From Salinispira pacifica (GTDB lineage Bacteria > Spirochaetota > Spirochaetia > DSM-27196 > Salinispiraceae), in contig NC_023035.1 in assembly GCF_000507245.1 (NCBI RefSeq), positions 2,399,570 to 2,463,569 of the forward strand: a stretch of DNA of 64,000 bases, in the 5' to 3' direction. The position numbers and the translations under genes are program-made. The notes under the pieces were generated by a model. The model worked only from the letters and a program-made list of their open reading frames with translations. It ran no database searches and was not told the DNA's origin. Shown one piece after another: positions 1 to 64,000 of the stretch; position 1 is the stretch's first letter; the number at the start of each line of letters is the position of its first letter.

Positions 1-1
1 T

Positions 2-688
2 GTAATACATGATCAGCTTGAGGATATTCCCGCTGAGGAAAATGCAGCGGAAATCCAGCGCATCCGCAGCATGAAACTCCATCTCAAGGAGGCCAGTTCG
101 CTGCTTACAGGGAATCTCCATACCGTTCAGCAGCTCATTGAGCATTTCAAGGATATTGCCGTGCCCCTGACAGGAAACCTGGAACAGGAAGTTGAATGCA
201 GGGATTTCTTTTTCTCGCTGAAAGAGTACACCGACACCATCCTGGGTGAGGGAGAATGGGAGCAAATCTGGAACATACCCGACGGAAAAATCAGAATCAA
301 TCCATCGCTTACTCTCTATATATTTGAACACCTGTTCAGCAATATCCGGGATCATGCCTACCCCGACAAAACGGGCGGAAAAGTAGAGGTGAATGTCGAT
401 TACGGCACGGTTTCCGATGAACAGCGGGGATCTGAAGGCCCGAACGGCATAGCTTACTCAATAACCGTCAGGGACTTCGGGAAGGGTATGACCGCAGACG
501 TGAAAGAAAGAATTTACGAGCCTTTTTTCAGCGCTGCATCTTCAGGAACATTCAACGGCATCGGTCTGACATCCGTGTATAACCGGGTTCACGACGGTCT
601 GGGAGGTGAGATCAGCTGCAGCTCCGCACCTGGTGAGGGAAGCTGCTTCACAATCCAGGTGCCGGTCCGGAATACTCACACAGAATGA
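2..688 (+). CDS. Sensor histidine kinase, C-terminal part (5' partial)
   Basis: This is the C-terminal part of a two-component sensor kinase. The reading frame is open to the left edge of the window, so the gene begins outside. A GHKL ATPase domain is visible: an N-box around EHLFSNIRDHAYP, a G1 box VRDFGKGM followed by YEPFFS, and a G2 region with GIGLTSVYNRV. It ends in a short FTIQVPV strand. The domain would bind ATP to phosphorylate a histidine located upstream, probably outside the window. What it senses cannot be read here. It is convergent with coaX, with 37 bp between them. Confidence 0.75.
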   Translation, partial: VIHDQLEDIPAEENAAEIQRIRSMKLHLKEASSLLTGNLHTVQQLIEHFKDIAVPLTGNLEQEVECRDFFFSLKEYTDTILGEGEWEQIWNIPDGKIRINPSLTLYIFEHLFSNIRDHAYPDKTGGKVEVNVDYGTVSDEQRGSEGPNGIAYSITVRDFGKGMTADVKERIYEPFFSAASSGTFNGIGLTSVYNRVHDGLGGEISCSSAPGEGSCFTIQVPVRNTHTE

Positions 689-725
689 ACATGCCGGCAA
701 GCCCAAGGCCGGGCCCTGAAACCAT

Positions 726-1526
726 TCAGGTATTGCGCTGATACACTTCCCTGATACCCTTCAAATGCAGCCAGGGTTCCCGATGATCAAAACAACTGCT
801 GATGTCATCGATCACATGATGAAGGCCTCCGGTGGCCACCACCCCGGTCTCTCCATCCATTTCCGATTTCACCCGCTCTACCATGGATTCCACCAGACCG
901 GTAAAGCCGAACACCACTCCGGACTGAATGGACTCTATGGTATTGGTACCGATAACTCTGGACGGTGCCTCCAGTTTCACATGGGGCAGCTGGGCGGTAT
1001 CTCCGGCCAAAGCCTTCAGTGCGCCGTTCAGCCCCGGGGCAATTGCAACACCCAGAATCCGGGCATCGTGGCTGACCATGGTAAATGTCAGGGCGGTCCC
1101 GAAGTCTACAATAATTGCACCCTTTTTGCCCTGTTTCAGTTCGATATTCGGTTTCAGATCATTTACCAGGCGGTACCCCGCCACGGCATTGGCCACCAGA
1201 TCGGCACCCAGTTCCCGTGAATTGTCAATGGAGATATCAAGACCGGTATCCACGCCTGAATGAACAAAGAAGGGATCCTTGCCCAAAAGCTGGTTGCTGA
1301 GACGGGTAAATGTATCCACAAGCTCGGGGACAACAGAAGCAACCGCCATCGCTTCAATTTTTTCCACAGGGATACCGTCCCGCTGAAGAAACGGGCGGAT
1401 AAGCATTTCATATTCGTCACTTGTACGGGCACCCACTGTACGAAGACGCCAGTGGCTCAGCCATTCCTGACCTGCCGAGATTCCAATCGCAATATTCGAG
1501 TTTCCTATATTCACACACAAAAGCAT
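726..1526 (-). CDS. coaX: Type III pantothenate kinase
   Basis: This 266-aa protein has the usual CoaX length. It phosphorylates pantothenate in the first step of coenzyme A synthesis. The N-terminus MLLCVNIGNSNIAIG carries the ASKHA-type phosphate-1 motif (normally D-x-GN-T/S; here it reads NIGNSN). Further motifs are ELGADLVANAVAG, the catalytic IIVDFGTALTFT, and GLNGALKALAG with TNTIESIQSG. Type III enzymes typically need a monovalent cation and are not feedback-inhibited by CoA; that is family knowledge. No strong ribosome-binding site is visible, but the start coincides with the conserved N-terminus. Confidence 0.93.
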   Translation of the reverse strand: MLLCVNIGNSNIAIGISAGQEWLSHWRLRTVGARTSDEYEMLIRPFLQRDGIPVEKIEAMAVASVVPELVDTFTRLSNQLLGKDPFFVHSGVDTGLDISIDNSRELGADLVANAVAGYRLVNDLKPNIELKQGKKGAIIVDFGTALTFTMVSHDARILGVAIAPGLNGALKALAGDTAQLPHVKLEAPSRVIGTNTIESIQSGVVFGFTGLVESMVERVKSEMDGETGVVATGGLHHVIDDISSCFDHREPWLHLKGIREVYQRNT

Positions 1527-1572
1527 GTGAGCAGAATACTACGCCAGCCTTCCATACGCAACTGAATATTGA

Positions 1573-2661
1573 TCACTCCGCCTGACCTGACAAATCCGGA
1601 CCGCCCAGGAGACTGATGCGGGTAAAAATATAGTCCAGACTGTCTTCTTTCATTTTGACCTTGTAAATCCCCGTGTCATCCAGTTCCTTCGGCTTCCGGG
1701 TTTGACTTTCCAGGTAGCGTTTGGTCCGCCCGGCATCGAACCAGTGGCGGAGCAAAATCTTTCCGCCTTTGATTTCGAGACAGGTCATTCCCCGTTTTCC
1801 CACAACAGTGCCCGAATTAAACATGCATGGTACAACCAGGTTTGCGTTATACAAACTGTTTCGCTCCTCGAAACCGTCGTCCTGTTCCAAGACAGCCTTC
1901 AGTTGGATACGCAGGTCTGATATTTTCTGTTCAACCTTTATTCTCTTTTCATCCGATGTTTTCGGATACTTGCGGCAGAGGCGCTCGATCTCAAACCGTA
2001 TGCTGTCGGATTTTGACATGGATTCAAAAAGCGGCCGGTGGGTGTGGCCGATAATGCTGAGCAGCTTCATTTCGGAGCTGAATTGGTATACCCGTTTTTC
2101 TGTTGTAAACCGTTTCCTGCTGGAATGGCTTACCGCATAGTTTTTAATATTCAACGGATTTGCCAGATATTTCAGGGCATAATGAATCAGAGGATTGTAT
2201 TCACGGTATCGCCGCATGGTCTGATGGCCGTGGAAAATAAACAGCTCGTTTCCCTTATACTCAAACCTCAGGGCTTCATACAGACGATACGGGTAATTTT
2301 TTGCGTCCACCAATTCAAGATCATGGTTGCCGATGATTTTATATAATCCCGGACCGTCTCTGAACGCATCCAGGAGCTGAAAAAACTCGTCCCAGTTTTC
2401 AAAGATTTCCTGCAGCGGGAATCTCAGAAGCTCTTCAATATCCCCGTTGAGAATCAACGTATAATTCTTCTCAAGATAACTGCGCAACACCTTCAAAAAC
2501 ATCCGGGAGTTCGGGGCAAAATCGTCATTCCGTTTGCCGTTGCCCATGTGCAGATCACTGAAAATCAGATATTTTCGCTCAGGATCCAGGGGCCAGACCG
2601 GCGTCTCGTGATACACCCGTTCCAGATAATCAAAACTTTCATGATGACGTTTCATTCCCAT
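1573..2661 (-). CDS. Calcineurin-like metallophosphoesterase
   Basis: The protein is predicted to be a cytosolic metal-dependent phosphoesterase. Motifs run in the usual order: FSDLHMGNG near residue 35, LNGDIEELL near 95, GNHDLEL near 128, FHGHQ and finally IGHTHRPLF. These supply the metal-binding Asp, Asn and His ligands. The sequence starts TTG-ATT-ATG-GGA-ATG, so the first residues are uncertain; I chose the ATG two codons after the TTG. No Shine-Dalgarno sequence is obvious. The substrate is unknown. UDP-diacylglucosamine hydrolase (LpxH)-like and general phosphodiesterase roles are both possible, but the 360-aa length exceeds LpxH. Confidence 0.8.
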   Translation of the reverse strand: MGMKRHHESFDYLERVYHETPVWPLDPERKYLIFSDLHMGNGKRNDDFAPNSRMFLKVLRSYLEKNYTLILNGDIEELLRFPLQEIFENWDEFFQLLDAFRDGPGLYKIIGNHDLELVDAKNYPYRLYEALRFEYKGNELFIFHGHQTMRRYREYNPLIHYALKYLANPLNIKNYAVSHSSRKRFTTEKRVYQFSSEMKLLSIIGHTHRPLFESMSKSDSIRFEIERLCRKYPKTSDEKRIKVEQKISDLRIQLKAVLEQDDGFEERNSLYNANLVVPCMFNSGTVVGKRGMTCLEIKGGKILLRHWFDAGRTKRYLESQTRKPKELDDTGIYKVKMKEDSLDYIFTRISLLGGPDLSGQAE

Positions 2662-2849
2662 AATCAAATCAGCCGAATTTTAAAGTATGATGAGTCGGCT
2701 CCCCCTTTCTTCAATGTACCCATGGATTGGAGGATTTTACAACAACGAATGTGAGAACTCATCAAATCCTCTATAAATAGTATATACTGTCTGCTATGGT
2801 TTGCAGCATGGTTTATGCTATACTTATCGTGAGCACGCAGAGGTAATAC

Positions 2850-4694
2850 ATGTCGCTAGTACAACCGGGTTTTGTAACATATGATGAAAAAGAGCGGGAA
2901 GCATTTTTATCTCAGGTGGGGAATTTCACCCCGGTGGAGCGTTCCATCTTCCACAAATTATGCAGGGTGTGGGAACCCCTCATCTCTTTCAGCCGCTTCA
3001 GCTCCATAATCAACCGGGATACCGCCAACGCAAATGCAGAACTCATGCGGCTTATGGCCAAACTGAGCAAAAGCCGTATGGGGATTATCTCAACGGCAAT
3101 CCATCAGGGGGAACGGGAATCCCAGGGGATCATTGTCTGTGAACCGGGAGAACAGATATTTTACTCCTATCTCCTGGATGAAGAACTTCTGGACGTTTTT
3201 GAAAATGTACTTCTGCCCATGCCTACCAAATCGGTGCTGGAAGAAAAAAATATCATTATTCCCAATGAATATGTGACTCCCTCGGATTTTAAAACCATTG
3301 CTGGCATCTATGTGAATAAGCAGCTTCAGGGAACCGAGATTTTTTCCCTGGAACTGGGTAATGAGCAGAATGATCAGCTGATTTTCACTAGAAACGCCAT
3401 CAAGCGTCTGTTGACAATTCATATTGCCAAGATGCGCGGGTATTTTCAGAGCAGCAATTTTCTGGCGCTAATGGGATCGGTAATGGAAATGAGCCTTACT
3501 GAACTTCGAAGCAAAGTATCCGCCAGAAACCCTGAATTCTGGAAAACCCTGGGAAGCGGAATATTGGAGCACCAGGCCGATCTTCGGGCTCAGCGTAAAG
3601 TCAAACTTCCTGATGACCTTTTTCCCGTGAGCAAATTTCTCATGGAATTTCTCCAGGCCCAGATCGAAGTGGCGAAGGAGCGAAAAAAACAGGCGGAAGA
3701 AAGAAAACAGGATATGAAAACCCTGGAGGAGATCATATCCAAATCGGACAGTCTGATGGTTGCAGAAGAGCTTTTTGAAAGTCATCTGGATGCAATGCGG
3801 GAAAAATACGCCGATCAGTTCACTTCTTTCCGCCGGGAATTCGAGGAAGCATATCTGCAACCCGAAAGTCATAAGAACCTGCCCACAATCCTCAAAATCG
3901 AGGGTCATTACGTCCATGAAAATAATATCAAGCCGCTGTTTCTCCAGAGAGTTGAAAAGCTTGGCAAGGAGCTCTACCGGATATATCTGCCTCTGATGTC
4001 CAAGTATATCCGGAGCAACCGTTCTGATCTTGCATCGATTTTCAATTCAACCGGAACCTTTGAACATGATATTCAGGAACGGGTACGGCAAATGGACTCC
4101 CTGCTGGCATCTTTGCTGACAAAGCCCTCAACCGTAGCTGAAGCCTTCATTCAAAACAGCAGACTGGTAAAAGAGCTGAAGGATGTTGAAGAGATGAAAT
4201 CCGTCCTGGTGGGATTTTTCTATCCGGAGCGGATTCAGTTCAAAGAACTTCAGATAATCTTCAATCTGGGAATCAAGGATATCTACATGCATGCCTTTCT
4301 GAATTTCGGTATTCTCAGGCAGCTGATTCTCAGGATCACCGGGCGGCATGAAAGCTTCCAGAAAAAGTTCGGTGATCAGATGCAATCCATATACCGACGG
4401 ATGGTGAATGAGGCCGCCCTTCCAGAACACTACAGTCCCCAGCGGAAAAGAGCACGGGAAGATCGTGCGTTCAGGGCCGGGGCGGACGGATCCCGGGGGC
4501 CCCGATCCTCCTCCCAGCGAAAGCTCTCAACCGGCCGCCAGGGGGGCTCTGCCTCCGGAAGCAGCAGCCGCAGTAAAGCCAAGGTAAGCGGCAAGGTAAG
4601 CGGCAAGCCCGAAATTATTCAGAAAAAGCGCCTCTATTCCCGGCAGGAGCAGGACAGCGCCTGGTCGGAGTTTTCCAAAAGCATAAAAAAATGA
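2850..4694 (+). CDS. Uncharacterised 614-aa spirochaete-type protein
   Basis: I do not recognise a catalytic domain. The protein is largely helical with a charged, probably coiled-coil stretch at about residues 275-300 (KERKKQAEERKQ), no signal peptide and no membrane span. The C-terminal 100 residues change to a basic, Ser/Gly-rich low-complexity tail with a small KVSGKVSGK repeat, suggesting nucleic-acid or partner binding. A start with the spacing GAGGTAATACATG has a usable ribosome site. It is separated by only 13 bp from the downstream oxidoreductase and is probably cotranscribed with it. Its likeness to proteins of other spirochaetes is recalled, not tested. Confidence 0.7.
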   Translation: MSLVQPGFVTYDEKEREAFLSQVGNFTPVERSIFHKLCRVWEPLISFSRFSSIINRDTANANAELMRLMAKLSKSRMGIISTAIHQGERESQGIIVCEPGEQIFYSYLLDEELLDVFENVLLPMPTKSVLEEKNIIIPNEYVTPSDFKTIAGIYVNKQLQGTEIFSLELGNEQNDQLIFTRNAIKRLLTIHIAKMRGYFQSSNFLALMGSVMEMSLTELRSKVSARNPEFWKTLGSGILEHQADLRAQRKVKLPDDLFPVSKFLMEFLQAQIEVAKERKKQAEERKQDMKTLEEIISKSDSLMVAEELFESHLDAMREKYADQFTSFRREFEEAYLQPESHKNLPTILKIEGHYVHENNIKPLFLQRVEKLGKELYRIYLPLMSKYIRSNRSDLASIFNSTGTFEHDIQERVRQMDSLLASLLTKPSTVAEAFIQNSRLVKELKDVEEMKSVLVGFFYPERIQFKELQIIFNLGIKDIYMHAFLNFGILRQLILRITGRHESFQKKFGDQMQSIYRRMVNEAALPEHYSPQRKRAREDRAFRAGADGSRGPRSSSQRKLSTGRQGGSASGSSSRSKAKVSGKVSGKPEIIQKKRLYSRQEQDSAWSEFSKSIKK

Positions 4695-4707
4695 TATATT
4701 CGCCGCA

Positions 4708-5889
4708 ATGATACTGATAATCGGCGGAGGCATCCAGGGATGCTTTTTCGCCATAGCTTTGCAGCATGAACTCGGCTATTCGCCGGATGATATTCGCATA
4801 TTTGACCCCAACCCGGGATTGCTGGACGCCTGGCTTTCCCGCACCGCCGCCTGCGGAATGAACTTCCTGCGCTCAAACAGTTCCCACAGTATCCATGTGG
4901 ACTTTCACTCGCTGAGAACCTACGCCCGGCACGAAGGCATTGATTTGTGGAATGGCGAAGAATTTGCCATGCCCTATCACCGGCCCTCACTTGAATTGTT
5001 CAACCGCCACGCCGGGGCCATGATCAGGAAGTATCAGCTGGAGAACTGTCATATTCAGGAACGGGTAACTTCCATCGACCCTTCAGGGGGAGTGCACACA
5101 GACACAGGATCTTACCGGGGAACGGTAATCTACGCCGGGGGTTTTGATCACGGCGGACTGCGCTATCCCCGGAATATTTCCCGGATAGATGACAGGAATC
5201 ATCATGTGTTCGATCCCAGGCACATGGAGAACCCCGCTGAGATCCCCGGGCATACCCGGATCATCGGCGGTGGAATCTCGGCCCTTCAGCTTGCAATCTC
5301 CCTTGCCCGGCGGAACGCACACCCCGTACTGATTACCCGCCGTCCCCTTGAGGTTTTCCGCTTCGATTTTGACCCCTGCTATATCGGCCCCAAATGTCTG
5401 CCGGGGCTGGACAAAGTTGAAACCGAGCCCGGCGGAGAAGAACAGAGGATCAATGAGATAATTCAGGGGAGATTTTCCGGCACCATACCTTCGGAGATCT
5501 TTCAACGCTACAGAGAAGCATTAACCCGGGGCAGTTTGAGACACGAAATCATTCCGGATTTCCCGGCGGGTCAGCTGGAAGAGCCAGCCGGCGGCGGCCA
5601 CAGAATTTTCTGCACCGGTTTTCATACTGCGGATACCCGCCATCCTCTTCTGGAGGAGCTGCAGCAGAAGGGTCTTAGCCACAGTGATCAATCCGGTTCT
5701 CAGGACAGAGTGCAGCGGCGGACAATTCACGGCTACCCGGTGGTGGGCAGGGACCTTCGATGGGGAACAGGGCTCTTTCTCAGCGGAAGTGCGGCGATGT
5801 ACCGGCTCGGACCTTCGGCACCCAACATTATCGGAGCGCATCTCGCCTGGAGAATTATAAGGAAGCACATACCACCCCGGACAGACTGA
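4708..5889 (+). CDS. FAD-dependent oxidoreductase / monooxygenase-like protein
   Basis: The extreme N-terminus ILIIGGGIQG is a GxGxxG dinucleotide fold for FAD. A second Rossmann-type motif, RIIGGGISALQLAISLARR near residue 185, would bind NAD(P)H, and GLFLSGSAAMYRLGPSAPN near the C-terminus resembles the closing FAD segment. This two-dinucleotide layout is that of flavin monooxygenases and lysine/ornithine N-hydroxylase-like proteins. The substrate cannot be deduced. The gene follows the 614-aa protein by 13 bp and converges with the cyclase gene. Confidence 0.75.
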   Translation: MILIIGGGIQGCFFAIALQHELGYSPDDIRIFDPNPGLLDAWLSRTAACGMNFLRSNSSHSIHVDFHSLRTYARHEGIDLWNGEEFAMPYHRPSLELFNRHAGAMIRKYQLENCHIQERVTSIDPSGGVHTDTGSYRGTVIYAGGFDHGGLRYPRNISRIDDRNHHVFDPRHMENPAEIPGHTRIIGGGISALQLAISLARRNAHPVLITRRPLEVFRFDFDPCYIGPKCLPGLDKVETEPGGEEQRINEIIQGRFSGTIPSEIFQRYREALTRGSLRHEIIPDFPAGQLEEPAGGGHRIFCTGFHTADTRHPLLEELQQKGLSHSDQSGSQDRVQRRTIHGYPVVGRDLRWGTGLFLSGSAAMYRLGPSAPNIIGAHLAWRIIRKHIPPRTD

Positions 5890-5905
5890 ACCCGGCAGGT
5901 TGTGC

Positions 5906-7498
5906 CTATAGCTCTTCGCTCAATTCTTCCGGTTCTTCTGCTTCGCCCGCTTCTTCCAGCTCACCGATTTCCTGAAGCTCCTGTATGTCCCGGGCTTCTT
6001 CAACGGCATCCAGATCCTCAATCTCCAGGGCGGCGTCGAGCTGTTCCAGCTCCTGTTCCTCCAGCTCCTCAACCTGACTCATCTGATATTCGAGAATGCT
6101 GTTCTTCAGGGATGAAAAAACCAATGGAAACACCACGTTGTAAAAATAGGCCCGCTGAACCATGTGAAATTCACGTTTTTTGTAGTTCTCTATAATGACG
6201 CTGCGCTCTTCCTTCATGGTTTCCCCGTAACTGCGGAACGGTTCCTCACTGCGCTCGTATTCGGGATTCTGTTTCACAATGTCCTGATAGGTTCCCATCT
6301 TATCCAGCAGTATGTAGAGGCTGAAATGTACGCTTAGCTCATTTTCAAATTCCCGGGGGCTCTGCTGGCCGTTTTTTTCCATGAGTTCCCGGTATTTTTT
6401 AGGGAAAATAAACTGGAGGAGGTCGGTTTTGCGTATCTTCACCCCCTTGAGCTTCAGCCGGTTTTCAATGGCATTGATCACATATCGGTTACCCCGATAG
6501 TACTGTATCAGCTCAAGAATTCTCTCGGCCCCGGGCTCGCTCATCAGCAGAAGAGATTCCACCTGATCGGCAATGCTGGTGGGAAGATTGGGATTCACCT
6601 GTACGCTGTAGCTTCTGAATTGGGCGTTTTTCTTCTCCTTGATATTCACGTTGGAAAATAGAAACACTTCATCGTCACGGATATCCCGGTAGGCTGAATT
6701 CAGAAGCTGAGCCTCTTTGCGGATACGGTTGCAGTAGGAGTCCACGTAGCCGTAGGTGTCCAGGATTTTGTAAAAATCTTCGGATATTCTCACCCCGCCG
6801 ACCGGTGCAGTGGTCTCCATCCTTTTGGCAAGAATCACCGGCAGGCCGATGACATCCCACTGCTTGGCCCCGTCGGGTCCGAAGTTCCCCACGGTCACTT
6901 CTCCGATAGACGCCCCGATTCGGATGCGAATCTGGAAAAATGCGTTAAAGCTGTCGGAAAGTTCGCCCTTGGCACGGAGAGCTTCGATAATTGCAAATGC
7001 ATCTTTCAACGCCTGCCTGGCCTTATCGGTGGCGCCAGCATCCAGGAATTTATCGTTGGCCTGGTTAAAAAGGGAACAGACCCGCTGCATCTCTATGCAG
7101 GAATAGAACAGTTCCTTGGCAATCAGTTTGATTTGCTTCTCAAGCTCAAGACCCTTCATCTTCGGGTCCAGGCTTCCCCCGAAATGGAACATCATGCTGT
7201 CACCTTCTATTTTATTCAGATACCCTCCCCTGCGCAGGAGGACGCTCTGGAAGGCGGTGTACAGTCCGTTCAGAAGCATCTGGTTTTCTTTGGGGGTGAG
7301 AAACTTCGAGAGGTAGGTATAATCCGCAATATCAATAAAACCGATACCGATATGGGTCTCTTCGGTGACCTCCGGGATCTTTCCCCGCTGAAGAATGGCA
7401 TCGATCAGCTGTGCGGGAAGATAATATTCCTCGATCTCTTTTCTCAGTTCAAAATCTGCAGTATCAGTATTCTTGCGTTCCTGTTCCATTGGCTCCAT
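5906..7498 (-). CDS. Adenylate/guanylate cyclase catalytic-domain protein
   Basis: This is a class III nucleotide cyclase domain in the N-terminal half. IGIGFIDIADYTYLSKFL carries the first metal-binding Asp. LNKIEGDSMMFHFGG carries the second-metal GD segment, and GEVTVGNFGPDGAKQWDVIG near residue 210 is the conserved transition-state region. No membrane span or signal peptide is present, so the protein is predicted cytosolic. The last 60 residues are extremely acidic (runs of EELEEQELEQL and EEAGEAEEPEE), possibly a partner-binding tail. Whether the product is cAMP or cGMP cannot be fixed by eye. Confidence 0.85.
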   Translation of the reverse strand: MEPMEQERKNTDTADFELRKEIEEYYLPAQLIDAILQRGKIPEVTEETHIGIGFIDIADYTYLSKFLTPKENQMLLNGLYTAFQSVLLRRGGYLNKIEGDSMMFHFGGSLDPKMKGLELEKQIKLIAKELFYSCIEMQRVCSLFNQANDKFLDAGATDKARQALKDAFAIIEALRAKGELSDSFNAFFQIRIRIGASIGEVTVGNFGPDGAKQWDVIGLPVILAKRMETTAPVGGVRISEDFYKILDTYGYVDSYCNRIRKEAQLLNSAYRDIRDDEVFLFSNVNIKEKKNAQFRSYSVQVNPNLPTSIADQVESLLLMSEPGAERILELIQYYRGNRYVINAIENRLKLKGVKIRKTDLLQFIFPKKYRELMEKNGQQSPREFENELSVHFSLYILLDKMGTYQDIVKQNPEYERSEEPFRSYGETMKEERSVIIENYKKREFHMVQRAYFYNVVFPLVFSSLKNSILEYQMSQVEELEEQELEQLDAALEIEDLDAVEEARDIQELQEIGELEEAGEAEEPEELSEEL

Positions 7499-7622
7499 AA
7501 TAAAATATTATCGGACTGGGTGCTACCAGAAATTATTCCCCAGAGGGTTCTAAATTGATATTTCCCTGATATTTCCTGATTTCACAGAAAAATCCGATAC
7601 CTGCTGCCCCAAGGAAGAGATA

Positions 7623-8219
7623 ATGGCTGATTTGGAAAGAACATTTTTTGCACTGGTACCCCGTAAAGCCAGCCTGGATAAACTGGCCCGGCTTCAAAGC
7701 GCTTTGGCTGAGGCTGACACAGAAGGAGTTCTGCGCCTGGTGAAACGGGAAAACCTCCATCTTACTCTGCTTTTTCTGGGGAACATGGATACAAAACGGC
7801 AAACCACCGCAGCCAGGATCCTTAGCCGGCAGAGTGCGCCCCTCAGCCACCCTGCAGTCCCGTCGGCAATCATTCCTTTTCCGCCGGGAAACAGAGGCAG
7901 ACAGTCCCCCCGGAGTCTGAGCCTGATGCTGGGGGGCGATTCACCGGAAATCAAGATCCTTCATGACAGCCTGGAAGATGCGTGCAAAAGTGCGGGGTTT
8001 CAGCTGGAACAGCGCAAATTCCGGCCCCACATAACTCTCGCATACATGCGGAAGACGGCACAAGCCGCCCACAAAAAAGAGTTTATCCGCAGAATCGTTG
8101 AAACAGAGCCCCGGCTGCTGGGAGAACTGGGAGCCGTCGGCTGGGAACCGCCGGTTCTTTACGGAAGCAAACCCGCCAAAGGCGGCAGCATTTACCGATC
8201 CATCTCCATCAGCTCCTGA
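7623..8219 (+). CDS. thpR: RNA 2',3'-cyclic phosphodiesterase (2H family)
   Basis: The protein belongs to the 2H phosphoesterase superfamily, which opens cyclic phosphates on RNA ends. Both catalytic H-x-T motifs are present: HLTLLFLG near residue 42 and HITLAYM near residue 138. The 198-aa length is normal for ThpR. A good AGAGATAATG context supports the start. The 3' end overlaps the convergent ParA-like gene by 28 bp, so both share their terminal sequence. Confidence 0.88.
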   Translation: MADLERTFFALVPRKASLDKLARLQSALAEADTEGVLRLVKRENLHLTLLFLGNMDTKRQTTAARILSRQSAPLSHPAVPSAIIPFPPGNRGRQSPRSLSLMLGGDSPEIKILHDSLEDACKSAGFQLEQRKFRPHITLAYMRKTAQAAHKKEFIRRIVETEPRLLGELGAVGWEPPVLYGSKPAKGGSIYRSISISS

Positions 8220-9877
8220 AGAGTGGACCACCCCTTGCGGATCTCGGCGGCAGCCTTGTTGAAGCGGAGCCCCACATGCACACCCAGTCCCGCATTCAGA
8301 AGATCATGCATGAGTCCGGAAAGCATATTGAGGTACACATCTCTGCGGACTCGGCCTTCAGCATCACGGAGAATGATCTCCTGAAGTCCGTGCTTCTGGG
8401 CCAGGCGGGAGAGCTGCTTTTCCACCAGAGGAAACATGTTTTTTATGAGACGAAAATAGTTCTCATGATAGCGATCATCTTTCTTCAGCAGCAGCATGAT
8501 CTGACGTTGTCTGTCTCTGACAATCCGGCCGTTCTGCTTCTTTTTCGGCACAAATTTGTCTATGAGGGACTTGACCCTCTCATGATCCAGAAGTTTGAGA
8601 ACTCCAAGATGGAAAAAGCACAACCCCAGGCTTTTACGCAGCATAGGAATATCAATATCACCGAAACGCCTGCGAATGTTCGGATCCTGATGTCGCTGGA
8701 GCAGGCGGTTCATCAGAGCGAAACTCTTTAAAAGTCTGCTTTGAAGGGAGGTGAACCCTCTCTTCATCTGCTGAAATATACCCGAAGCGGCGGAAAATCC
8801 CTGATTTCGCTGATACAGCTCCAGGATTTCATCGATGATAATCAGACTGTCACGGACTGAGCATCGTAACGGATTGGAAATCTGCGCTTTCAGATACCGA
8901 TCAGCCTCCTGCTTCACCCCGTCGGGGAATACCCGGTCCACGGACATGGAAAACAGAGAAGCACAGTACTCAAATGCCTGATCCTCCTGAGGATCATCAT
9001 ATTCCTTCAGCAGATAGTAGCGGAGCATCCGGCGGTGAATCAGCGGCAGCCGGGGATTTTCGTACACGGGGATCACCAGTTCATGGATCAGAATTAAGGC
9101 TTCCCGGATTTTGTAGAGCATATCCAGACGAAAATCATTTCCGGCTTTCAGAAGATTCAGGGCGGGATCCGGGGGAACAAACGCCACATGACGAATCTGC
9201 TTCTCAATTCCACCGTCCAGTTGGAGATCCTCCGGTGCATAGCGGTTGTAATTCCCCAGAAGATCCCGGGGATTGAACGACGGATCTGCTCCTGCTTCGA
9301 ATTTATTATTCCAGATATCGAACTGGAGCTTCGGGTTAACTTCAAGGGCCGCTTTGATATATCCGCCGGCGGACACATGGCTGGTAGGCTCCGCGTTGGT
9401 TACCACCAACAGTCTGGCAAGATGGGGGAGAAGCACCAGATTCTCCTCCTGAACAATCCCTGCGGGCAGGTCCAGAATGATGCAGTCATAGCCGTCTTCC
9501 AGTTCCCCGCTGAAGCGTTGAAAAAGGATGCCGGGCAGAGAAGCACGGGATGATGAGGAGCTACCCTGCTGAATTGCCCCGGAATGGGGAAAGAGCAGAT
9601 CCAGCCCCGGGAAAATGTTCAGGGAAAAATCCTTCAGAGATCCCTGGGAGGGATCAGAACTCACCCCGGACAGCCGGGACTGCTCAATATCCAGAATGGT
9701 GCCCAGGTTGGACAAAGGATCCAGATCAATCAGTCCGGTGCGAAGTCCCCCTCTGGCGGCCAGCAGTGCAATATTCAATGCGGTGGTGGACTTCCCCACA
9801 CCGCCTTTTCCCGATCCTACGGCGATCAGCTTCTGTTCAAGTGTTCCGGTACCCAGTTTGCTCATGGATATAAGCAT
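8192..9877 (-). CDS. ParA/MinD-like P-loop ATPase with long C-terminal extension
   Basis: A deviant Walker A motif, AVGSGKGGVGKSTTALNIA, lies at the N-terminus. It is followed by GLIDLDPLSNLG (switch I) and CIILDLPAG (Walker B). This is typical of ParA/MinD/FlhG ATPases that position cargo or plasmids. The protein is 561 aa, twice the usual size; the C-terminal half is a helical region of unknown function. It is a lone gene, with no parB or min genes next to it. Cargo positioning is an inference from the fold only. Confidence 0.8.
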   Translation of the reverse strand: MLISMSKLGTGTLEQKLIAVGSGKGGVGKSTTALNIALLAARGGLRTGLIDLDPLSNLGTILDIEQSRLSGVSSDPSQGSLKDFSLNIFPGLDLLFPHSGAIQQGSSSSSRASLPGILFQRFSGELEDGYDCIILDLPAGIVQEENLVLLPHLARLLVVTNAEPTSHVSAGGYIKAALEVNPKLQFDIWNNKFEAGADPSFNPRDLLGNYNRYAPEDLQLDGGIEKQIRHVAFVPPDPALNLLKAGNDFRLDMLYKIREALILIHELVIPVYENPRLPLIHRRMLRYYLLKEYDDPQEDQAFEYCASLFSMSVDRVFPDGVKQEADRYLKAQISNPLRCSVRDSLIIIDEILELYQRNQGFSAASGIFQQMKRGFTSLQSRLLKSFALMNRLLQRHQDPNIRRRFGDIDIPMLRKSLGLCFFHLGVLKLLDHERVKSLIDKFVPKKKQNGRIVRDRQRQIMLLLKKDDRYHENYFRLIKNMFPLVEKQLSRLAQKHGLQEIILRDAEGRVRRDVYLNMLSGLMHDLLNAGLGVHVGLRFNKAAAEIRKGWSTLQELMEMDR

Positions 9878-9922
9878 AGCCCCATATTGCAGGGGCTATC
9901 AAGCACTGAAACCGGGAAATCA

Positions 9923-11770
9923 TTATCCCGCGTCACCCATCAGACGGAATTCGGCCTCTTCCATGAACTGCTGACGATACATCTGGGCATACCGCCCCTG
10001 AAGGGCGATCAATTCATCGTGGTTTCCGTCCTCCAGGATGCGTCCCTGATGGATAACCAGAATACGGTCCGCTTCCCTGATGGTGGAGAGACGATGTGCG
10101 ATAACAAAACTGGTTCGGTTCTCCAGAACTCGCTGTACCGCCTCCTGAATCAGTCCCTCGGTCTCCGGATCCACTGAAGACGTGGCCTCATCCAGCACAA
10201 TAATTCCCGGATCCGCGAGAATGGCCCGGGCAATGCTGATCAGCTGTTTCTGCCCCGTTGAGAGATGACTTCCCCCTTCCCCCACCAGAGTGTCGTAACC
10301 TTTTTCCAGCTGCATGATGAAATGATGGGCGTTGGCCAGACGTGCGGCTTCTACAACCGCCTCATCAGGCGCTTCCAGATTCCCGTAGCGGATATTTTCC
10401 CGGACGGTGATGTTGAAAAGCTGGGGACTCTGGAGCACGTATCCCAGATTTTTCCGCAGCGCCGGCAATCCCATGGACCGGTAATCCGAGCCGTCTATTT
10501 TGATGACTCCCTCAGTAGGTTCGTAAAACCGGCAGATCAGATTCACAATGGTGGTTTTTCCCGAACCGGTCTCCCCCACCAGAGCCACCGTCTGCCCAGC
10601 CCGGATATGAAGATCAAAATTTTCCAGCACCCGCTGCCCGCCGCTGTATGTAAAACCCACATTATCGAAGCGGATATCTCCCAGAATCCGGGAATACTCC
10701 CGGCCGGCAGGGTCCACCAACGTCCCCCATTTCTCAATCACATCAGGATCATCCACAATGGACTCCCTGCTCCGGATCATGCTCAACACCCTCTCTCCGG
10801 CGGCACGGGCGGACTGAAGTTCGCTGATCACCCTGGCAATTTCACTCAGGGGATCAAAAAACTGAATGGTATAACTGATAAAGGCCAGGAGCGTCCCGTA
10901 TGTGATGATATCACGCTGAATCATATCTCCGCCGAAACCCAAAGCCAGGGAAGTACCCACAGAGCCGAGAAAGAGTACCACCGGCAGATACAGGGCGGAG
11001 AAGCGCGCAGAGATTATGGATGTCCTGCGCATGCGGGTGCTCAAGCTGTCAAACTCAGCGCCGCTCTCCTCTTCCCTGGTCAGAACCTTTACTGTGGGTC
11101 CGCCCTGAATTCCTTCACTGAAGGCTGCCGAAATCCGTGAATTATTCTTTCGCACCAGCCGCTGGGATTTCAGAATCCTGTCCTGGAAATAGTAGCTTGC
11201 AACCGCCAGCACCGGCACCACAGAAAGAGTGATCACCCCCAGCAGCGGATTCAGAATGAGCATTACTACCGCAATGCCCCCCATCATCGCCATCCCCCAG
11301 ATCATATCCACAATACCCCAGGAAATTACCTCTCCCAGACGCTGACAGTCCGAGGTCATACGGGTAAGCAGCCACCCCGAAGCCTTCTTGTCGAAGAATT
11401 CGAAGGAAAGACGCTGAAGCTTGTTGAATCCACGCTCCCTGAGCCGGTACACAAGCCCCATCTCAATCAGTCCCCCAAGATGAATCAGAAGATACACGTT
11501 CACCGATTGTATAAGGGAGATACCCGCAAATACTGCGGCAAACAGGCCCAGACCTTCGACAGTGCCCGGCACCACAAAATTATCCACTGCATAGCGGGTC
11601 ATCAGGGGAAATATCACATCGATCCCCGCAACCACAAGCATCACTGCAGCAAGGATAATGATTTTCCCCCGAAACTCCCGGGAATACCCCAAAAGCTCCT
11701 TCCACATGGCCAATTGCTCGGCTCTGCGCTGCTTTTTCAATAATCTGTTCTTTTCAATATGATGTTTCAT
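9923..11770 (-). CDS. ABC exporter subunit, canonical ATPase half
   Basis: This 615-aa half-transporter has an N-terminal six-helix membrane domain and a C-terminal nucleotide-binding domain. Visible motifs are Walker A VGETGSGKTT, the Q-loop YVLQSPQLF, signature LSTGQKQ (a variant of LSGGQ), Walker B IIVLDEATSSVD with the catalytic Glu, and the switch His in VIAHRLS. Its start overlaps the stop of the upstream ABC gene by one base (TAATG), so the two are translationally coupled and form a heterodimeric exporter. Substrate unknown; multidrug or lipid export is usual for this group. Confidence 0.92.
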   Translation of the reverse strand: MKHHIEKNRLLKKQRRAEQLAMWKELLGYSREFRGKIIILAAVMLVVAGIDVIFPLMTRYAVDNFVVPGTVEGLGLFAAVFAGISLIQSVNVYLLIHLGGLIEMGLVYRLRERGFNKLQRLSFEFFDKKASGWLLTRMTSDCQRLGEVISWGIVDMIWGMAMMGGIAVVMLILNPLLGVITLSVVPVLAVASYYFQDRILKSQRLVRKNNSRISAAFSEGIQGGPTVKVLTREEESGAEFDSLSTRMRRTSIISARFSALYLPVVLFLGSVGTSLALGFGGDMIQRDIITYGTLLAFISYTIQFFDPLSEIARVISELQSARAAGERVLSMIRSRESIVDDPDVIEKWGTLVDPAGREYSRILGDIRFDNVGFTYSGGQRVLENFDLHIRAGQTVALVGETGSGKTTIVNLICRFYEPTEGVIKIDGSDYRSMGLPALRKNLGYVLQSPQLFNITVRENIRYGNLEAPDEAVVEAARLANAHHFIMQLEKGYDTLVGEGGSHLSTGQKQLISIARAILADPGIIVLDEATSSVDPETEGLIQEAVQRVLENRTSFVIAHRLSTIREADRILVIHQGRILEDGNHDELIALQGRYAQMYRQQFMEEAEFRLMGDAG

Positions 11771-13689
11771 TATTCCGCTCCAACCAGTATGTCGCCTTCG
11801 CTGCCCCGTTTCTGCAGTTCCCAGAGTCTTCGGTATAGGCCCTCCCTGCGGCTCAGCTGCCGATGGGTGCCCATCTGACTGATTCTGCCGTGTTCCAGCA
11901 CCATGATTCTGTCCGCACCGGCAATAGTACTCAACCGGTGACTGACAATCAGGGTGGTTGCCAGGTTTTTCCGGGAGATCAGTGTATTTCTGATCTTTGC
12001 ATCCGTCTCCGCATCCAACGCAGAAAGGGAATCATCGAACATATACAGGGGCACATCCTTGATCATTGCACGGGCAATGGCAACTCTCTGCTTTTGACCT
12101 CCGGAAAGGGTTACCCCCCGCTCCCCTATTACCGTGTGATAATTCTGTTCAAACGAACTAATCACATGATGCACTTCCGCCTCGGACGCCACCCTGCGGA
12201 TATCATCCATCAACGCAGTGCCCCTGCCCATCTTGATATTCTTTTTTATACTGCCGCTGAATAAAAACGGCTCCTGAAGCACATAACCCAATTGCTTCCT
12301 GTATGCCTGGAGATTCATATCCCTCAGTTCCGTATCATCCAGAAAGATATTTCCCCGGTATCCGTCATACAACCCGGCCAAAAGATGAAGAATGGTGGTT
12401 TTCCCCGATCCGGTTGGGCCCAGAATTCCAATAGTCTCACCCGGCATAATGTCAAAGCTTACCCCCCGCAGCACATCTTCCTGCTGAGATTTCATCTGCC
12501 CGGCCACGGCTTCCTGTCCCCGCTCACCATCACCATCACCATCACCATCATCCGCAGCCGCAGCCGCAGCCGCAGGAAACTTTACCGGATTGGCATCCCG
12601 GGGATAGGCAAAACAGACATCTTCAAAACGGATTTTCCCGGTGATTCGTCCTGTGCCTCCTGAAGTGTGGACATCTTCCTGGTCTGAATCCAGAATTTCA
12701 TTGATACGTCCCACTGAAACGAACGCCTTGCCCATATCAACCAGAATTCTTCCCATCTGACGCAGGGGCCAAAGAATCATCCAGACATACGAAATGAAAA
12801 CCTGAAGAATTCCCAGCGTCACCGTACCGTTCACCGCCCAGATGCTCCCCATGCTCAGAACAAGCACCACCTGCCCCATGCTGAACATGGACGTGGTTCC
12901 CCAGTACATGGCAAGAAGATCGATCAGTTTGCCGGTGGTTTTCCGGTAATCCTGATTCAGCAGCTCAAAACGGTCTATTTCATACCGCTCCCGGCCGAAA
13001 GCCTTCACCACTCTGATCCCCGTGAGATGTTCGGACAGCATGGCGGAAAGACGCCCCTCGCTTTCATCGCTCAACGTAAACACCCTCTGCACATTCCTGA
13101 AAAAGAAATAGCTGAAAAAGAGTGTCAGAGGGATAATCGGCATGGTCAGCCAAGCCAGAGGCTTGTGAATGGTGAACATCAGGCCCAAGGCTATAGCCAG
13201 CATGACAAGTGTATTACCGATCTCAATCAGCTGGGTTTCCAGAAAACGCCGAATGGTATCCACATCACTGGTGCAGCGCTGAATAACATCACCGGTACTC
13301 GCTCCGGAAAAAAAACTGTAGGGCTGCCGCTGAATGTGACGAAACAGCCGGTCTCTGAGACGCTTAATACTACCCTCGGCAGCTCTGGCTGCCAAAAGCT
13401 TCGCCACGAACGTGAACAATCCCTGACCTGCCACAATTACCACAAGCACAAGCGCCGGGATATACAGGCGATCTTTTAAGTACTCGATTCCTCCCAGCCG
13501 GATAAAAATCCGATCAACAAATAGAGAACCGTCAAGGGGTTGTCCATTCAGCAGGCTGTCGATGGCGGTTTTTATTACCAGCGGACCGCTGTATGCAAAA
13601 AACGTTCCCAGAGATATGGCCAGAAGGGCCAAAATGTACATGTAGCGGTGGGCATGGAGAATGCGCACAATTGATTGAAAGGCTTTCAT
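11770..13689 (-). CDS. ABC exporter subunit, degenerate ATPase half
   Basis: This is the partner half-transporter. I place the start at the ATG at 13,689, which has an AGGAATTC ribosome site and begins MKAFQSIVRIL; a longer frame upstream lacks support. The nucleotide domain has Walker A LGPTGSGKTT and a perfect LSGGQ signature. After Walker B the catalytic glutamate is replaced by aspartate (MFDDSLSALD). Such asymmetry is characteristic of heterodimeric ABC exporters with one degenerate site. A low-complexity linker of Ala and Asp-Gly repeats lies between the membrane and nucleotide domains. Confidence 0.92.
   Translation of the reverse strand: MKAFQSIVRILHAHRYMYILALLAISLGTFFAYSGPLVIKTAIDSLLNGQPLDGSLFVDRIFIRLGGIEYLKDRLYIPALVLVVIVAGQGLFTFVAKLLAARAAEGSIKRLRDRLFRHIQRQPYSFFSGASTGDVIQRCTSDVDTIRRFLETQLIEIGNTLVMLAIALGLMFTIHKPLAWLTMPIIPLTLFFSYFFFRNVQRVFTLSDESEGRLSAMLSEHLTGIRVVKAFGRERYEIDRFELLNQDYRKTTGKLIDLLAMYWGTTSMFSMGQVVLVLSMGSIWAVNGTVTLGILQVFISYVWMILWPLRQMGRILVDMGKAFVSVGRINEILDSDQEDVHTSGGTGRITGKIRFEDVCFAYPRDANPVKFPAAAAAAADDGDGDGDGERGQEAVAGQMKSQQEDVLRGVSFDIMPGETIGILGPTGSGKTTILHLLAGLYDGYRGNIFLDDTELRDMNLQAYRKQLGYVLQEPFLFSGSIKKNIKMGRGTALMDDIRRVASEAEVHHVISSFEQNYHTVIGERGVTLSGGQKQRVAIARAMIKDVPLYMFDDSLSALDAETDAKIRNTLISRKNLATTLIVSHRLSTIAGADRIMVLEHGRISQMGTHRQLSRREGLYRRLWELQKRGSEGDILVGAE
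12526..12580 (-). repeat. In-frame hexanucleotide repeats in ABC linker
   Basis: Two adjacent simple repeats lie inside the ABC gene: about four and a half copies of CATCAC (12,526-12,551), then about four copies of CCGCAG. They encode the Asp-Gly and Ala stretches of the linker between membrane and nucleotide domains. Because the unit is six bases, copy-number change would lengthen or shorten the linker without shifting the frame. Confidence 0.8.
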
Positions 13690-13811
13690 ACTGAATTCCT
13701 GTTGGTACGACACAGAACGAACACAGTGCGGCAGTAAAATACAGACACTGATACAACGACACAATGTATAGAGGAGAGGATATTGTTGATGTCAGGGGTA
13801 AATTGGCCTTG

Positions 13812-13916
13812 TCAGCCTCTGTAGGAGGTCAGAGCTGAACCCAGGAAGCCATGATCATCAACAACAACTTCGCCACGGAACTTATCTGCGAAAGGGATAT
13901 AGATTGCTGTTATCAT
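13812..13916 (-). CDS. Possible 34-aa small protein
   Basis: This short open frame begins with an ATG preceded by a strong CAGGAGG ribosome site nine bases upstream. It encodes a 34-residue peptide starting MITAIYIPFADKF and ending SALTSYRG. It lies upstream of and in the same direction as the ABC exporter operon, and next to the left end of an insertion sequence. No family is recognised. It may be a genuine small protein, a leader peptide, or the 5' stump of a gene cut by the insertion. Confidence 0.35.
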   Translation of the reverse strand: MITAIYIPFADKFRGEVVVDDHGFLGSALTSYRG

Positions 13917-13992
13917 GAAACGCCTCCTGCGATTCGAATAGAGTGTGTCCATTAAATACCGGTTTTCAAAATAATGTCAATAAGGGGTTCGC

Positions 13993-15350
13993 AAAAAAAA
14001 ACGCCCCAAACAATGTGGAAGTCAATCAAAACGCTGAATTCTCCGGTTAGCTAGGAAACACCACCTAACCGGAGGACTCAATGAATCCACTTCTTCCCCA
14101 TTGCCCCAATCCCAGCTGCATCTACTTTGATGAAAGCGAGCTGATCCCCAACTGGTATTACATCCATGGCCGCTACTGCAGCAAAATCAATTATGGTATG
14201 CCCCGTTTCCGCTGCCGGGAATGCGGAAAAACCTTCGGTCACACCACCTTCTCCATCGATTACTACGTGAAAAAGCGGGTCGATTACAGCCGCCTCATCG
14301 CCGGACTGTGCAGCGGTTCCGGTCTCTGGGATATCACCCGCTTCACCGGCCATTCGGTGGATGTAATCCTCAACCGATTCGAGCGCCTGGCCCGGGCCGC
14401 CATCGCCGTACACTCAGATATCATGGCGGATCTGAATTTCGGCGAAGATCTGGTCATGGACGGCTTTGAATCGTTCTCGGTTTCCCAGTTCTACCCCAAT
14501 AATATCAACATTGTGGCCGGAAGCGAGTCAGAATTTCTATATTCTCTTGGATATTCCGGGTTACGTCGAAAAGGAGCCAAGACGGAAAAGCAGAAACTCC
14601 GCCAGATTGAGCTGGAGAAAACGGCAAAAGCCCACCCGGAGGAGACAAAATGGAGCGTACAACACATTCTTGAGCATCTTTTTACCTGCCTGAAACAGAA
14701 ACTGGGAGAAAAAGACTGGAACAGGACCCTCTTTACCGACAAGCATCGAGATTATCCCCGGGCGATGGAGGAGATTGATGGGTTTGCCGGAAAGATCCTT
14801 CATATGGCAATTTCCTCCAAGCTGCCGAGAAACCATGCCAACCCGCTGTTCCCGGTGAATTATGCCGACCGGCAGTTTCGAAAAGATCTGTCGGATCATG
14901 TGAGAGAAACGGTGAAGTTCGCCCACTGCCCCAGTGCCATGATGAGCAGGATGAGCGTGTACCAGCTGTTCCACAACTGTCTGGTGTCCAGGCGGTTGAC
15001 GGCGTACCGCAGGATGGATGACTCGACCCATGCCGAGGCGGCCGGCCTGGAACCCCACAGGCTGTCACAGATTCTTGAGAGCAGAATGTCCAGCCGGCCG
15101 TTTTTGAGCAAGCTGAATATCGACAGCGAAATGGAGAGAACCTGGAGGATGGGCTGGAAGATTCCCGGAGGGAAGCTTGGCAGGTATGTTCCAAAGTTTA
15201 TTGCAGCATGAGTTTATGGCAACATGAGATGGCGTCGGCGAGTTGGGCCTGACTGGTTCAAGGAAACGGGCTGCCTGGGTATGCGGCGGAGAATACGCAG
15301 GGATTTCGGCTCTGAGGCTGTTTCCACATTGTTTGGGGCGTTCTTTTTTT
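13993..15350 (+). mobile_element. Intact insertion sequence, family not assigned
   Basis: The element is bounded by near-perfect terminal inverted repeats of about 28 bp. The left end has an A-run followed by CGCCCCAAACAATGTGGAA, and the same sequence is inverted at the right end, with one mismatch in the A-run. Its only gene is a zinc-ribbon transposase. No clear target-site duplication is seen. The right end touches the stop codon of the EAL-domain gene (15,349-15,351), so the insertion supplies part of that stop. Confidence 0.8.
14081..15211 (+). CDS. Zinc-ribbon DDE-type transposase
   Basis: The 376-aa product starts with a zinc ribbon: CPNPSC followed about 35 residues later by CRECGKTF, as in IS1/IS1595-like transposases. 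Candidate catalytic acids are in DLVMDGFESF and in LFTDKHRDYPRA. Its position between inverted repeats, with the CGGAGGACTC ribosome site just before ATG, supports a working transposase. I cannot place it in a named family. It may be one recalled mainly from Treponema-type genomes. Confidence 0.75.
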   Translation: MNPLLPHCPNPSCIYFDESELIPNWYYIHGRYCSKINYGMPRFRCRECGKTFGHTTFSIDYYVKKRVDYSRLIAGLCSGSGLWDITRFTGHSVDVILNRFERLARAAIAVHSDIMADLNFGEDLVMDGFESFSVSQFYPNNINIVAGSESEFLYSLGYSGLRRKGAKTEKQKLRQIELEKTAKAHPEETKWSVQHILEHLFTCLKQKLGEKDWNRTLFTDKHRDYPRAMEEIDGFAGKILHMAISSKLPRNHANPLFPVNYADRQFRKDLSDHVRETVKFAHCPSAMMSRMSVYQLFHNCLVSRRLTAYRRMDDSTHAEAAGLEPHRLSQILESRMSSRPFLSKLNIDSEMERTWRMGWKIPGGKLGRYVPKFIAA

Positions 15351-16935
15351 AATTAAATAGATCTTCGATCTTATTGAAATGAGCGGGATCGCTGATGAAC
15401 TCCGCAAAATCCTCCGCCTTCATCGGTCTGGCAAAAAAGAACCCCTGGAAACTCCGCACACCATACCCTAAAAGATATGCCAGATGATCCATCTCTTCCA
15501 CACCTTCCGCCACCAGGCCGAAGCCCAGTTCACGGGCCATTGCAATAATAGTACGGATAATTACCTTTTCCCGCTTTTCGCTCCCGAGATTCAGCACAAA
15601 CGATTTATCAATTTTAATACGCTTTATGGGCATCTGATGAACATAACTCAGGCTTGAATACCCTGTCCCGAAATCATCAATGTAAAAATAGACGCCTTCA
15701 TCGTGGAGCTCCCACATGGTGCGGATCATCTGGTCCGGGTTTTGGGCCAGGGCGCTTTCGGTTATTTCAAAACGGAAAATATCAGAGGTGAGTCGGTTAT
15801 TTTTCATGGCGGTGCGCACTGTATGAGTCAGGGTATCGGAGTGGAATTGCCGGGTGCTCAGATTCACCGATACCGCAGACATTGCCAGCCCCCGGTCCAG
15901 CCATTCACGAATCTGTTCGGCAACGGAGTAAATGATCCAGTTTCCGATGGGGATGATCAGGCCCGTCTCTTCCGCGATGGGAATGAAGCGGTCGGGTGCA
16001 ATAGTACCTTTTTCCGGATGATGCCAGCGGATGAGGGCTTCGGCACCGATATCCGCAATTTTCCAGCGGCCCTGCCCCTTGATGAAAAGGGATCCCGGCT
16101 CATCTTCCCCCGCCTCTTCCATGTGAATAATAGGCTGGTAGTAGATCTCAAACTGCTTACCGATTTCCTGGATGGCCTGCTGCTCAAGGGCTTTGATGAT
16201 GCTGTTCTGCAGGTCCATTTTTTCTATCACCTGATCCCGAAGGCGGGGATGGTAGAAAATGATTTCCTTGCCGTGTTCTTCGGCGAACTGCAGGGCGATA
16301 TCGGCATTCTGGAGCAGGTAGCTTTTTTCCCGCCCGAATTGGGGGTAGAGAGAGATGCCGATATGGCAGTCAATATGAATGTTGTGTCCGGTGAGAATAT
16401 GGGGCTTGCGTATTTCCTGCCGCAGTTTTCTGCCGATTTTTGAATATTCTTTCATGTGCAGGTTATCATTCAGAATTACCATGAACTCATTTTCACGGCT
16501 GTGATATACCTTGGCATCTTCCCCCACGGTTTCACCGATGCGGCTTGCTATCTGATAGAGTATCCATTCGGTCATTTGAGGTTTCAGAGTGGTTTGAATA
16601 GCCGTAAAGCTTTTATCCAGTCTGATGAAAAAGAGCGCCCCCCGATGTTCCTCCAGATATTCAATATCCTGGGAAAGAAGATCTCCAAGATCCTGTATCA
16701 TCCGGGTGTGGTTGGGCAGTCCGGTAATCCGGTTGGTTTGAACTTTGGCGTTGAGATCGTTGCGGCGTTTCCGTTCGGCCTGAAGAAGCTTGAGCAGATC
16801 CTGGTTTCTCTGGTTAAGATCCACCTTTTCCGCCCGGAGGTTCCGCAGTTTTGTCACAATTTCAAAGATCTCCGCACGGAGAGGCGAGTCTTCGGGCAGT
16901 TTTGCTGCCAGCACCTGTAGTTTCCGAATACCCAT
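15349..16935 (-). CDS. EAL-domain c-di-GMP phosphodiesterase with degenerate GGDEF
   Basis: Domains in order are an N-terminal coiled coil, a degenerate GGDEF domain (the signature reads SRENEF, so no cyclase activity is expected), then a full EAL domain. The EAL domain keeps EALIRWHHP, NLSTRQF, FEITES, DDFGTGYSS, IKIDKSF, AEGVE and QGFFFARP, all needed for c-di-GMP hydrolysis. No membrane span is present. A GAGGATGCTAC ribosome site precedes ATG. The 3' end coincides with the inverted repeat of the neighbouring insertion sequence, so the native C-terminus may have been altered by a few residues. Confidence 0.9.
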   Translation of the reverse strand: MGIRKLQVLAAKLPEDSPLRAEIFEIVTKLRNLRAEKVDLNQRNQDLLKLLQAERKRRNDLNAKVQTNRITGLPNHTRMIQDLGDLLSQDIEYLEEHRGALFFIRLDKSFTAIQTTLKPQMTEWILYQIASRIGETVGEDAKVYHSRENEFMVILNDNLHMKEYSKIGRKLRQEIRKPHILTGHNIHIDCHIGISLYPQFGREKSYLLQNADIALQFAEEHGKEIIFYHPRLRDQVIEKMDLQNSIIKALEQQAIQEIGKQFEIYYQPIIHMEEAGEDEPGSLFIKGQGRWKIADIGAEALIRWHHPEKGTIAPDRFIPIAEETGLIIPIGNWIIYSVAEQIREWLDRGLAMSAVSVNLSTRQFHSDTLTHTVRTAMKNNRLTSDIFRFEITESALAQNPDQMIRTMWELHDEGVYFYIDDFGTGYSSLSYVHQMPIKRIKIDKSFVLNLGSEKREKVIIRTIIAMARELGFGLVAEGVEEMDHLAYLLGYGVRSFQGFFFARPMKAEDFAEFISDPAHFNKIEDLFN

Positions 16936-17076
16936 GTAGCATCCTCGATGTATAAACTGTCAGGTCCGGCTTGAAACCTTCGGTCCGGACCCGGTGGAAA
17001 ATCATTGTATCTCACATGCGGCTGTGTATGCGGCAGAAAATATCTGACTGAGATCTCTCAACATACCGCAGGATAT

Positions 17077-18537
17077 TCAGAATGATACGAGGAGTTCCAG
17101 AAAAAACTGAAAAACCCGCTCTGCTGAGGAAATATGCACCCGTTCATCGGGTGTATGAGCCCCCCGGATATCCGGTCCCAGGGATATCATTTCCATTCCT
17201 CCGCATTTTGCGCCAATTACCCCACATTCCAGGCCTGCATGAATCGATGTTATTATCGGCTTCTTTCCGGTTTTTTTTGAATACGCATTTACTGCGTGTT
17301 CAAGCAGAGCTGAATCCGGGTCCGGCTGCCATCCGGGATACTCCCGTGTGAACTCGGCGCTTCCGCCGGCAAGGAGGAAGGAAGATGCAACCCGGTTGGA
17401 GATGTCACTGACCTGGCTGCGGATATCTGACCGCTGGGAGGTGAGGATTTTTACTGACGAATCCTCAATCTTCAGGGATGCGAAGTTGGTGCTGGTGGAT
17501 ACCAGGCCCGGGATGGCGCGACTCATGCTCTGGATGCCGTGTGGAATGGTATAGAGCATGCTGCTCAGCTTCTCCAGGGATTCAGCGCTGACAACCCGCT
17601 CCGGATAATTTTCCTCTGTGCTGCTCTGCAGCTCGGCTTTGACCTGAACATGTTTCTCAGTTTCACCAAACTCATCCCGGAAAATGTCCTGGAAGCGTGC
17701 AGCAATCCGGTTCAGCCGGTCTGCAGCGGCATCATCAATGAGGAATTCAATAAACGCTTCCCTGGGAATGGCATTGTGCTTGTCGCCACCGTACATGTTA
17801 TACAGTTTGATGGGAAGATCTTTGAGTTCATGAAGAATTCTGGTGGCACATACCAGCGAATTGCCCAGTTCACGATGGATTTCCGCACCGGAATGTCCGC
17901 CGTTCAGCCCGGTGATGCTGATTTTTCCCTTTGCAAGATTGGCAGGAGCCTTTTCCCACTCCAACGGTAGGGTACCGAAGGTCTCCTTTCCTCCGGCGCA
18001 GCCGATATAAAAATATCCCTCTTCTTCGCTGTCCAGATTGATAAGGATTCTATGCTTGATAATTGAGGGATCGAGATCGGTGGCTCCGGTAAGACCGGTC
18101 TCCTCATCAACGGTAAAGAGAAGTTCAAGACTGCCATGGGGAAAATCGCCCTTGATCAGGGCCAGCATACTGGCCACGGCAATGCCGTTGTCGGCACCAA
18201 GTGTGGTACCGTCTGCAGTAAGCCAGTCTCCGTCAACTTTCAGCCGGATCGGGTCGGTATCAAAATTGTGTCCGGTACCTTCGTTTTGTTCGCATACCAT
18301 ATCAACATGACCCTGCACTACAATTCCCGGCAGTTGTTCGCACCCCTCAGTCGGGGGGAGAACCACCACCATGTTGCCCACCTTGTCACGGCGGATTTCA
18401 TACTCATTTTCACGGGCGGCCGCCTCGATGTATTCAAGAATGTCGGCTTCGCATTTTGAACAACGGGGAATATGTGAAATGGCGGAAAATTCCTCCCATA
18501 GTATGGCCGGTTCTCTCGTTTTTAAAGCATCAATCAT
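17077..18537 (-). CDS. pepD: Aminoacyl-histidine dipeptidase (M20 family)
   Basis: This 486-aa zinc dipeptidase cleaves Xaa-His and related dipeptides in the cytosol. Metal-site motifs are GHVDMVCE near residue 78, TTLGADNGIAVA near 115 with the bridging Asp, and DEETGLTGA near 147 with the catalytic and metal Glu. GLNGGHSGAEIH near 215 is also typical of the PepD group. Length matches the family. It ends 140 bp from the EAL gene. The upstream leader holds an unusual 12-bp tandem repeat. Confidence 0.92.
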   Translation of the reverse strand: MIDALKTREPAILWEEFSAISHIPRCSKCEADILEYIEAAARENEYEIRRDKVGNMVVVLPPTEGCEQLPGIVVQGHVDMVCEQNEGTGHNFDTDPIRLKVDGDWLTADGTTLGADNGIAVASMLALIKGDFPHGSLELLFTVDEETGLTGATDLDPSIIKHRILINLDSEEEGYFYIGCAGGKETFGTLPLEWEKAPANLAKGKISITGLNGGHSGAEIHRELGNSLVCATRILHELKDLPIKLYNMYGGDKHNAIPREAFIEFLIDDAAADRLNRIAARFQDIFRDEFGETEKHVQVKAELQSSTEENYPERVVSAESLEKLSSMLYTIPHGIQSMSRAIPGLVSTSTNFASLKIEDSSVKILTSQRSDIRSQVSDISNRVASSFLLAGGSAEFTREYPGWQPDPDSALLEHAVNAYSKKTGKKPIITSIHAGLECGVIGAKCGGMEMISLGPDIRGAHTPDERVHISSAERVFQFFLELLVSF

Positions 18538-18589
18538 GCAGGGCTCCTCGTATTGTTTACCGGTAAGCTGTATTCACCTTCCAGTGTAT

Positions 18590-18690
18590 TTTTTGTCCGT
18601 ATCTCTGTCCGTATCTCTGTCCGTATCTCTGTCGGTATCTCTGGCCGTGTCGGTATCCGCATCTCTGTCCGTATCGGTGTCAGAAAAAGT
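18590..18690. repeat. 12-bp tandem repeat upstream of pepD
   Basis: Seven to eight imperfect copies of TCCGTATCTCTG lie in the 227-bp gap between pepD and the next gene. The first three copies are almost perfect and later ones diverge (TCGGTATC, GCCGTGTC). The array would be transcribed in the pepD leader. Copy number is likely variable between strains. Confidence 0.85.
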
Positions 18691-18764
18691 CTATTGTCAG
18701 AATCTGATCCGGCAGCAGTATGTTTTTTTATACATGCGAGGCCATCATACCCCATGGAGCTGGA

Positions 18765-19118
18765 TCATGAAAGTACAAATTGGCGAACCTTATCCAACTT
18801 TCGGCTCACCAGATCCTGAACAACCGGCGGATAGGATTTTTCAACAATGGCTTCCTTGAGACTGTTTCTCAGCTCTAAATTGAGCTGGTCCAGATTCTCG
18901 ATTTGCTGCCACCGGGGCTGTTCCAGGATGCCGGCCAGATGCCTCAACGCCTGAATCTCCTGCTCAAAGACCACGTTGTTTTCATTGTACACATAATCGG
19001 TGATTTCGGCGTTCTTCAACCGTTCCTTGCTCAATGTTTCAAGTACGCTTACATCTTCCATCATATCCTCGAATTCAACCCTGAGAAGTCCCATGAAATG
19101 GCCCGTTTTCGCAGACAT
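18765..19118 (-). CDS. Uncharacterised 117-aa protein
   Basis: This small acidic helical protein starts MSAKTGHFMGLLRVEFED and has no signal peptide, membrane span or cysteine motif. A GGAGGATAAAT ribosome site lies directly before the ATG, so translation is well supported. It sits upstream of pepD in the same direction, separated by the tandem repeat array, and divergent from tRNA-Asp. No function can be offered. Confidence 0.65.
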   Translation of the reverse strand: MSAKTGHFMGLLRVEFEDMMEDVSVLETLSKERLKNAEITDYVYNENNVVFEQEIQALRHLAGILEQPRWQQIENLDQLNLELRNSLKEAIVEKSYPPVVQDLVSRKLDKVRQFVLS

Positions 19119-19192
19119 ATTTATCCTCCTTGGATTAGGAACCCATGCTGCTCATTGCTTTCGTTACCAGTATAAAACACCAGCGGCGCAGC

Positions 19193-19221
19193 TTGACAAT
19201 TTTTTTTAAATCGTACATATT
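19193..19221 (+). promoter_or_regulatory. Promoter of tRNA-Asp
   Basis: TTGACA at 19,193 is followed after 17 bp by CATATT at 19,216, located 33 bp before the tRNA. The spacer contains an uninterrupted T-run. Confidence 0.65.
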
Positions 19222-19253
19222 CTGGCGAACCGGAAACGGTAATGCACTACTCC

Positions 19254-19330
19254 CGGGGGCGTAGTTCAGTTTTGGTTAGAACGCCGGCCTGTCAAGCCGG
19301 AGGTCGCGGGTTCAAGTCCCGTCGCTCCCG
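19254..19330 (+). tRNA. tRNA-Asp (GTC)
   Basis: The 77-nt cloverleaf has the acceptor stem CGGGGGC/GCTCCCG, an anticodon stem CCGGC/GCCGG around loop CTGTCAA (anticodon GTC), and the T-loop GTTCAAGTC region. The 3' CCA is not encoded. Confidence 0.95.
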
Positions 19331-19480
19331 TATTCCTCAGACGATTTTATTCAACAGATGTATTGCCCGCTACGCAGCATGTAATCCCGGATCCGATCCT
19401 TCTGAACATTTCCTCAACTCATTGCCGGTTTTCACCCCAGTTCAATTCGATGTGTGATAAACTCGGATATCGGTACATCC

Positions 19481-22400
19481 ATGAATATATCCAAAAGCAG
19501 AAAAAGAAAAATCCTGTTGAGCTTCGCATATCAGGGAATAACGGTCTTCCTGATTTTTGTTATTGTCGCCATGATCTTCCTGTTGAGCACCCATAGAATC
19601 GGCTACAATGCAATCAGAGAAGGCCAACTCAGATCTGTGCGTGAGCGCTTCGGCATTATTACCGATAATCTTGGTGATGTAGTTCGCAATACTTTGGACC
19701 GGCGGGATGACCTCCGGTCAGAGGCCGACCGGCCCCTTTCACTCAGGCTGCTCACGGAAGAAGGAAGGGTCCTGCTCCAGTTGCGGCGCTCAGGGCGATC
19801 GGAAACAGTGGATCTGCACAGAATAATCCAGCTCATGAGCGAGCTTGAACTGTACCTCTACAATGCGGACACCGGTTCAGTAGTCAGCCGGGAACCATTC
19901 CCATCCATGAAATGGTTTTCCAGGGCGGTATATGATTTTGCCATTCTGGATACCCGGGAAGAGCAGATAGAATACCGGGACCCCGGCTGGTTGAGCATGG
20001 GTAGAATTCAGGCACGGGATTTGACAGACAGTTTGCACTCAAATTCGCTTCTTCTGGAACAGGATCTCATTCTCATTCACTGGGACAGTGATGGGGTGTT
20101 CGCACCTGACTTCAACAGACCGGTGTATTTCACCACATCTCTCCTCACAATCGCACTGGGGGGAGGACTGTGCATTCTGATCATGTTCCTGGGATACCGT
20201 TTTCAGATTAATCGTGAACAGCGGCAGATGGATTTGAACATGATGGTTGAATACCAGAAGTTTCATATGGACGGTATTATCAGATGCGATCTGCAATCAC
20301 GGAAGATGATCAGCTGGAATCAACGGGCGGTTGAGCTTCTTCAGCTCGATCTGCCGGAAAATCCTTCTGGCTACCAGCATGTACCGGTGGCAGTGGACGC
20401 GATACCCTCCTGCCGTATTTCCATGAATAACAATCAGTTTCCCTCCATCGATTCATTCATACGAAGCATTCAGCTTCACAGCGAAACCCAGAGAACAAAG
20501 GGGTTGATACTCTCCGACAGCCGGCAGCAGTATCTGGAGATTGAATTCCTGCCCTCGCTCATGGAAATACAGCGGGCATACCTGATTATCAGGGATATAC
20601 GAAGCGAACTCGATCTCATCGGTGAATATCGGGAAACCCGGGAACGGCTGCAGCTTGCCCTCACCGCAAGTGACAACGGGTTTTTTGACTGGGATAATCA
20701 GAACCGCCGGCTATTTATCTCCAGAAAACTTTACGGCATCAGAAATATTTCCGGCAGCTCACCTCCCACCTCTCTCTCCCAGCTTCTTGAGGCGGTGTAT
20801 GCTGAAGACAGGTCCAAAATCTGGCAGAACTATGAATCACTGTTATTGGGTGAACAGACTCTGACCAGTCATGAGTTCAGGATTGCGGCTGTTGACGGTT
20901 CGACCCGCTGGGTTGAGGAAACTCTCAGTTCTCTGAGAAGCGATGACGGCAGCTGCAGGCGGATTATCGGCCTTGACAGGGATATCACCCAGATAAAAGA
21001 ACGGGAGGAAGAATTAAACACGGCTCGTCTCAGCGCTGAAGAATACAGCAGAAGCAAGAGTGAATTCCTTGCAAACATGAGCCATGAAATTCGAACACCC
21101 ATGAATGCCATCCTTGGTTTCACCGAACTGCTGTTGCGGGAAATTGAGAACCCCGCCCAGTATCAGTATCTCAGCACCGTCTATGCCAGCGGCAGGCAAT
21201 TGCTGGAAATGCTTGACAATATACTCAGCCTTTCCAAGATTGAAGCGGGCCGAATGCCAGTGGAATGGCAGGATTTCAACCTCTCTGCACTGATGCAGGA
21301 ATTGGAAATGGAATTCCGACACAAGGCTGCCCAAAAGGGGCTGGGGCTGAATATCGCCTCTATGATACATCCTGGAACACTTCTCTCATGCGACAGAGAA
21401 AAACTGGTTATGATTCTCCGGCGGATAATTGACAACTCCATTAAGTTCACCGAGGAGGGGGATGTAGCAATCCGCTTCTACCACCCCTCTGATCCCGGTA
21501 TGCTGGGCATTGAGGTTCAGGATGCGGGTATCGGAATGGATGAAACAACCATGGAAGTGATGACTGCACCGTTCCGGCAGGCAGAAGGCGGAACTGTTCG
21601 GAAGTACGGCGGACCAGGGTTGGGATTGAGCATTGCCACCAGACTCGTTTCCCTGCTCCAGGGAAGTCTTTCTGCACAGATTCCCGAAAACGGCGGAACG
21701 ATCATCGATATTAAGGTACCCGTGGAGTACGCTGGAGAGCGGAGACTGGATGAACCTCCGGGGTCCCTGCCCAACGAATCGGAGATGGCGGAAGCTCTGC
21801 AGGCATTCTCGGTTCTTTGTGTGGATGACAGTGAGTCCAACCAGCTTCTTTTATCAAGCATCATGAAGAACTTTCAAATCCCCCACCGGATCTCAGGATC
21901 TCCGCTGAAGGCTTTGGAAGATTATGGCGATTTCCAGCCGGATATCCTGCTTATGGATGTGAATATGCCCAGGATGAGCGGCTGGGAGTGCCTGCAGGAG
22001 CTGAATGAACGGTATCCCAGGGAGATGGCATTTACCAAAGTAATTATGCTTTCCGGCGATGATCCCCGGGATCATACCAGCCAGCGTGAGATGTTCTCGG
22101 TGGAGGGGTTTCTTATGAAGCCGTTCTCCCGTCAAAGCCTGTTACAGGTGCTCTACCAGAACATGCCCCATAGATCCCTTGTTCAAACCGCCGACTACGA
22201 TTTCTCCAGCGGGCAATCTTCCCACCCGCAGGATAGAACCGGAGGGGAGATCGGTAATTCAGATCTCCGGGAGGAGCAGCATACAAACGATATTGATAAA
22301 CCGCTGCCGGAAACGGAAATACCCGTGGATCGGCTGAAAGCCATGATTCAGGAGGTTGAACCGTCTTTCAAAAATGCACAAAATAAGATGAGCATCCAGG

Positions 22401-22591
22401 AAATCCTCACATTTGCCGATGAACTGAGAACTGTCTTCGCTTTATATCCTGACAGCAGGGCGTATAACCTGGCTGGAGAGCTTAAAAAGGCCGTGGATGC
22501 CTTCGATATAGCCGGGATGAAATCTGATCTTCAGCGGTTTGAGCAATGGATGGCTGCGTTTATGCAACAGGGGGACCACCGGAATGAATGA
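19481..22591 (+). CDS. Hybrid histidine kinase with receiver domain
   Basis: This membrane sensor has an N-terminal transmembrane helix (residues about 10-35), an extracytoplasmic domain and a second helix near 220-240. Two PAS-like regions follow, then HisKA with FLANMSHEIRTPMN (phospho-His near 534), an ATPase domain with DNSIKF, DAGIGM and GGPGLGLSIA, and a receiver domain with VLCVDDSES and Asp in LLMDVNMP. A GTG nine codons upstream is a possible earlier start. The ATG chosen leaves a normal basic N-terminus. The gene overlaps the next response-regulator gene, so the two act as a phosphorelay pair. The signal is unknown. Confidence 0.88.
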   Translation: MNISKSRKRKILLSFAYQGITVFLIFVIVAMIFLLSTHRIGYNAIREGQLRSVRERFGIITDNLGDVVRNTLDRRDDLRSEADRPLSLRLLTEEGRVLLQLRRSGRSETVDLHRIIQLMSELELYLYNADTGSVVSREPFPSMKWFSRAVYDFAILDTREEQIEYRDPGWLSMGRIQARDLTDSLHSNSLLLEQDLILIHWDSDGVFAPDFNRPVYFTTSLLTIALGGGLCILIMFLGYRFQINREQRQMDLNMMVEYQKFHMDGIIRCDLQSRKMISWNQRAVELLQLDLPENPSGYQHVPVAVDAIPSCRISMNNNQFPSIDSFIRSIQLHSETQRTKGLILSDSRQQYLEIEFLPSLMEIQRAYLIIRDIRSELDLIGEYRETRERLQLALTASDNGFFDWDNQNRRLFISRKLYGIRNISGSSPPTSLSQLLEAVYAEDRSKIWQNYESLLLGEQTLTSHEFRIAAVDGSTRWVEETLSSLRSDDGSCRRIIGLDRDITQIKEREEELNTARLSAEEYSRSKSEFLANMSHEIRTPMNAILGFTELLLREIENPAQYQYLSTVYASGRQLLEMLDNILSLSKIEAGRMPVEWQDFNLSALMQELEMEFRHKAAQKGLGLNIASMIHPGTLLSCDREKLVMILRRIIDNSIKFTEEGDVAIRFYHPSDPGMLGIEVQDAGIGMDETTMEVMTAPFRQAEGGTVRKYGGPGLGLSIATRLVSLLQGSLSAQIPENGGTIIDIKVPVEYAGERRLDEPPGSLPNESEMAEALQAFSVLCVDDSESNQLLLSSIMKNFQIPHRISGSPLKALEDYGDFQPDILLMDVNMPRMSGWECLQELNERYPREMAFTKVIMLSGDDPRDHTSQREMFSVEGFLMKPFSRQSLLQVLYQNMPHRSLVQTADYDFSSGQSSHPQDRTGGEIGNSDLREEQHTNDIDKPLPETEIPVDRLKAMIQEVEPSFKNAQNKMSIQEILTFADELRTVFALYPDSRAYNLAGELKKAVDAFDIAGMKSDLQRFEQWMAAFMQQGDHRNE

Positions 22592-23729
22592 ACCGGTACA
22601 TGCAGAAGTACATACACAGAGGTCAAATCCCTGGATCCTTCTGGTGGATGACGAACCCAGAAATCTTCAGCTTGCAGGGAAGATGCTTTCCAATCAGGGA
22701 CACGACGTTTCCTTCGCCCAGAGCGGGGAGGAAGCTCTGAAGATAGTCGAACATGAGATCCCCGATCTTATTGTTTTGGATATCATGATGCCCGGCATGG
22801 ATGGGTATGAAGTAAGCAGAAAAATCAGGGAGAACCATCCCAGTTCGGATATTCCAATCATATTTCTTTCCGCCCGGACCGACACCCAGGGAATGCTTGA
22901 AAGCTTTCAAGCCGGCGGGGTGGATTTCATCTCCAAACCGTTCCACCCCGAAGAATTTTTGGCCCGGGTGAATGTACATCTTGAATTGAGACAGGCAAAA
23001 AAGCGGCTGGAAGAGGAAATGTCCTTCAGACAGCGGCTGTTTACCATCATCGCCCATGATTTGCGCAGTCCTTTCAATTCCATAATCGGTACGCTGGATG
23101 TGTTGAAAAGCTCCGGATCCGCATTAAGTGAAGAGGAACGGGATGAGTTCATTACCATTCTGTACAACGCCAGTCATCAGGAACTGCTGATGATGGATAA
23201 CCTGCTCCAATGGGCACGTTCACAATTTGAAGGGGTGAAAAAGAATACCCGTATATACAATATCCGGGAGTCGGCCCGAAGGGTGTGCAAGGAATTGGGA
23301 CATATGGCAGATCATAAGGAAATTCATCTTCATGTGGATGAGGATTTCGGTTCAGAGGTTGAGGCCGACAGCACCATGATCCAGATAGTGCTGAGAAATC
23401 TTGTTTCAAATGCATTGAAGTTTACTCCCAGGGGCGGTGAGATCGGTATCGGCGGAATGGCCGGAATGACGGACGGGCGGCAGGAGTACCGCGTCTTTGT
23501 CCGGGACAGCGGCAGCGGTGTAGAAAACACCGAAACCCTTTTCAAGCTGGGTAACTATCATACCACCCCGGGTACTGAATTTGAAAAAGGCAGCGGCCTC
23601 GGCCTTCATCTCTGCAGGGATTTCGTCCACGCCAACGGCGGGAAGCTGTGGCTTGAGCGAAGCAGCAGTCAGGGAAGCGTATTCGCCTTTTCCCTTCCCA
23701 AAGCAGTACCTGGTACAACCCCGGAGTGA
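22584..23729 (+). CDS. Response regulator-histidine kinase fusion
   Basis: A receiver domain (ILLVDDEPRN, phospho-Asp 66 in LIVLDIMMPG, and the Lys of FISKPF) is followed by a linker and a HisKA/ATPase module (IAHDLRSPFNSIIG with His near 158, RNLVSNALKFTPRGG, RDSGSGVE, GSGLGLHLCRDFV). It is soluble, with no membrane span. The start overlaps the end of the hybrid kinase (ATGAATGA), indicating translational coupling. Phosphate probably flows from the hybrid kinase receiver to this protein or in parallel; the order is inference. There is no DNA-binding output domain. Confidence 0.88.
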   Translation: MNEPVHAEVHTQRSNPWILLVDDEPRNLQLAGKMLSNQGHDVSFAQSGEEALKIVEHEIPDLIVLDIMMPGMDGYEVSRKIRENHPSSDIPIIFLSARTDTQGMLESFQAGGVDFISKPFHPEEFLARVNVHLELRQAKKRLEEEMSFRQRLFTIIAHDLRSPFNSIIGTLDVLKSSGSALSEEERDEFITILYNASHQELLMMDNLLQWARSQFEGVKKNTRIYNIRESARRVCKELGHMADHKEIHLHVDEDFGSEVEADSTMIQIVLRNLVSNALKFTPRGGEIGIGGMAGMTDGRQEYRVFVRDSGSGVENTETLFKLGNYHTTPGTEFEKGSGLGLHLCRDFVHANGGKLWLERSSSQGSVFAFSLPKAVPGTTPE

Positions 23730-23810
23730 TCGGCAATTCATTATCCTGAACACCACCCGCAGACTCATTATCCTTCAATTCAAAGCAGCGGCGCATATTT
23801 CTCCGGTGTT

Positions 23811-25202
23811 ATGTATGTGAGGGAAGAGGCGCAGGGGCTGAAAGAACGGATATTCTCATCAATTTGCCGCAACTGGGGGCTTGATTACCTCTATCCCCAT
23901 CAGAAGCTGTGCATCGACTATCTTTTGGCGGGAACCGGTTACTTCGGCGAGGCAGGAATGGCAGAAACCCGAAACGGTATTCTGGTGAGCCTGCCCACCG
24001 GAAGCGGAAAGAGCCTGTGCTTCATGGCCCCAGCCGCCCGAATTGACGGAGTTACATTGATATTATACCCTCTGAATGCACTGCTCAGGGATCAGCAGGC
24101 CAGATTCCGGCGGGCCGGTGTACCTGCGGAGCTCTACTACGGGGGAATGACCACTGAGGAACGAAGCGCTTCATTAGAGAAGATCGGGAAGATGCAAAAA
24201 GGGGTGATCATCAGCAACTGCGAGAGCGCTTTCAGCCCCGGAATGCTTCAGGCCCTGGAGACTGTCAGCATCCGCCTTCTGGTGGTGGATGAGGGACATC
24301 TGATTCTTCAATGGGGCACAAGCTTCCGCCCGTCCCTGTTCCATCTCATTCAGCTCAAGCGTCACCTGGAAAACCCTCTCACCGCCGTGTTCACTGCAAC
24401 AATCAGTCCTGATGACAGACACATTCTGGGCACACTTCTCTGGAGTTCGGCTGACTGGGATTATGTGGAGATGCTCAGCGACAGACCCAACATCAGGTAT
24501 CGGGTAGTTCCCTGCCTACACGCCCCCACTGCGCTGCGCCTGTTCCTGCGTCAACGTTTCGACCCGTCCTGGGGTTTTCTCGCTGAGCAGCAGAATGCTG
24601 CCGACGAACTGAACCTGCCCATGCTGGTTTTCGGAAAAACCCGGAAGATTTGTGAAGACCTGGCCCGCAAGACGGAAATCTGGCTGAACATCTGGGGAAT
24701 TCACAACATCAGCTGCGGCTACTATCATGCCGGTCTGGATAGGGATACGAGAAAACAGATAGAAAACGATTTTGCTGCAGAGAGGCGGGGAATCCTGTTC
24801 ACCACCAAAGCATTCGGCACGGGGGTTGATATTCCCGGTATCCGATGCTGCGTGCATCTCAGCCCGCCGGAAAACATGGAGGATTTCCTGCAGGAAAGCG
24901 GGAGAGCCGGCAGGGACGGGAACGCGGCCTGCTCCCTCCTTTTCCAGGAGACCGGCATGGACTTTTTTCCGGCAGGCGGATGCCGGCGCCGCCATGCACT
25001 GAGCTCTCTGGGTCAGGAGATTGAACACTGCAGCGGATGTGATCATTGCGAAGGAAACGTCATTCTGGAATTCCCTGAGGGGGTTGCAGTCCGGGCCTTT
25101 CGGGATCATTACCGGTTAAGACTGGGCCGTGATGTTGAGAAGCGGATTCTTTCCCGGGAGGATTTTGCCGATTTCCCGGAAAAACTGTTCAGCTCCATTT
25201 GA
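23811..25202 (+). CDS. RecQ-like ATP-dependent DNA helicase, short form
   Basis: This superfamily 2 helicase carries VSLPTGSGKSLCF (motif I), LYPLNALLRDQ, LLVVDEGH (motif II, DEGH rather than DEAH), VFTATIS (motif III), and motif VI QESGRAGRDGN. A cysteine cluster, CRRRH to CSGCDHCEG, follows and may be the zinc module of RecQ. At 463 aa it lacks room for HRDC and a full winged-helix domain, so it is a minimal RecQ relative. The next gene, an Rrf2 regulator, starts 31 bp downstream. Confidence 0.85.
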   Translation: MYVREEAQGLKERIFSSICRNWGLDYLYPHQKLCIDYLLAGTGYFGEAGMAETRNGILVSLPTGSGKSLCFMAPAARIDGVTLILYPLNALLRDQQARFRRAGVPAELYYGGMTTEERSASLEKIGKMQKGVIISNCESAFSPGMLQALETVSIRLLVVDEGHLILQWGTSFRPSLFHLIQLKRHLENPLTAVFTATISPDDRHILGTLLWSSADWDYVEMLSDRPNIRYRVVPCLHAPTALRLFLRQRFDPSWGFLAEQQNAADELNLPMLVFGKTRKICEDLARKTEIWLNIWGIHNISCGYYHAGLDRDTRKQIENDFAAERRGILFTTKAFGTGVDIPGIRCCVHLSPPENMEDFLQESGRAGRDGNAACSLLFQETGMDFFPAGGCRRRHALSSLGQEIEHCSGCDHCEGNVILEFPEGVAVRAFRDHYRLRLGRDVEKRILSREDFADFPEKLFSSI

Positions 25203-25233
25203 TAGAAGGGATAATTCAGGATACTATAGGTCT

Positions 25234-25647
25234 ATGTTTACCGTCACAGCCCGGGGGGTGTACGGACTGTCCGCCCTCATAGAACTTGCCCTCAATTATC
25301 AGCAGGGGCCGAAGCAGATCAAAGACATTGCTTCCGCCCATGGCATCCCCCAGCACTACCTGGAGCAGATCCTGGTAATTCTAAAAAAATCAGGGGTTGT
25401 GGAAAGCTTTCGGGGAGCACAGGGCGGCTACGCCCTTGCCCGCCACCCGTCCCGGATACAGCTGCTGGAGGTGCTCAGCCTTCTTGAGGGGCAGCTTGAG
25501 GTGCTGCCCGAACAGCGTCAGGGAAACGCATTGGGATTTTTCTGGAATGCGCTGGAAAACCGGATCAGGGACTTTCTCGACAGAAGTCTTGAAGACCTCC
25601 TTCTGGAGATGCAGAGCCAGCAGTCGGCAATGATGTACAGCATTTAA
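25234..25647 (+). CDS. Rrf2-family transcriptional regulator without cysteines
   Basis: The start is set at ATG 25,234, giving MFTVTARGVYGLSALIELA, the canonical Rrf2 N-terminus; a frame extending upstream overlaps the helicase and has no support. The winged-helix core contains IKDIASAHGIPQHYLEQIL and GVVESFRGAQGGYALAR. The 137-aa protein contains no cysteine, so it cannot ligate an iron-sulfur cluster as IscR or NsrR do. Target genes are unknown. Its stop codon overlaps that of the convergent lipoprotein gene. Confidence 0.88.
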   Translation: MFTVTARGVYGLSALIELALNYQQGPKQIKDIASAHGIPQHYLEQILVILKKSGVVESFRGAQGGYALARHPSRIQLLEVLSLLEGQLEVLPEQRQGNALGFFWNALENRIRDFLDRSLEDLLLEMQSQQSAMMYSI

Positions 25648-27515
25648 AGCTCCGCATCGCCCTCCCAGGGCACCAATCCGAACAGGTCTCCGGCAGTAAG
25701 CCCGTAATTCTGATAGATGAGGGTCTGAAGCGCTTCTCCGGCTCTGAGAGCTTCCCATCCGGTATCCACGTTATTGCCGTATACGAAGTTTTCCAGTGCG
25801 GGAAACCTTCTGAGTATCCGGGGCGCCATTCTGGACTGGACCATCCAGCGGAGATTTACAATATCCTGCTGGAGCATGTATGCCTGAAACTCATTAATCA
25901 TCAGATAACTGTCTTCAGGATCATATCCCACATACGAAAAATAATACTCAAGGTACTCCCGACTGCTTTCCTCCATGCCGTTCCACAATTGGGTACTCAG
26001 CTCCCTGAATTCAGGAAAGTTGTAGAACATCCCATGGAGGGCCTCATGGTTCAGAAACAACCGGCGGGCAGCTTCGGTCTGCAGAGGATGGTCGGTTATG
26101 GAAATAATCTGCCCCTCACCTTCCAGGTACTCGCCCCCGTTCTCCGTCAGGATTCCCCGTTGAAGCAATAGCTCAAGAAGATTGAGTTCCTCCTCATTCA
26201 GCGGGAACCCCTCATCGGCGGCGCGGTTGTAAAAGCGAGACAGATCTCTGGGGTGATAATTGTGGGCGTTCCAGCCGTGCCGGCCTGCGAGTTGAGCATT
26301 GGTAAGCAGTTCTCCCCGGAACCCTTCCTTTTCAACAAAATATGCCAGGCGTTTCAGATAGCGTGCCTGGAGTTCATAATCCCGGAAATCAATGATGAGA
26401 ACCTGGGGGAAAAGATTCCAACTGTACAGCTCCATTTCAGGGTTTCTCCACAGCCCCCGTGAGTAATTCATAATCATGCCAAGGTCCATGGGCAGAGGCG
26501 GAGGAAGCGGCCCCGGACTCTCCACTGTTGGGCTTCTGGGGATGCTCAGAAGTTCCAGGGCGCGCATTCTGCCGTGGACAGAATCGTGTGTGAAGCGGAT
26601 GGCGGAAATATCCTGGCTGAACATTTCAGGATACAGATAGACAGATTGCTGCCCCGGCCGCAGCCGCAGTTCAAAGCTCTGGAAGGGCGCTGCACCGGAT
26701 TCTCCGGAAAAAAGGTCCACCCTGGCAAGGGGCGGAAGAGGGTCGGCGAACTCCCGTGCTTCTTCATCTTCCTGAAATCCCCGGACGGGCATTCCCGCTT
26801 CCGGTTTCCTGTACTCGTATCCCAGACGGATCACCGGCACATAATCCAGCAATGGAAAGTCGTCCATCAGCGAACTGATCTCCGCTTCCTGATACACGTT
26901 CAAAGCGGGCCCGGCACCTGTTTCCGTACCGGTGGCGGGAGCACCATCCATCGTGAGAAGCCGTTGATTATACGACAGATACCAGGGCATCCGGATCCGG
27001 TAATCATCGATTTCCAGAGCGCTGAAATCGTCGAGCAGCCGGAAGGCCAGCAGGCTGGTAAACGGAGAATCTTCTTGTCCGGATCGAGCAGGGGATGATT
27101 CTGCAGATGATTCCGCTGTTGATTCCGGGCCATCTGCATGTTTCCGCAACACGATTTGCGAAATTTCAGAAAGCCCCTCCGCCGAAAGCTGGTATTCCAA
27201 TACGGTTCTCCCGCTGCTCATCCCCCGGGGGATGGAGACGGGAATCCGGCGGGCCGGCTCATCGCCGTCGGGTTCGGAAACTTCGGCCAGCAGGTCAGCG
27301 TCGGGGAGGCTCATGTCTAGCTGGAGAACCTGCCGTTCGGGAGTGATCTCAAGGGGCGGAGAAAAATCGAGAGTCAGTTGTTCATCTGTGCTTTTCAGCC
27401 GGAAATTCTGTATCTGTTCGCCTTCGGAATCGAGGACGGGCATGGGCTCCCCACTGCATGAAGAGAACAGCAGAAGCAGGGCGCTCAGGAATATCGAGTA
27501 TCGTGAAATGTTCAT
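25644..27515 (-). CDS. Lipoprotein with HExxH zinc-protease-like motif
   Basis: The N-terminus ISRYSIFLSALLLLFSSCSG has a lipoprotein signal, with the lipidated Cys near residue 20. Near residue 495, LNHEALHGMFYNF contains an HEALH (HExxH) zinc-binding motif. Forty to fifty residues later YLMINEFQAYMLQ supplies a candidate third-ligand Glu, as in gluzincin-type peptidases. The N-terminal two thirds looks like beta-rich extracytoplasmic domains. I do not recognise the family by name. A periplasmic or surface protease is an inference from these motifs and the signal. It is convergent with the Rrf2 gene. Confidence 0.7.
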   Translation of the reverse strand: MNISRYSIFLSALLLLFSSCSGEPMPVLDSEGEQIQNFRLKSTDEQLTLDFSPPLEITPERQVLQLDMSLPDADLLAEVSEPDGDEPARRIPVSIPRGMSSGRTVLEYQLSAEGLSEISQIVLRKHADGPESTAESSAESSPARSGQEDSPFTSLLAFRLLDDFSALEIDDYRIRMPWYLSYNQRLLTMDGAPATGTETGAGPALNVYQEAEISSLMDDFPLLDYVPVIRLGYEYRKPEAGMPVRGFQEDEEAREFADPLPPLARVDLFSGESGAAPFQSFELRLRPGQQSVYLYPEMFSQDISAIRFTHDSVHGRMRALELLSIPRSPTVESPGPLPPPLPMDLGMIMNYSRGLWRNPEMELYSWNLFPQVLIIDFRDYELQARYLKRLAYFVEKEGFRGELLTNAQLAGRHGWNAHNYHPRDLSRFYNRAADEGFPLNEEELNLLELLLQRGILTENGGEYLEGEGQIISITDHPLQTEAARRLFLNHEALHGMFYNFPEFRELSTQLWNGMEESSREYLEYYFSYVGYDPEDSYLMINEFQAYMLQQDIVNLRWMVQSRMAPRILRRFPALENFVYGNNVDTGWEALRAGEALQTLIYQNYGLTAGDLFGLVPWEGDAEL

Positions 27516-27524
27516 GCAAGAATA

Positions 27525-28286
27525 TTAGAGTTGAATAATCCGTTTGGCAAGTAATCCGGCAATTTCTTTTTTCCGGGTAAGAGATGTATCGTTATGACGG
27601 ATAAAACTCTCCAGAAGCCCCTGAAAATCATCGGGTACCGATTTCAGATCGCTGAGACGTTCCAGAAGCAGCCGGGGAGAAGGTTCGAACACCTTATTGG
27701 CGGCAAAAAGCACACCACAGACATTTTTGACAAAGCCTCCGGCGGAAATCGTGAAGAACAGTTCATCCTTCTGCATTACCGCTGCGGAAACATCTCCGAA
27801 ATAATGCTCCATCCGAGCCCTGGCATTTTGTTTAATAAGATTCCAAAACCGATCATCAAGGTGCTCAAGGCTCTTCCTGGCTTCCACCAGCCAGTCTGAC
27901 TTGGCATAGAGTATTTCCGACTCCATCATCCGGTAAAACATATAGGTTCCCGAATCCCGAAGGCTTGCGGAGCTTTCCAGAGAATCATTGAGAAGCGTGT
28001 CGAAACGGTCCAGATTCTTGTATTCAAGCCTTACAGGGATTTCATCCACAAGAAACCTGTCTTTTCGATTCAGGCCTGCAGTCTCAAACCCGCCGGCAAA
28101 GACAAAAGCTTCCGCCCGTTTCTCTGCTGAAGGAATTTCATCTTCATAGTAGATATCGAGACTAACAAAAAAATAGGGGTCGTAAAAATCCCGTTCATTT
28201 TCCATGAGGGTGATGGTGTGACAGCAGCTCCATGAGGAAACAACATCCACAATTTTCTCTACAGTCTGATCGATCTTCCGCTTCAC
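27525..28286 (-). CDS. Uncharacterised protein, possible nucleotidyltransferase fold
   Basis: I choose the GTG start at 28,286 (VKRKIDQTVEKI) because a GAGGG ribosome site sits eight bases upstream and because longer forms would run into the divergent gene. The 253-aa product has no signal peptide. DPYFFVSLDIYYEDE near residue 35 and later helical segments vaguely recall DUF4037-like nucleotidyltransferases, but this is weak. It ends nine bases before the lipoprotein gene and is probably cotranscribed with it. Confidence 0.55.
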   Translation of the reverse strand: MKRKIDQTVEKIVDVVSSWSCCHTITLMENERDFYDPYFFVSLDIYYEDEIPSAEKRAEAFVFAGGFETAGLNRKDRFLVDEIPVRLEYKNLDRFDTLLNDSLESSASLRDSGTYMFYRMMESEILYAKSDWLVEARKSLEHLDDRFWNLIKQNARARMEHYFGDVSAAVMQKDELFFTISAGGFVKNVCGVLFAANKVFEPSPRLLLERLSDLKSVPDDFQGLLESFIRHNDTSLTRKKEIAGLLAKRIIQL

Positions 28287-28344
28287 AACGCCTACCCTCT
28301 GATGTATGCTGATTTTGATCAGTATAGCACAGGAAATATTCAGC

Positions 28345-29334
28345 ATGCAAACCACATTTGGAATCTGGCTGGAGCCGCCGCTCCCGGTTCAGCAGCGCAT
28401 TCTTACTTACCGCAAAGCTCTCCAAAGCCGGATTCTTTCAGAAAGCCAGGGGCCGGACAATGACATTGGCGCTGAAAGTGCCGGTGCCAGCGACGGTGCC
28501 AGTAACAATACCAATAACGATGACAATGACCATGAAAGCGGCCGGCAGTTCGACGACAGGGAAGCCGGTCCCTTTAACGGCAGCGATGAGAGCGTTTCAC
28601 GAATCGGGCGGTCAACACCGGAGCTGAATTTTCAGATATTCTCCCTCCCGCCCTGGTTTTTCCTTTATGGTCTCAACCCCGTTGAAACAGCGGTTTCCAC
28701 CGATGCGGGCGGCGCCGCCGATGCAGTCGGCGCATCCGTTCCCGCCGATAGCAACCCCATGCCCGGGGAGGCCGACACACAACTGTTTTCAACTCCCTTT
28801 TGGCTTCAAAACCCTTCCCGTGAATCGGAACCCGGGATTTTTCATCGGGACAGAACTGCAGGACGTTTTCACTCCCCCGCTCTCAGGAACATACCGAGTG
28901 TACCCGATCCATTGTCCCAAGCCGTCCTGGGAGATCTCAGGTTATACGGTATTGAGCTGCAGCTTGATACGGGAAATATCCCCCGTATGGATGCTCTAAT
29001 TCATGAATGGAAACCCGAAACCGCCGGCGGATGGGAATGCAGCAAGGCTTTTCTGCCGATTTTCACCCTGTACGGAGAAACATCTATCGCCGGGGAAGCT
29101 CCCGCAGAACCGGCGGGTGTGAAGGCGACCGCCGATTTCCCCCGGATACCGAAGTCCGGTCTGCCCGGGCTGCCGGATATCCGTTTTCAGCGAAGCACAG
29201 TGCATCTGGCCCAGCTGGCGATTGAAGCGGTTCAACAGAAAGCTGAACGCACTTCCCGCAGCATCAAAGGCTGGAATGTGCCGGCCATTTCGATGGAAAT
29301 GCTTATCTCTGCCGATCTTGTCCAGAGGAGATGA
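28345..29334 (+). CDS. Uncharacterised 329-aa protein in the pyrKD operon
   Basis: The ATG at 28,345 is preceded by AGGAAATATTCAGC, a good ribosome site. The product has no recognised domain. Residues about 40-80 are a low-complexity insertion rich in Ala, Asn, Asp and Gly, encoded by degenerate GGTGCCAGC-type repeats, and Ala-rich linkers recur later. It lies 21 bp upstream of pyrK in the same direction, so a link to pyrimidine synthesis by position only is possible. Confidence 0.55.
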   Translation: MQTTFGIWLEPPLPVQQRILTYRKALQSRILSESQGPDNDIGAESAGASDGASNNTNNDDNDHESGRQFDDREAGPFNGSDESVSRIGRSTPELNFQIFSLPPWFFLYGLNPVETAVSTDAGGAADAVGASVPADSNPMPGEADTQLFSTPFWLQNPSRESEPGIFHRDRTAGRFHSPALRNIPSVPDPLSQAVLGDLRLYGIELQLDTGNIPRMDALIHEWKPETAGGWECSKAFLPIFTLYGETSIAGEAPAEPAGVKATADFPRIPKSGLPGLPDIRFQRSTVHLAQLAIEAVQQKAERTSRSIKGWNVPAISMEMLISADLVQRR

Positions 29335-29355
29335 TCCGGGTATAGTTGCTAGCCG

Positions 29356-30213
29356 ATGGAGCATATACACGGGAACATATTAGAAAACCGGGAAATTGCA
29401 TCGGGATATTACGAATTGATATTCCGGATGGAAGGCCAGAGCCCCCTTCCGGGGCAATTTCTCACACTCAGAGTGGACGAGAGCAGCCAGCCTCTTCTGC
29501 GGCGCCCCTTTGCCTTTTCCTCATACACGAATGAGGCAAACAGCCGGGCCGTCAAAGCGGGGTCGGAGGCCGGTACGGCGGGCATCATCTATCAGAAACG
29601 GGGGCACGCCACCACAATTCTTACCGGCAAACGCCCTGGCGAACACCTGGATGTTCTCAGTCCTCTGGGCAACAGTTGGCCCATGCCCCGGACATCCCGA
29701 AGGCCCCTCCTTATTGCCGGGGGTATCGGCATGGGGCCCCTGTTTTTCTTTGCCCGGCGGCTGATTGCGGACGGCCGGAATCCAATTCTCGCCCTGGGCG
29801 CCAGACATGCCGGGCTGATACCCGTATCCAGTCTTCAGGAATTTCTCCAGCCGGCAGGTGAAAGCCCGACCGGCAATGGAAAAGCTGAGCTCATACTTGC
29901 CACCGATGACGGATCACGGCTGTCGGATGAGTTGCCCCCGCCCTTCCATGGAAATATCATCCAGGCGCTGGAGTCACGGTTTTCCCCAGAGGAGGAGCTG
30001 GAGGTGTACAGCTGCGGCCCCCATGTGATGATGCATGCCGCTGTGAAATGGGCGGAACTGCGGAATGCACCTGCCTGGGTAAGCATGGAACAGACCATGG
30101 GCTGCGCAGTTGGAGCCTGCATGGGCTGTGTGGTGGAAGTGAATGATGAGAAGCGCTACGCCAGGGTGTGCTCTGAAGGCCCGATTTTTTCCGGGGGGTA
30201 TATCAAATGGTAA
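29356..30213 (+). CDS. pyrK: Dihydroorotate dehydrogenase electron-transfer subunit
   Basis: This is the FAD and [2Fe-2S] subunit that passes electrons from PyrD to NAD+. It has the flavin-reductase fold with LLRRPFAFSS (FAD binding), GGIGMGPLFF (NAD binding) and a C-terminal iron-sulfur motif CAVGACMGCVV with a fourth Cys in RVCSEGP. The 285-aa length is slightly above average. It overlaps pyrD by seven bases, as expected for a tightly coupled heterotetramer. Confidence 0.95.
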   Translation: MEHIHGNILENREIASGYYELIFRMEGQSPLPGQFLTLRVDESSQPLLRRPFAFSSYTNEANSRAVKAGSEAGTAGIIYQKRGHATTILTGKRPGEHLDVLSPLGNSWPMPRTSRRPLLIAGGIGMGPLFFFARRLIADGRNPILALGARHAGLIPVSSLQEFLQPAGESPTGNGKAELILATDDGSRLSDELPPPFHGNIIQALESRFSPEEELEVYSCGPHVMMHAAVKWAELRNAPAWVSMEQTMGCAVGACMGCVVEVNDEKRYARVCSEGPIFSGGYIKW

Positions 30214-31130
30214 AAGATCTGAGCGTGAACATCGGTCCTCTGACCATGGCAAACCCTGTGGGGGTGGCAAGCGGTACCTTCGGATACGGCAGCGAATACG
30301 AGGAGCTAATAGAGATTGATGCTCTGGGAGCACTGTACACCAAGGCGGTTACCCTGGAACCCAGACCGGGGAATATGATCCCCCGAATTGTGGAAACCAG
30401 ATCGGGCATGCTGAATTCAATCGGCCTGGCCAACGTGGGCAGCCGGCGCTTTGTGACAGAAAAATATCCCGGACTGAAAAGCTACAAAACCTCGGTGATA
30501 GTCAATCTGGCGGGAACCATGCTGGAAGATTATCTGGAAACACTGGAATACCTGGAAGAACATGCCCCCCTGGCGGGTTACGAGGTAAACTTGAGCTGTC
30601 CCAACGTGAAATGCGGAGGTATGGCTCTGGGGACAGACCCTGAACAGGTGGAACTGGTTGCCAAAACCCTGAGAAAGGCTACCGACAAAGCCCTGATTAT
30701 CAAACTCAGCCCCAATGTCACAGACATAACTGAAATCGCCCGGGCTGCCGAGGCCGGTGGAGCCGACGCGGTAAGCTGTATCAACACCCTGGTGGGAATG
30801 CTCATCGACACCCGGACAAAGCGTCCGGTTCTGGCCTCCGAAACTGGGGGACTCTCCGGGCCGGCAATTTTTCCGGTAGGGCTGGCGGCGACCTATCGGG
30901 TTGCCCGGGCAGTGAATATCCCGGTGATCGGTCTGGGGGGAATATCCACTGCGGACGAAGCAATTCAGTATCTGCTGGCGGGGGCAAGCGCAATTCAGCT
31001 TGGCACCATAAATTTTGTAAACCCCGATGCAGGTACCGAAGTGCTTGAAGGTATTCGCTCCTACATGGAAGAGAACGGTCTTGAACGCATATCAGACTTT
31101 CACCAATACCTGCACCGGAAGGTGATCTGA
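30207..31130 (+). CDS. pyrD: Dihydroorotate dehydrogenase B, catalytic subunit
   Basis: This 307-aa FMN enzyme oxidises dihydroorotate to orotate in de novo pyrimidine synthesis. The N-terminus has the FMN-binding NPVGVASGTFGYG. The catalytic cysteine typical of class 1B lies in NLSCPNVKCGG, and VIGLGGISTADEA plus GASAIQLGT bind the FMN phosphate. The start is inside the end of pyrK. Its stop overlaps the start of the methyltransferase by one base (TGATG). Confidence 0.96.
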   Translation: MVKDLSVNIGPLTMANPVGVASGTFGYGSEYEELIEIDALGALYTKAVTLEPRPGNMIPRIVETRSGMLNSIGLANVGSRRFVTEKYPGLKSYKTSVIVNLAGTMLEDYLETLEYLEEHAPLAGYEVNLSCPNVKCGGMALGTDPEQVELVAKTLRKATDKALIIKLSPNVTDITEIARAAEAGGADAVSCINTLVGMLIDTRTKRPVLASETGGLSGPAIFPVGLAATYRVARAVNIPVIGLGGISTADEAIQYLLAGASAIQLGTINFVNPDAGTEVLEGIRSYMEENGLERISDFHQYLHRKVI

Positions 31131-31924
31131 TGGCCCCGGTATCAGAAGATCCACAGGTTGCCAGCTTCCATCACAATGCCAGAGATTACTCTCTGACGCG
31201 GCCGGATTACCCTTCAGAAATATTCCGCCTCATCGCCGATGCAGCCCCGTCCAACGATCGGGTCTGGGACTGCGCATGCGGAAACGGACAGGCGGCCCGG
31301 GGACTTATTGCCCACTTCGCTCACGTGGACGCCAGCGATATCAGCGAAGCGCAGATATCTCATGCTCCGAAACTTGAAAACGTAGAATTCCGGACAGCTT
31401 CTTCCGAGCACAGCCCCTACCCCGACGGCTGTTTCGATGCAGTCTGCGTAGCCCAGGCATTTCACTGGTTTGATCATCCGGCCTTTTTCAAGGAGTGCCA
31501 CAGAGTGCTGAAATCCGAAGGCATTCTGGCCGTTTGGGGATATTATCGCCACAGCGTTGATGCCCGAATCAGTCAGGTGATGGAAGAACATATTGTTCCC
31601 CTGATGAGTCAGCGCTGGTCGCCAAGAAATGAGCTTTTGTGGCACGAATATGCTGATATCAGCTTTCCATACCCCGAGCTCGCCTTCGAAAAACCTGATA
31701 TGAAAATCCGTTGGAATCTGGATGAGTACCGTTCCTACATCTTAACCTGGTCCCCCATCCGCAGGATGATTGAGGAACAGGAAGGTGATGGAGGGAAGCG
31801 ACCTCTGGAGGCTGCCATGAGCCGGCTTGAAGAAGCCTGGACCGATGAGATGGGAAGAAAAAATCCGGAGATGAAGAAAGAGGTTGAATTCACACTGGCT
31901 TTCAGAATGTTCAGAAAACCCTGA
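31130..31924 (+). CDS. SAM-dependent methyltransferase, class I
   Basis: The Rossmann motif I reads VWDCACGNGQAARGL near residue 46, followed by VDASDISEAQI (motif acidic loop) and the post-motif FDAVCVAQAFHWFDH. This layout resembles small-molecule methyltransferases of the UbiE/Tam group. It is the last gene of the putative pyrKD operon, coupled by one-base overlap. Substrate unknown. Confidence 0.82.
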   Translation: MAPVSEDPQVASFHHNARDYSLTRPDYPSEIFRLIADAAPSNDRVWDCACGNGQAARGLIAHFAHVDASDISEAQISHAPKLENVEFRTASSEHSPYPDGCFDAVCVAQAFHWFDHPAFFKECHRVLKSEGILAVWGYYRHSVDARISQVMEEHIVPLMSQRWSPRNELLWHEYADISFPYPELAFEKPDMKIRWNLDEYRSYILTWSPIRRMIEEQEGDGGKRPLEAAMSRLEEAWTDEMGRKNPEMKKEVEFTLAFRMFRKP

Positions 31925-32040
31925 TACTTGGTGCGGGCTGTGTGTGCGGGGGGGGGCACAGCGCTATTGGGGGGGCTCGCCGGGGCTGCTGGTCTACGAC
32001 GGTAAGGAGAGTGGTGTCCGGAAAGACAGGTACCCTTGTT

Positions 32041-32130
32041 AATGTGACCAGGTGGTCAAACTTGAAATACAGTGTGGCGGGGATCCGAATCCGAAAAAAC
32101 GGACCTCCCTCAAATGTGACCAGGTGGTCA
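32041..32130. repeat. Paired 18-bp repeat TGTGACCAGGTGGTCAAA
   Basis: Two exact copies of TGTGACCAGGTGGTCAAA occur at about 32,042 and 32,113. The core TGACCAGGTGGTCA is itself palindromic. A decayed relative, TGTGACCAAA, appears twice near 47,891. They lie in the 287-bp gap between two convergent genes, which otherwise contains only G-rich sequence and no gene. They could be an operator pair or ends of a lost mobile element. Confidence 0.6.
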
Positions 32131-32211
32131 AATTATCCGGGGAGCCTTTTTTATAGCTCCGACTTCCCACACCCCCGTACAAATCTATATTTTCCATGAC
32201 TATTACATGAA

Positions 32212-33390
32212 TCAGATTTTCCCCGCAGCCCCGTCAGTCAACCGAGCCGCCGCCCACTTCGCCGTGCCGGAAATAATCTCATCTCCGTCGCTGCAGCGTT
32301 CCAGAATCAGCGGAAGAAGATCCGTTCGCCCACCGTTGGCAGCAGCAATAATTGCGTTTCTGATCATTCCCACCCGCCCCGCTCTCATTACCGGAGTTCC
32401 CGCAAACATCGCCGTGAACTCCTCATGATCCTTCAGCTCCAGAATAGATTTCAGCTCAACATCTCCGGCAGTAATCGGATTGAGGAAATTTTCCACATCA
32501 GTAATTTTCGCTCTGATATTGAAAGGGCAGACGTCCTGGCAGAGATCGCAGCCGAATATCCACGTGCCCATCTTCTCCATCAGCCCGGGATCAATCATGC
32601 CCTTATGCTCGATGGTGAGATAGGAAATGCAGGTTGAAGCATTGATCCGGTACGGAGCCTCCAACGCAGCTGTGGGACACACATCCACACAGCGGGTGCA
32701 CCCCGAGGGACAATGGGAGCGGGCTTCCGGCTGGACATCGGTGGGCACAAAACGGCGGGTACTCAAAATTTCACCCAGGAAAAAATAGCTGCCCAGTTCA
32801 CGGTGGAGGCTCAGGGTGTTTCGTCCAGTAAACGTCATCCCCGCCTTTTCCGCATAGAATCGCTCATGCAGCGGCGCAGTATCGGTAAACGCCCTGAAAT
32901 TGTGTCCGGGATACTCTGTGCTCAATGCGGCAGCGATCTTTTTAATCCGCCGACCGAACTCCTTATGATAGTCCCTGCCCCGGGCATATAACGATATCCG
33001 GCCGCCTTCAGCACTGATGCCTTCAGCACTGCCGCCTTCACCTGCAGCCTCCTCAGCGGCGGCAGAATCTATCTTCCTCCGGCTCCGTTTCCGTCCGGGA
33101 AAATATCCCAATGCCAGAGAAATAATGCTGCGGGTACCCGGAAGGATGGCAGACGGTTCGAATTTCATGGGCTCGTGAACTTCAAGAAACTGCATGCTGC
33201 CGTGGCGGCCTTCGGCTATCCAATGCTGATAATCCCGGGCGGCGGCGGCTTTGAGGTCTTGGGGGCCGTCATCGGCATCACACACACCCCAGTATTGAAT
33301 CCCCTGCTCCCTGATCAGTTCTCCGAGCCGTTCATTATCCGATATGCGGTTTACAGTATTTGACTGGTTCTTTCCGCCAGTATCGCTCAT
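32212..33390 (-). CDS. queG: Epoxyqueuosine reductase
   Basis: The enzyme performs the last step of queuosine synthesis in tRNA, reducing epoxyqueuosine with cobalamin and two [4Fe-4S] clusters. Cluster motifs are CPSGCTRCVDVCPTAAL and CDLCQDVCPFN. The N-terminal half carries the cobalamin-binding region with SIISLALGYFPG. A low-complexity Ala/Glu/Gly insertion (residues about 105-130), encoded by GCCTTCAGCACTG repeats, is unusual for the family. It overlaps nth by four bases. Confidence 0.93.
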   Translation of the reverse strand: MSDTGGKNQSNTVNRISDNERLGELIREQGIQYWGVCDADDGPQDLKAAAARDYQHWIAEGRHGSMQFLEVHEPMKFEPSAILPGTRSIISLALGYFPGRKRSRRKIDSAAAEEAAGEGGSAEGISAEGGRISLYARGRDYHKEFGRRIKKIAAALSTEYPGHNFRAFTDTAPLHERFYAEKAGMTFTGRNTLSLHRELGSYFFLGEILSTRRFVPTDVQPEARSHCPSGCTRCVDVCPTAALEAPYRINASTCISYLTIEHKGMIDPGLMEKMGTWIFGCDLCQDVCPFNIRAKITDVENFLNPITAGDVELKSILELKDHEEFTAMFAGTPVMRAGRVGMIRNAIIAAANGGRTDLLPLILERCSDGDEIISGTAKWAAARLTDGAAGKI

Positions 33391-34163
33391 GTGCCGTCCT
33401 CCGGGACCGAAGAGGGGGTCGAAGCCGCTTCTGCAGATTGGGTCGAAGCCGCACCCGGCTGGACAGGTTCAACGTAGAGATAGCGGTAGCTGCAGATCTC
33501 CCGCAGAGGACAGTTGAAACAATCCGGTTTCCGGGACGTGCAGTAGCGCCGGCCGTGAAGATTGGCCACCATGGAAAAACTGCTCCAGCGTTCGGGGGGA
33601 AGAATCTCCGCTATTTCCTTTTCGGTTCTGATTGGGTCGGGCTTTTTCTCGGCAGGATCGCAGCTGAGAATGCCGATTCTTGAACAGACTCTGCCGAAAT
33701 GGGTGTCCACAATGATGGCGGGTTTGCCGAATACATGGTGCAGGATCACCCCGGCGGATTTCCGGCCGATACCCGGGACCTTCACCAATTCCTCTATGCT
33801 GTCGGGAACAGTATTGTTAAAGGTATCCCGGATCACCGCTCCTGCAGCTTTGATATTTTTCGCCTTATTCCGATAAAAGCCGGTGCTGTGCACCACCTCT
33901 TCAATATTGCCGATGGGTGCGTCGGCCAAATCTCCGGGGCCGGGCCATCGGGCAAACAGCACTGAAGTGACCTTGTTCACCTGGGCGTCGGTGGTCTGTG
34001 CTGAAAGGGATACGGCAACCAGAAGTTCCCAGGCATTCCGGTATTCCAGCATGGTTGCGTATTCATCATATTCTTCCCGGAGAATCTCGTGGGCCTGAAC
34101 GGCAATATCAGTGAGAAGACTGGGATTGGTTTCATTGTTTGACGGGCTGTGCTGTGCTTGCAT
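33387..34163 (-). CDS. nth: Endonuclease III (DNA glycosylase/AP lyase)
   Basis: This is a base-excision repair enzyme. The helix-hairpin-helix VPGIGRKSAGVILHHVFG carries the catalytic Lys, and IIVDTHFGRV the catalytic Asp. The C-terminal iron-sulfur loop is CTSRKPDCFNCPLREIC. An extra C-terminal tail of about 30 residues rich in Ala, Ser and Pro is not usual. It is translated just upstream of queG with an ATGA overlap. Confidence 0.95.
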   Translation of the reverse strand: MQAQHSPSNNETNPSLLTDIAVQAHEILREEYDEYATMLEYRNAWELLVAVSLSAQTTDAQVNKVTSVLFARWPGPGDLADAPIGNIEEVVHSTGFYRNKAKNIKAAGAVIRDTFNNTVPDSIEELVKVPGIGRKSAGVILHHVFGKPAIIVDTHFGRVCSRIGILSCDPAEKKPDPIRTEKEIAEILPPERWSSFSMVANLHGRRYCTSRKPDCFNCPLREICSYRYLYVEPVQPGAASTQSAEAASTPSSVPEDGT

Positions 34164-34286
34164 AGTGTTTCAAATATCAATACATTTGACGGATATAATC
34201 AAGAACTATCGTTCATAAAAGCTGCCTGACCGGCAGACGGGGGCCATGACTCATCTCTCTCACGAGCCTCCATAAAGGAGACAAGC

Positions 34287-35207
34287 ATGCACGGTACCAA
34301 CGACAAGCACGCGCAGGATGTGCGCATTTACGACAATCTGAAGAAAATCAAGAATGTAATTACGGTTCTCAGCGGCAAAGGCGGTGTGGGAAAAAGCACT
34401 GTGGCGGTGAATCTGGCCCACAGCCTGGTGAATGAAGGCTACAGTGTGGGGATTATGGATGTTGATATCCACGGTCCGAATATCCCCAAAATGCTGGGCA
34501 TTGAAGACCGTCACTTTTCCGGTGAAGCCGAAGCCATAGAACCGGTGGAAATTCTTCCCAACTTTCATGCCGCAAGCATCGCTCTGGTTGGATACGATCC
34601 TGCCGAGGCACTGATCTGGCGGGGTCCCATGAAAATCGGTCTTATCCGGCAGTTTCTCGGAGATGTTGTCTGGGGAGAACTGGACTACTTAATTATCGAT
34701 ACTCCTCCGGGTACCGGCGATGAGGCCCTGACCACCGCCCAGCTGATCCCCCAGATGAAAGGTGCCGTGGTTGTTACCAGTCCCCAGGACGTATCAATCC
34801 TGGACAGCCGGAAAAGCATGACCTTTGCCGACAAGCTCAACATCCCTATTCTGGGGATTATCGAAAATATGAGCAGCTTCGTCTGCAGCCACTGCGGCGG
34901 TGTAACCGACATTTTCGGCCGGGGCGGAGGTATGAAGGCCTCGGAAACCGTGGATGTGCCATTCCTGGGATCCGTACCCATCGATCCGGGCATTGTGGTG
35001 GCCGGCGATCAGGGCCGTCCATTCATGGCCCAGTTCCCCGACCGCCCGGCAGCCCAGGCGTTCAAGGAAATAATTAAAAACGTAAACGAAGAAATCCGGA
35101 AAAACAGCGAAAAGGGACTGTATGAAGGCAAAGATCCGGAAGATCCCCGGATCGCCGAAGCCGAACGCAAAAAAAGCGTCGCTGACGGATTCAAACCTCT
35201 TCAGTAA
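34287..35207 (+). CDS. mrp: Mrp/ApbC-family iron-sulfur cluster carrier ATPase
   Basis: This 306-aa P-loop protein has the deviant Walker A VLSGKGGVGKSTVAVN (residues about 28-43) and DYLIIDTPPGTGDE. A CxxC motif in SFVCSHCGG, bound across a dimer, carries the transferable [4Fe-4S] cluster. A strong AAAGGAGACAAGC ribosome site precedes the ATG. It may supply clusters to nearby QueG, Nth and PyrK; that is inference. It converges with the SDR gene, and a GCCCCC/GGGGGC inverted repeat lies between them. Confidence 0.93.
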   Translation: MHGTNDKHAQDVRIYDNLKKIKNVITVLSGKGGVGKSTVAVNLAHSLVNEGYSVGIMDVDIHGPNIPKMLGIEDRHFSGEAEAIEPVEILPNFHAASIALVGYDPAEALIWRGPMKIGLIRQFLGDVVWGELDYLIIDTPPGTGDEALTTAQLIPQMKGAVVVTSPQDVSILDSRKSMTFADKLNIPILGIIENMSSFVCSHCGGVTDIFGRGGGMKASETVDVPFLGSVPIDPGIVVAGDQGRPFMAQFPDRPAAQAFKEIIKNVNEEIRKNSEKGLYEGKDPEDPRIAEAERKKSVADGFKPLQ

Positions 35208-35267
35208 GACTGCATTATGCCCCCCTCCCGGCATTCATACCTGAGAGCAGGGGGCACATGCGAAGGA

Positions 35268-36194
35268 CTACATCTCCTTTATGCCGCTGATACGGGCGCT
35301 GAACTCCCATAAATCGGCGGCAAAATGGGGGGTATATGAGTCACCGGAGCTTTCAGTCTCCTTTCCGGCAGAGAAGTAGAGACCGGATGATCCTGCGTAT
35401 TCTTCTGCGCATACAAGATCAGCAAGCTCCCGGGCGGCTTCCCGGGTAGTCCGTCCGAATCCGAACAGCCGGCTCATCCCCGGAAGCACCCTATTCCACA
35501 TAAAACGCATAAGACCTTTTTCATCCCTCCCCAGACCAGTGCCTGCCATCAGCCCCGGATCGTAGGCGTTTACCCGTATTCCGCCGCGCCCTGCGGACTT
35601 AAGCCTGTTATCCAGCTCATAGGTGAACAGAATATTGCAGAGTTTTGATGTTGAGTATGCCTCGGCACCCCGGTCCTTAAGCGGAGCCGGCTCGGGCTGG
35701 CGCTCAGGGTACGCAAGGTACTCAGCCCGGATGTAGCGGGGTTTGCTCAGAGGCCCTCCCCGGCCATCGGGATCGTGCACCGAACTGGAAACCATCACGA
35801 TGCTCCCGGCATCGTGCAGGTACGGCAGCAGCAGGTTCACCAGCAGGAAATGGCCCAGATGGTTCACGGCAAAACTCATTTCAATGCCATCTGCAGAGCG
35901 CTCTTCATTGCTGCGGAAAGAAAGCCCTGCATTACAGATGACGCTCTCCAGATCGTCAATTCCCGAGCGGGAAAAGCGGTTCACAAATTCCCGGACAGAT
36001 TTCATGGATGCCAGATCCAGCTCCACCGGGATAATGTTATGGTTGCCCGTTTCTTTGCTCAGAGTTTCGGCAGCTGCGGCAAGCTCGTCCATGCGCCGGC
36101 CGGCCATGAGTACTCGCCGGGATTCATCCGACGCCAGCACCCTTGCAGTTTCAAAGCCCAGACCCCGGTTGGCTCCGGTGATAATCGTTGTCAT
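35268..36194 (-). CDS. Short-chain dehydrogenase/reductase
   Basis: The start is placed at ATG 36,194 (MTTIITGANRGLG), which follows GGGGAGCATACA; an upstream extension has no ribosome site. The NAD(P)-binding TGANRGLG, the NNAG-equivalent ICNAGLSF, a catalytic Ser in VMVSSSVHD and the YSTSK active site are all present. The overall pattern resembles retinol dehydrogenase/protochlorophyllide reductase-like SDRs. The substrate is unknown. Confidence 0.87.
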   Translation of the reverse strand: MTTIITGANRGLGFETARVLASDESRRVLMAGRRMDELAAAAETLSKETGNHNIIPVELDLASMKSVREFVNRFSRSGIDDLESVICNAGLSFRSNEERSADGIEMSFAVNHLGHFLLVNLLLPYLHDAGSIVMVSSSVHDPDGRGGPLSKPRYIRAEYLAYPERQPEPAPLKDRGAEAYSTSKLCNILFTYELDNRLKSAGRGGIRVNAYDPGLMAGTGLGRDEKGLMRFMWNRVLPGMSRLFGFGRTTREAARELADLVCAEEYAGSSGLYFSAGKETESSGDSYTPHFAADLWEFSARISGIKEM

Positions 36195-36292
36195 TGTATG
36201 CTCCCCCGGCTGCCTGACACAGCTACCGAATATCCAGAATAAAAATCGCCCCACAGCATAATACATCCTTTGGATGAAAAAAAAGCCCTATA

Positions 36293-36321
36293 TTGACCGG
36301 ATTCACCGGCTCTGATATATT
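36293..36321 (+). promoter_or_regulatory. Promoter of tRNA-Pro
   Basis: TTGACC at 36,293 and TATATT at 36,316 are separated by exactly 17 bp and lie 12 bp before the tRNA. Confidence 0.75.
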
Positions 36322-36333
36322 ACTGCTTCACAA

Positions 36334-36406
36334 CGGGGTGTAGCCTAGTGGCTAAGGCGTCTGCTTTGGGAGCAGAAGATCGCTGGTTCGAGTCCAGTCA
36401 CCCCGA
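36334..36406 (+). tRNA. tRNA-Pro (TGG)
   Basis: The 73-nt cloverleaf has a perfect acceptor stem CGGGGTG/CACCCCG with discriminator A. The anticodon loop TTTGGGA gives anticodon TGG. CCA is not encoded. Confidence 0.95.
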
Positions 36407-36413
36407 CTTACAT

Positions 36414-36439
36414 ATGCCGATACCCGGTCGGCATTTTTT
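36414..36439 (+). terminator. Rho-independent terminator after tRNA-Pro
   Basis: A seven-base-pair stem ATGCCGA/TCGGCAT with a seven-base loop is followed by a run of six T. Confidence 0.8.
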
Positions 36440-36467
36440 GCGTTATACTCAGTGTATAATACATCCT

Positions 36468-36541
36468 GCGTCCATAGCTCAGCTGGATAGAGCAACGGCC
36501 TTCTAAGCCGTAGGTCGCACGTTCGAGTCGTGCTGGACGCG
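36468..36541 (+). tRNA. tRNA-Arg (TCT), integration target
   Basis: The cloverleaf has acceptor stem GCGTCCA/TGGACGC with discriminator G. The anticodon loop CTTCTAA gives anticodon TCT. A TATAAT box lies just upstream, without a convincing -35. The 3' half from 36,498 is duplicated at 48,041-48,183, so this tRNA is the target of the downstream island. CCA is not encoded. Confidence 0.95.
36498..36541. other. attL: 3' 44 bp of tRNA-Arg
   Basis: The segment running from GCCTTCTAAGCCGTA to GGACGCG recurs, in three pieces but in order, at 48,041-48,183. Integration regenerated the intact tRNA on this side, next to the recombinase gene, as is usual for tRNA-targeting elements. Confidence 0.8.
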
Positions 36542-36568
36542 CTAAATCATTAATATACAAGACTTTAA

Positions 36569-36600
36569 AAAGCCAAAATCAAACTTTGATTTTGGCTTTC
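36569..36600 (+). terminator. Terminator after tRNA-Arg, carried by the island
   Basis: The perfect inverted repeat AGCCAAAATCAAA/TTTGATTTTGGCT is followed by TTCTTGTTTG. It lies inside the island, so it replaces the native terminator now found beyond attR at 48,189. Confidence 0.7.
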
Positions 36601-36647
36601 TTGTTTGTTACCATATTGTTACCAAAGCAATGTAACGGTGGTAACAC

Positions 36648-37874
36648 ATGAATTATGCGCCATACACAATGTTCAAGCGGGGCCGAAAATACTACGTTCG
36701 CTTCCGCAAACCCGACGGCAGCAGAACCAGCCCGGTATCCAGCGGCCAGACCAATGAACGGGCGGCCAAGTCATGGGCCCAACAGCAGCTCGAAGCTGGA
36801 GCCGGCAAAGTTACAAGACGCTCACGCTTTCGCCATCTCGCTCATAATTTTTTTGATATCGATGGAATCTATCATCAAGAATGTATGGCAAATTTTCATC
36901 GAATATCAGAACGCCAGTTACGAAGCAAACAGCTGATGATGAAAAATCACATACTTCCCCACTTCGGCGAAATGCAGCTTGAAGAAATCATTACAGCTGA
37001 CATCTCAAAGTTCAAACACGTGTTGATGAAGAAAAATCTCTCCGGCAACTCTATAAATAAATATCTGTCATGCCTCAAGGCAATTTTCGAATATGCTGAA
37101 GAAAACGGGTACATCAACAAGATTCCAACCTTGAAGCGGGCAAGCATCCAGGATCGAACACGCACCATCCTTACCCGTCGCCAAGCCAAATCACTGTTTC
37201 GCGATGATGACTGGAACGGCAATATGCGAGCCCGAACCATGAACCGTCTTGCAATGATCACCGGTATGAGGGCCAGCGAGATACTTGCCCTCAACTATGA
37301 AGATATCCTGTCTCCAGACGACATTGAAGCCAGGGCCCTGGCCAGCGCTGATATCCAACAGATGTATCACCGTATGCTCGGCGGACAGGTGCCTGACTGT
37401 ACAGTAATAGCAATCTATAAGGCATGGGATCAGCAGGACAGTCAATTAAACGACCATACGAAAACCGACTGTTCACGGCGCTTCGTCCCTATCCCCGAAT
37501 CGATGGTTGAAGAACTTGCTTCGATACGACCTTTCAGGGAGAAGCTACAACCCGACTCACCCTTTATCTTTTTTGCAGAGTACTCCTCGCACAAACCCAT
37601 GGAAGGCAGAGTTGCGTTGAGAGAAATGCGTCGCAAGATTGAAGAAAAAGTGCGCATTAACGATGAAGTTCTCACAGTCGAAAAGCAGAAAGAACGTCTT
37701 CTTGATTTTCACTCCTGGCGGCATTTCCTCAACACCCAGATGATCGAACATGGATTTGCCGAAGTAATCGCTGATCTGATGACCGGTCATGCTACCAAAA
37801 GCATGACTCAGAATTACACCCGGCTCATGAACTTCAGCGAAATAATTGAGATGCAGGAGAAGCTGCTGTCCTAA
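36648..37874 (+). CDS. int: Tyrosine recombinase (island integrase)
   Basis: This 408-aa phage-type integrase has the catalytic residues in place: Arg in TGMRASEI (about residue 208), His and Arg in HSWRHFLN (about 354-357), His in GHATKS (about 380) and the nucleophile Tyr in QNYTRLM (about 389). An N-terminal arm-binding region and a core-binding domain (SGNSINKYLSCLKAIFEYA) precede. It starts 107 bp from the tRNA-Arg 3' end and probably catalysed integration there. A broken excisionase-like gene follows. Confidence 0.92.
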   Translation: MNYAPYTMFKRGRKYYVRFRKPDGSRTSPVSSGQTNERAAKSWAQQQLEAGAGKVTRRSRFRHLAHNFFDIDGIYHQECMANFHRISERQLRSKQLMMKNHILPHFGEMQLEEIITADISKFKHVLMKKNLSGNSINKYLSCLKAIFEYAEENGYINKIPTLKRASIQDRTRTILTRRQAKSLFRDDDWNGNMRARTMNRLAMITGMRASEILALNYEDILSPDDIEARALASADIQQMYHRMLGGQVPDCTVIAIYKAWDQQDSQLNDHTKTDCSRRFVPIPESMVEELASIRPFREKLQPDSPFIFFAEYSSHKPMEGRVALREMRRKIEEKVRINDEVLTVEKQKERLLDFHSWRHFLNTQMIEHGFAEVIADLMTGHATKSMTQNYTRLMNFSEIIEMQEKLLS

Positions 37875-37951
37875 AAAAAGTTAAAATTAACTTTTGGAAA
37901 TCGCAAATTTATTATGGTAGGCTGATTCATCCGCTTTTAAGGAGGATGATC

Positions 37952-38158
37952 ATGGCTAAGGATACCCTGCTCACCGTCGAAGAGCTGTCTTAAAAACTGA
38001 AAATGCCGGTATCAACGATCTATGCTTATACCTCTCAACGCCAAATTCCACATTATAAGGTCGGGAAGGGTCTGCTTTTCAGCGATTCGAAAATTGACGC
38101 CTGGCTGGAGACCAAAGCGATTGATCCGTTGGATTTTGTCCCGATGAAAGATGAATGA
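37952..38158 (+). pseudogene. Excisionase-type helix-turn-helix protein, broken
   Basis: The reading frame after a strong AAGGAGG ribosome site gives MAKDTLLTVEELS, then TAA at codon 14, then continues in frame as KLKMPVSTIYAYTSQRQIPHYKVG and further. This is a MerR/excisionase-type DNA-binding protein of 68 residues apart from the stop, which a single GAA to TAA change would explain. Its position after the integrase suggests it was the recombination directionality factor. Loss would lock the island in place. Confidence 0.8.
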
Positions 38159-38246
38159 AGGAATATAAGCGTCAAAGTAACCCCACCTGCCTGAAGTAAG
38201 CAGTCTGAAATACAATTGCCTCCAGTCGGAGGAATGTGTATGTAAA

Positions 38247-38563
38247 AGTATAGCCGAGAAGTGCATCTGCAGCATCTTGAAGCCTGGAAACAGCAGGGTA
38301 TCAGCGGAAGCGAATACTGCAAAACCCATGGCATTAAACCAACCACCTTCTACAGCTGGATTAAAATAGAGAAGAAATTAGCCTCACAGGATGCCGGTGG
38401 ACTCCCGGGATTCGTGGCCATACATCCGAATACAGATTTTCAACCACAGATGATGCAGTCAGAGATAGTAATCCGCAAAGGTGACATCAGTATTTCTGTT
38501 CCGGCAGGTGCGTCGCAGAACCAGATTGTAAATATTCTGTCTGCTCTGGGTGCAGCAGAATGA
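38247..38563 (+). pseudogene. tnpA: IS66 TnpA remnant
   Basis: The frame reads KYSREVHLQHLEAWKQQG, then SGSEYCKTHGIKPTTFYSWIK, the DNA-binding region of IS66 OrfA. An in-frame TAA stands between the expected initiator and this segment. A GTG at 38,259 could restart translation. Confidence 0.75.
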
Positions 38564-38605
38564 TTATAGATCTTTCAAGCGAAATATTCTGCCTTGGAGC
38601 GGAAG

Positions 38606-39310
38606 TCGGATGGTAAAAATCGGTGAAGAGGTCTCTGAAAAACTTCATGTGATTCCCCCCAAGATGTGGTTGAGCGAATTATTCGACCCAAATATTCCTA
38701 TCATGTGTGTGAAGGATCCGGCGATGAAGATAAGCCAGCCGTCCGAATTGCACCGGTACAGCCGGCAATTATCGATAAAAGCATTGCTACCCCCGCACTT
38801 CTTGCTTTTGTAATCGTAAACAAGTTTGTGGATCATCTGCCCTACTACCGGCAGGAAAGCCGGTTTGAGCGTATCGGCATCCATATTTCCCGGCAAAACA
38901 TGAGTCACTGGCAGAATTCGGTATATAAGCGGATCAAGCAGCTTATCAGGCAGTTCAAAACACACATAAAAACCGGCCAGGTCGTGCATATGGCCTGGTC
39001 GTAATCCTTCGGATTACTGCCCGGCCAGGCATCCGGGATGAAACCACCGCTCAAGTGATGAAAGAAGTAGGCGGAGATAATACTTCCAAGTCATATATGT
39101 GGCTTGCCCGGGGTTGGTCGCTGCCTACGGCAGCTGCTTCGTAAGAATCGCCCACGAGCAGAAAGTTCAAGCACCATGTACTTCCTTATTGAAACAGCAA
39201 AAGCGAATGGTCTCGATCCTCACCGCTATTTGCTCAAGCTGCTCGAAAAGGCTCCTCTGGCTGCATCGGAAAACGACTGGATTTCGCTGTTGCCTTGGAA
39301 TATCGAGTAG
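38606..39310 (+). pseudogene. IS66 TnpC transposase remnant
   Basis: Fragments in different frames match IS66 TnpC. They are EVSEKLHVIPPKMW, then a shifted frame VERIIRPKYS to SHWQNSVYKRI, then DETTAQVMKEVGGDN, and finally the C-terminus LIETAKANGLDPHRYLLKL to LLPWNIE. A 44-bp hairpin element is inserted immediately before DETTAQ, splitting HM from DETT. The region between GGDN and the C-terminus is deleted. Confidence 0.8.
38992..39035. repeat. Hairpin element, GACCAG family, inside IS66 tnpC
   Basis: The 44-bp insert begins GCCTGGTCG, contains a perfect seven-bp hairpin GTAATCC/GGATTAC with loop TTC, and closes with CTGCCCGGCCAGGCATCCGG. Removing it restores the expected TnpC junction CAT-ATG followed by GATGAAACC. 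The outer arms GCCTGG/CCAGGC also pair. Confidence 0.75.
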
Positions 39311-39543
39311 GGCTTTGACGCTTACTATTATTTTCAGCTTTATACGTTTTGAATCATGAACTTCCTATAACTGACAATATATGCTCGTTTCACTCGGGCT
39401 TCGCAAAATCTACTACTTCGTGGTAGACTTAATATTTTGTCGGAGAATTAGCGGGAAATGCCACGTCTGTACTTTACAAGGAGTACGAAGCGGCTATCTG
39501 TGGCCGCCTTGAATATAAAATTACTACTTATTAGGAGTAAAAA

Positions 39544-40503
39544 ATGAAAAGGTCATTCCCTTTTTTTGAAGTGATTGCAGTTGTTTTGATGATGACAGCT
39601 GTGTTTCCTGCGTCTGCGACACCGCTTTCTGCCGGTGACACAGAAACCTACACGGCCGGCGGTGTATCCTTCGTCATGTCCTACGTCCCCGGGGGTATGA
39701 CCTTTCCCACGGGTGTCAATGACGACGGAAGTGCAACTGTAGATAACGCATATTGGATAGGAGAGACCGAGGTGACTTACGAGCTTTGGGATACGGTATA
39801 CACTTGGGCGACAAGCAAGGCAAGAGGGGCGAAGATATATGGTTTTGCTAATGCTGGTCGCCAGGGCGGAGATTTAAAATCTGGTCCCATTGGGACGAAC
39901 CAGCACCCGGTGACCACGGTAAACTGGCGTGATGCCATGGTATGGTGCAACGCGCTTACGGAATGGTACAATGCGCAGAACGGAACAAGCTATGATCACG
40001 TCTACAGTTACGGGGGCTCGATAATAAGGGATTCCCGTGATGCCACTGCCTGCGAGGCAGCAGTTGAGAGCTCTACCGCGAAAGGCTTCCGCCTGCTGTC
40101 TAGAAATGAGTATGAACTTGCGGCGCGGTACCGTAACGGGACTGACTGGACCTACGGGGACCACGCAAGCGGAGACGAAAGTGGTGCATGTTTTGATGAC
40201 GGGAGTATCTTGGGAGATCTTGGTATGTCCACGGTAATCGGGGATTATGCTGTGTATCGCGGCAATTCCGGGTTATCTACTGCAGTGGTAAAAAGCAAAA
40301 CAGCCAATGCACTGGGCTTATACGATATGAGTGGCAATGTGGCGGAGTGGTGTTTTACTAAGAGCGGGTCTCGTCAACGCGGGCTTCTTGGCGGGAGTTG
40401 TGGCAGTTCTGCCGGCGGCCTGCAGGTTGGCGCCTGGTCCTACTACTACCCGGGCGAAGAGAGTCCCGGTAGCGGCTTCCGCATTGCGAGGACGGCCGAT
40501 TGA
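39544..40503 (+). CDS. Secreted FGE/SUMF1-domain protein with DGR-type variable C-terminus
   Basis: The 319-aa protein starts with a Sec signal peptide (cleavage likely after FPASA near residue 26). It then has a formylglycine-generating-enzyme (C-type lectin-like) fold: DNAYWIGETEVTYELWDTV, PVTTVNWRDAMVWCNALTEW, GFRLLSRNEYELAARY and LGLYDMSGNVAEWCF. The last 45 residues end GSGFRIARTAD and have the layout of DGR variable proteins such as TvpA. Codons at variable positions all end in C or T, as if derived from AAC/AAT. It probably does not modify sulfatases and instead binds ligands outside the cytoplasm. A TTAGGAGTAAAAA ribosome site precedes ATG. Confidence 0.8.
   Translation: MKRSFPFFEVIAVVLMMTAVFPASATPLSAGDTETYTAGGVSFVMSYVPGGMTFPTGVNDDGSATVDNAYWIGETEVTYELWDTVYTWATSKARGAKIYGFANAGRQGGDLKSGPIGTNQHPVTTVNWRDAMVWCNALTEWYNAQNGTSYDHVYSYGGSIIRDSRDATACEAAVESSTAKGFRLLSRNEYELAARYRNGTDWTYGDHASGDESGACFDDGSILGDLGMSTVIGDYAVYRGNSGLSTAVVKSKTANALGLYDMSGNVAEWCFTKSGSRQRGLLGGSCGSSAGGLQVGAWSYYYPGEESPGSGFRIARTAD
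40366..40493 (+). other. Candidate DGR variable region (VR)
   Basis: The translated segment runs GLLGGSCGSSAGGLQVGAW then SYYYPGEESPGSGFRIAR. Invariant positions (GGS, A, LQV, P, GFRIAR) interleave with variable ones. Seventeen variable codons, TGT GGC AGT TCT GGC GGC GGC GCC TCC TAC TAC TAC GGC AGT CCC GGT AGC, end in C or T, consistent with adenine-specific mutagenesis of AAY codons. The template repeat and DGR reverse transcriptase are not in the window. Confidence 0.65.
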
Positions 40504-40516
40504 TATATCAATCGGC
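40495..40516. other. Cruciform directly after the variable region
   Basis: A perfect inverted repeat with nine-bp arms GCCGATTGA/TCAATCGGC around TATA overlaps the stop codon of the FGE-fold gene. Several DGR target genes carry a short hairpin/cruciform of this size just downstream of the variable region that aids retrohoming. No T-run follows, so a simple terminator is less likely. Confidence 0.7.
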
Positions 40517-40597
40517 TTGACCTTTTGGGTTTTTACCTTTTGTCTTGGCATTCTTCTGCCCCTTTAGTCGATTTATTTTTTGAGCAGAAAAACGATT

Positions 40598-40623
40598 CCA
40601 GGGAAATATCAGTGTTTCCCTGG
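40598..40623. other. Inverted repeat CCAGGGAAA/TTTCCCTGG
   Basis: Nine-bp perfect arms flank an eight-base loop in the 500-bp gap between the FGE-fold gene and IS3 orfA. There is no T-run. The gap otherwise contains the cruciform, a larger compound inverted repeat and a transposase fragment. Confidence 0.6.
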
Positions 40624-40655
40624 AATACCTGGAACCAGACGGTTGGGCACATCCA

Positions 40656-40750
40656 ATAACAGAGTTTACCAGGTTACGCCTGCGGCTCCACCCGAATTGC
40701 CTCTGGTCGCAGGCTCCCGACGGCAACTTCTGGTAAACTTGAAACGTTAT
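40656..40750. other. Compound inverted repeat resembling an attC site
   Basis: Nested arms are ATAAC/GTTAT (outer), AGTTTACCAG/CTGGTAAACT (10 bp) and GCCTGCG/CGCAGGC (inner). Unpaired spacers lie between them, AG on the left and TGAAAC on the right of the outer junction. The arrangement recalls integron attC sites (R box, spacer, L box, variable loop). However, GTTATAT fits the GTTRRRY core with only one mismatch, and no integron integrase is present. Confidence 0.35.
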
Positions 40751-40845
40751 ATGAAATGTCATGTACGAATAAAACAAAAAGAGAAAGAAAAATGAAAAAG
40801 ATTTATGCACTTCCCCACTTTTCGGACGTCTCAGAGCAAGAAATA

Positions 40846-40952
40846 GTATTTTTCAAATGATGGTCCCAAAGCCTTGAGTATGGTTTTCTGATCTTCTCGC
40901 AGAGTTGATATTGGAGTCACGGTCTTATCTTCCAAAGTTATCCGTTGGAACT
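40846..40952 (-). pseudogene. Transposase C-terminal fragment (uncertain)
   Basis: The minus-strand frame reads ITLEDKTVTPISTLREDQK and ends GPSFEKYYFLL followed by a stop. It stops being coding at the terminus of the IS3 element (40,953), suggesting a transposase C-terminus cut by that insertion. Family not recognised. Confidence 0.3.
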
Positions 40953-41002
40953 TGAACCGCCCCGGCTTTACCGGAGATAAAATCTTGTGAGAGGATGGAG
41001 TC

Positions 41003-41329
41003 ATGGTAAGGAAAAACAGCAGGTTTTCTGAGGAAGTAAGGGAGCGGGCAATCCGGATGGTATTCGCCGCCAAGGATGAATATGATTCGCAGTGGGCCGC
41101 TATAGAGTCGATAGCTGAAAAGATAGGCTGTACTGCAGAGACTCTGCGGCGTTGGGTGCGACAGGCTGAGAAAGATAATGGTAGTCGGGAAGGCATCACT
41201 ACCGGCGAAAAGAAAAGAATAGAAGATTTTGAGCGGGAAGTTCGAGAGCTCAAAAAAGCCAATGAAATATTACGCCTGGCTGCCGGATATTTCGCGAAGA
41301 CGGAGCTCGACCGCCCACACAAGAAATAG
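41003..41329 (+). CDS. IS3-family OrfA
   Basis: This 108-aa DNA-binding protein of an IS3-type element has a helix-turn-helix (AIESIAEKIGCTAETLRRWVRQ) followed by a leucine-zipper-like segment (FEREVRELKKANEILRLAAGYF). In such elements OrfB is made by a -1 frameshift near the end of OrfA. The orfB frame does overlap here, but orfB is broken, so no functional transposase is expected from this copy. Confidence 0.85.
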   Translation: MVRKNSRFSEEVRERAIRMVFAAKDEYDSQWAAIESIAEKIGCTAETLRRWVRQAEKDNGSREGITTGEKKRIEDFEREVRELKKANEILRLAAGYFAKTELDRPHKK

Positions 41330-41410
41330 TTGAGTTTATAGACACGCACCGGAATGTATATGGAGTCGAGCCGATCTGCAAAGTCTTACCGATTGCTTCA
41401 TGGTTATATT
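41304..41410 (+). pseudogene. IS3-family OrfB, 5' fragment
   Basis: In the -1 frame relative to orfA the sequence reads GARPPTQEIVEFIDTHRNVY then GVEPICKVLPIA, the N-terminus of IS3 OrfB. It stops at the boundary of the IS5-like insertion. Confidence 0.75.
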
Positions 41411-41467
41411 AGGGCCTCCTGAAAAAACCTTAACCCTATACATATAAATGAAATACTGCTAGAATTT

Positions 41468-43053
41468 GTGCATGAAGTGCACGGTTTTTGCGAAAACCAG
41501 GCAAAAACCCTTGCACCTGTTTTCTTGGCGGGAGGGATTGTGTATAGAACTGAGGACAAAACGCAGCTTTCATTTGAAGATTTCTATCTCCCATTTGGAG
41601 GCAAACTGAACCCCAATAACCGCTGGGTACAGCTTGCTGATTTAATTCCCTGGGAAGATTTAGAAGCAGAATACGCCTCACAGTTTGCTATCGAAAGCGG
41701 GCAAGGCGCTCCGGCAATACAGTTTCGGACAGCTCTGGGTGCCCTGATTATAAAGGAAAAATTAGGAATTACAGATGAGGAAACCGTGGAGCAGATTCGT
41801 GAGACGCCTTACCTGCAATATCTCATCGGAATGCAGGGGTACCAGGATGAGGCTCCTTTTGATCCATCCATGCCTGGTCACTCGCTACGCTCGTTGCCCG
41901 GCCGTGCATCCGGGATGGTGCATTTCAGAAAGCGAATCAGCATGGACATGATCACTCACGCAAATGAATTGATTATTGCCGAAGAACGTAAAAAAAAACT
42001 GAAGATGATACGGAAGCTGAAAAAGAAGAAAATTCTGAGGTAGAAAACAGCGGAAAGCTTCTGATTGATGCTACCTGTGTGCCCGGTGATATTCGCTATC
42101 CCACCGATCTTTCGCTTTTAAATGAGAGCCGGGAAAAACTGGAAACCATCATAGACGTTATTCACGCAGAACGGCCCAAGGGCGCGACAAAACCCCGAAC
42201 ATACCGGCAAAGGGCGCGAAAGGATTTTTTGGCTGTCATCAAAAAGCGCAAAGCGAGCAAGAACAAGATTCGCAAGGCAATACGCAAGCAGCTGGGGTAC
42301 ATACGCCGTAATCTCCGGCACATAGAGCAATTAGCAGCAGGTGTCAGTTTGAAAATCCTGTCACGGAAACAGTACCGGAATCTGCTGGTGATCTCAGAAG
42401 TCTTTCGCCAGCAGGCCCTGATGTATGAAAACAAAGATCATCGAATGTCAGGCCGGATCGTGAGCATATCCCAACCCCATATTCGCCCCATAGTCAGGGG
42501 AAAAGCCGGTACCCCGGTTGAGTTCGGCATGAAGATTTCATCCGCCAATATTAACGGGTACATGTTTATCGACCGATTTTCATGGGATCCATACAACGAG
42601 TCTGGTGATTTAGACATGCAGGCTGAAAATTACAAACAGAGATATGGCGTGTATCCGGAATCAATACACGCCGATCAGATTTACCGCACCAGGGACAACC
42701 GAAATTGGTGCAAGAAACGGGGAATCAGATTATCTGGTCCACCACTGGGTCGTCCACCGAAAGATCGTGGAGAAAATCGGGAACGAAAGAAGCTGGCCCG
42801 TCAGGATGAGCTGGATAGAATCGCCGTTGAAGGGACATTCGGTAGAGCAAAACGACGGTACTCAATGGGTCGATTAATGACAAAGCTTTCTGAGACCAGT
42901 GAATCGCAGGTGGCCATGATCATGCTGGTGATGAACCTGGAAAAGATTCGCATGGATCTTTTTTACGTCTTTATCATAGCTATGCTACGCAGCCGAAAAA
43001 TTCCGAAGTCTCATTTCCCCGTGGTATTGGGGTATGGTAATATGGCAGCATAG
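41468..43053 (+). CDS. IS5-like transposase requiring a -1 frameshift at A9
   Basis: The first frame (41,468-42,043, GTG start) gives FEDFYLPFGGKLNPNNRWV to MVHFRKRISMDM. It then runs into CGT followed by nine A and ends 14 codons later. Slipping back one base on the A-run joins the second frame, which continues TEDDTEAEKEENSEVENSGK, LLIDATCVPGDIRYPTDL and then the C-terminal catalytic region (NINGYMFIDR, HADQIYRTRDN, GTFGRAKRRYSMGR). The joined protein is about 530 aa. A 42-bp hairpin element is inserted in frame between FDPS and MVHF. Activity is uncertain. Confidence 0.75.
41873..41914. repeat. Hairpin element, GACCAG family, inside IS5-like transposase
   Basis: The 42-bp insert starts CCTGGTC and ends GCCCGGCCGTGCATCCGGG, matching the element in IS66 tnpC at both ends with a different interior (ACTCGCTACGCTCGTT). 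It adds 14 residues to the transposase without shifting the frame. Its interior pairs less well than the other family members. Confidence 0.6.
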
Positions 43054-43073
43054 GGTTTTTTTCAGGAGGCCCT

Positions 43074-44398
43074 ATTTAGAGGACATCAGAGATGATCTTT
43101 TGTCAGGAGAATACCAGCCTCTCCCAGCAAAGCGCGTATATATTCCAAAACCAAACGGCAAGTTACGACCTTTGGGAATACCTACACTAAGAGATCGAAT
43201 TGTACAGCGAGCAATGCTGATGGCGATGGAGCCGATATGGGAAAGTGACTTTCACAGACTATCCTACGGCTTCAGACCTGAACGAAGTGTACATCATGCA
43301 ATTCGAACAGTAAAGTTTCAGCTTCAGGATGGAGTTGAAACGGTTGGAAGGTGGATCATCGAAGGCGATCTATCAAGCTATTTTGATACGGTTCATCACA
43401 GACTTCTTATGAAATGCGTGCGCAGGAGGATCAAGGATAAGCGCTTTACCGCACTGCTGTGGCGGTTTCTCAAGGCTGGGCATATCGACAAAGATCTCTT
43501 CAAGGCTGCGAGCGAAGGAGTTCCTCAGGGTGGAGTACTCTCTCCACTACTGTCCAATATCATGCTAAATGAGTTCGACTGGTGGCTGGATCAGCTTTAT
43601 CTGAGCAAGAAAGCACGGAAAGGCCGCTGGTATTGGAATAACACAATCAAGATTCAACGCCCAATCGCAGTGCGGGAAGGCCGAGAATGGCTGCCGGCAG
43701 TCACCTATTGCCGGTATGCTGATGACTTTGTGATACAAGTAAAGGGCAATCGACAGCATGCAGAATTGATTAGGGAGCAAGCACGCTCATTTCTTGAAGA
43801 TACGCTACATCTGACCTTGAACATGGAGAAGACCCATATTACCCATGTGGATGACGGCTTTGTGTTTCTTGGTCATAGAATTATCCGCAAGCGAGGCCCG
43901 CGAGGCATCAAACGTCCAGTCACAACAATTCCGCACCAGAAAGCGAAAGCATTTGCCCGCTCAATAGCACAGGAACTGTCGGGAAATTATAGCGAGAATA
44001 AAATCGCTATGGTGGAACGATTGAACCGGAAACTTGCAGGCTGGGCGAATTTCTATCAGTTTACTGATTATACATCGTACGTCTATCGCCGAATTGATAG
44101 AGTTGTATTTTGGAAGCTGGCACATTGGCTGGCGCGGAAGTATCGGACATCAATCAAGAGTCTTGCAAGGCGAGGAATACGGAGTCCTGCACCGGGTAAA
44201 GCCAAAACATGGATTCTCTATGGAGCAAATCCAAATGGCAAAATCCAGGGCATAGACCTTCGTCGGCTGGTTACCAGTCCGAAGAAGCAATTCCGCTGGA
44301 GAAATCCTGAAGTTAATCCATACCTGCCACGAGAAGAAGAACGAAATACTGTGAGCTCAACGTATGATCAAGTTGCGAGGGCTATTAGCCCGATCTAA
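43074..44398 (+). CDS. ltrA: Group II intron reverse transcriptase/maturase, 5' truncated
   Basis: The frame has RT motifs VYIPKPNGKLRPLGIPTLRD, the GDLSSYFDTVHH block, SEGVPQGGVLSPLLSN and the catalytic CRYADDFVIQ, followed by the maturase (X) domain with RLNRKLAGWANFYQFTDY. There is no HNH endonuclease. The N-terminus (roughly 50-60 residues) is missing because the IS5-like element abuts at 43,073. The upstream ATG in the fused frame belongs to that element. The intron's domains V-VI follow at once. Without a 5' end the intron cannot be mobile on its own. Confidence 0.88.
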
Positions 44399-44403
44399 AT
44401 GGA

Positions 44404-44488
44404 AAGCCGGATGCGCTGAAAGGTGCACGTCCGGTTTGGGGAGGAGAGGCAGGGAGATAGTTCGACTACGCCCTGTCTCTTACTCTAC
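44404..44488 (+). ncRNA. Group II intron domains V and VI
   Basis: Domain V is recognisable: AGCCGGATGCGCTGAAAGG then TGCACGTCCGGTTT, a stem with the AGC triad replaced in the usual bulge layout. Domain VI follows as GAGAGGCAGGG paired with CCCTGTCTCTT. The intron ends ..CTCTAC at 44,488, after which the IS3 orfB frame resumes (LRLPGGMVYLVAI). Confidence 0.8.
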
Positions 44489-44958
44489 TCAGATTACCCG
44501 GAGGGATGGTGTATTTGGTAGCGATTATTGACCTGTATTCCCGGAAAGTTTTGAGTTGGAGACTGAGCAACAGCATGAAGGTTGATTTCTGCAATGAGGC
44601 TTTGCTCGAAGCTCTGGAAAAATATGGCGTTCCAGCGATCTTTAACACAGATCAGGGTAGCCAGTTTACATCGGATTCATTTATACAGATCCTCAAGGAT
44701 CATCAAATTGAAATCAGCATGGACGGCAAAGGTCGTGCACTGGATAATATTTATATTGAACGGCTTTGGAGGACATTAAAGTACGAAGACATTTACATCA
44801 AAGGTTATGAAAGCATGACCGCTCTGCGAGACGGGTTACACCGCTATTTCCACTTCTACAATACCAAGCGATACCACCAGTCTTTGGACTATCAGGTTCC
44901 TGATGAAAAGTATGAATCATTTCAGATTCCGGATCAGGAATGGAGATCAGCAGCCTAA
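44489..44958 (+). pseudogene. IS3-family OrfB, 3' fragment
   Basis: The frame reads RLPGGMVYLVAIIDLYSRKV, NTDQGSQFTSDSF and SMDGKGRALDNIYIERLWR, the C-terminal part of a DDE integrase with the second Asp and the Glu. The first catalytic Asp region lies in the lost middle portion. It could be translated from the internal ATG at 44,506, but would be inactive. Confidence 0.8.
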
Positions 44959-44990
44959 TAAGGCTCCACGTAAAACTTATCAGATTTTGG

Positions 44991-45549
44991 TCTGGACAAA
45001 GGGCTCAGCTTATCCCGAAAGATTGTCGGTTGGACTGTAGAAATTGAAGAAAGTCCCGAGTTGGCTGAGGCGCTTTTTCGCCGAACTATCAATGGCCAAA
45101 AACGGCAGCCGAAGTTCGTTCACGCCGACAATGGTGGCCCCATGAAAGGCTTAAGTCTCGTAGCATTTTTAACAATGCTGCAGATAAACATGACCTACAA
45201 TCGCCCGAGAGTCAGCAACGAAAATCCTTTCATTGAATCATTTTTTGGATCCATGAAAGGCCATGTGAAATACCCCAGACACTTTGAGGGTATAGAGCAT
45301 TCAAGGACATGGTTCGCCGACTTCATCGATTGGTACAATAACCGGCACCAGCATTCGGGTATCGGTTATGTGACTCCGGCTCAGCGTCATGGCGGAGAAG
45401 ATGTAGTAATCCTGAGACAGCGCCAGAAATGTTTGAATAAGGCTTGCGAAAAATTCCCGGAACGTTTTGTTCGGGGAACGAGGAACTTGTTGAATGATCG
45501 ACAGGTGATACTCCACAAGCAGGAAAAAAAGGAACAGGAAGTCGCATAA
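44991..45549 (+). pseudogene. Second DDE integrase fragment (IS3 superfamily)
   Basis: The frame reads SRKIVGWTVEIEESPELAEA, FVHADNGGPMKG and ENPFIESFFGSMKGHVKYP, then WYNNRHQHSGIGYVTPAQRH. This is the C-terminal catalytic half of an integrase unlike the IS3 copy before it. The N-terminal half and orfA are absent. Confidence 0.75.
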
Positions 45550-45600
45550 TTTATATCAAAGACCGAAGGACCATGTGACATCTATGTTGACAAATGTCGG

Positions 45601-45711
45601 AGTGGTCTTGATCTACACAGCTATTTGTTCTATCTGTTCGAAAAGGTTCAGTTGGCTGAATCGGAAAACGAGTGGATTTCGCTCCAAGGGTCAAACCTGC
45701 CGGAAGATTAA
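45601..45711 (+). pseudogene. IS66 TnpC C-terminal fragment
   Basis: The 36-residue frame SGLDLHSYLFYLFEKVQLAE then SENEWISLQG matches the IS66 TnpC C-terminus seen at 39,180-39,310 (NGLDPHRYLLKLLEKAPLAA). It is a second, independent IS66 scar. The 258 bp from here to abiEi hold no gene apart from the abiE promoter. Confidence 0.7.
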
Positions 45712-45919
45712 TTTCAGAATCAGTTTTGCTTATCTGGTCAGAAAAATAGAGGTGAAATGCTTTATACGCAGACACGGAATCCAAGGGTCGAAAGCCAACC
45801 TTCCATGGAAATCTGCGAAGTGCTATCCGGCAAGCAACATCTGATAGAATCGACCACTTCTGGCTGGTACTGTGGTAGATCTTATCATCCAACATTTCAT
45901 CTGCCGGGTTAATATGTCA

Positions 45920-45965
45920 TGACACTTACTACTACACATACATCTTTTTGTAGTATATAATGTCA
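45920..45965 (+). promoter_or_regulatory. abiE promoter with overlapping inverted-repeat operator
   Basis: TGACACTTACTACTAC (45,920) and GTAGTATATAATGTCA (45,950) form an imperfect inverted repeat, 12 of 16 matching. The right arm contains the -10 box TATAAT (45,956-45,961). AbiEi proteins are known to repress their own operon by binding inverted repeats, so this is the expected operator. Transcription would start almost at the ATG (45,970), predicting a leaderless mRNA. Confidence 0.65.
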
Positions 45966-45969
45966 CGCT

Positions 45970-46572
45970 ATGACCAACGAAACCAGAAACAGGATTCTAC
46001 AAGTCTTTGAAAAGCAGTCAGGCTACGCAAGAACTCAAGACATAAAATCCGAAGGCCTTCATCATAAGTACCTCCAGGAGCTCGTAGATGATGGCACTAT
46101 ACTAAAAATCAAACACGGCCTTTACAGCCTCACTGAACTCGATGATGCTGCGACTCTCCATGAAGCACTTCTTACCGTTCCGGATGGAATTATCTGTATG
46201 GGTACAGCTCTGGCCTACTACGAGTTGACAACCTGGAATCCGCCTGAAATACATATTGCCCTGCTCCGGGGAAGAAAGATTCTACTTCCAGATTATCCTC
46301 CTATCCAGCTATACCATGTATCTGAGGATATTTTCACCCTTGGTCAAACAGAGATTAAAACAGACTCCGGGCATTATATACCAATATACAACAGGGAGAG
46401 AGCCGTGTGCGATGCTATAAGGTTCAGAAACAAGATCGGCATCGACATCATGAAGGAAGTCCTTGGAGGATATATACAGAGTGATCATCGCGATCTCAAT
46501 ACTCTAAACCGTTATGCCCGGAAACTAAGGATTGAAACTGTCCTCAACCAATACCTGGATGTTCTCCTATGA
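45970..46572 (+). CDS. abiEi: AbiEi-family antitoxin / autorepressor
   Basis: The 200-aa protein has an N-terminal winged-helix (VFEKQSGYARTQDIKSEGLH, then HKYLQELVDDGTILKIKHGLY) as in AbiEi antitoxins of type IV toxin-antitoxin phage-abortive systems. The C-terminal domain (TVPDGIICMGTALAYYELT, then NRERAVCDAIRF) is also typical. No Shine-Dalgarno sequence is present and the -10 box is only eight bases upstream, so the message is probably leaderless. It overlaps abiEii by four bases. Confidence 0.88.
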   Translation: MTNETRNRILQVFEKQSGYARTQDIKSEGLHHKYLQELVDDGTILKIKHGLYSLTELDDAATLHEALLTVPDGIICMGTALAYYELTTWNPPEIHIALLRGRKILLPDYPPIQLYHVSEDIFTLGQTEIKTDSGHYIPIYNRERAVCDAIRFRNKIGIDIMKEVLGGYIQSDHRDLNTLNRYARKLRIETVLNQYLDVLL

Positions 46573-47318
46573 ACAATATCACTGACTCTGTAAAGGCTCG
46601 CCTTCGCAACCTCGCCCGGAAAGAAAAGAAAGATTATGTGTTGATCACGCGATTGTACATGCAAGAGGGTATTCTCCGCAGGATAGGAAAATCAAAGTAC
46701 TCCGAATCATTTTGTCTGAAAGGTGGTCTGCTTCTCTATTCTATCTCCGGCTTTACAAGCAGACCGACAATGGATCTTGATCTGCTGGGCATAAACATAC
46801 CAAGCGGAGAAGACAAATTCCGCTCCATCCTGACCGAAATCCTCTCTATAGAAGCAGCAGATGGCCTTGTATTTGATACCGATTCCTTGAAGCTCCAGGA
46901 AATAATCGAAGGAGCAGACTACCATGGGCAGCAGTTAAAGGTACTCTGCAGGCTCGGATCGATCAGAACAAACCTGAAACTCGACATCGGATTTGGTGAC
47001 ACAATCTATCCTGGACCGGTACAAATGGAGTATCCGGCTCTACTGGAAACAGATCCGATAAAAATATCTGCCTACTCTCTGGAATCGGTGATTGCCGAGA
47101 AGTTTGATGCCATGATTGTTCTTGATGCCCGCAACAGCAGGATGAAAGACTTTTATGACATCTATGATATCCTGACAAACCACAGGATTGACCAGGCTAT
47201 CTTGGAAGAGGCGATCCGGCTAACCATCAACACAAGACGAACTATCCTCCCGGAAGCGCCTGCAATCTTCCAGGATGCTTTCAGCTCAGATCCCAGAAAC
47301 CAGCAGCTCTGGAACTGA
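46569..47318 (+). CDS. abiEii: AbiEii nucleotidyltransferase toxin, truncated by in-frame TGA
   Basis: Nucleotidyltransferase motifs are CLKGGLLLYSISG followed by RPTMDLDLLG (the G..DxD core), LKLDIGFGD, the lysine in SVIAEKFDAMI and RMKDFYDIYDI. The frame stops at TGA (47,316). The same frame continues for 32 codons as FLKRIKAEEIGFATVVNKIT to YPIYINLK and a natural TAA at 47,414, which looks like the normal AbiEii C-terminus. The toxin is therefore shortened by a nonsense mutation, although all visible catalytic motifs remain. Confidence 0.85.
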   Translation: MNNITDSVKARLRNLARKEKKDYVLITRLYMQEGILRRIGKSKYSESFCLKGGLLLYSISGFTSRPTMDLDLLGINIPSGEDKFRSILTEILSIEAADGLVFDTDSLKLQEIIEGADYHGQQLKVLCRLGSIRTNLKLDIGFGDTIYPGPVQMEYPALLETDPIKISAYSLESVIAEKFDAMIVLDARNSRMKDFYDIYDILTNHRIDQAILEEAIRLTINTRRTILPEAPAIFQDAFSSDPRNQQLWN

Positions 47319-47414
47319 TTTCTGAAAAGAATCAAGGCTGAAGAGATCGGATTCGCTACCGTTGTGAATAAGATTACGGAGCAGCTTTATCCCATATACA
47401 TTAACTTGAAATAA

Positions 47415-48040
47415 TAGAGACTATACACCAGTTAAAGAACTTTCCATACCAAGGTATGTCCCATGACCGGGCAACTCTCGATCCTTTAGCATAGAACTGG
47501 GTTGACAATAATCCGCTATAGAACCAATAAATCCAACCCCATCCCGCCATTCTGTCAATCAATCGCCTTATCGAAGAGTGTTTCCATCCGGGAATTACTC
47601 ACGGGTACTCTTACTCTCTATTCGTGTCACCACCGGACTAAAATTGCATAATTTCACCGGTTCTAAATTGCAGTAATACATTCCAAACCTGCAAGCTGAA
47701 GTCGCATGCGGTCACTTCGCACAGAATCTGTCCATTCAGATCCTCGGTAATAGCCGGGACGTCAATTCGCATCATTTCCTGAATAGGGACCAATATCAAC
47801 ATCGCTCCCGGAAAAAGTGTTGGTCTGGAAAGAAAGCGTATCCTTGCCCAATACCCATAAAAACGACCTACGGCCAAATTTTCCTTCAGAAAATGTGACC
47901 AAAAGTGTGACCAAATTGATGCTCAAGACCTGGAATTAATCGAAATTTCGACCTACGGCCAACTGATACATATTTTTCTAAATTATTACAATACAAAGCT
48001 TTATAAAAGCTACTATAACCAACCAAAATTTTGCCTTCGA
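47415..48040. other. Non-coding interval before attR
   Basis: No convincing gene is seen. The interval contains GACCTACGGCCAA twice (about 47,869 and 47,950) and TGTGACCAAA twice near 47,891, relatives of the repeat at 32,041. A minus-strand open frame at 47,638-47,877 has no ribosome site or recognisable family. Confidence 0.5.
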
Positions 48041-48055
48041 GCCTTCTAAGCCGTA

Positions 48056-48103
48056 CATCGGGTCGAACCGGAAGCCCGAAGGGCTGAGGACCGATCCCGA
48101 ATA
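48056..48103. repeat. Hairpin element, GAGGAA family, in attR (copy A)
   Basis: The outer arms CGGGTCG/CGATCCCG pair with one bulge. The internal-loop strands are AACCGG and GAGGAC. The inner hairpin is AGCCC-GAA-GGGCT. TA is present at both edges. The insertion interrupts the tRNA-Arg 3' copy. Confidence 0.7.
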
Positions 48104-48119
48104 GGTCGCACGTTCGAGT

Positions 48120-48170
48120 AAATTGCGTACCGCAGCGGCAAATAGCCGATGTGAGGAACGCGATGACAGT
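48120..48170. repeat. Hairpin element, GAGGAA family, in attR (copy B)
   Basis: The outer arms ATTGCG/CGCGAT pair with one G-U. The loop strands are TACCGCA and GAGGAA. The inner stem is CGGC/GCCG. AGT flanks the insertion on both sides. Confidence 0.7.
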
Positions 48171-48188
48171 CGTGCTGGACGCGTCCAT

Positions 48189-48222
48189 AAAAAAAGTCGA
48201 TCTGAAAAGATCGGCTTTTTTT
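48189..48222 (+). terminator. Native tRNA-Arg terminator, displaced by the island
   Basis: The stem GTCGATCT/AGATCGGC with loop GAAA is followed by seven T. The pairing extends through the A and T runs to GTCCATA/TATGGAC. It directly follows attR, where the tRNA 3' end would have been before integration. Confidence 0.75.
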
Positions 48223-48235
48223 ATGGACCTCTACT

Positions 48236-48356
48236 GAAGCGCGACTCGAAGCGAGGAGCCGCCGAGCGAATAGCGGGGACAAGCGCCCCGGACGGGCGCG
48301 GCAGGCGACGAGACGCCCGGAAGGAACCAGACAGGAAGTCTGGCGACTGGAAGGTG
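48236..48356. repeat. GC-rich hairpin cluster
   Basis: Adjacent hairpins include CTCG-AAG-CGAG, GCGCCC-CGGAC-GGGCGC and CCAGAC-AGGAA-GTCTGG, joined by GGCGAC- and GGAAGG-type linkers. It resembles the hairpin elements in attR but does not share their loop strands. The 125 bp after it to higA is AT-rich and empty. Confidence 0.5.
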
Positions 48357-48482
48357 AATTCCCCAGTTTCGTAGGCATCTGTTAAACTCAGTTATAGTGG
48401 CAAACTATTCACATCTATGCCTTTATATGAAATAATTTTGCAGGTGTATGGAGTATAGGGTGTATATACCCGTGGAGGAGAT

Positions 48483-48776
48483 TCACGATTTAACTACAGG
48501 CGGTATCTTCTCAAGCTCCCCGGCAATCTTTTTCCGTTCTCGCCTTAGGTCGTATTCATCCTGAATGCCCAGCCAGAAATCAGCGGAGTTCCCAAAATAC
48601 TTCGCCAGGCGCAGAGCAGTATCTGCGGTGATCTTCCGATTACCTTTGAGTACCTGAGAAATCCGTGTTGCGGGTACGTTAATATCCTTGGCGAGGCGGT
48701 ATGCTGTTATCTCCATGGGTTGTAGAAACTCTTCAAAAAGTATTTCACCAGGTGTGATAAGTGGTATTGAATCCAT
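48483..48776 (-). CDS. higA: HigA-family antitoxin
   Basis: I set the start at ATG 48,776, which follows a strong AGGAG, giving MDSIPLITPGEILFEEFLQP. The 97-aa helix-turn-helix (AYRLAKDINVPATRISQVLK, then ITADTALRLAKYFGNSADFW) is typical of HigA, which neutralises HigB and represses the operon. The toxin gene upstream is dead, so the antitoxin is an orphan. Its last 165 bp recur at 57,187-57,353 beyond the Wadjet operon. Confidence 0.88.
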   Translation of the reverse strand: MDSIPLITPGEILFEEFLQPMEITAYRLAKDINVPATRISQVLKGNRKITADTALRLAKYFGNSADFWLGIQDEYDLRRERKKIAGELEKIPPVVKS

Positions 48777-48786
48777 GTTTTCTCCT

Positions 48787-48963
48787 ATGATCGCTAATCG
48801 GTTTGTACCGCAACTGCAAAGCAGCGAGGAACAATCCCGACAGAGCGAAACAGCCGTGTACCGCAGTCCATAAGGACGAGGAACATGGCGAGTAGCAGGT
48901 CGCAACGCGACCGACCAGGCACGGATGCATGGCCGAGCAGGTCGCAACGCGACCGACCAGGCC
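48787..48963. repeat. Four hairpin elements between higB and higA
   Basis: Copies C (TACCGCA-CTGC-AAA-GCAG-GAGGAA) and D (outer GCCGTG/CATGGC, inner GTCC/GGAC) of the GAGGAA family are followed by two copies of the GACCAG family (GGTCGC-AAC-GCGACC). They fill the space between the toxin and antitoxin genes, which is normally a few to a few tens of bases. Confidence 0.7.
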
Positions 48964-48964
48964 C

Positions 48965-49247
48965 CTAATGATAGTCGGTTATCTCGACATCGCTAGCCGA
49001 ACCATTCTCCCATCGAAAGCAGATGCGATACTGATCGTTGATTCGGATGCTATACTGCCCTTTCCGGTTTCCTGAGAGTTGCTCCAAACGATTTCCCGGG
49101 GGTAACTCTCAAATCGTTCAGATCTTTCGCCCTGTGGATTATTATCAGTTTTCTCAGGCCCGTTCGCTGAATATCCCGAGGAAATCGCTTTGAGTATGTC
49201 TCATTCCAGATTTTCTAGGTTTCTTTGTCAATGAACGATTCGATCAT
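48965..49247 (-). pseudogene. higB: HigB toxin, inactivated
   Basis: The minus-strand sequence reads MIESFIDKET, TAG, KIWNETYSKRFPRDIQRTGL, then RKLIIIHRAKDLNDLRV. A one-base insertion near CCCGGGAAAT follows, after which the frame continues RLEQLSGNRKGQYSIRINDQ, then YRICFRWENGSASDVEITDY and H-stop. This is a RelE/HigB-type ribosome-dependent RNase with both an amber codon at position 11 and a frameshift. It is therefore not functional. Confidence 0.85.
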
Positions 49248-49447
49248 CAAAAGATATTATCGCTTAACGTTACTATCGTCAAGCGTTAATACCAATTGTT
49301 TCAAGTACCAAATAAAGCATCGAAACGAAATAGAATAAATTTCTTGTGCATATCCCAGACTAACTAAGACATGAATGTACCTTCGAATAGGAGGTTAATT
49401 GCTGTCTTCAAAATCAGAGCAATTCCACAAATTAAAATGCTTTGTGT

Positions 49448-49792
49448 TTACAGGAACTCGCCACAGCCTTTGCATGATAAAGCAGTTGGTTCATTTGTTG
49501 TCTGACATTTCTTGCAATATTTAGGATTGCCTCCAGAGGCAGTATTCTTATGAGCATTAGGATACATCTTCTGATCTCCATAAAAATGTTCCTTTGGGCT
49601 GGAAGTGTAACTTTTGCTTTTGCTCGGTGAAGTTTTTGCTTTTCCCAATACAGCAAGTACAAAAATCGCTATCAGAGGGCTAATGAAGAAGGAGATGAAT
49701 ACCCATCCACCTACACTACGATTCCTTTCTCCAGCAACTTTGGCTACAAGAACTGTAAAAATTATCCATACTATTACGCCAAAAATAATCAT
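49448..49792 (-). CDS. Small membrane protein with C-terminal zinc ribbon
   Basis: The 114-aa protein has two N-terminal hydrophobic helices (IIFGVIVWIIFTVLVAKVA and WVFISFFISPLIAIFVLAVL), a Ser/Lys-rich linker, and a zinc ribbon CKKCQTTNEPTALSCKGCG at the C-terminus. It would be anchored in the inner membrane with the ribbon in the cytoplasm. Function unknown. It lies alone between HigBA and Wadjet. Confidence 0.6.
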   Translation of the reverse strand: MIIFGVIVWIIFTVLVAKVAGERNRSVGGWVFISFFISPLIAIFVLAVLGKAKTSPSKSKSYTSSPKEHFYGDQKMYPNAHKNTASGGNPKYCKKCQTTNEPTALSCKGCGEFL

Positions 49793-50481
49793 GAAAGCGA
49801 CCTCTCAATGAATTTAGTATAAATTATCATTTATGCTTATAAGTTGATAATTATTTCTAAGTCAATTTAACTGGTAACGTGCATTATGTACATTCAATAA
49901 AATAATTTCTCCATCTGGAAAATATTTTGCATAAAAACATAAAGAGTTGGAAAGAACCTATTAACAATGTAGAAGCAGCGTGAATAGATAGAAAGAATTC
50001 TGCCCTGCCCAAGAAATCAAGCTCTGAACACTTCAACAGTGGATGGATTAAATCAAAATCCTTGATCAGAAGGAATCCTCTATTCACAGTTTGGTACGTG
50101 TTTCAATTTCGAGCTCCGAATCTCGTCCCGTATTTTATTCCATTGGAGTGGGGATTTAGGCACTGCTTCCCCGAAATCCCCAGAGTGGAATATCAGACGT
50201 ATTTTACGCATCAGCTTACGATTTTCAGTAGAAACAGGTTTTCGATAATTTTTCTTACTCGTAAAAGTCAATCTTTTATTGATCAGACGTCTTTGCCGCG
50301 CCAGGAGAGTCTCTGGTTTTACAATTGAAAGATGAGTAATTGCTCTAATTTATGGGGCTCTAATCAAAGGGAGGCAGATGCGATCAGAGTGATGTGAAGA
50401 AATTTGAATAGGTGGTTTTTTGATGTCTACAAAACCGGAGAATTCCAATCCGGTAAAGCCGGGGCGGTTTACTCCTGCTCT
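49793..50481. other. AT-rich gap with an IS3 terminus scar
   Basis: No gene is supported. At 50,450-50,471 CCGGTAAAGCCGGGGCGGTT matches, in reverse, the terminus of the IS3 element at 40,953. It is therefore the scar of an IS3-type insertion next to the end of jetD. Confidence 0.6.
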
Positions 50482-51663
50482 TTAAGACGGATCAGCCAAC
50501 TTTAAATCCATCTCACTCATCACATACTGAATGGAAATTCGTTCCTGCTCCAGTCTGTTTGGATTACCTTTCAGTGAATTCTCATGAAGATTCGTAAACA
50601 GTCGAACCTCATCACTATTCAGGTGCTCAGGAAGCGGAATGGCGGGGGTTGAATCTATGGTAGCGAAGCTGAAAAAATCTTGAAAGGTACTTACAGACAT
50701 ACATACCGATATGATATCCGGTCGCACGGCTCGCAGCCGGGAGAGAATATCCAGGCCATGGGCATCGCAGTCACCGAAATACAGAATTGTTTTACTACTT
50801 ATCCAATCCTGTTTTACCAGATCGACTGCGGCATATCCCATACCATCGATGGCCAATACTCCATTCCGTGGTTCGAGACAGAGAAAGCTGAGATGATTTT
50901 CTATGATGATGATGTTCTGTATGTGTTTGAGGAGATTGTCCTTCATTTCGTGAAGAAATATTTCGAAGTCGAGAATGCCTTGCAATGGCGAATCATCGGG
51001 GTGTAAGAAACGGAATCTGAACCTTCGTCTCTCCCGGGCAAATCCGTATCGCCTCGGAAAATCTTTGAAATGCTTCCGCTGTTCAAGCCATTCAGGATCC
51101 ATTCCGATTCTGAACCATGCGGCCAATACCCGTTTGTGCTTTTCTATCAGTTTGGTATGGACCCCATGAAGGTGCAACTCTCTTAAAAACGGGGTCTGAT
51201 CAGGATGATTAACCCGCCAGCGGTATACACAGAGCAATGCATCCAGATCAGGTGCTATTTCAAGAAGTACAGGATAGTTTTCGCCGTCCCATCGCAAAAG
51301 CTCCGGAGCTTCCCTGTCTATTTGCTCCAAAATTGACCTAACCCGGGAATATTCTGTACTGCGGCCAAGAATATCAGCATGTGTTCCAGCATCAGAGATG
51401 AGAACAGATTCCGGTATCCGCTGTCTCCCGTAAGCTCTGCTGCCCTCCTCCCGGTAGTTGAGAGAGAGGGAGAATCTCCCGCAATCTTCCTCAATTTCGT
51501 GTTTCCACCGGAGAAACTCATCCATGCGTCTGGCAATCTGAGATAAGGGGAAAGGCCGCTTGAGGACGATCTGAAGTGGGTAAACCGAGTCAGAATACAT
51601 ATCCTGAAAAGCTGAGCCAGATTCATAACTTCTGGCGATAGCCCTGAATAGTTCCTGGTTCAT
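50482..51663 (-). CDS. jetD: Wadjet JetD (Toprim-type nuclease subunit)
   Basis: JetD is the nuclease subunit of Wadjet anti-plasmid systems and cuts DNA extruded by the JetABC loop-extruding complex. The 393-aa protein has an N-terminal DUF3322-like part and a C-terminal Toprim-like (DUF2220) part. The latter has a Glu in IIENHLSFLCLEP and the metal-binding DxD in TILYFGDCDAHGLDILSRL. Its start overlaps jetC by four bases (ATGA). It is intact and last in the operon. Confidence 0.9.
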   Translation of the reverse strand: MNQELFRAIARSYESGSAFQDMYSDSVYPLQIVLKRPFPLSQIARRMDEFLRWKHEIEEDCGRFSLSLNYREEGSRAYGRQRIPESVLISDAGTHADILGRSTEYSRVRSILEQIDREAPELLRWDGENYPVLLEIAPDLDALLCVYRWRVNHPDQTPFLRELHLHGVHTKLIEKHKRVLAAWFRIGMDPEWLEQRKHFKDFPRRYGFARERRRFRFRFLHPDDSPLQGILDFEIFLHEMKDNLLKHIQNIIIIENHLSFLCLEPRNGVLAIDGMGYAAVDLVKQDWISSKTILYFGDCDAHGLDILSRLRAVRPDIISVCMSVSTFQDFFSFATIDSTPAIPLPEHLNSDEVRLFTNLHENSLKGNPNRLEQERISIQYVMSEMDLKLADPS

Positions 51664-53405
51664 ACGGTTTTACCGGCTTCAACAGTGTTGCGTTTTTCAA
51701 TGAAGGTTTCAATATCAGTGGTGTAGAGCATGGAATGGCTTGACTCATTCTTATGGGTCAAGCCTACTGTAGATACATACTGTTCGATTATCGGGATATC
51801 CTTGTTGGGCGTGACAAGAAGCAATTGAAGATTAAACAGTTTAAATAGCTCCATACCGTAATGAGTGGAGTCCGAACTTGCCTTATGGAATGCCTCGTCT
51901 ATCATTACAAAGCGGAAGCTGTCGCTTCGGGTCTCTCCCAGTTTCAAACCAAATTGATATGCCAGTGACGCTGCCAGAATGGTGTAGGCAAGTTTTTCCT
52001 TTTCACCGCCCGACTTCCGGTTACTGTCGGAATAGCGTGCTACCTCCAGGTCGTCCTTACGTTGTTTTTCAGAAATCTGAAAGACCATCCAATTACGTAC
52101 ATCACAGACCTTACTTGTCCAGCGACTCTCATTCCTGAAGCGTTCAATAAGCTTCTTCACCTGAACAAAACGGGCTTCAGAAAATACATCATCTTCCCCG
52201 GAACCTGAGGAGTCTTCGGTGCAGGATCGCAGTTCGGATTTAAACTCTCGAATGACCATATCGGGATTATTCCTGGCAATAAGTTCCAGATAGCGTCCAT
52301 CTGAGAAGTTGATCTCTTTCATACTCCAATTGACGTCCCGAATGCCTTTTTCCATCTGCTCACGGACAAACTCCAGGTGTTGGCGGAATTGTACGATACT
52401 CTGTACTGTTTCTTGATTGAGCATTCGCTTGAAGCGGGTCTTAAACTGGGGAAGATCATCCTGAATAAGGTGTTCATAATACAGACGATATTCATCCAGA
52501 CTGTTTATGGTATTTCCAAACTCCCTCATATCTGCGGGGTAGAGTTTGCCGCCCAGGTTGCTCATTGATCCCACAAGCTTTTGTTCAATTTCCCGTACCT
52601 TCTCAGCAGATTTTTTCATCCTGAGTTTGTTCCAGGCAAAGAGTTCATCGATATGCTTGTGGATCTCATTCTCCGTCCGTACCGCGGGGAGTATTCCAGC
52701 CTCCTGTTGCAGCAGCTTACCTCCTGCCAATATCTCGCTCTTATAGCTTTGAAGGGGGGAGAGTTCAGACCCAAGATCCTCCAGGAGTGCATTGGTTTCA
52801 TTCAATCGGTCAGTAAGCCCTCCGATTCGCCGGTTTGTTTCGGCGATATTATTGGTACATTGTTCGAGTGCTTTTTCGAGATGGTCCCGGGTCAGCTCCA
52901 GATCCTTTAAAATATCATTTGAGTTTTCCAGCTTATGGCGTTCGTCAATCTTATCCTGATACAGTGCTGTTAAAGGTTTAATATCAAGATTTTTAAAACT
53001 GTCGAGAAACAGCAGGTTATTGCAGACCTTCTGCATATCACTGAGGTTACGGTCATCAAACTTACATCGCTCCAGATGTTCTTCATTCTCCTGAATCTGT
53101 CCGGAGAGTTCGTCTATCCGCATTTCAAGCGTGCGAATCTTTTCACGGGTATCCCAGCCGAGAATGTAGCGGCTACGATCATCAATTCTAAAACGATCAT
53201 CCTTGCGAAGTTGTCTGCCTCCCCGTTTTATTAATCCCTGGGGGGTGATGGCGTAGTCTGCGTAATGAAATTCCTGAATTGTTGAGCAGGTAGAGTAATT
53301 CATCCGCCTGAGGATTTCCTGTTGAATCCACGGCATATATGGATTGCCCGGATAGAATTCAAGCTTGTTGTAGACCGATTGCCGCTCCATGCCACGGGTT
53401 TTTAA
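51660..53405 (-). CDS. jetC: Wadjet JetC, C-terminal part (after amber codon)
   Basis: This part continues in the same frame after TAG at 53,406-53,408 as LKTRGMERQSVYNKLEFYPG. The internal Met at 53,390 could start a 576-aa polypeptide, but no ribosome site precedes it. It contains the rest of the hinge, long coiled coils, the ABC signature SGGEK (about residue 460 from that Met) and Walker B FVMIDEAFHK. Without the N-terminal Walker A half it cannot form an SMC ATPase head alone. Two-chain assembly or stop-codon readthrough would be needed. Confidence 0.85.
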   Translation of the reverse strand, partial: LKTRGMERQSVYNKLEFYPGNPYMPWIQQEILRRMNYSTCSTIQEFHYADYAITPQGLIKRGGRQLRKDDRFRIDDRSRYILGWDTREKIRTLEMRIDELSGQIQENEEHLERCKFDDRNLSDMQKVCNNLLFLDSFKNLDIKPLTALYQDKIDERHKLENSNDILKDLELTRDHLEKALEQCTNNIAETNRRIGGLTDRLNETNALLEDLGSELSPLQSYKSEILAGGKLLQQEAGILPAVRTENEIHKHIDELFAWNKLRMKKSAEKVREIEQKLVGSMSNLGGKLYPADMREFGNTINSLDEYRLYYEHLIQDDLPQFKTRFKRMLNQETVQSIVQFRQHLEFVREQMEKGIRDVNWSMKEINFSDGRYLELIARNNPDMVIREFKSELRSCTEDSSGSGEDDVFSEARFVQVKKLIERFRNESRWTSKVCDVRNWMVFQISEKQRKDDLEVARYSDSNRKSGGEKEKLAYTILAASLAYQFGLKLGETRSDSFRFVMIDEAFHKASSDSTHYGMELFKLFNLQLLLVTPNKDIPIIEQYVSTVGLTHKNESSHSMLYTTDIETFIEKRNTVEAGKTV

Positions 53406-55028
53406 CTAGATTTCCTCATCCAGATCCACCGGCTCCGCCACCAGAAGGCTTCGCAAATGATTATTGTTGATCCACTTTTCGATTTCCTCCTTCCGGGACA
53501 ATGGAAATAAAAGGGTTCTGGCAAATGAATTAAGGTGACGTTCTATTGCACCTTCCCACAACCGCTGGTCTTCTTTTACTGCAACAAGCTCGGCAATAAA
53601 CGGGAGCTCCTCAACGGCGATATCCAGCTCTTCACACATTTTTTGCCGTATTCCAAGTGTCTTGAGGTCGATATTATTCTTCCGGCCGCGGAGGCTCAGC
53701 GTTTCCTGCTCAATATCGGAACGTTCGTCCTTCAGTGCCTTGATAGAGGATGAAAGCTCGATAATACGTTCCTGTAAATCCTTCTTTCGCTCCTCAATTG
53801 AATCAGCTTTTTCCCGGATGTCCTGCTTGTTTTGTTCGAAGTCAACCTCGGCTTCGGGAAACGGCAGGGCAAGTTGCCGGATCAAACGACGGTACGTATC
53901 AGCATGGTGTCTGACAGCCTCAAGACGAGTTGAAATATCGTCAATTTCGATCTTCAATTCATTCAGTCGCTGCCCACCGTTCTGCGCAATTGCGCCACGG
54001 GTGCTTTCAAGATCCGTGTTAACATCCCTCAGCTTACCGGTCAGTCGTGTGAGCACCTGTTCTTTGGAAGCAAGTTCAACACTGAGACGACCCTGCTCAT
54101 CCGAAGCAAAATCATAACGGAGAAACTTTCCGAAGGGTGAGATCAGTTCTTCATTTTTTGCATAGCGTTGATAATCTTCGTTATGCCCTTCCCATTTTCG
54201 GACATCCTCAAATAGTCGGTCCATATCTTCCCGCTGTCTCTCCAGCTCTTCCAATCTGTCATGAACGTTCGAGAGGTTATCAAAATGAGAAATCAGCGTA
54301 TCAAGCTGCTCAGCGGGATCATTCGGCTCAAGCATAAGCTGACGAATAAAGTCAGTGTAATTGTCTACCTGTTTCATACTGATTGTTTTATGAAACAATT
54401 CAAGGGGCTGATCACTTTTCATGGCAAACAGGCGCTGAAAGGATTTGGCATATGCGCTGAACGACGGATGCAGTTCAGTTCCGGGAAGGGTTTGGATATA
54501 TTTGCGAATATCGGCAAGCTTTGTTGGTATTTGTGCAAAATGTTCCTCTATGCGCAGCGGATGACGGGAAATAACATAAAGTCGTTCAATCTGTGAGGAT
54601 CGATCACGGGCATACATAATCTGGCAGAGGGTTACTGTTTGATCGGTGCCTTCATTATAAAAACGCGCGAGAAGAATACTCAGATGTTTTGCATCCGGGC
54701 GGAGAGAAACATCCCTCACCGACGTTTCATCTTCAGAATACACTGTGTTATATGTACCGTAAAAATAGTCGCGGATTTTCCGCTCCACCTTGGACCCTCC
54801 GGATGCCTGGTTGTAGCGCACCCGGTGAGCGGGGTACAGAAGGGTTGTGATGCCGTCAATGAAGGTTGATTTACCTGATCCGTTGGGGCCGGTAATCAGA
54901 CCGCTTTTACCTTTCAGGGGCAGGGTAACGACATGATTATGGAAGGTTCCCCAGTTATACATCTGCATATAGTCCAGGCGAAAACCCGCACTGCTGTCAT
55001 CATTGTAAAACTCGAACATATCGCTCAT
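53406..55028 (-). CDS. jetC: Wadjet JetC, N-terminal part (ends at in-frame amber)
   Basis: JetC is the SMC/MukB-like ATPase of Wadjet. This 540-aa part has the Walker A motif GPNGSGKST (residues 47-55), the head segment and a descending coiled coil. It also has part of the hinge (LWEGAIERHLNSFARTLLFP). It ends LDEEI at TAG (53,406-53,408). The frame does not change across the stop, so one base substitution accounts for the split. It overlaps jetB by four bases. Confidence 0.88.
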   Translation of the reverse strand: MSDMFEFYNDDSSAGFRLDYMQMYNWGTFHNHVVTLPLKGKSGLITGPNGSGKSTFIDGITTLLYPAHRVRYNQASGGSKVERKIRDYFYGTYNTVYSEDETSVRDVSLRPDAKHLSILLARFYNEGTDQTVTLCQIMYARDRSSQIERLYVISRHPLRIEEHFAQIPTKLADIRKYIQTLPGTELHPSFSAYAKSFQRLFAMKSDQPLELFHKTISMKQVDNYTDFIRQLMLEPNDPAEQLDTLISHFDNLSNVHDRLEELERQREDMDRLFEDVRKWEGHNEDYQRYAKNEELISPFGKFLRYDFASDEQGRLSVELASKEQVLTRLTGKLRDVNTDLESTRGAIAQNGGQRLNELKIEIDDISTRLEAVRHHADTYRRLIRQLALPFPEAEVDFEQNKQDIREKADSIEERKKDLQERIIELSSSIKALKDERSDIEQETLSLRGRKNNIDLKTLGIRQKMCEELDIAVEELPFIAELVAVKEDQRLWEGAIERHLNSFARTLLFPLSRKEEIEKWINNNHLRSLLVAEPVDLDEEI

Positions 55029-55651
55029 TCGGATGGTGCTCCCTCGCTGTCGCCATACCGTTTATTGGCATATTCTGCATATATTTCAAGCTGCTCGGCC
55101 ATGGAGCTCACCAAAGCAGCATCCACATAGGCTTTGATTACGCGACTGATTTCGACCCTCTCCTTATCCCCTGGAATGGGAGAGATAAAACCCATATCCT
55201 TTACTTTTTTCAGATCAGCACTAAACTCATCCTTCATGCGGGCTTTATTCGTACCGTCCTTGTTGGCAAGGCGGATACGGTCAAAAATCACTTCAGTACT
55301 TACCACACAGCGATGTGATCCATCAGATGCATCGTATTCATCCAGCATTTTCCGCAGCATAACCAGCAGATAGCTTACCCGGTACGGCAACTGGGTACGC
55401 ATCGTAAGCCGGGGTCCCTCACCGCCTTCTTCAATATCCATCCCGCGTAGATGGGCAAACCCCTCAACTTCATCGACGATGAGTTTGAGACGAAGAAGCT
55501 CCAGATGATTGCTCACCGCTTTCAGCCGTTTCTTCAGGATAGCCCACAGACGCTGCTGCTTCTGGTCACCATGCCTCAATATCCAGGTTCCCTTCAGCAG
55601 AGTTATAAGGACATCAGACAGTTCACTATTTGTTTCGTCCATTATGCTCAA
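55025..55651 (-). CDS. jetB: Wadjet JetB (kleisin-associated, DUF4194-type)
   Basis: This 208-aa protein corresponds to the MukE-like JetB subunit that binds the kleisin JetA and the SMC JetC. The winged-helix-like region includes YRVSYLLVMLRKMLDEYDAS and DLKKVKDMGFISPIPGDKER. Overlaps of four bases on both sides (ATGA) tie it to jetA and jetC. Length fits the family. Confidence 0.88.
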   Translation of the reverse strand: MSIMDETNSELSDVLITLLKGTWILRHGDQKQQRLWAILKKRLKAVSNHLELLRLKLIVDEVEGFAHLRGMDIEEGGEGPRLTMRTQLPYRVSYLLVMLRKMLDEYDASDGSHRCVVSTEVIFDRIRLANKDGTNKARMKDEFSADLKKVKDMGFISPIPGDKERVEISRVIKAYVDAALVSSMAEQLEIYAEYANKRYGDSEGAPSE

Positions 55652-57099
55652 GGTGCTGTCTCCTCGTCTTCAGGCTTATAAAAAATAATATTCGGGACTG
55701 ACCGGGCAACCCGCCGATTCCCCGCCTGGTCATACCAGCTTATATCGACCCCGTCTTCAGTTAGAATAATTCCCTGAAACTGCGAATCGACAAGAGCAAA
55801 ATACCCGACTATTTCTTCCAACCCAGCAACGGGATATGCTTCCACCAGTCTCTGCAAACTTGTCTGTGACTCCTTGCTGAGCTGGATAGCGATGTGTCGT
55901 GTAAGTAATTCAAGATTCATCTGTGTTTCAGGAATAATATCCACCAGATCGGGTAAATCCACTGCGGTATCGGTCACACCTTCAACCTTTAACTCCGCAG
56001 CCGGGGAAAAAAGCGGCCGATCGAAGGGCACAGAAATATCGAGTTTGCGATGCTCGAGCTCCAGTACAAACTCCCGGGGGGGATGCTTCGCAAGTGTAAT
56101 CGCCAGTCGTTCAATATCATTGAGAAGCTGATGCATTCTCCTCGATTCCCGTGTTGACTGTTCCTCAAGAAAGCGTCTCAGTGACTGAGCCACATAGGAA
56201 AGGGTCTTCTGGGCAGTTTCATTGGCTTCAAGAAGTTCAAAATAAAAGTTATCAAGAATCGAAGTGTCGAGTTTCTGAACGGCAGCTAAGGAATGAATTT
56301 TACCAATATGTTCCTGGAGACTGGCATTCTGATTCGCATTCATCAGAAGACGGCCAAATGCATGAAACGACTGGCCTTGAGGTGAATTGTCTATACTTCC
56401 ACGGAACTGGAGAATATCGCGGATAATTTCTGCCCGATTTTCACCGGCCTGGGCAACCTGTTCACGGATGCTCTTATTCAGTTCCTCGAACTCCCGGGTC
56501 ACACTGCGGATATCGGTTACCAATGAGTTTGCGATGCTGGATATATGCCGATAAGTATCCTGGACAGTCCGATCATCCATCATTTTCATACGGTTCTCTC
56601 CAATATCATTCATCTGATTCTGGAGAGCTTTTATCTGTGTGCGAAGCGCTTTTCGCCTGAGTGTCGGATCCTCTTCGCTTTGGGTAACAAGGTTTTCAAG
56701 TTCCCGCAAGAGGGTGGCCAGCTTTGTATCGGTAGCCGTATAGCTGGGATTCAGCTGGGCCTGCAGAAATTGGAGGGCAGAATCGATTCCTGCGGTCATC
56801 CGGTAGTGTGGCTCATCTTTCCCCCGAGGATAAAAACTGTCCAGCCACCCCCTATCCCCGCTGCTCCATTGTGTGAGATATTTTTCCGGGGTCTGGAAAC
56901 TCTCCTCAGGATAATCACGTTCCAAAAGTCCTAAATAAGACTCAAGTTCATATAGATAATCTGTACGCGATACAGGATTTCGGGAGTATTTATCGATGAT
57001 CCGCTGAAAAAAACCTAGAATTAATGGTGCGGTAGTTGCAGCAAGAAGTTTCCAGGCTGCATTGTTCTTGTGATAATAGCGTAGATCATCATATGTCAT
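55648..57099 (-). CDS. jetA: Wadjet JetA (MukF-like kleisin, DUF3375-type)
   Basis: This 483-aa protein is the first gene of the operon. The N-terminal segment (KNNAAWKLLAATTAPLILGF) and helical middle with a winged-helix C-terminal part match the DUF3375 JetA subunit of type I Wadjet. It would bridge JetC heads as a kleisin. No clear ribosome site precedes ATG, so the start may be slightly different. Upstream lies only an 87-bp gap and the higA remnant. Confidence 0.88.
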   Translation of the reverse strand: MTYDDLRYYHKNNAAWKLLAATTAPLILGFFQRIIDKYSRNPVSRTDYLYELESYLGLLERDYPEESFQTPEKYLTQWSSGDRGWLDSFYPRGKDEPHYRMTAGIDSALQFLQAQLNPSYTATDTKLATLLRELENLVTQSEEDPTLRRKALRTQIKALQNQMNDIGENRMKMMDDRTVQDTYRHISSIANSLVTDIRSVTREFEELNKSIREQVAQAGENRAEIIRDILQFRGSIDNSPQGQSFHAFGRLLMNANQNASLQEHIGKIHSLAAVQKLDTSILDNFYFELLEANETAQKTLSYVAQSLRRFLEEQSTRESRRMHQLLNDIERLAITLAKHPPREFVLELEHRKLDISVPFDRPLFSPAAELKVEGVTDTAVDLPDLVDIIPETQMNLELLTRHIAIQLSKESQTSLQRLVEAYPVAGLEEIVGYFALVDSQFQGIILTEDGVDISWYDQAGNRRVARSVPNIIFYKPEDEETAP

Positions 57100-57186
57100 A
57101 GATAATTCAAGTATTACATGCTTTAGATAAACATGAAAGATAGATCTGATTATGTGGATATGGTTTTTATGTACCGAACCGAAAAT

Positions 57187-57353
57187 TCACGATGCAACTA
57201 CTTGCGGTATCTTCTCAAGCTCACCGGCAATCTTTTTCCGCTCCCGCCTCAGATCGTATTCATCCTGAATCCAGAAATCAGCGGAGTTCCCGAAATACTT
57301 CGCCAGGCGCAGAGCAGTATCTGCGGTGATCCTTCGATTACCATTGAAAACCT
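57187..57353 (-). pseudogene. higA 3' remnant, direct repeat of 48,487-48,660
   Basis: The frame ITADTALRLAKYFGNSADFW, then QDEYDLRRERKKIAGELEKI is nearly the HigA C-terminus, with a six-base deletion removing two residues and no N-terminal half. About 90 percent of bases match the intact higA end. The two copies flank the Wadjet operon in direct orientation. Confidence 0.8.
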
Positions 57354-57365
57354 GACGCCTTCCCT

Positions 57366-57755
57366 TCACCAGATCCGTGAAATTCCGAACTGATCCAGTT
57401 TAGTATCTTTGCTGAGGAGGGGATTACCTTCAATTAATGATTGGGCGCTGAGCATCCGGTCGAAAGGATCTCGATGCTCACCGTTGAGCATGCCCGCTTT
57501 CAGGGCATGCTCGGCGCTGATATCGAGGTAGTCGAAGTGATCTTCGTTTATTCGCTTCTGCCATTGTGCGATTATTTGTTCTCCCTGTGGCAACTTTCCA
57601 ATTCGTGTTTTGGTAGAAATCTCCCAGGCAGATGCAGCACTCACAATTATGGTGTTCATGGGGTTTTCGATCAGGGAGCGGACCGCATCACTCAGTTCGT
57701 TTTCAGCCGACCACCACCACAGGAGGCAATGAGTATCCAGAAGGTAACTACTCAT
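57366..57755 (-). CDS. PIN-domain toxin (VapC-like)
   Basis: The 129-aa PIN-domain RNase has acidic residues in LLDTHCLLWWW (first Asp), AASAWEISTK (Glu) and HRDPFDRML (two Asp). VapC toxins cut tRNA or rRNA; the target here is unknown. It overlaps the Phd-type antitoxin gene by four bases, which is upstream in the same direction. All catalytic acids are retained, so unlike HigB it appears intact. Confidence 0.9.
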   Translation of the reverse strand: MSSYLLDTHCLLWWWSAENELSDAVRSLIENPMNTIIVSAASAWEISTKTRIGKLPQGEQIIAQWQKRINEDHFDYLDISAEHALKAGMLNGEHRDPFDRMLSAQSLIEGNPLLSKDTKLDQFGISRIW

Positions 57756-57973
57756 CCCCAGACATCCAGTTCCGATTCAGGAAGTTCATCGAAAAAGCTG
57801 TCGGGGATTTCCATAGGGTAGCGTCCAGCAGTTCTCGCCGCCTGCGTATCCAGCGGCATGAGGCGCGCATACGGTTTTCCTGCTTTAGCGATGATCACAA
57901 CTTCACCATTATGAGCCTTTTCAAGAATTGCCGAGAAATGAGTCTTCGCCTGGTGGACGTTTATCTTTTCCAT
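57752..57973 (-). CDS. Phd/YefM-family antitoxin
   Basis: The 73-aa protein MEKINVHQAKTHFSAILEKA has the Phd N-terminal DNA-binding fold, with AGKPYARLMPLD at the end of that domain. A short C-terminal toxin-binding tail follows. It represses its promoter and neutralises the PIN toxin. The 43-bp hairpin array begins 47 bp upstream of its start. Confidence 0.9.
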   Translation of the reverse strand: MEKINVHQAKTHFSAILEKAHNGEVVIIAKAGKPYARLMPLDTQAARTAGRYPMEIPDSFFDELPESELDVWG

Positions 57974-58019
57974 ATAGTTAAATTAGTCCACCACATGGAC
58001 TAAGTCAAGCATCCGGACG

Positions 58020-58319
58020 CATGGGCAAGCAGGTCGCAGCGCGACCGACCAGCCCCCGGTTGCATGGGCGAGCAGGTCGCAGCGCGACCGACCAGCCCCC
58101 GGTTGCATGGGCGAGCAGGTCGCAGCGCGACCGACCAGCCCCCGGTTGCATGGGCGAGCAGGTCGCAGCGCGACCGACCAGCCCCCGGACGCATGGGCGA
58201 GCAGGTCGCAGCGCGACCGACCAGCCCCCGGACGCATGGGCGAGCAGGTCGCAGCGCGACCGACCAGCCCCCGGTTGCATGGGCGAGCAGGCACGGAGTG
58301 CCGACCAGCCCCCCGGACG
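58020..58319. repeat. 43-bp tandem array, seven units, GACCAG hairpin family
   Basis: Each unit reads CATGGGCGAGCAG, then a hairpin GTCGC-AGC-GCGAC, then CGACCAGCCCCCGG and TTG or ACG. Units begin at about 58,020, 58,063, 58,106, 58,149, 58,192, 58,235 and 58,278. Unit 7 replaces the inner stem with GGCAC-GGA-GTGCC, which still pairs. The repeats are contiguous with no spacers, so this is not CRISPR. Open frames reading through the array are artefacts of its period. Confidence 0.9.
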
Positions 58320-58323
58320 CATG

Positions 58324-58371
58324 GTATCGGGATCGTTCCTCAGCGCTTTGCGCTTGCGGTACGACCCTTGG
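58324..58371 (-). repeat. Hairpin element, GAGGAA family (copy E)
   Basis: On the minus strand the outer arms are GGGTCG/CGATCCC with one bulge. The loop strands are TACCGCA and GAGGAA, and the inner hairpin AGCGC-AAA-GCGCT. It directly abuts the 43-bp array. The remaining 100 bp to the next gene hold nothing recognisable. Confidence 0.7.
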
Positions 58372-58472
58372 GCGAGCAGCAGTGAAGCAATCCATCCTGC
58401 CGAGAACTGTACACTGAGGGCATTAATACGATAGTGTCCGTGCATATTTAAAAACTTACCAGGAATATACCC

Positions 58473-60362
58473 ATGCCAGGTGCACCTCCACAACATACGA
58501 CTGTACTTGTTTCCTGCCATATTGATGGCGCAATTCATGCTGTGCCATTGGCAGCCGAAACCCTGAAAACCTATTACCTTCATGGCAGCACACCGGTTTC
58601 ATCAGAGCTGGACATTCTCACGGCGGATTTTTCAACATCTGACTCGCCGGAAATGGCTGCAGCATCCATTCTTGCCCGCAAGCCCGGCAGTGTGGGGTTC
58701 TCCATGTACATCTGGAACCGCAGCTTTTGCCTGGAAACAGCCGAGATTATCAAAAACCGTGCACCGTCCGTCATTTTGTACACAGGAGGGGCGGAGGTGA
58801 CGGCGGACCCGGAATCGTTGGATCGGGAATCTGTGATTGATTACATCCTGCCCGGAGAGGGGGAACTACCTTTTCGTATCCTCATGGACTACATCAAAAG
58901 CCTTCACTCACCGCATACAAAAAACCGGGAGGAAAAACCAGCCCGGCTTCTTTCCAGATCAAATATCCATGATATCAGGACACTGCCATCACCATATCTG
59001 GAGGGGAACGGGATGACCGAGAATGGCGGAGAGCCCCGACGGGTTTTGCTCTGGGAGTTGTCCCGGGGCTGTCCTTATAACTGTGCGTTCTGCGCCGAAT
59101 CACGGGGAATTGCAGGTGTGCGATATATCAGCATGGAGCGGATTGAGGCGGAACTGAAACTGTTTGAGCGGCAGGGAGTTGAGCAGATTTTTGTTCTTGA
59201 TCCCACGTTTAATACCGGGCATGACAGGGCCATTGAAATTCTCGGACTCATCGCAGTCCATGCTCCGTCTATTCATTTCACATTCGAGGTGCGGGCCGAG
59301 TTGCTTAATGTGGAGCAGGCCGAAGCGTTCTCCAAGATCCGCTGCTCCCTCCAAATCGGTCTCCAAAGCGCAGACTCCGACGTGCTTAGGTATGTGAACC
59401 GATCAATCCGGCCCGATATGTTTATGGAAAAAATCGGCCATTTAAATGAATACGGAGTGATCTTCGGTCTGGATCTGATCTACGGATTACCGGCGGATAC
59501 TCTCCAGGGATTCCAAAGAAGCCTGGATTTTGCACTATCATGCCTTCCCAACCATCTGGATATTTTCCGGCTGTCAGTGTTTCCCGGAACAGAACTGCAT
59601 GAAAAGGCTGATTCCCTCGGGCTCATCCGACAACCTTCCCCACCCTATGCGGTGCTTGGAACTGACGATTTCAGTGAGCAGGAGTTGAGCCGTGCAGAGG
59701 AGCTTGCCGCCGCCGCAAACCGTTTCTACAATCAGGGTGCTGCGGTTGCATGGTTCATGCCGGTCTGCGATGCGCTGGAAATGCGCCCCTCGGAATTTCT
59801 GGGTTTTGCAGCAGATATCCATGAAGAGAACGGGGCTGCAATTCAGACCGGTGACGGGTTCCATCCTGACCCACTGATGCATTGGCAGCTTGAAGTGCTG
59901 CGCCTGGCTTTCAGAAAACACAAGAAGAAGCGTTACGGCAAGGTTGCCGCCGATCTATGCCGTTACCACCACTACTATGCCAGGGCTCTGAAAGAAGCGG
60001 ATCTGGCTGAAGATGCCGGAAATCCGGAGGCACAGATCAGCCGGGGCGCAGTTCTCAGACGCAGTTCCCAGCTGTATCTTGCCGACTTCAACTATGACGT
60101 GAATTTGTACACAGAACCGGGCATGTTTTCGCTGGAAGATTTTGTGCGGGAATACGATCCCGAACCTTCTTTTGCCATGATATTTGCCGCAACCGGGGAG
60201 ATAGTAACCCTCGCACTTGAGGAACCGTACTATGTGCTTCTTACAAAGATAAACGGATCTGATACACTGAAAACCCTGCTTGAGCAAACCGGATTGTCAT
60301 TCGATGACGTAGAGGATCTGCTGGTTTTTCTTCACAGCAACGGCCTCATGCATGTTTGCTGA
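58473..60362 (+). CDS. B12-binding radical SAM protein
   Basis: The 629-aa protein has an N-terminal cobalamin-binding-like domain (ADFSTSDSPEMAAASILARK, YTGGAEVT) and a radical SAM core with cluster motif CPYNCAFC at about residues 203-210. Later segments GLQSADSDVLRYVNRS and GLDLIYGLPADTLQGF are standard for the B12-radical SAM group. A C-terminal DUF4080-like extension follows. AGGAATATACCC precedes ATG. The substrate is unknown. Confidence 0.85.
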   Translation: MPGAPPQHTTVLVSCHIDGAIHAVPLAAETLKTYYLHGSTPVSSELDILTADFSTSDSPEMAAASILARKPGSVGFSMYIWNRSFCLETAEIIKNRAPSVILYTGGAEVTADPESLDRESVIDYILPGEGELPFRILMDYIKSLHSPHTKNREEKPARLLSRSNIHDIRTLPSPYLEGNGMTENGGEPRRVLLWELSRGCPYNCAFCAESRGIAGVRYISMERIEAELKLFERQGVEQIFVLDPTFNTGHDRAIEILGLIAVHAPSIHFTFEVRAELLNVEQAEAFSKIRCSLQIGLQSADSDVLRYVNRSIRPDMFMEKIGHLNEYGVIFGLDLIYGLPADTLQGFQRSLDFALSCLPNHLDIFRLSVFPGTELHEKADSLGLIRQPSPPYAVLGTDDFSEQELSRAEELAAAANRFYNQGAAVAWFMPVCDALEMRPSEFLGFAADIHEENGAAIQTGDGFHPDPLMHWQLEVLRLAFRKHKKKRYGKVAADLCRYHHYYARALKEADLAEDAGNPEAQISRGAVLRRSSQLYLADFNYDVNLYTEPGMFSLEDFVREYDPEPSFAMIFAATGEIVTLALEEPYYVLLTKINGSDTLKTLLEQTGLSFDDVEDLLVFLHSNGLMHVC

Positions 60363-60406
60363 TCCCCCTCTTCATCCGGGCTGGCTGCACAGCTCCGGAA
60401 GATATT

Positions 60407-60841
60407 TCACTGGGAACATTCGTCACAGAGTCCGTAACATTCCAGCAGATGACCGCTGAACTTCCTCCCGTAGCGTTTCTCAAGGAGAGGAAGAACTTCG
60501 TGGAGCTCACATTCTTCCACCTCCTGGACCCGGTGACATTTGGGACAGATGATGTGGGCATGATGACCGTCGGCGGGCATCAGAACATAGCTTGGAGTCT
60601 GGGATTCCACATATGTTGGACGGATTATGGACATTTTAGTGAAAAAATCCAGCGTACGGAACACCGAGGTTCTGGAGGCGTTTGCCCCTGTGGTTTCGAT
60701 CCTTTCAAGAATCTCCCTGCTCGTCAAATGATGCTTAGACTGGCAGATAATGCGCAGAATTTGATCCCTTGCAGGAGTAATTCTCTCACCCCGGTCCAGG
60801 ATCCGACGAAGACATTGTTGATATGTGTTTTCCCATTCCAT
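60407..60841 (-). CDS. Fur/Zur-family metal-responsive repressor
   Basis: The 144-aa protein has the winged-helix (ITPARDQILRIICQSKHHLT, SRTSVFRTLDFF), the metal-sensing HHAHIICPKCHRVQEVEE, and a second zinc pair at the C-terminus (CYGLCDECSQ). Because it follows the CobW-type zinc chaperone gene, zinc sensing (Zur) is more likely than iron; this is inferred from context. It probably regulates the operon promoter at 62,052-62,080. Confidence 0.85.
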   Translation of the reverse strand: MEWENTYQQCLRRILDRGERITPARDQILRIICQSKHHLTSREILERIETTGANASRTSVFRTLDFFTKMSIIRPTYVESQTPSYVLMPADGHHAHIICPKCHRVQEVEECELHEVLPLLEKRYGRKFSGHLLECYGLCDECSQ

Positions 60842-60903
60842 AATTACGAGTGTAACAGTCCGGTGCAGACATTGTCATCATACAAGCTGCACCGGATAAT
60901 AGT

Positions 60904-62043
60904 TCAATTTTCGACTGATACAAGAGCCTGCATCAACTGTTGATTCAGATGGGTAAAATCGACATCCTGACCGATAAAAACCAATTCCTGGCGCTTGTCG
61001 CCCCATGGCTCCTCAAAAGCTTCAAGAATTTGGCTGCGAAGTTCTTCATCCCTGGGCCACTGGGTCCGATCCACTGCCGACCACCAGAATCCTGCTGCTT
61101 CAAAAAATCCTTTTTTTCCGGAAATACTCAGGAAGTATGCCGACTCGGGCTCGTCTTCAAACCAGAAATAGCCCTTCGCTCGGATTAACCCCTCGATGCC
61201 AGCGGATACAACCTTTTGAAATTTTTTGCGGTCGAATGGACGACGCTGTTTAAACGCCCAACTGGAGATTCCATATTCTTCAGTCTCCGGCACATGGTCG
61301 TTCGCCAGCTCTTCCTCCCATGCGTCGAGGGACTCTCCCCACTCCCTGGTGTACAGTCCGGTATTCATAATCAGGTAGGGGTCGATATTTCCGTTGAGCA
61401 TTGGAATGATTTTCGCCGTGGGATTCATCTTGCCCAGCAGGGCGGTGAGTCTTGCCAGTTCTTCAGGTTCAACCAGGTCGGTTTTACTGACAAGAATGAC
61501 GTTGGCGAACTCAATCTGATCGGTGAGCAGCATGGACAGACTTCGCTCATCTTCCTCATTTACCGCCATGTTCTTTTCCGCCAGGCTTGTTGTAGATATC
61601 AGCATCCCCCGGCAGGTGGAAGCATCCACTACGGTCACCATGGTATCCAGCCTGGTGAAATCTTCCAGCGCTGAACCTTCATATTCCCCGAGTTCGAAGG
61701 TCTGAGCAACCGGAACAGGTTCGCTGATCCCCGAGCTCTCGATGAGCAGATAATCAAACCGACCGTCCCGGGCCAGATCATACACCTCTCTGAGTAAATC
61801 GTCACGCAGGGTACAGCATATGCATCCGTTGGACATCTCCACCAACTGCTCATCGGTTCGGCTGAGCCGGGCTCCGCCATCCCGTACCAGGGCGGCATCG
61901 ATATTCACGTCGGACATGTCGTTGACAATCACCGCTACCTTTAATCCTTCGCGATTGGTGAGGATATGATTGAGCAGGGTAGTTTTTCCCGCCCCCAGGA
62001 AACCGGATAATACCGTTACAGGCAATTTTTCAGTATGTTTCAT
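60904..62043 (-). CDS. CobW/COG0523-family GTPase, putative zinc chaperone
   Basis: The 379-aa protein has Walker [16 protein letters not shown], the CxCC metal motif [26 protein letters not shown] and the GTP-specificity VSKTDLV, with a C-terminal CobW_C domain. COG0523 proteins of this type deliver zinc to client proteins under limitation. It is cotranscribed with the Fur/Zur gene, and its promoter contains a palindromic operator, fitting zinc-dependent repression. Confidence 0.9.
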
Positions 62044-62051
62044 AATGCCGC

Positions 62052-62080
62052 ATATTAGTGGTACTTTGTTCCACTGTCAA
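62052..62080 (-). promoter_or_regulatory. cobW-zur promoter with operator in the spacer
   Basis: On the minus strand TTGACA (62,080-62,075) and TAATAT (62,057-62,052) are exactly 17 bp apart. The spacer is the near-perfect inverted repeat GTGGAACAAAGTACCAC. A repressor bound there would block RNA polymerase, and the gene product Fur/Zur is the obvious candidate. Confidence 0.75.
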
Positions 62081-62124
62081 TACTTTGTTGCTTTTTAGGG
62101 CTTTAGTAACATAAATGGCGACTT

Positions 62125-62398
62125 AGGACCTTCTGAAAATCCAAACCCAATGCAGATACATGAATTGCGGCTTGATTTTTCTCACAGGTATGTGGTTTTT
62201 ACAGGAAGGAGCTAAAAACCCTTGCACCGGCCTCCGTGGTGGGAGCGAAAATGTGCCTGGATGAAGCCATGGATCGACGGATTACAGGCAGGATTGTGAG
62301 TATCTCCCAGTCTTGTCTTCATCCCATGTTGGGTAAAAGCTGCCATGCTTATCGCATTTTGGCATGAAGATTTCGGCGGCGAATGTAAAAGACGATTT
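62125..62398 (+). mobile_element. Decayed IS5-like element
   Basis: The left end AGGACCTTCTGAAAATCC resembles the IS at 41,411. AAAAACCCTTGCACC is common to both. RRITGRIVSISQ and GMKISAANV match transposase segments of that element (HRMSGRIVSISQ, GMKISSANI). The copy is heavily deleted. It sits between the cobW promoter and the esterase gene. Confidence 0.75.
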
Positions 62399-62477
62399 TA
62401 TCTTTTCTGCGGTTCAATCTTTCAACATATCGGGAAAAATTCGAGCCGACACTTCATTAATGATCTACTATATTCAT

Positions 62478-63287
62478 ATGGATATAAGAGATATTCGGAA
62501 AACGAGCATCCCGCTCTGCATGACTGCGTTCATCATGACCTGCTGTACTGCTCTTCTCTTCGGCTGCGCATCCAATGGTCCGGCCCACGATACAGACAGT
62601 CTGATATCGGGCTTGGATATCCCCGGCAGTTTCATAAAAAGCGGCTATTCCAGTGAAGCCGATCTGAATTTCCTGGCAACATTTCCGCCGGAAAGCGGCA
62701 GGACTCCGGGCCTTGTTGTATTTCTCCACAGCATGGAAGAGCGGGGCAATAGCTTGCACAGGGTATATGACAACCCGGCAGGTGAAGGCCCGGGTCTGGC
62801 AAAAATCGCCCTGGAGGATCAGGACTTCCCGTTCATCACACTTTCCCCCCTTTGCCCCCGGGGAACCTACTGGACCTTTCTTCACCGCAGGCTGGGCACA
62901 TTGATTCGGGAATTTATTGAAGAAGAATCTATCGATGGGGATCGGGTCTACCTTACCGGCGTCAGCATGGGTGGAATGGGCACCTGGTCCATGGCCATGG
63001 CCCAACCTGATCTGTTTGCCGGGATTGTACCGATTTCCGCCGCCGTGTACTCCCCTCCGATTCGCCCCCGCTACCGCCGCATTGCGGAAATTCCGGCCCT
63101 GGTGGTGCACGACCTGAAAGATCCTTCCATACCCTATGATAAGGCCCGGAAAACTGTCCAGCGATTTCAAAAAGCGGGGGGTACTGCAGAGTTTGTTCGC
63201 TATGATTCCGGCGAGCATTATATCCACACCAATGTTTACCGCAGCGATATGTTTATTGCCTGGCTGATGGGGGTGGGGACTGAGTAG
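62478..63287 (+). CDS. Esterase/hydrolase lipoprotein (alpha/beta hydrolase)
   Basis: I start at ATG 62,478 (MDIRDIRKTSIPLCMTAF), because the upstream extension lies in IS debris. A lipoprotein signal ends LLFGCASNG. The hydrolase core has GLVVFLHSMEERG, the nucleophile elbow GVSMGGMGTW (Ser), VHDLKDPSIPYDKA with the acid, and GEHYIHTNVY with the His. It resembles PHB-depolymerase/phospholipase-type esterases. It is membrane-anchored, and the substrate is unknown. Confidence 0.8.
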   Translation: MDIRDIRKTSIPLCMTAFIMTCCTALLFGCASNGPAHDTDSLISGLDIPGSFIKSGYSSEADLNFLATFPPESGRTPGLVVFLHSMEERGNSLHRVYDNPAGEGPGLAKIALEDQDFPFITLSPLCPRGTYWTFLHRRLGTLIREFIEEESIDGDRVYLTGVSMGGMGTWSMAMAQPDLFAGIVPISAAVYSPPIRPRYRRIAEIPALVVHDLKDPSIPYDKARKTVQRFQKAGGTAEFVRYDSGEHYIHTNVYRSDMFIAWLMGVGTE

Positions 63288-63407
63288 ACGGCGGCCGTGT
63301 ACATGCGTGCGGACCTTCCTCCCCGCAGGCTTTTTCCCTGCACTTCACTTTTGTACGCTCAGGTCTTACCTTTAGATTTCAGCTAATAATATGCATAGGA
63401 GTATCTC

Positions 63408-64000
63408 ATGAACATTGAACTGAACAGCGGACATTCTATTCCTGCCCTTGGACTGGGCACCTTCCGGGCCAAGGATCAGGAAGTGTACAAAGCCGTCCTG
63501 CACGCCATTGAAGCAGGGTATCGCCATATCGATACCGCTGTTGCCTACGGAAATGAGGAAGAGGTTGGCAAGGCCATTGCCGAGAGCCCGGTTCCCCGGG
63601 AGGAATTGTTCGTTACCACCAAAGTCTGGAACACCGCACACAGCAAGAAAGATGCAGCTGAAATGATCAATGAGTCCCTGAAGAAGCTGGGGCTGGAGTA
63701 TATTGATTTGGTTCTGGTGCACTGGCCCTGGACCTATGAGCGAAATGCGGCGGTGTATGAGGCCATGGAAGACGCCGTGGATGCCGGCACGGTCCGATCC
63801 ATCGGTATTTCCAACTTCAATATCCACCACATTGAGAGCCTGCTGAAGACCGCCCGGATCACCCCTGCGGTGAACCAGATGGAATGCCATGTGCATCTGC
63901 AGAACACCCGCCTGCAGGAGTACCTGGACGACAAAGGCATCCGGCTGGAGGCATATGCGCCGTTCAAAAGCCATGATATCGGAGATATTCTGGATGATGA
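63408..64000 (+). CDS. Aldo/keto reductase (3' partial)
   Basis: ATG at 63,408 follows ATAGGAGTATCTC. The product MNIELNSGHSIPALGLGTF has the aldo/keto reductase barrel with catalytic Asp and Tyr in DTAVAYGNEEEVG, Lys in TTKVWN and His in LVHWPW. GISNFNIHHIESLL and VNQMECHVHLQ follow. It reduces aldehydes or ketones with NADPH. The gene runs beyond the right edge of the window after about 198 codons. Confidence 0.9.
   Translation, partial: MNIELNSGHSIPALGLGTFRAKDQEVYKAVLHAIEAGYRHIDTAVAYGNEEEVGKAIAESPVPREELFVTTKVWNTAHSKKDAAEMINESLKKLGLEYIDLVLVHWPWTYERNAAVYEAMEDAVDAGTVRSIGISNFNIHHIESLLKTARITPAVNQMECHVHLQNTRLQEYLDDKGIRLEAYAPFKSHDIGDILDD

Follow-up and report, generated by a model that had tools for sequence, protein, structure and literature searches.

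A probable orphan target of a diversity-generating retroelement in the spirochaete Salinispira pacifica

We conclude that a gene of Salinispira pacifica is, by descent, the target of a diversity-generating retroelement (DGR), and that it is an orphan. With high confidence, a segment close to its 3' end is the variable region (VR) of a TvpA/FGE-type target gene now separated from its DGR. The gene lies in a stretch of 64,000 nucleotides, here called the window, that spans bases 2,399,570 to 2,463,569 of a genome assembled as one contig (3,782,798 bases, 99.8% complete). The main features, in window coordinates, are:

39544-40503, plus strand: FGE-sulfatase protein gene, encoding 319 amino acids (open reading frame; PF03781, 6.6e-25)
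40390-40485, plus strand: VR core of 32 codons, set by gap-free alignment to foreign template repeats (TRs)
40474-40493, plus strand: constant 3' end of the VR (GGCTTCCGCATTGCGAGGAC), placed by comparison with L064, a complete spirochaete DGR
40495-40516, no strand assigned: perfect 22-bp palindrome over the TGA stop codon, a possible homing cruciform
40521-40542, plus strand: T-rich motif CCTTTTGGGTTTTTACCTTTTG after the stop codon, which recurs, in varied form, after the stop codons of several related targets including L064

The variable region and foreign template repeats

The gene at 39544-40503 is the only one in the genome with a PF03781 domain. The 319-residue protein matches the sequence of PDB entry 2y3c (1.8e-15), Treponema denticola variable protein 1 (TvpA), a DGR variable protein. 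We modelled the product from nine homologues (pLDDT 65, pTM 0.73; most of the last 45 residues were weak). The best structural match of the model was again 2y3c (E 1.6e-13), with CarF, PvdO and formylglycine-generating enzymes ranked lower. Together, the PF03781 domain and the 2y3c fold match indicate a C-type-lectin (FGE) fold bearing the variable positions, the VR part of the model being of low confidence. Residues 1-26 are hydrophobic and look like the start of a signal peptide, so export is predicted. The C-terminus contains the constant blocks GGS, LQV and GFRIAR, as the original prediction described. Note that an FGE tail usually has the form GGS...GFR.

The named relatives were drawn from a single search across 84,980 species genomes. 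L064 is located in the same genome as one of these relatives, L050 (a Spirochaetales MAG), but on a different contig. It comprises an FGE target, a TR, an HRDC-domain gene, Avd (PF22296, 1.9e-18) and a reverse transcriptase (RT) with IGNLTSQ and YMDD motifs. The TR starts within about 90 bases of the target stop codon. The VR core of L064 departs from its own TR at TR adenines only, and the two diverge at the 3' end. Two further TRs were found. One, in genome G119 (L100), adjoins an FGE target; the other, in G122 (L101), accompanies an FGE target, HRDC, Avd and RT. PF22296 was detected in G053 and G122. The related target gene L043 is 61% identical to the window gene outside the VR.

Target codons 283-314 align without gaps to the three spirochaete TRs from L064, G119 and G122. 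At TR adenines, mismatches occur at 23/32, 24/34 and 26/37 positions (70-72%). At other TR bases, the equivalent counts are 17/64, 13/62 and 15/59 (21-27%). Hence, the differences are strongly biased to adenines (Fisher p 3e-5, 3e-6 and 2e-5 for the three foreign TRs). The bias is also directional. A TR adenine faces another base in the VR in 23-26 cases, and the opposite occurs in 1-3. The 3'-terminal homology to a TR, differing mainly at adenines, is thus seen against three foreign TRs, the genome itself having no TR for comparison. Between 13 and 17 non-adenine differences remain. Since no TR of the same lineage is known, they are left to be attributed to TRs having diverged from one another. 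The codon-for-codon alignment, with changes concentrated at template adenines, bears out the suggestion of a TvpA/FGE-type DGR variable region at the C-terminus. By analogy, its constant 3' end (40474-40493) occupies the place of a homing-initiation (IMH) site and may have played that role.

The original prediction drew on third bases, stating that each of the 17 variable codons has C or T as its last base. This depends on the codons counted. At 13 columns, both the L064 and G119 TRs have AAC or AAT. The window codons at these columns are GGC, AGT, GGC, GGC, GCC, TCC, TAC, TAC, TAC, GAA, AGT, CCC and GGT. The statement therefore holds for 12 of the 13 template AAC/AAT columns and fails for GAA, a codon that adenine mutagenesis cannot reach from AAC or AAT. 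In the upstream part of the gene, 55.7% of third bases are C or T, giving p = 0.006 for at least 12 in 13. The match to the TRs is much stronger evidence than this surplus.

Because adenine-rich TRs by themselves favour a bias in such counts, we added two controls. The first used the tails of ordinary FGE proteins, read with identical spacing. For these, identity to the TRs at non-adenine bases was at best 0.54-0.66, and 7-10 of 13 third bases were C or T. The window VR, with values of 0.73-0.79 and 12 of 13, resembles verified VRs. The second control was template-free. We compared the window gene, in stretches of 30 codons, with five related target genes and two ordinary FGE genes. In 5/5 related targets, the stretch where third-base identity most exceeded amino-acid identity overlapped the VR; here, amino acids were 33-40% and third bases 63-70% identical. 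Such a pattern, in which the protein changes more and third bases less, is expected from copying related templates with AAC codons. For the two ordinary FGE genes, the stretch fell elsewhere and the excess was almost nil. Note that p values per pair were modest (0.02-0.14) and that the pairs are not independent, because the window sequence is common to all.

There were also observations on the relatives themselves. In genome G119, no RT lies beside the TR and FGE target of L100 (contig C43). On contig C53 of the same genome, a different RT and an Avd-like gene adjoin an Lcl_C (DUF1566-type) protein (L103); this RT may serve L100 from afar. Two distant DGRs share a segment after the TR, found at 2195-2270 of L064 and on the reverse strand of L100 (ACTGGCGCGC ... 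GCGCAAGTCCAGATACC). The TR and this segment together are 78% identical between L064 and L100, and the segment may adopt a structure within the template RNA. Finally, L037 1041 (genome G040), from the window's order, has the FGE tail GGSWYNSASGCTVALRGSDGPDSRYDSRGFRV. With C or T at 13/13 third bases of the template-asparagine columns, it resembles a further variable region of DGR type.

The palindrome at the stop codon

A nine-bp inverted repeat with a four-base loop had been described over the stop codon. It is real (GCCGATTGA-TATA-TCAATCGGC) and is in fact a 22-bp palindrome. No other perfect palindrome in the 64-kb window is as long, and no other 9-bp stem there has a 4-base loop. Folded as single-stranded DNA, it gave a z score of -4.3.

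By analogy with known systems, a homing role for the palindrome is plausible. Homing hairpins after phage VRs have G+C-rich stems of 7-10 bp and 4-base GRNA loops (Guo et al. 2011, PMC3240598). The palindrome has a stem and loop length within this range and is in the right place. Specifically, it follows directly on the constant VR end, at the position where the complete DGR L064 has a smaller hairpin with a 6-bp stem. The alternative, that it terminates transcription or belongs to the end of a mobile element rather than being a DGR homing element, falls only a little short of an even chance. The loop is TATA, which does not fit the GRNA consensus, and just 5/9 of the stem is G+C (PMC3240598). 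Furthermore, the related targets L043, L045 and L100 have no hairpin at the stop codon, and some related targets have terminator-like hairpins 40-60 bases further downstream. Conversely, no T-run directly follows the palindrome and the genome has no other copy of it. For the latter reason, we rejected the idea that it is the repeated end of a mobile element.

Search for the diversifying machinery

The original prediction held that neither a template nor a DGR-type RT is in the window. This was correct. The window does hold an RT at 43034-44398, but this is the maturase of a group II intron. We rejected it as a candidate diversifier because it has a maturase domain and adjoins intron RNA. Otherwise, searches of the window for remnants of Avd, HRDC and DGR-RT gave chance matches. 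In the stretch that corresponds to the 2.1 kb cassette downstream of the L064 target, there was no trace of TR, HRDC, Avd or RT.

The gene had also been proposed to be a remote target, its DGR lying at some other place in the genome. This did not hold for the complete, single-contig genome. A blastn search of the genome found no second copy of the VR. Nor was there an adenine-tolerant TR match in the genome, using a degenerate pattern in which every non-adenine may be adenine and 3 mismatches are allowed. With the G119 TR as blastn query, nothing in this genome rose above chance except the VR itself, at 0.42; as a positive control, the same TR found relatives in other genomes with E values down to 4e-37. 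Avd (PF22296) was found neither in this genome nor in the same-family genomes examined. The genome contains no DGR-type RT. Every RT match looked like the maturase of a group II intron, one copy being split by a transposon. On the same RT model, the RT of Bordetella phage BPP-1 scored 61.6 bits, and a DGR RT in the genome would therefore have been detected. In viral contigs, we found no target, RT or TR of this type. We conclude that the target gene belongs to no functional DGR in this genome. The original prediction was to be abandoned if template and RT were absent and isolates showed either no variation or differences over all bases. Template and RT are indeed absent, but comparison with foreign templates shows an adenine bias in the differences.

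The gene is in a mobile setting. It lies 1.7 kb downstream of an integrase, which itself comes after a tRNA-Arg gene. On the 3' side, insertion sequences and a group II intron begin at 41,003. The insertion sequences are stacked across 41003-44958, one with an ALIL pseudoknot, and the intron RT and RNA occupy 43034-44488. Another group II intron is present in about nine near-identical copies in the genome. An imperfect inverted repeat, identified by eye at 40664-40738 (start GTTTACCAG, end CTGGTAAAC), lies after the target gene and before these insertion sequences; it is possibly a small mobile element or attC-like site. Further downstream are an AbiEi/AbiEii toxin-antitoxin type abortive-infection pair (45970-47318, plus strand) and a Type I Wadjet (JetABCD) anti-plasmid system (50482-57099, minus strand). 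In the latter, JetC is one frame of 1122 codons with its two halves split by a single in-frame TAG. A 43-bp unit (AGCAGGTCGCAGCGCGACCGACCAGCC...) forms a tandem array at 57965-58351, and related 27-bp copies are at 48894-48962.

Origin of the gene and comparison with known systems

The following sequence of events would account for the gene. In an ancestor or donor, an Avd-assisted RT would have copied a TR rich in AAC/AAT codons, randomising adenines. The mutated cDNA would then have replaced the 3' end of the target gene, preserving scaffold codons and altering about 13-15 positions of the C-type-lectin-fold binding surface. The palindrome may have formed part of the homing site. During turnover of the island, the DGR core was presumably lost, or the target arrived alone. 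Either route, core loss by insertion and deletion or solo arrival, would fit the surroundings. The target gene is now probably frozen, and we infer that its present function is that of an exported binder with one fixed specificity.

A broader form of solo arrival is that pre-diversified DGR targets travel alone. On this view, a lone mobile gene, carried in an island that also has defence genes, would have entered the lineage, and orphan binders of this sort would be spreading among spirochaetes unaccompanied by their diversifier. We consider this unlikely. The locus L047, from a genome (G050, apparently the same as G504) that is 94% complete, has an FGE gene of VR type, while neither a DGR RT nor Avd could be detected there. 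It is a possible second case of an orphan target travelling without a DGR.

Very improbable is an active remote target, with the VR still diversified in trans by a DGR on a plasmid or prophage that had gone by the time of sequencing, or by one in other strains of the species. T. denticola is known to have remote targets (PMC4891356). The intact reading frame, a VR like that of active systems and the stop-codon hairpin shared with L064 would also agree. However, S. pacifica L21-RPul-D2 has a single, complete circular chromosome, and the text of the paper describing it does not mention a plasmid (PMC4511686). In addition, the genome lacks RT, Avd and TR, and viral contigs lack a TR of this type. 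About as improbable is that no DGR ever touched the gene, its C-terminus being that of any FGE domain and its excess of C/T-ending codons due to chance: GGS...GFR is the usual tail and the gene often has C or T as third base (56%), but real TRs are matched codon for codon with adenine bias, ordinary FGE tails match TRs far less well, and the inverted third-base/amino-acid pattern is restricted to the VR segment.

The orphan reading has consequences for detection. Alignment to the templates of distant relatives can reveal a DGR target even where the genome is finished and has no DGR. Surveys centred on the RT miss such genes; Roux et al. 2021 (PMC8144416) state that targets distant from the RT would escape their approach. 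If orphan targets are common, the output of DGRs outlives the machine as fixed binding proteins, and which specificities are kept becomes a question.

Of the known systems, the Bordetella phage BPP-1 DGR (mtd) shares adenine-specific mutagenic homing and a hairpin/cruciform by the stop codon, right after the VR. Unlike the window gene, it has a phage tail protein as target, an active cassette, a G+C-rich stem and a GRNA-type loop. L064 is closer, sharing the FGE target, VR architecture, C-terminus RTA(N)D, stop-codon hairpin and the T-rich motif after it. It differs in that TR, HRDC, Avd and RT all follow the target within 2.1 kb, and 35% of amino acids are identical outside the VR. The nearest parallel is T. 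denticola, which has FGE-type DGR targets, remote targets and, in isolates without RT and TR, leftover targets (Nimkulrat et al. 2016, PMC4891356). TvpA and the other T. denticola targets resemble the window gene in encoding exported proteins of FGE/C-type-lectin fold, in having a VR with mutated AAC/AAT codons at the 3' end, and in surviving without RT and TR. Here, by comparison, the spirochaete family is another one, the genome has one target, a 22-bp palindrome lies at the stop codon, and no S. pacifica strain is known to carry a DGR core. Hence, the window gene is a leftover target like those of T. denticola, of a kind already known, in another spirochaete.

What the first reader, a model, noticed from the sequence alone, without database searches (positions are those of the whole stretch)
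58020..58371. 43-bp hairpin tandem array with a compensatory stem in the last unit
Seven contiguous units upstream of the Phd-VapC antitoxin each form a hairpin. Six use GTCGC/GCGAC, while the seventh uses GGCAC/GTGCC with a different loop yet the same flanks, then a GAGGAA-family element follows. It could be a tandem expansion of the mobile hairpin, a structured RNA leader for the toxin-antitoxin operon, or a protein-binding array.
Basis: seen in the sequence. Interest (0 to 1): 0.5.

Follow-up and report, generated by a model that had tools for sequence, protein, structure and literature searches.

The report
Mobile hairpin array with rewritten stems
Next to a toxin-antitoxin pair sit seven copies in a row of a tiny, apparently mobile DNA hairpin whose edges and inner motif are the same in two bacterial phyla while its stem letters differ from copy to copy yet still pair, and the enzyme that moves it could not be found.

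Summary
The array is real: seven contiguous units, 58012-58311, period 43. Units 1-6 share one stem; unit 7 has another stem and loop between the same flanks. The unit belongs to a dispersed family, GGNYGCAT-GGGC-GAGCA-[stem-loop]-GACCA-GCC, with 57 copies in this genome and copies in Spirochaetes and Firmicutes. Of 127 different inner sequences picked by flanks alone, 100 have at least four consecutive pairs, against 12.9 after shuffling arms; the outer stem covaries too. Occupied and empty sites show clean insertion. Loops are C-GNA-G 41 times and C-TNC-G once, so one strand is the folded one; GNA loops are the ultra-stable DNA mini-hairpin type (PMC4686876), which favours single-stranded DNA, as for REP elements. 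But the tag is GCAT, not GTAG, no Y1 transposase is found in this complete chromosome, and Y1 does not associate with the element (10 of 31 versus 21 of 69 genomes). Best reading: tandem expansion of a REP-like mobile hairpin with an unidentified mobiliser; probably not a TA leader.

The parts
58012..58054 (+). array unit 1 (internal-loop variant GCAAGCA)
58055..58097 (+). array unit 2, stem GGTCGC/GCGACC
58098..58140 (+). array unit 3, same stem
58141..58183 (+). array unit 4, same stem
58184..58226 (+). array unit 5, same stem
58227..58269 (+). array unit 6, same stem
58270..58311 (+). array unit 7, different stem GGCAC/GTGCC with loop GGA
58312..58324 (+). left part of an eighth unit (CCCGGACGCATGG), interrupted; GGGCGAGCAG resumes at 58370
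   Evidence: by reading
58329..58367 (-). element B: GGGTCGT-ACCGCA-[stem]-GAGGAA-CGATCCC
48805..48832 (+). another B element
   Evidence: converted to window coordinates
48858..48917 (+). composite: B arm then A stem (GAAACA-B-GAGTAGCA-stem-GACCA)
48920..48963 (+). A element
38992..39037 (-). A element
39115..39138 (-). A element core (internal loop and stem)
41871..41914 (-). A element inside ORF 41468-42043 (+), which reads through it
57983..58003 (.). perfect inverted repeat TTAGTCCA-CCACA-TGGACTAA, probable Phd operator, between phd and the array
   Evidence: seen; function inferred
57752..57973 (-). Phd/YefM antitoxin (neighbour)
   Evidence: PF02604 1.1e-11
57366..57755 (-). PIN-domain (VapC-type) toxin (neighbour)
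   Evidence: PF01850 5.1e-15
58473..60362 (+). B12-binding radical SAM protein (neighbour on the other side)

Best explanation
The array is a head-to-tail expansion of a miniature mobile hairpin ('A element', mostly 41-52 nt) of a family shared by Spirochaetes and Firmicutes. SHOWN: the edges (GG-N-Y-GCAT on the left, GACCA-GCC on the right) and the 5x5 internal loop GAGCA/GACCA are almost invariant; the inner stem-loop is free in sequence but must pair; the outer 4-bp stem covaries; copies sit at sites for which empty versions exist, with no target duplication beyond shared C's. INFERRED: the strand that carries GCATGGGCGAGCA folds as single-stranded DNA (GNA mini-hairpin loops, tandem G.A pairs), and an enzyme reads tag, lower stem and internal loop while the upper stem serves only as a clamp, much as for E. 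coli REP and TnpA-REP. The element inserts at C-rich sites, often after YCC; the near-invariant GG next to that CC may act as a pairing guide, as in IS200/IS605. Because a unit ends in GCC(C), it offers a new site at its own end, so units can stack; slippage or unequal recombination can then copy identical units (1-6), while unit 7 with its other stem is a separate arrival or an older unit. The mobiliser is not identified.
For: Array. Family: 26 exact-flank copies in this genome, 57 by covariance model, 31 of 100 relatives. Of the 80 titled genome hits, 34 are Spirochaetes, 42 Firmicutes and 4 other. Pairing: 100 of 127 distinct inner sequences chosen by flanks only, shuffle mean 12.9, maximum 21 in 1000; 94.3% against 72.5% of cells paired and 9 of 10 pairs with double changes on a set already filtered for pairing. 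Strand: C-GNA-G 41 against C-TNC-G 1; G.A 27 against C.T 3. Insertion: empty and occupied pairs such as L173/L175 against L080/L097, L174 against L087, and several loci against L203; RHS paralogues L305 (empty) and L302 (occupied) in this genome. Tag, left motif and ends. REP comparison: passages of PMC8266576. GNA/GNNA DNA mini-hairpins: passages of PMC4686876.
Against: No Y1 transposase gene in this complete chromosome, no association in 100 relatives (10 of 31 against 21 of 69, Fisher p = 1), and none of 28 Y1 loci from element-bearing genomes has the element nearby: the proposed reader is missing. With RNA parameters the opposite strand folds better in 120 of 133 cores, so RNA is not excluded. 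Left edge spacing varies by 1-2 nt, so the exact cleavage point is not fixed. The YCC site is a tendency (87% and 81% C at -11 and -10), not a rule. Related copies inflate counts.
Confidence: 0.7

Rival explanations
1. A classical REP/BIME system: the hairpins are moved in trans by a RAYT (TnpA-REP) that was lost or diverged beyond recognition in this genome.
For: Size, imperfect palindrome, mismatch region with a free upper stem, mosaic clusters of A and B, and location between convergent or co-directional genes (20 convergent, 27 co-directional, 4 divergent) all match REP descriptions.
Against: Tag is GCAT in 99%, not GTAG. No Y1_Tnp here, no association, no Y1 gene next to the element in 28 loci.
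Confidence: 0.25
2. A structured RNA element, for instance a 3' end stabiliser or protein-binding RNA, copied as part of genes and not mobile as DNA.
For: Covarying stems, bias to 3' ends of genes, stable RNA folding on one strand.
Against: No Rfam match, no terminator, both orientations relative to genes, copies inside coding genes and inside a group II intron antisense to its RT. GNA triloops dominate while GNRA tetraloops are few (8).
Confidence: 0.12
3. Structured leader or regulator of the Phd-VapC operon (or of TA operons in general).
For: The array starts about 40 bp upstream of phd. Other copies lie near or inside TA loci: 48.9 kb near a HigA-like repeat, L016 between higB- and higA-like reading frames (read by eye), one RelE neighbour.
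Against: Of 128 neighbouring proteins in other loci no family recurs more than twice. The probable operator lies between array and phd.
Confidence: 0.04
4. Spread by reverse transcription, in the wake of group II introns.
For: Ten copies of a group II intron carry one A element. Maturase domain in 12 of 31 carriers against 11 of 69 non-carriers (p = 0.02; p = 0.034 without this genome).
Against: 19 of 31 carriers show no maturase domain. The copies in the intron are one inherited insertion. The association may reflect mobile-element load.
Confidence: 0.08

Closest known systems
GTAG-tagged REP elements and REPtrons (TnpA-REP/RAYT)
   Same: Short imperfect palindrome, unpaired 4-nt tag 5' of the stem, mismatch region with an upper half that is not sequence-specific in E. 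coli REP (PMC8266576, passages), mosaic clusters, 3' gene location.
   Different: Tag GCAT, 5x5 internal loop GAGCA/GACCA, stem fully rewritten between copies in one genome, no linked RAYT.
CGTC-tagged REP elements
   Same: Apparently without dedicated transposase, reported in Spirochaetes among others, can lie inside genes (PMC3733652, abstract and passages).
   Different: CGTC tag and 8-9 bp stems with A/T first pairs; the element here has a GCAT tag and a GGGC/GCCC lower stem.
REPINs and IS200/IS605-derived miniature elements
   Same: Conserved ends around a variable middle; insertion without duplication as expected for Y1 chemistry (recalled; PMC3116915 seen in a search listing only).
   Different: Ends are not inverted REP copies; no Y1 gene here.
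attC sites of integrons
   Same: Recognition of a folded strand in which stem letters are free (recalled).
   Different: No attC box motifs in the consensus (by eye); integron integrase not searched.
Rickettsia palindromic elements
   Same: Small palindromic insertions that may stay in frame inside genes (recalled).
   Different: Different sequence and size; of two insertions in the RHS genes one shifts the frame and one carries a stop.

Membership tests
GTAG REP | GTAG tag 5' of the hairpin | tested here: not met
   GCAT in 99% of 142 single copies
GTAG REP | associated RAYT gene flanked by the repeats | tested here: not met
   no Y1_Tnp in this genome; 0 of 28 Y1 loci from carriers
GTAG REP | 20-40 bp imperfect palindrome in intergenic, often 3', locations | tested here: met
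CGTC REP | CGTC tag and 8-9 bp stem starting with A/T pairs | tested here: not met
   consensus
CGTC REP | no dedicated transposase found | tested here: met
IS200/IS605-type miniature element | insertion without target duplication | tested here: met
   (C ambiguity of 1-3 nt)
IS200/IS605-type miniature element | moved by a Y1 HUH transposase | tested here: inconclusive
   no gene and no association found; movement itself not assayed
attC | R and L box motifs and an IntI gene | tested here: inconclusive
   motifs absent by eye; IntI not searched
known RNA family (Rfam 15) | covariance-model match | tested here: not met
   none up to E = 1 in 47000-60000
intrinsic terminator | GC stem followed by a T run | tested here: not met

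The most novel reading that the evidence does not exclude
A transposable hairpin, shared by two phyla, that is mobilised by an enzyme outside the Y1/RAYT class which reads only the tag and the internal loop of the folded strand; the stem arms are replaced as a unit, perhaps copied anew by template switching during transposition, so that one family carries well over a hundred different stems.
Probability: 0.2. Interest if true: 0.85.

Novelty: new variant of a known kind. Interest (0 to 1): 0.58.

Why it matters
It is a natural experiment on what a mobile-DNA enzyme reads: edges and internal loop are frozen in two phyla while the stem is free but must pair. That makes the strand, the readable part and the likely single-stranded DNA state inferable from sequence alone, and it raises a concrete open question, as for CGTC REPs: which enzyme moves palindromes that lack a RAYT. 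It also gives a possible marker for exchange between Spirochaetes and Firmicutes and explains tandem hairpin arrays that can be mistaken for gene leaders.

Tried and rejected
RAYT/Y1 as mobiliser: searched in this genome, in 392 genomes of the phylum, in 18 carrier genomes and in 100 relatives; no link found. In the 392-genome exact-pattern search there were 10 carriers, 4 of them with Y1, against 164 of 392 overall; one of those 10 (G113) may be a chance coding match.

A recurrent neighbour gene (a hidden autonomous partner): nearest ORFs of carrier loci were scanned, 128 of the 136 listed; no recurrent family. The 8 left out were those of L210, L213, L215 and L218 and one long ORF of L100. 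Ten ORFs, eight of which overlap the element, were scanned one by one; nine match ordinary gene families and one matches none.

The element as a structural part of the group II intron: rejected, since the same element occurs mostly outside introns and lies antisense to the RT.

Transcription terminator, Rfam RNA and TA leader: see rivals. Literature: six searches for the element gave no description of it; two of them returned nothing and the letter search returned three unrelated papers. A seventh was on DNA mini-hairpins. Subscription journals and most preprints are not covered.

Full report
THE OBSERVATION. The array is as described: seven contiguous units between phd (minus strand, start codon at 57973) and a B12-binding radical SAM gene (plus strand, from 58473; Pfam). 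Units 1-6 have the stem GGTCGC/GCGACC with loop AGC. Unit 7 has GGCAC/GTGCC with loop GGA and is two bases shorter. Flanks are identical apart from the GGTT/GGAC alternation and GCAAGCA in unit 1. Unit 7 is followed by the left part of an eighth unit, into which the 'GAGGAA' element (B, minus strand 58329-58367) is set, by reading.

THE FAMILY. With exact flanks and a free middle the chromosome holds 26 copies, against 1 for the reversed control pattern. A covariance model (R1, from 40 copies) finds 57 copies at E <= 0.001 and eight hits in the window, among them 38992-39037, 39115-39138 and 41871-41914 on the minus strand. The stems differ from place to place: GTGTGAAACAC, ATCACGAAGTGAT, CTGACTTGTCAG, GCAGCGTAGCTGC, GTAACAAAGTTGC and others, all between GCGAGCAG and CGACCAG. 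So the odd seventh unit is not an exception; rewriting of the stem is the rule. Of the 80 with titles, 34 are Spirochaetes and 42 Firmicutes (Clostridia, Paenibacillus, Cohnella and others); the other four are Actinomadura, Candidatus Limicola, Sphingomonas and Craurococcus, and those whose inner sequences I could read pair poorly or are very short; I take them as chance. Among 100 relatives 31 carry at least one copy by the model, the richest with 60. Ten IMG/VR contigs hold a copy.

PAIRING TEST. Selecting by flanks alone, outside this genome, gave 177 copies with distinct context and 127 different inner sequences. In 100 of 127 the outermost four positions all pair; with 3' arms shuffled among copies the mean is 12.9 and the maximum 21 in 1000. 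On the 40-sequence alignment, which was pre-filtered for pairing, 94.3% of cells pair against 72.5% shuffled, and 9 of 10 pairs show double changes, including the outer stem (G-C 35, C-G 4, U-A 1 at one pair). Outer stems AGCC/GGCT, ATGC/GCAT, ATTC/GAAT and GGTC/GACC also occur. Invariant in that alignment are GG, GCAT, GAGCA and GACCAG.

WHICH STRAND, WHICH NUCLEIC ACID. Departures from perfect pairing are strongly strand-biased. In 137 stems there are 27 G.A against 3 C.T mismatches, and G.T 11 against A.C 5. Among 146 distinct stems the triloops are C-GNA-G 41 times and C-TNC-G once; there are 67 triloops and 25 tetraloops, of the latter 8 GNRA and 14 GNNA. The strand that carries GCATGGGCGAGCA is therefore the one under selection to fold. 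GNA and GNNA loops closed by G-C pairs are the 'extraordinarily stable' DNA mini-hairpins, with GCGAAGC the best known (PMC4686876, passages), and that heptamer is literally the consensus apex. DNA energies favour this strand in 127 of 133 cores, but RNA energies favour the opposite strand in 120 of 133, because the fixed internal loop can form G.U pairs there. I read this as single-stranded DNA, inferred, with RNA not excluded. Copies are related, so binomial p-values (2e-11 for 41:1, 8e-6 for 27:3) are too optimistic.

MOBILITY. Joining the two flanks finds empty versions of occupied sites: TTGTAGGGGCGTGC|ATTGCACGCCCG in L173 and L175 against the occupied L080 and L097; GCTCCGGC..CTGCGGGCGCG in L174 against L087; AAAACCGGGCTTT..CGCTGCAATC in several loci against L203; CTAATAATGG.TCC|CCGACACTTCGTG within L207. 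Many other lines of that output are only array self-matches and do not count, and the output was cut. In this genome two RHS paralogues give the cleanest case: L302 has an insertion at CATTCCGATCATC/TGGG that L305 lacks, and both share a second one; the first keeps the frame but brings a stop codon, the second shifts the frame. No target duplication is seen apart from C's that could belong to either side. Net length suggests an element from NGGNYGCAT to GCC(C), give or take one or two bases. Upstream, C is found at -11 in 87% and at -10 in 81% of 142 single copies; GG and GCAT are at 96-99%. A GG next to CC, and a unit that ends in GCC, fit a guide-pairing mechanism like that of IS200/IS605 and would let units stack head to tail. 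This is a proposal, not shown.

THE MISSING ENZYME. Y1_Tnp (PF01797) is absent from this complete chromosome. In 100 relatives it occurs in 10 of 31 carriers and 21 of 69 non-carriers (Fisher p = 1). In 18 carrier genomes 11 have Y1 matches, but none of the 28 loci L242-L269 carries the element (one weak pattern hit, in L249, is not a family member). The maturase domain of group II introns occurs in 12 of 31 carriers and 11 of 69 non-carriers (p = 0.02), which may reflect mobile-element load. Neighbouring genes are ordinary and non-recurrent (128 proteins), and flanking genes are convergent 20, co-directional 27 and divergent 4 times among 51 loci with both neighbours (64 of 151 loci lay inside a mechanically called ORF of at least 90 aa).

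RELATION TO THE TA OPERON. A perfect inverted repeat TTAGTCCA-CCACA-TGGACTAA (57983-58003) separates the array from phd and is the probable operator; this is by eye, and the promoter scan found nothing. With no consistent TA association elsewhere the leader reading is unlikely.

COMPOSITES. Element B (GGGTCGT-ACCGCA-[stem]-GAGGAA-CGATCCC; 13 exact-core copies) follows the same plan of outer stem, fixed internal loop and free inner stem. In three places of the genome (L002/L004, L003, L047), and in a more degenerate fourth match, B is set into the A loop (GAAACA-B-GAGTAGCA-stem-GACCA), like the mosaics known for REPs.

COMPARISON AND VERDICT. It works like a REP: PMC8266576 (passages) describes E. 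coli REPs with a 5' GTAG tag, a conserved mismatch bulge needed for activity and a non-specific upper half. It fails the defining tag and RAYT tests, and it also lacks the CGTC tag of the transposase-less REPs (PMC3733652, abstract and passages). I file it as a new variant of the REP-like kind, not as a member. The searches found no description of it.

Noticed in passing
L006-L015 (own genome, 10 places): Ten near-identical copies of a group II intron carry one A element between the 5' domain and the RT ORF, antisense to it.
   Followed up: partly
L024, L025, L044: Three copies of what looks like an IS110-type transposase (by eye) have two A elements in the non-coding stretch upstream of the gene, where a bridge RNA would be expected.
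   Followed up: no
own genome 2691232-2691730 (L018-L020) and 1554059-1555017 (L300): Tandem arrays of units of about 228-229 bp, each with tRNA-like fragments, a terminator-like hairpin and a B or A element; the first starts at a tRNA-Leu-like gene.
   Followed up: partly
window 41871-41914 in ORF 41468-42043: An A element is read through in frame inside a probable transposase ORF; eight places in the genome have the same model score (43.4 bits).
   Followed up: partly
L302 and L305 (own genome 1563800-1564200, 2075650-2075950): RHS-type genes with one shared and one private A insertion; reading frames are broken.
   Followed up: yes
L016 (own genome 3578822): An A element lies exactly between what read as higB and higA, before the ribosome-binding site.
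   Followed up: no
window 48481-48657 and 57185-57355: Two HigA-like segments 90-93% alike, 8.7 kb apart, each near an A/B cluster.
   Followed up: no
window 53406-57099: MksB/E/F-like (condensin or Wadjet-like) genes: DUF3375, DUF4194/MksE and AAA proteins.
   Followed up: no
L084 and L146, L104 and L091: Some stems occur with the loop in both orientations (GCGAAAGC and GCTTTCGC on the same arms), as if the hairpin tip had been flipped.
   Followed up: no
L074, L080, L097, L161, L173: In clostridial genomes the A element sits in the loop of another palindromic repeat (GTAGGGGCG...CGCCC) whose own arms covary.
   Followed up: partly
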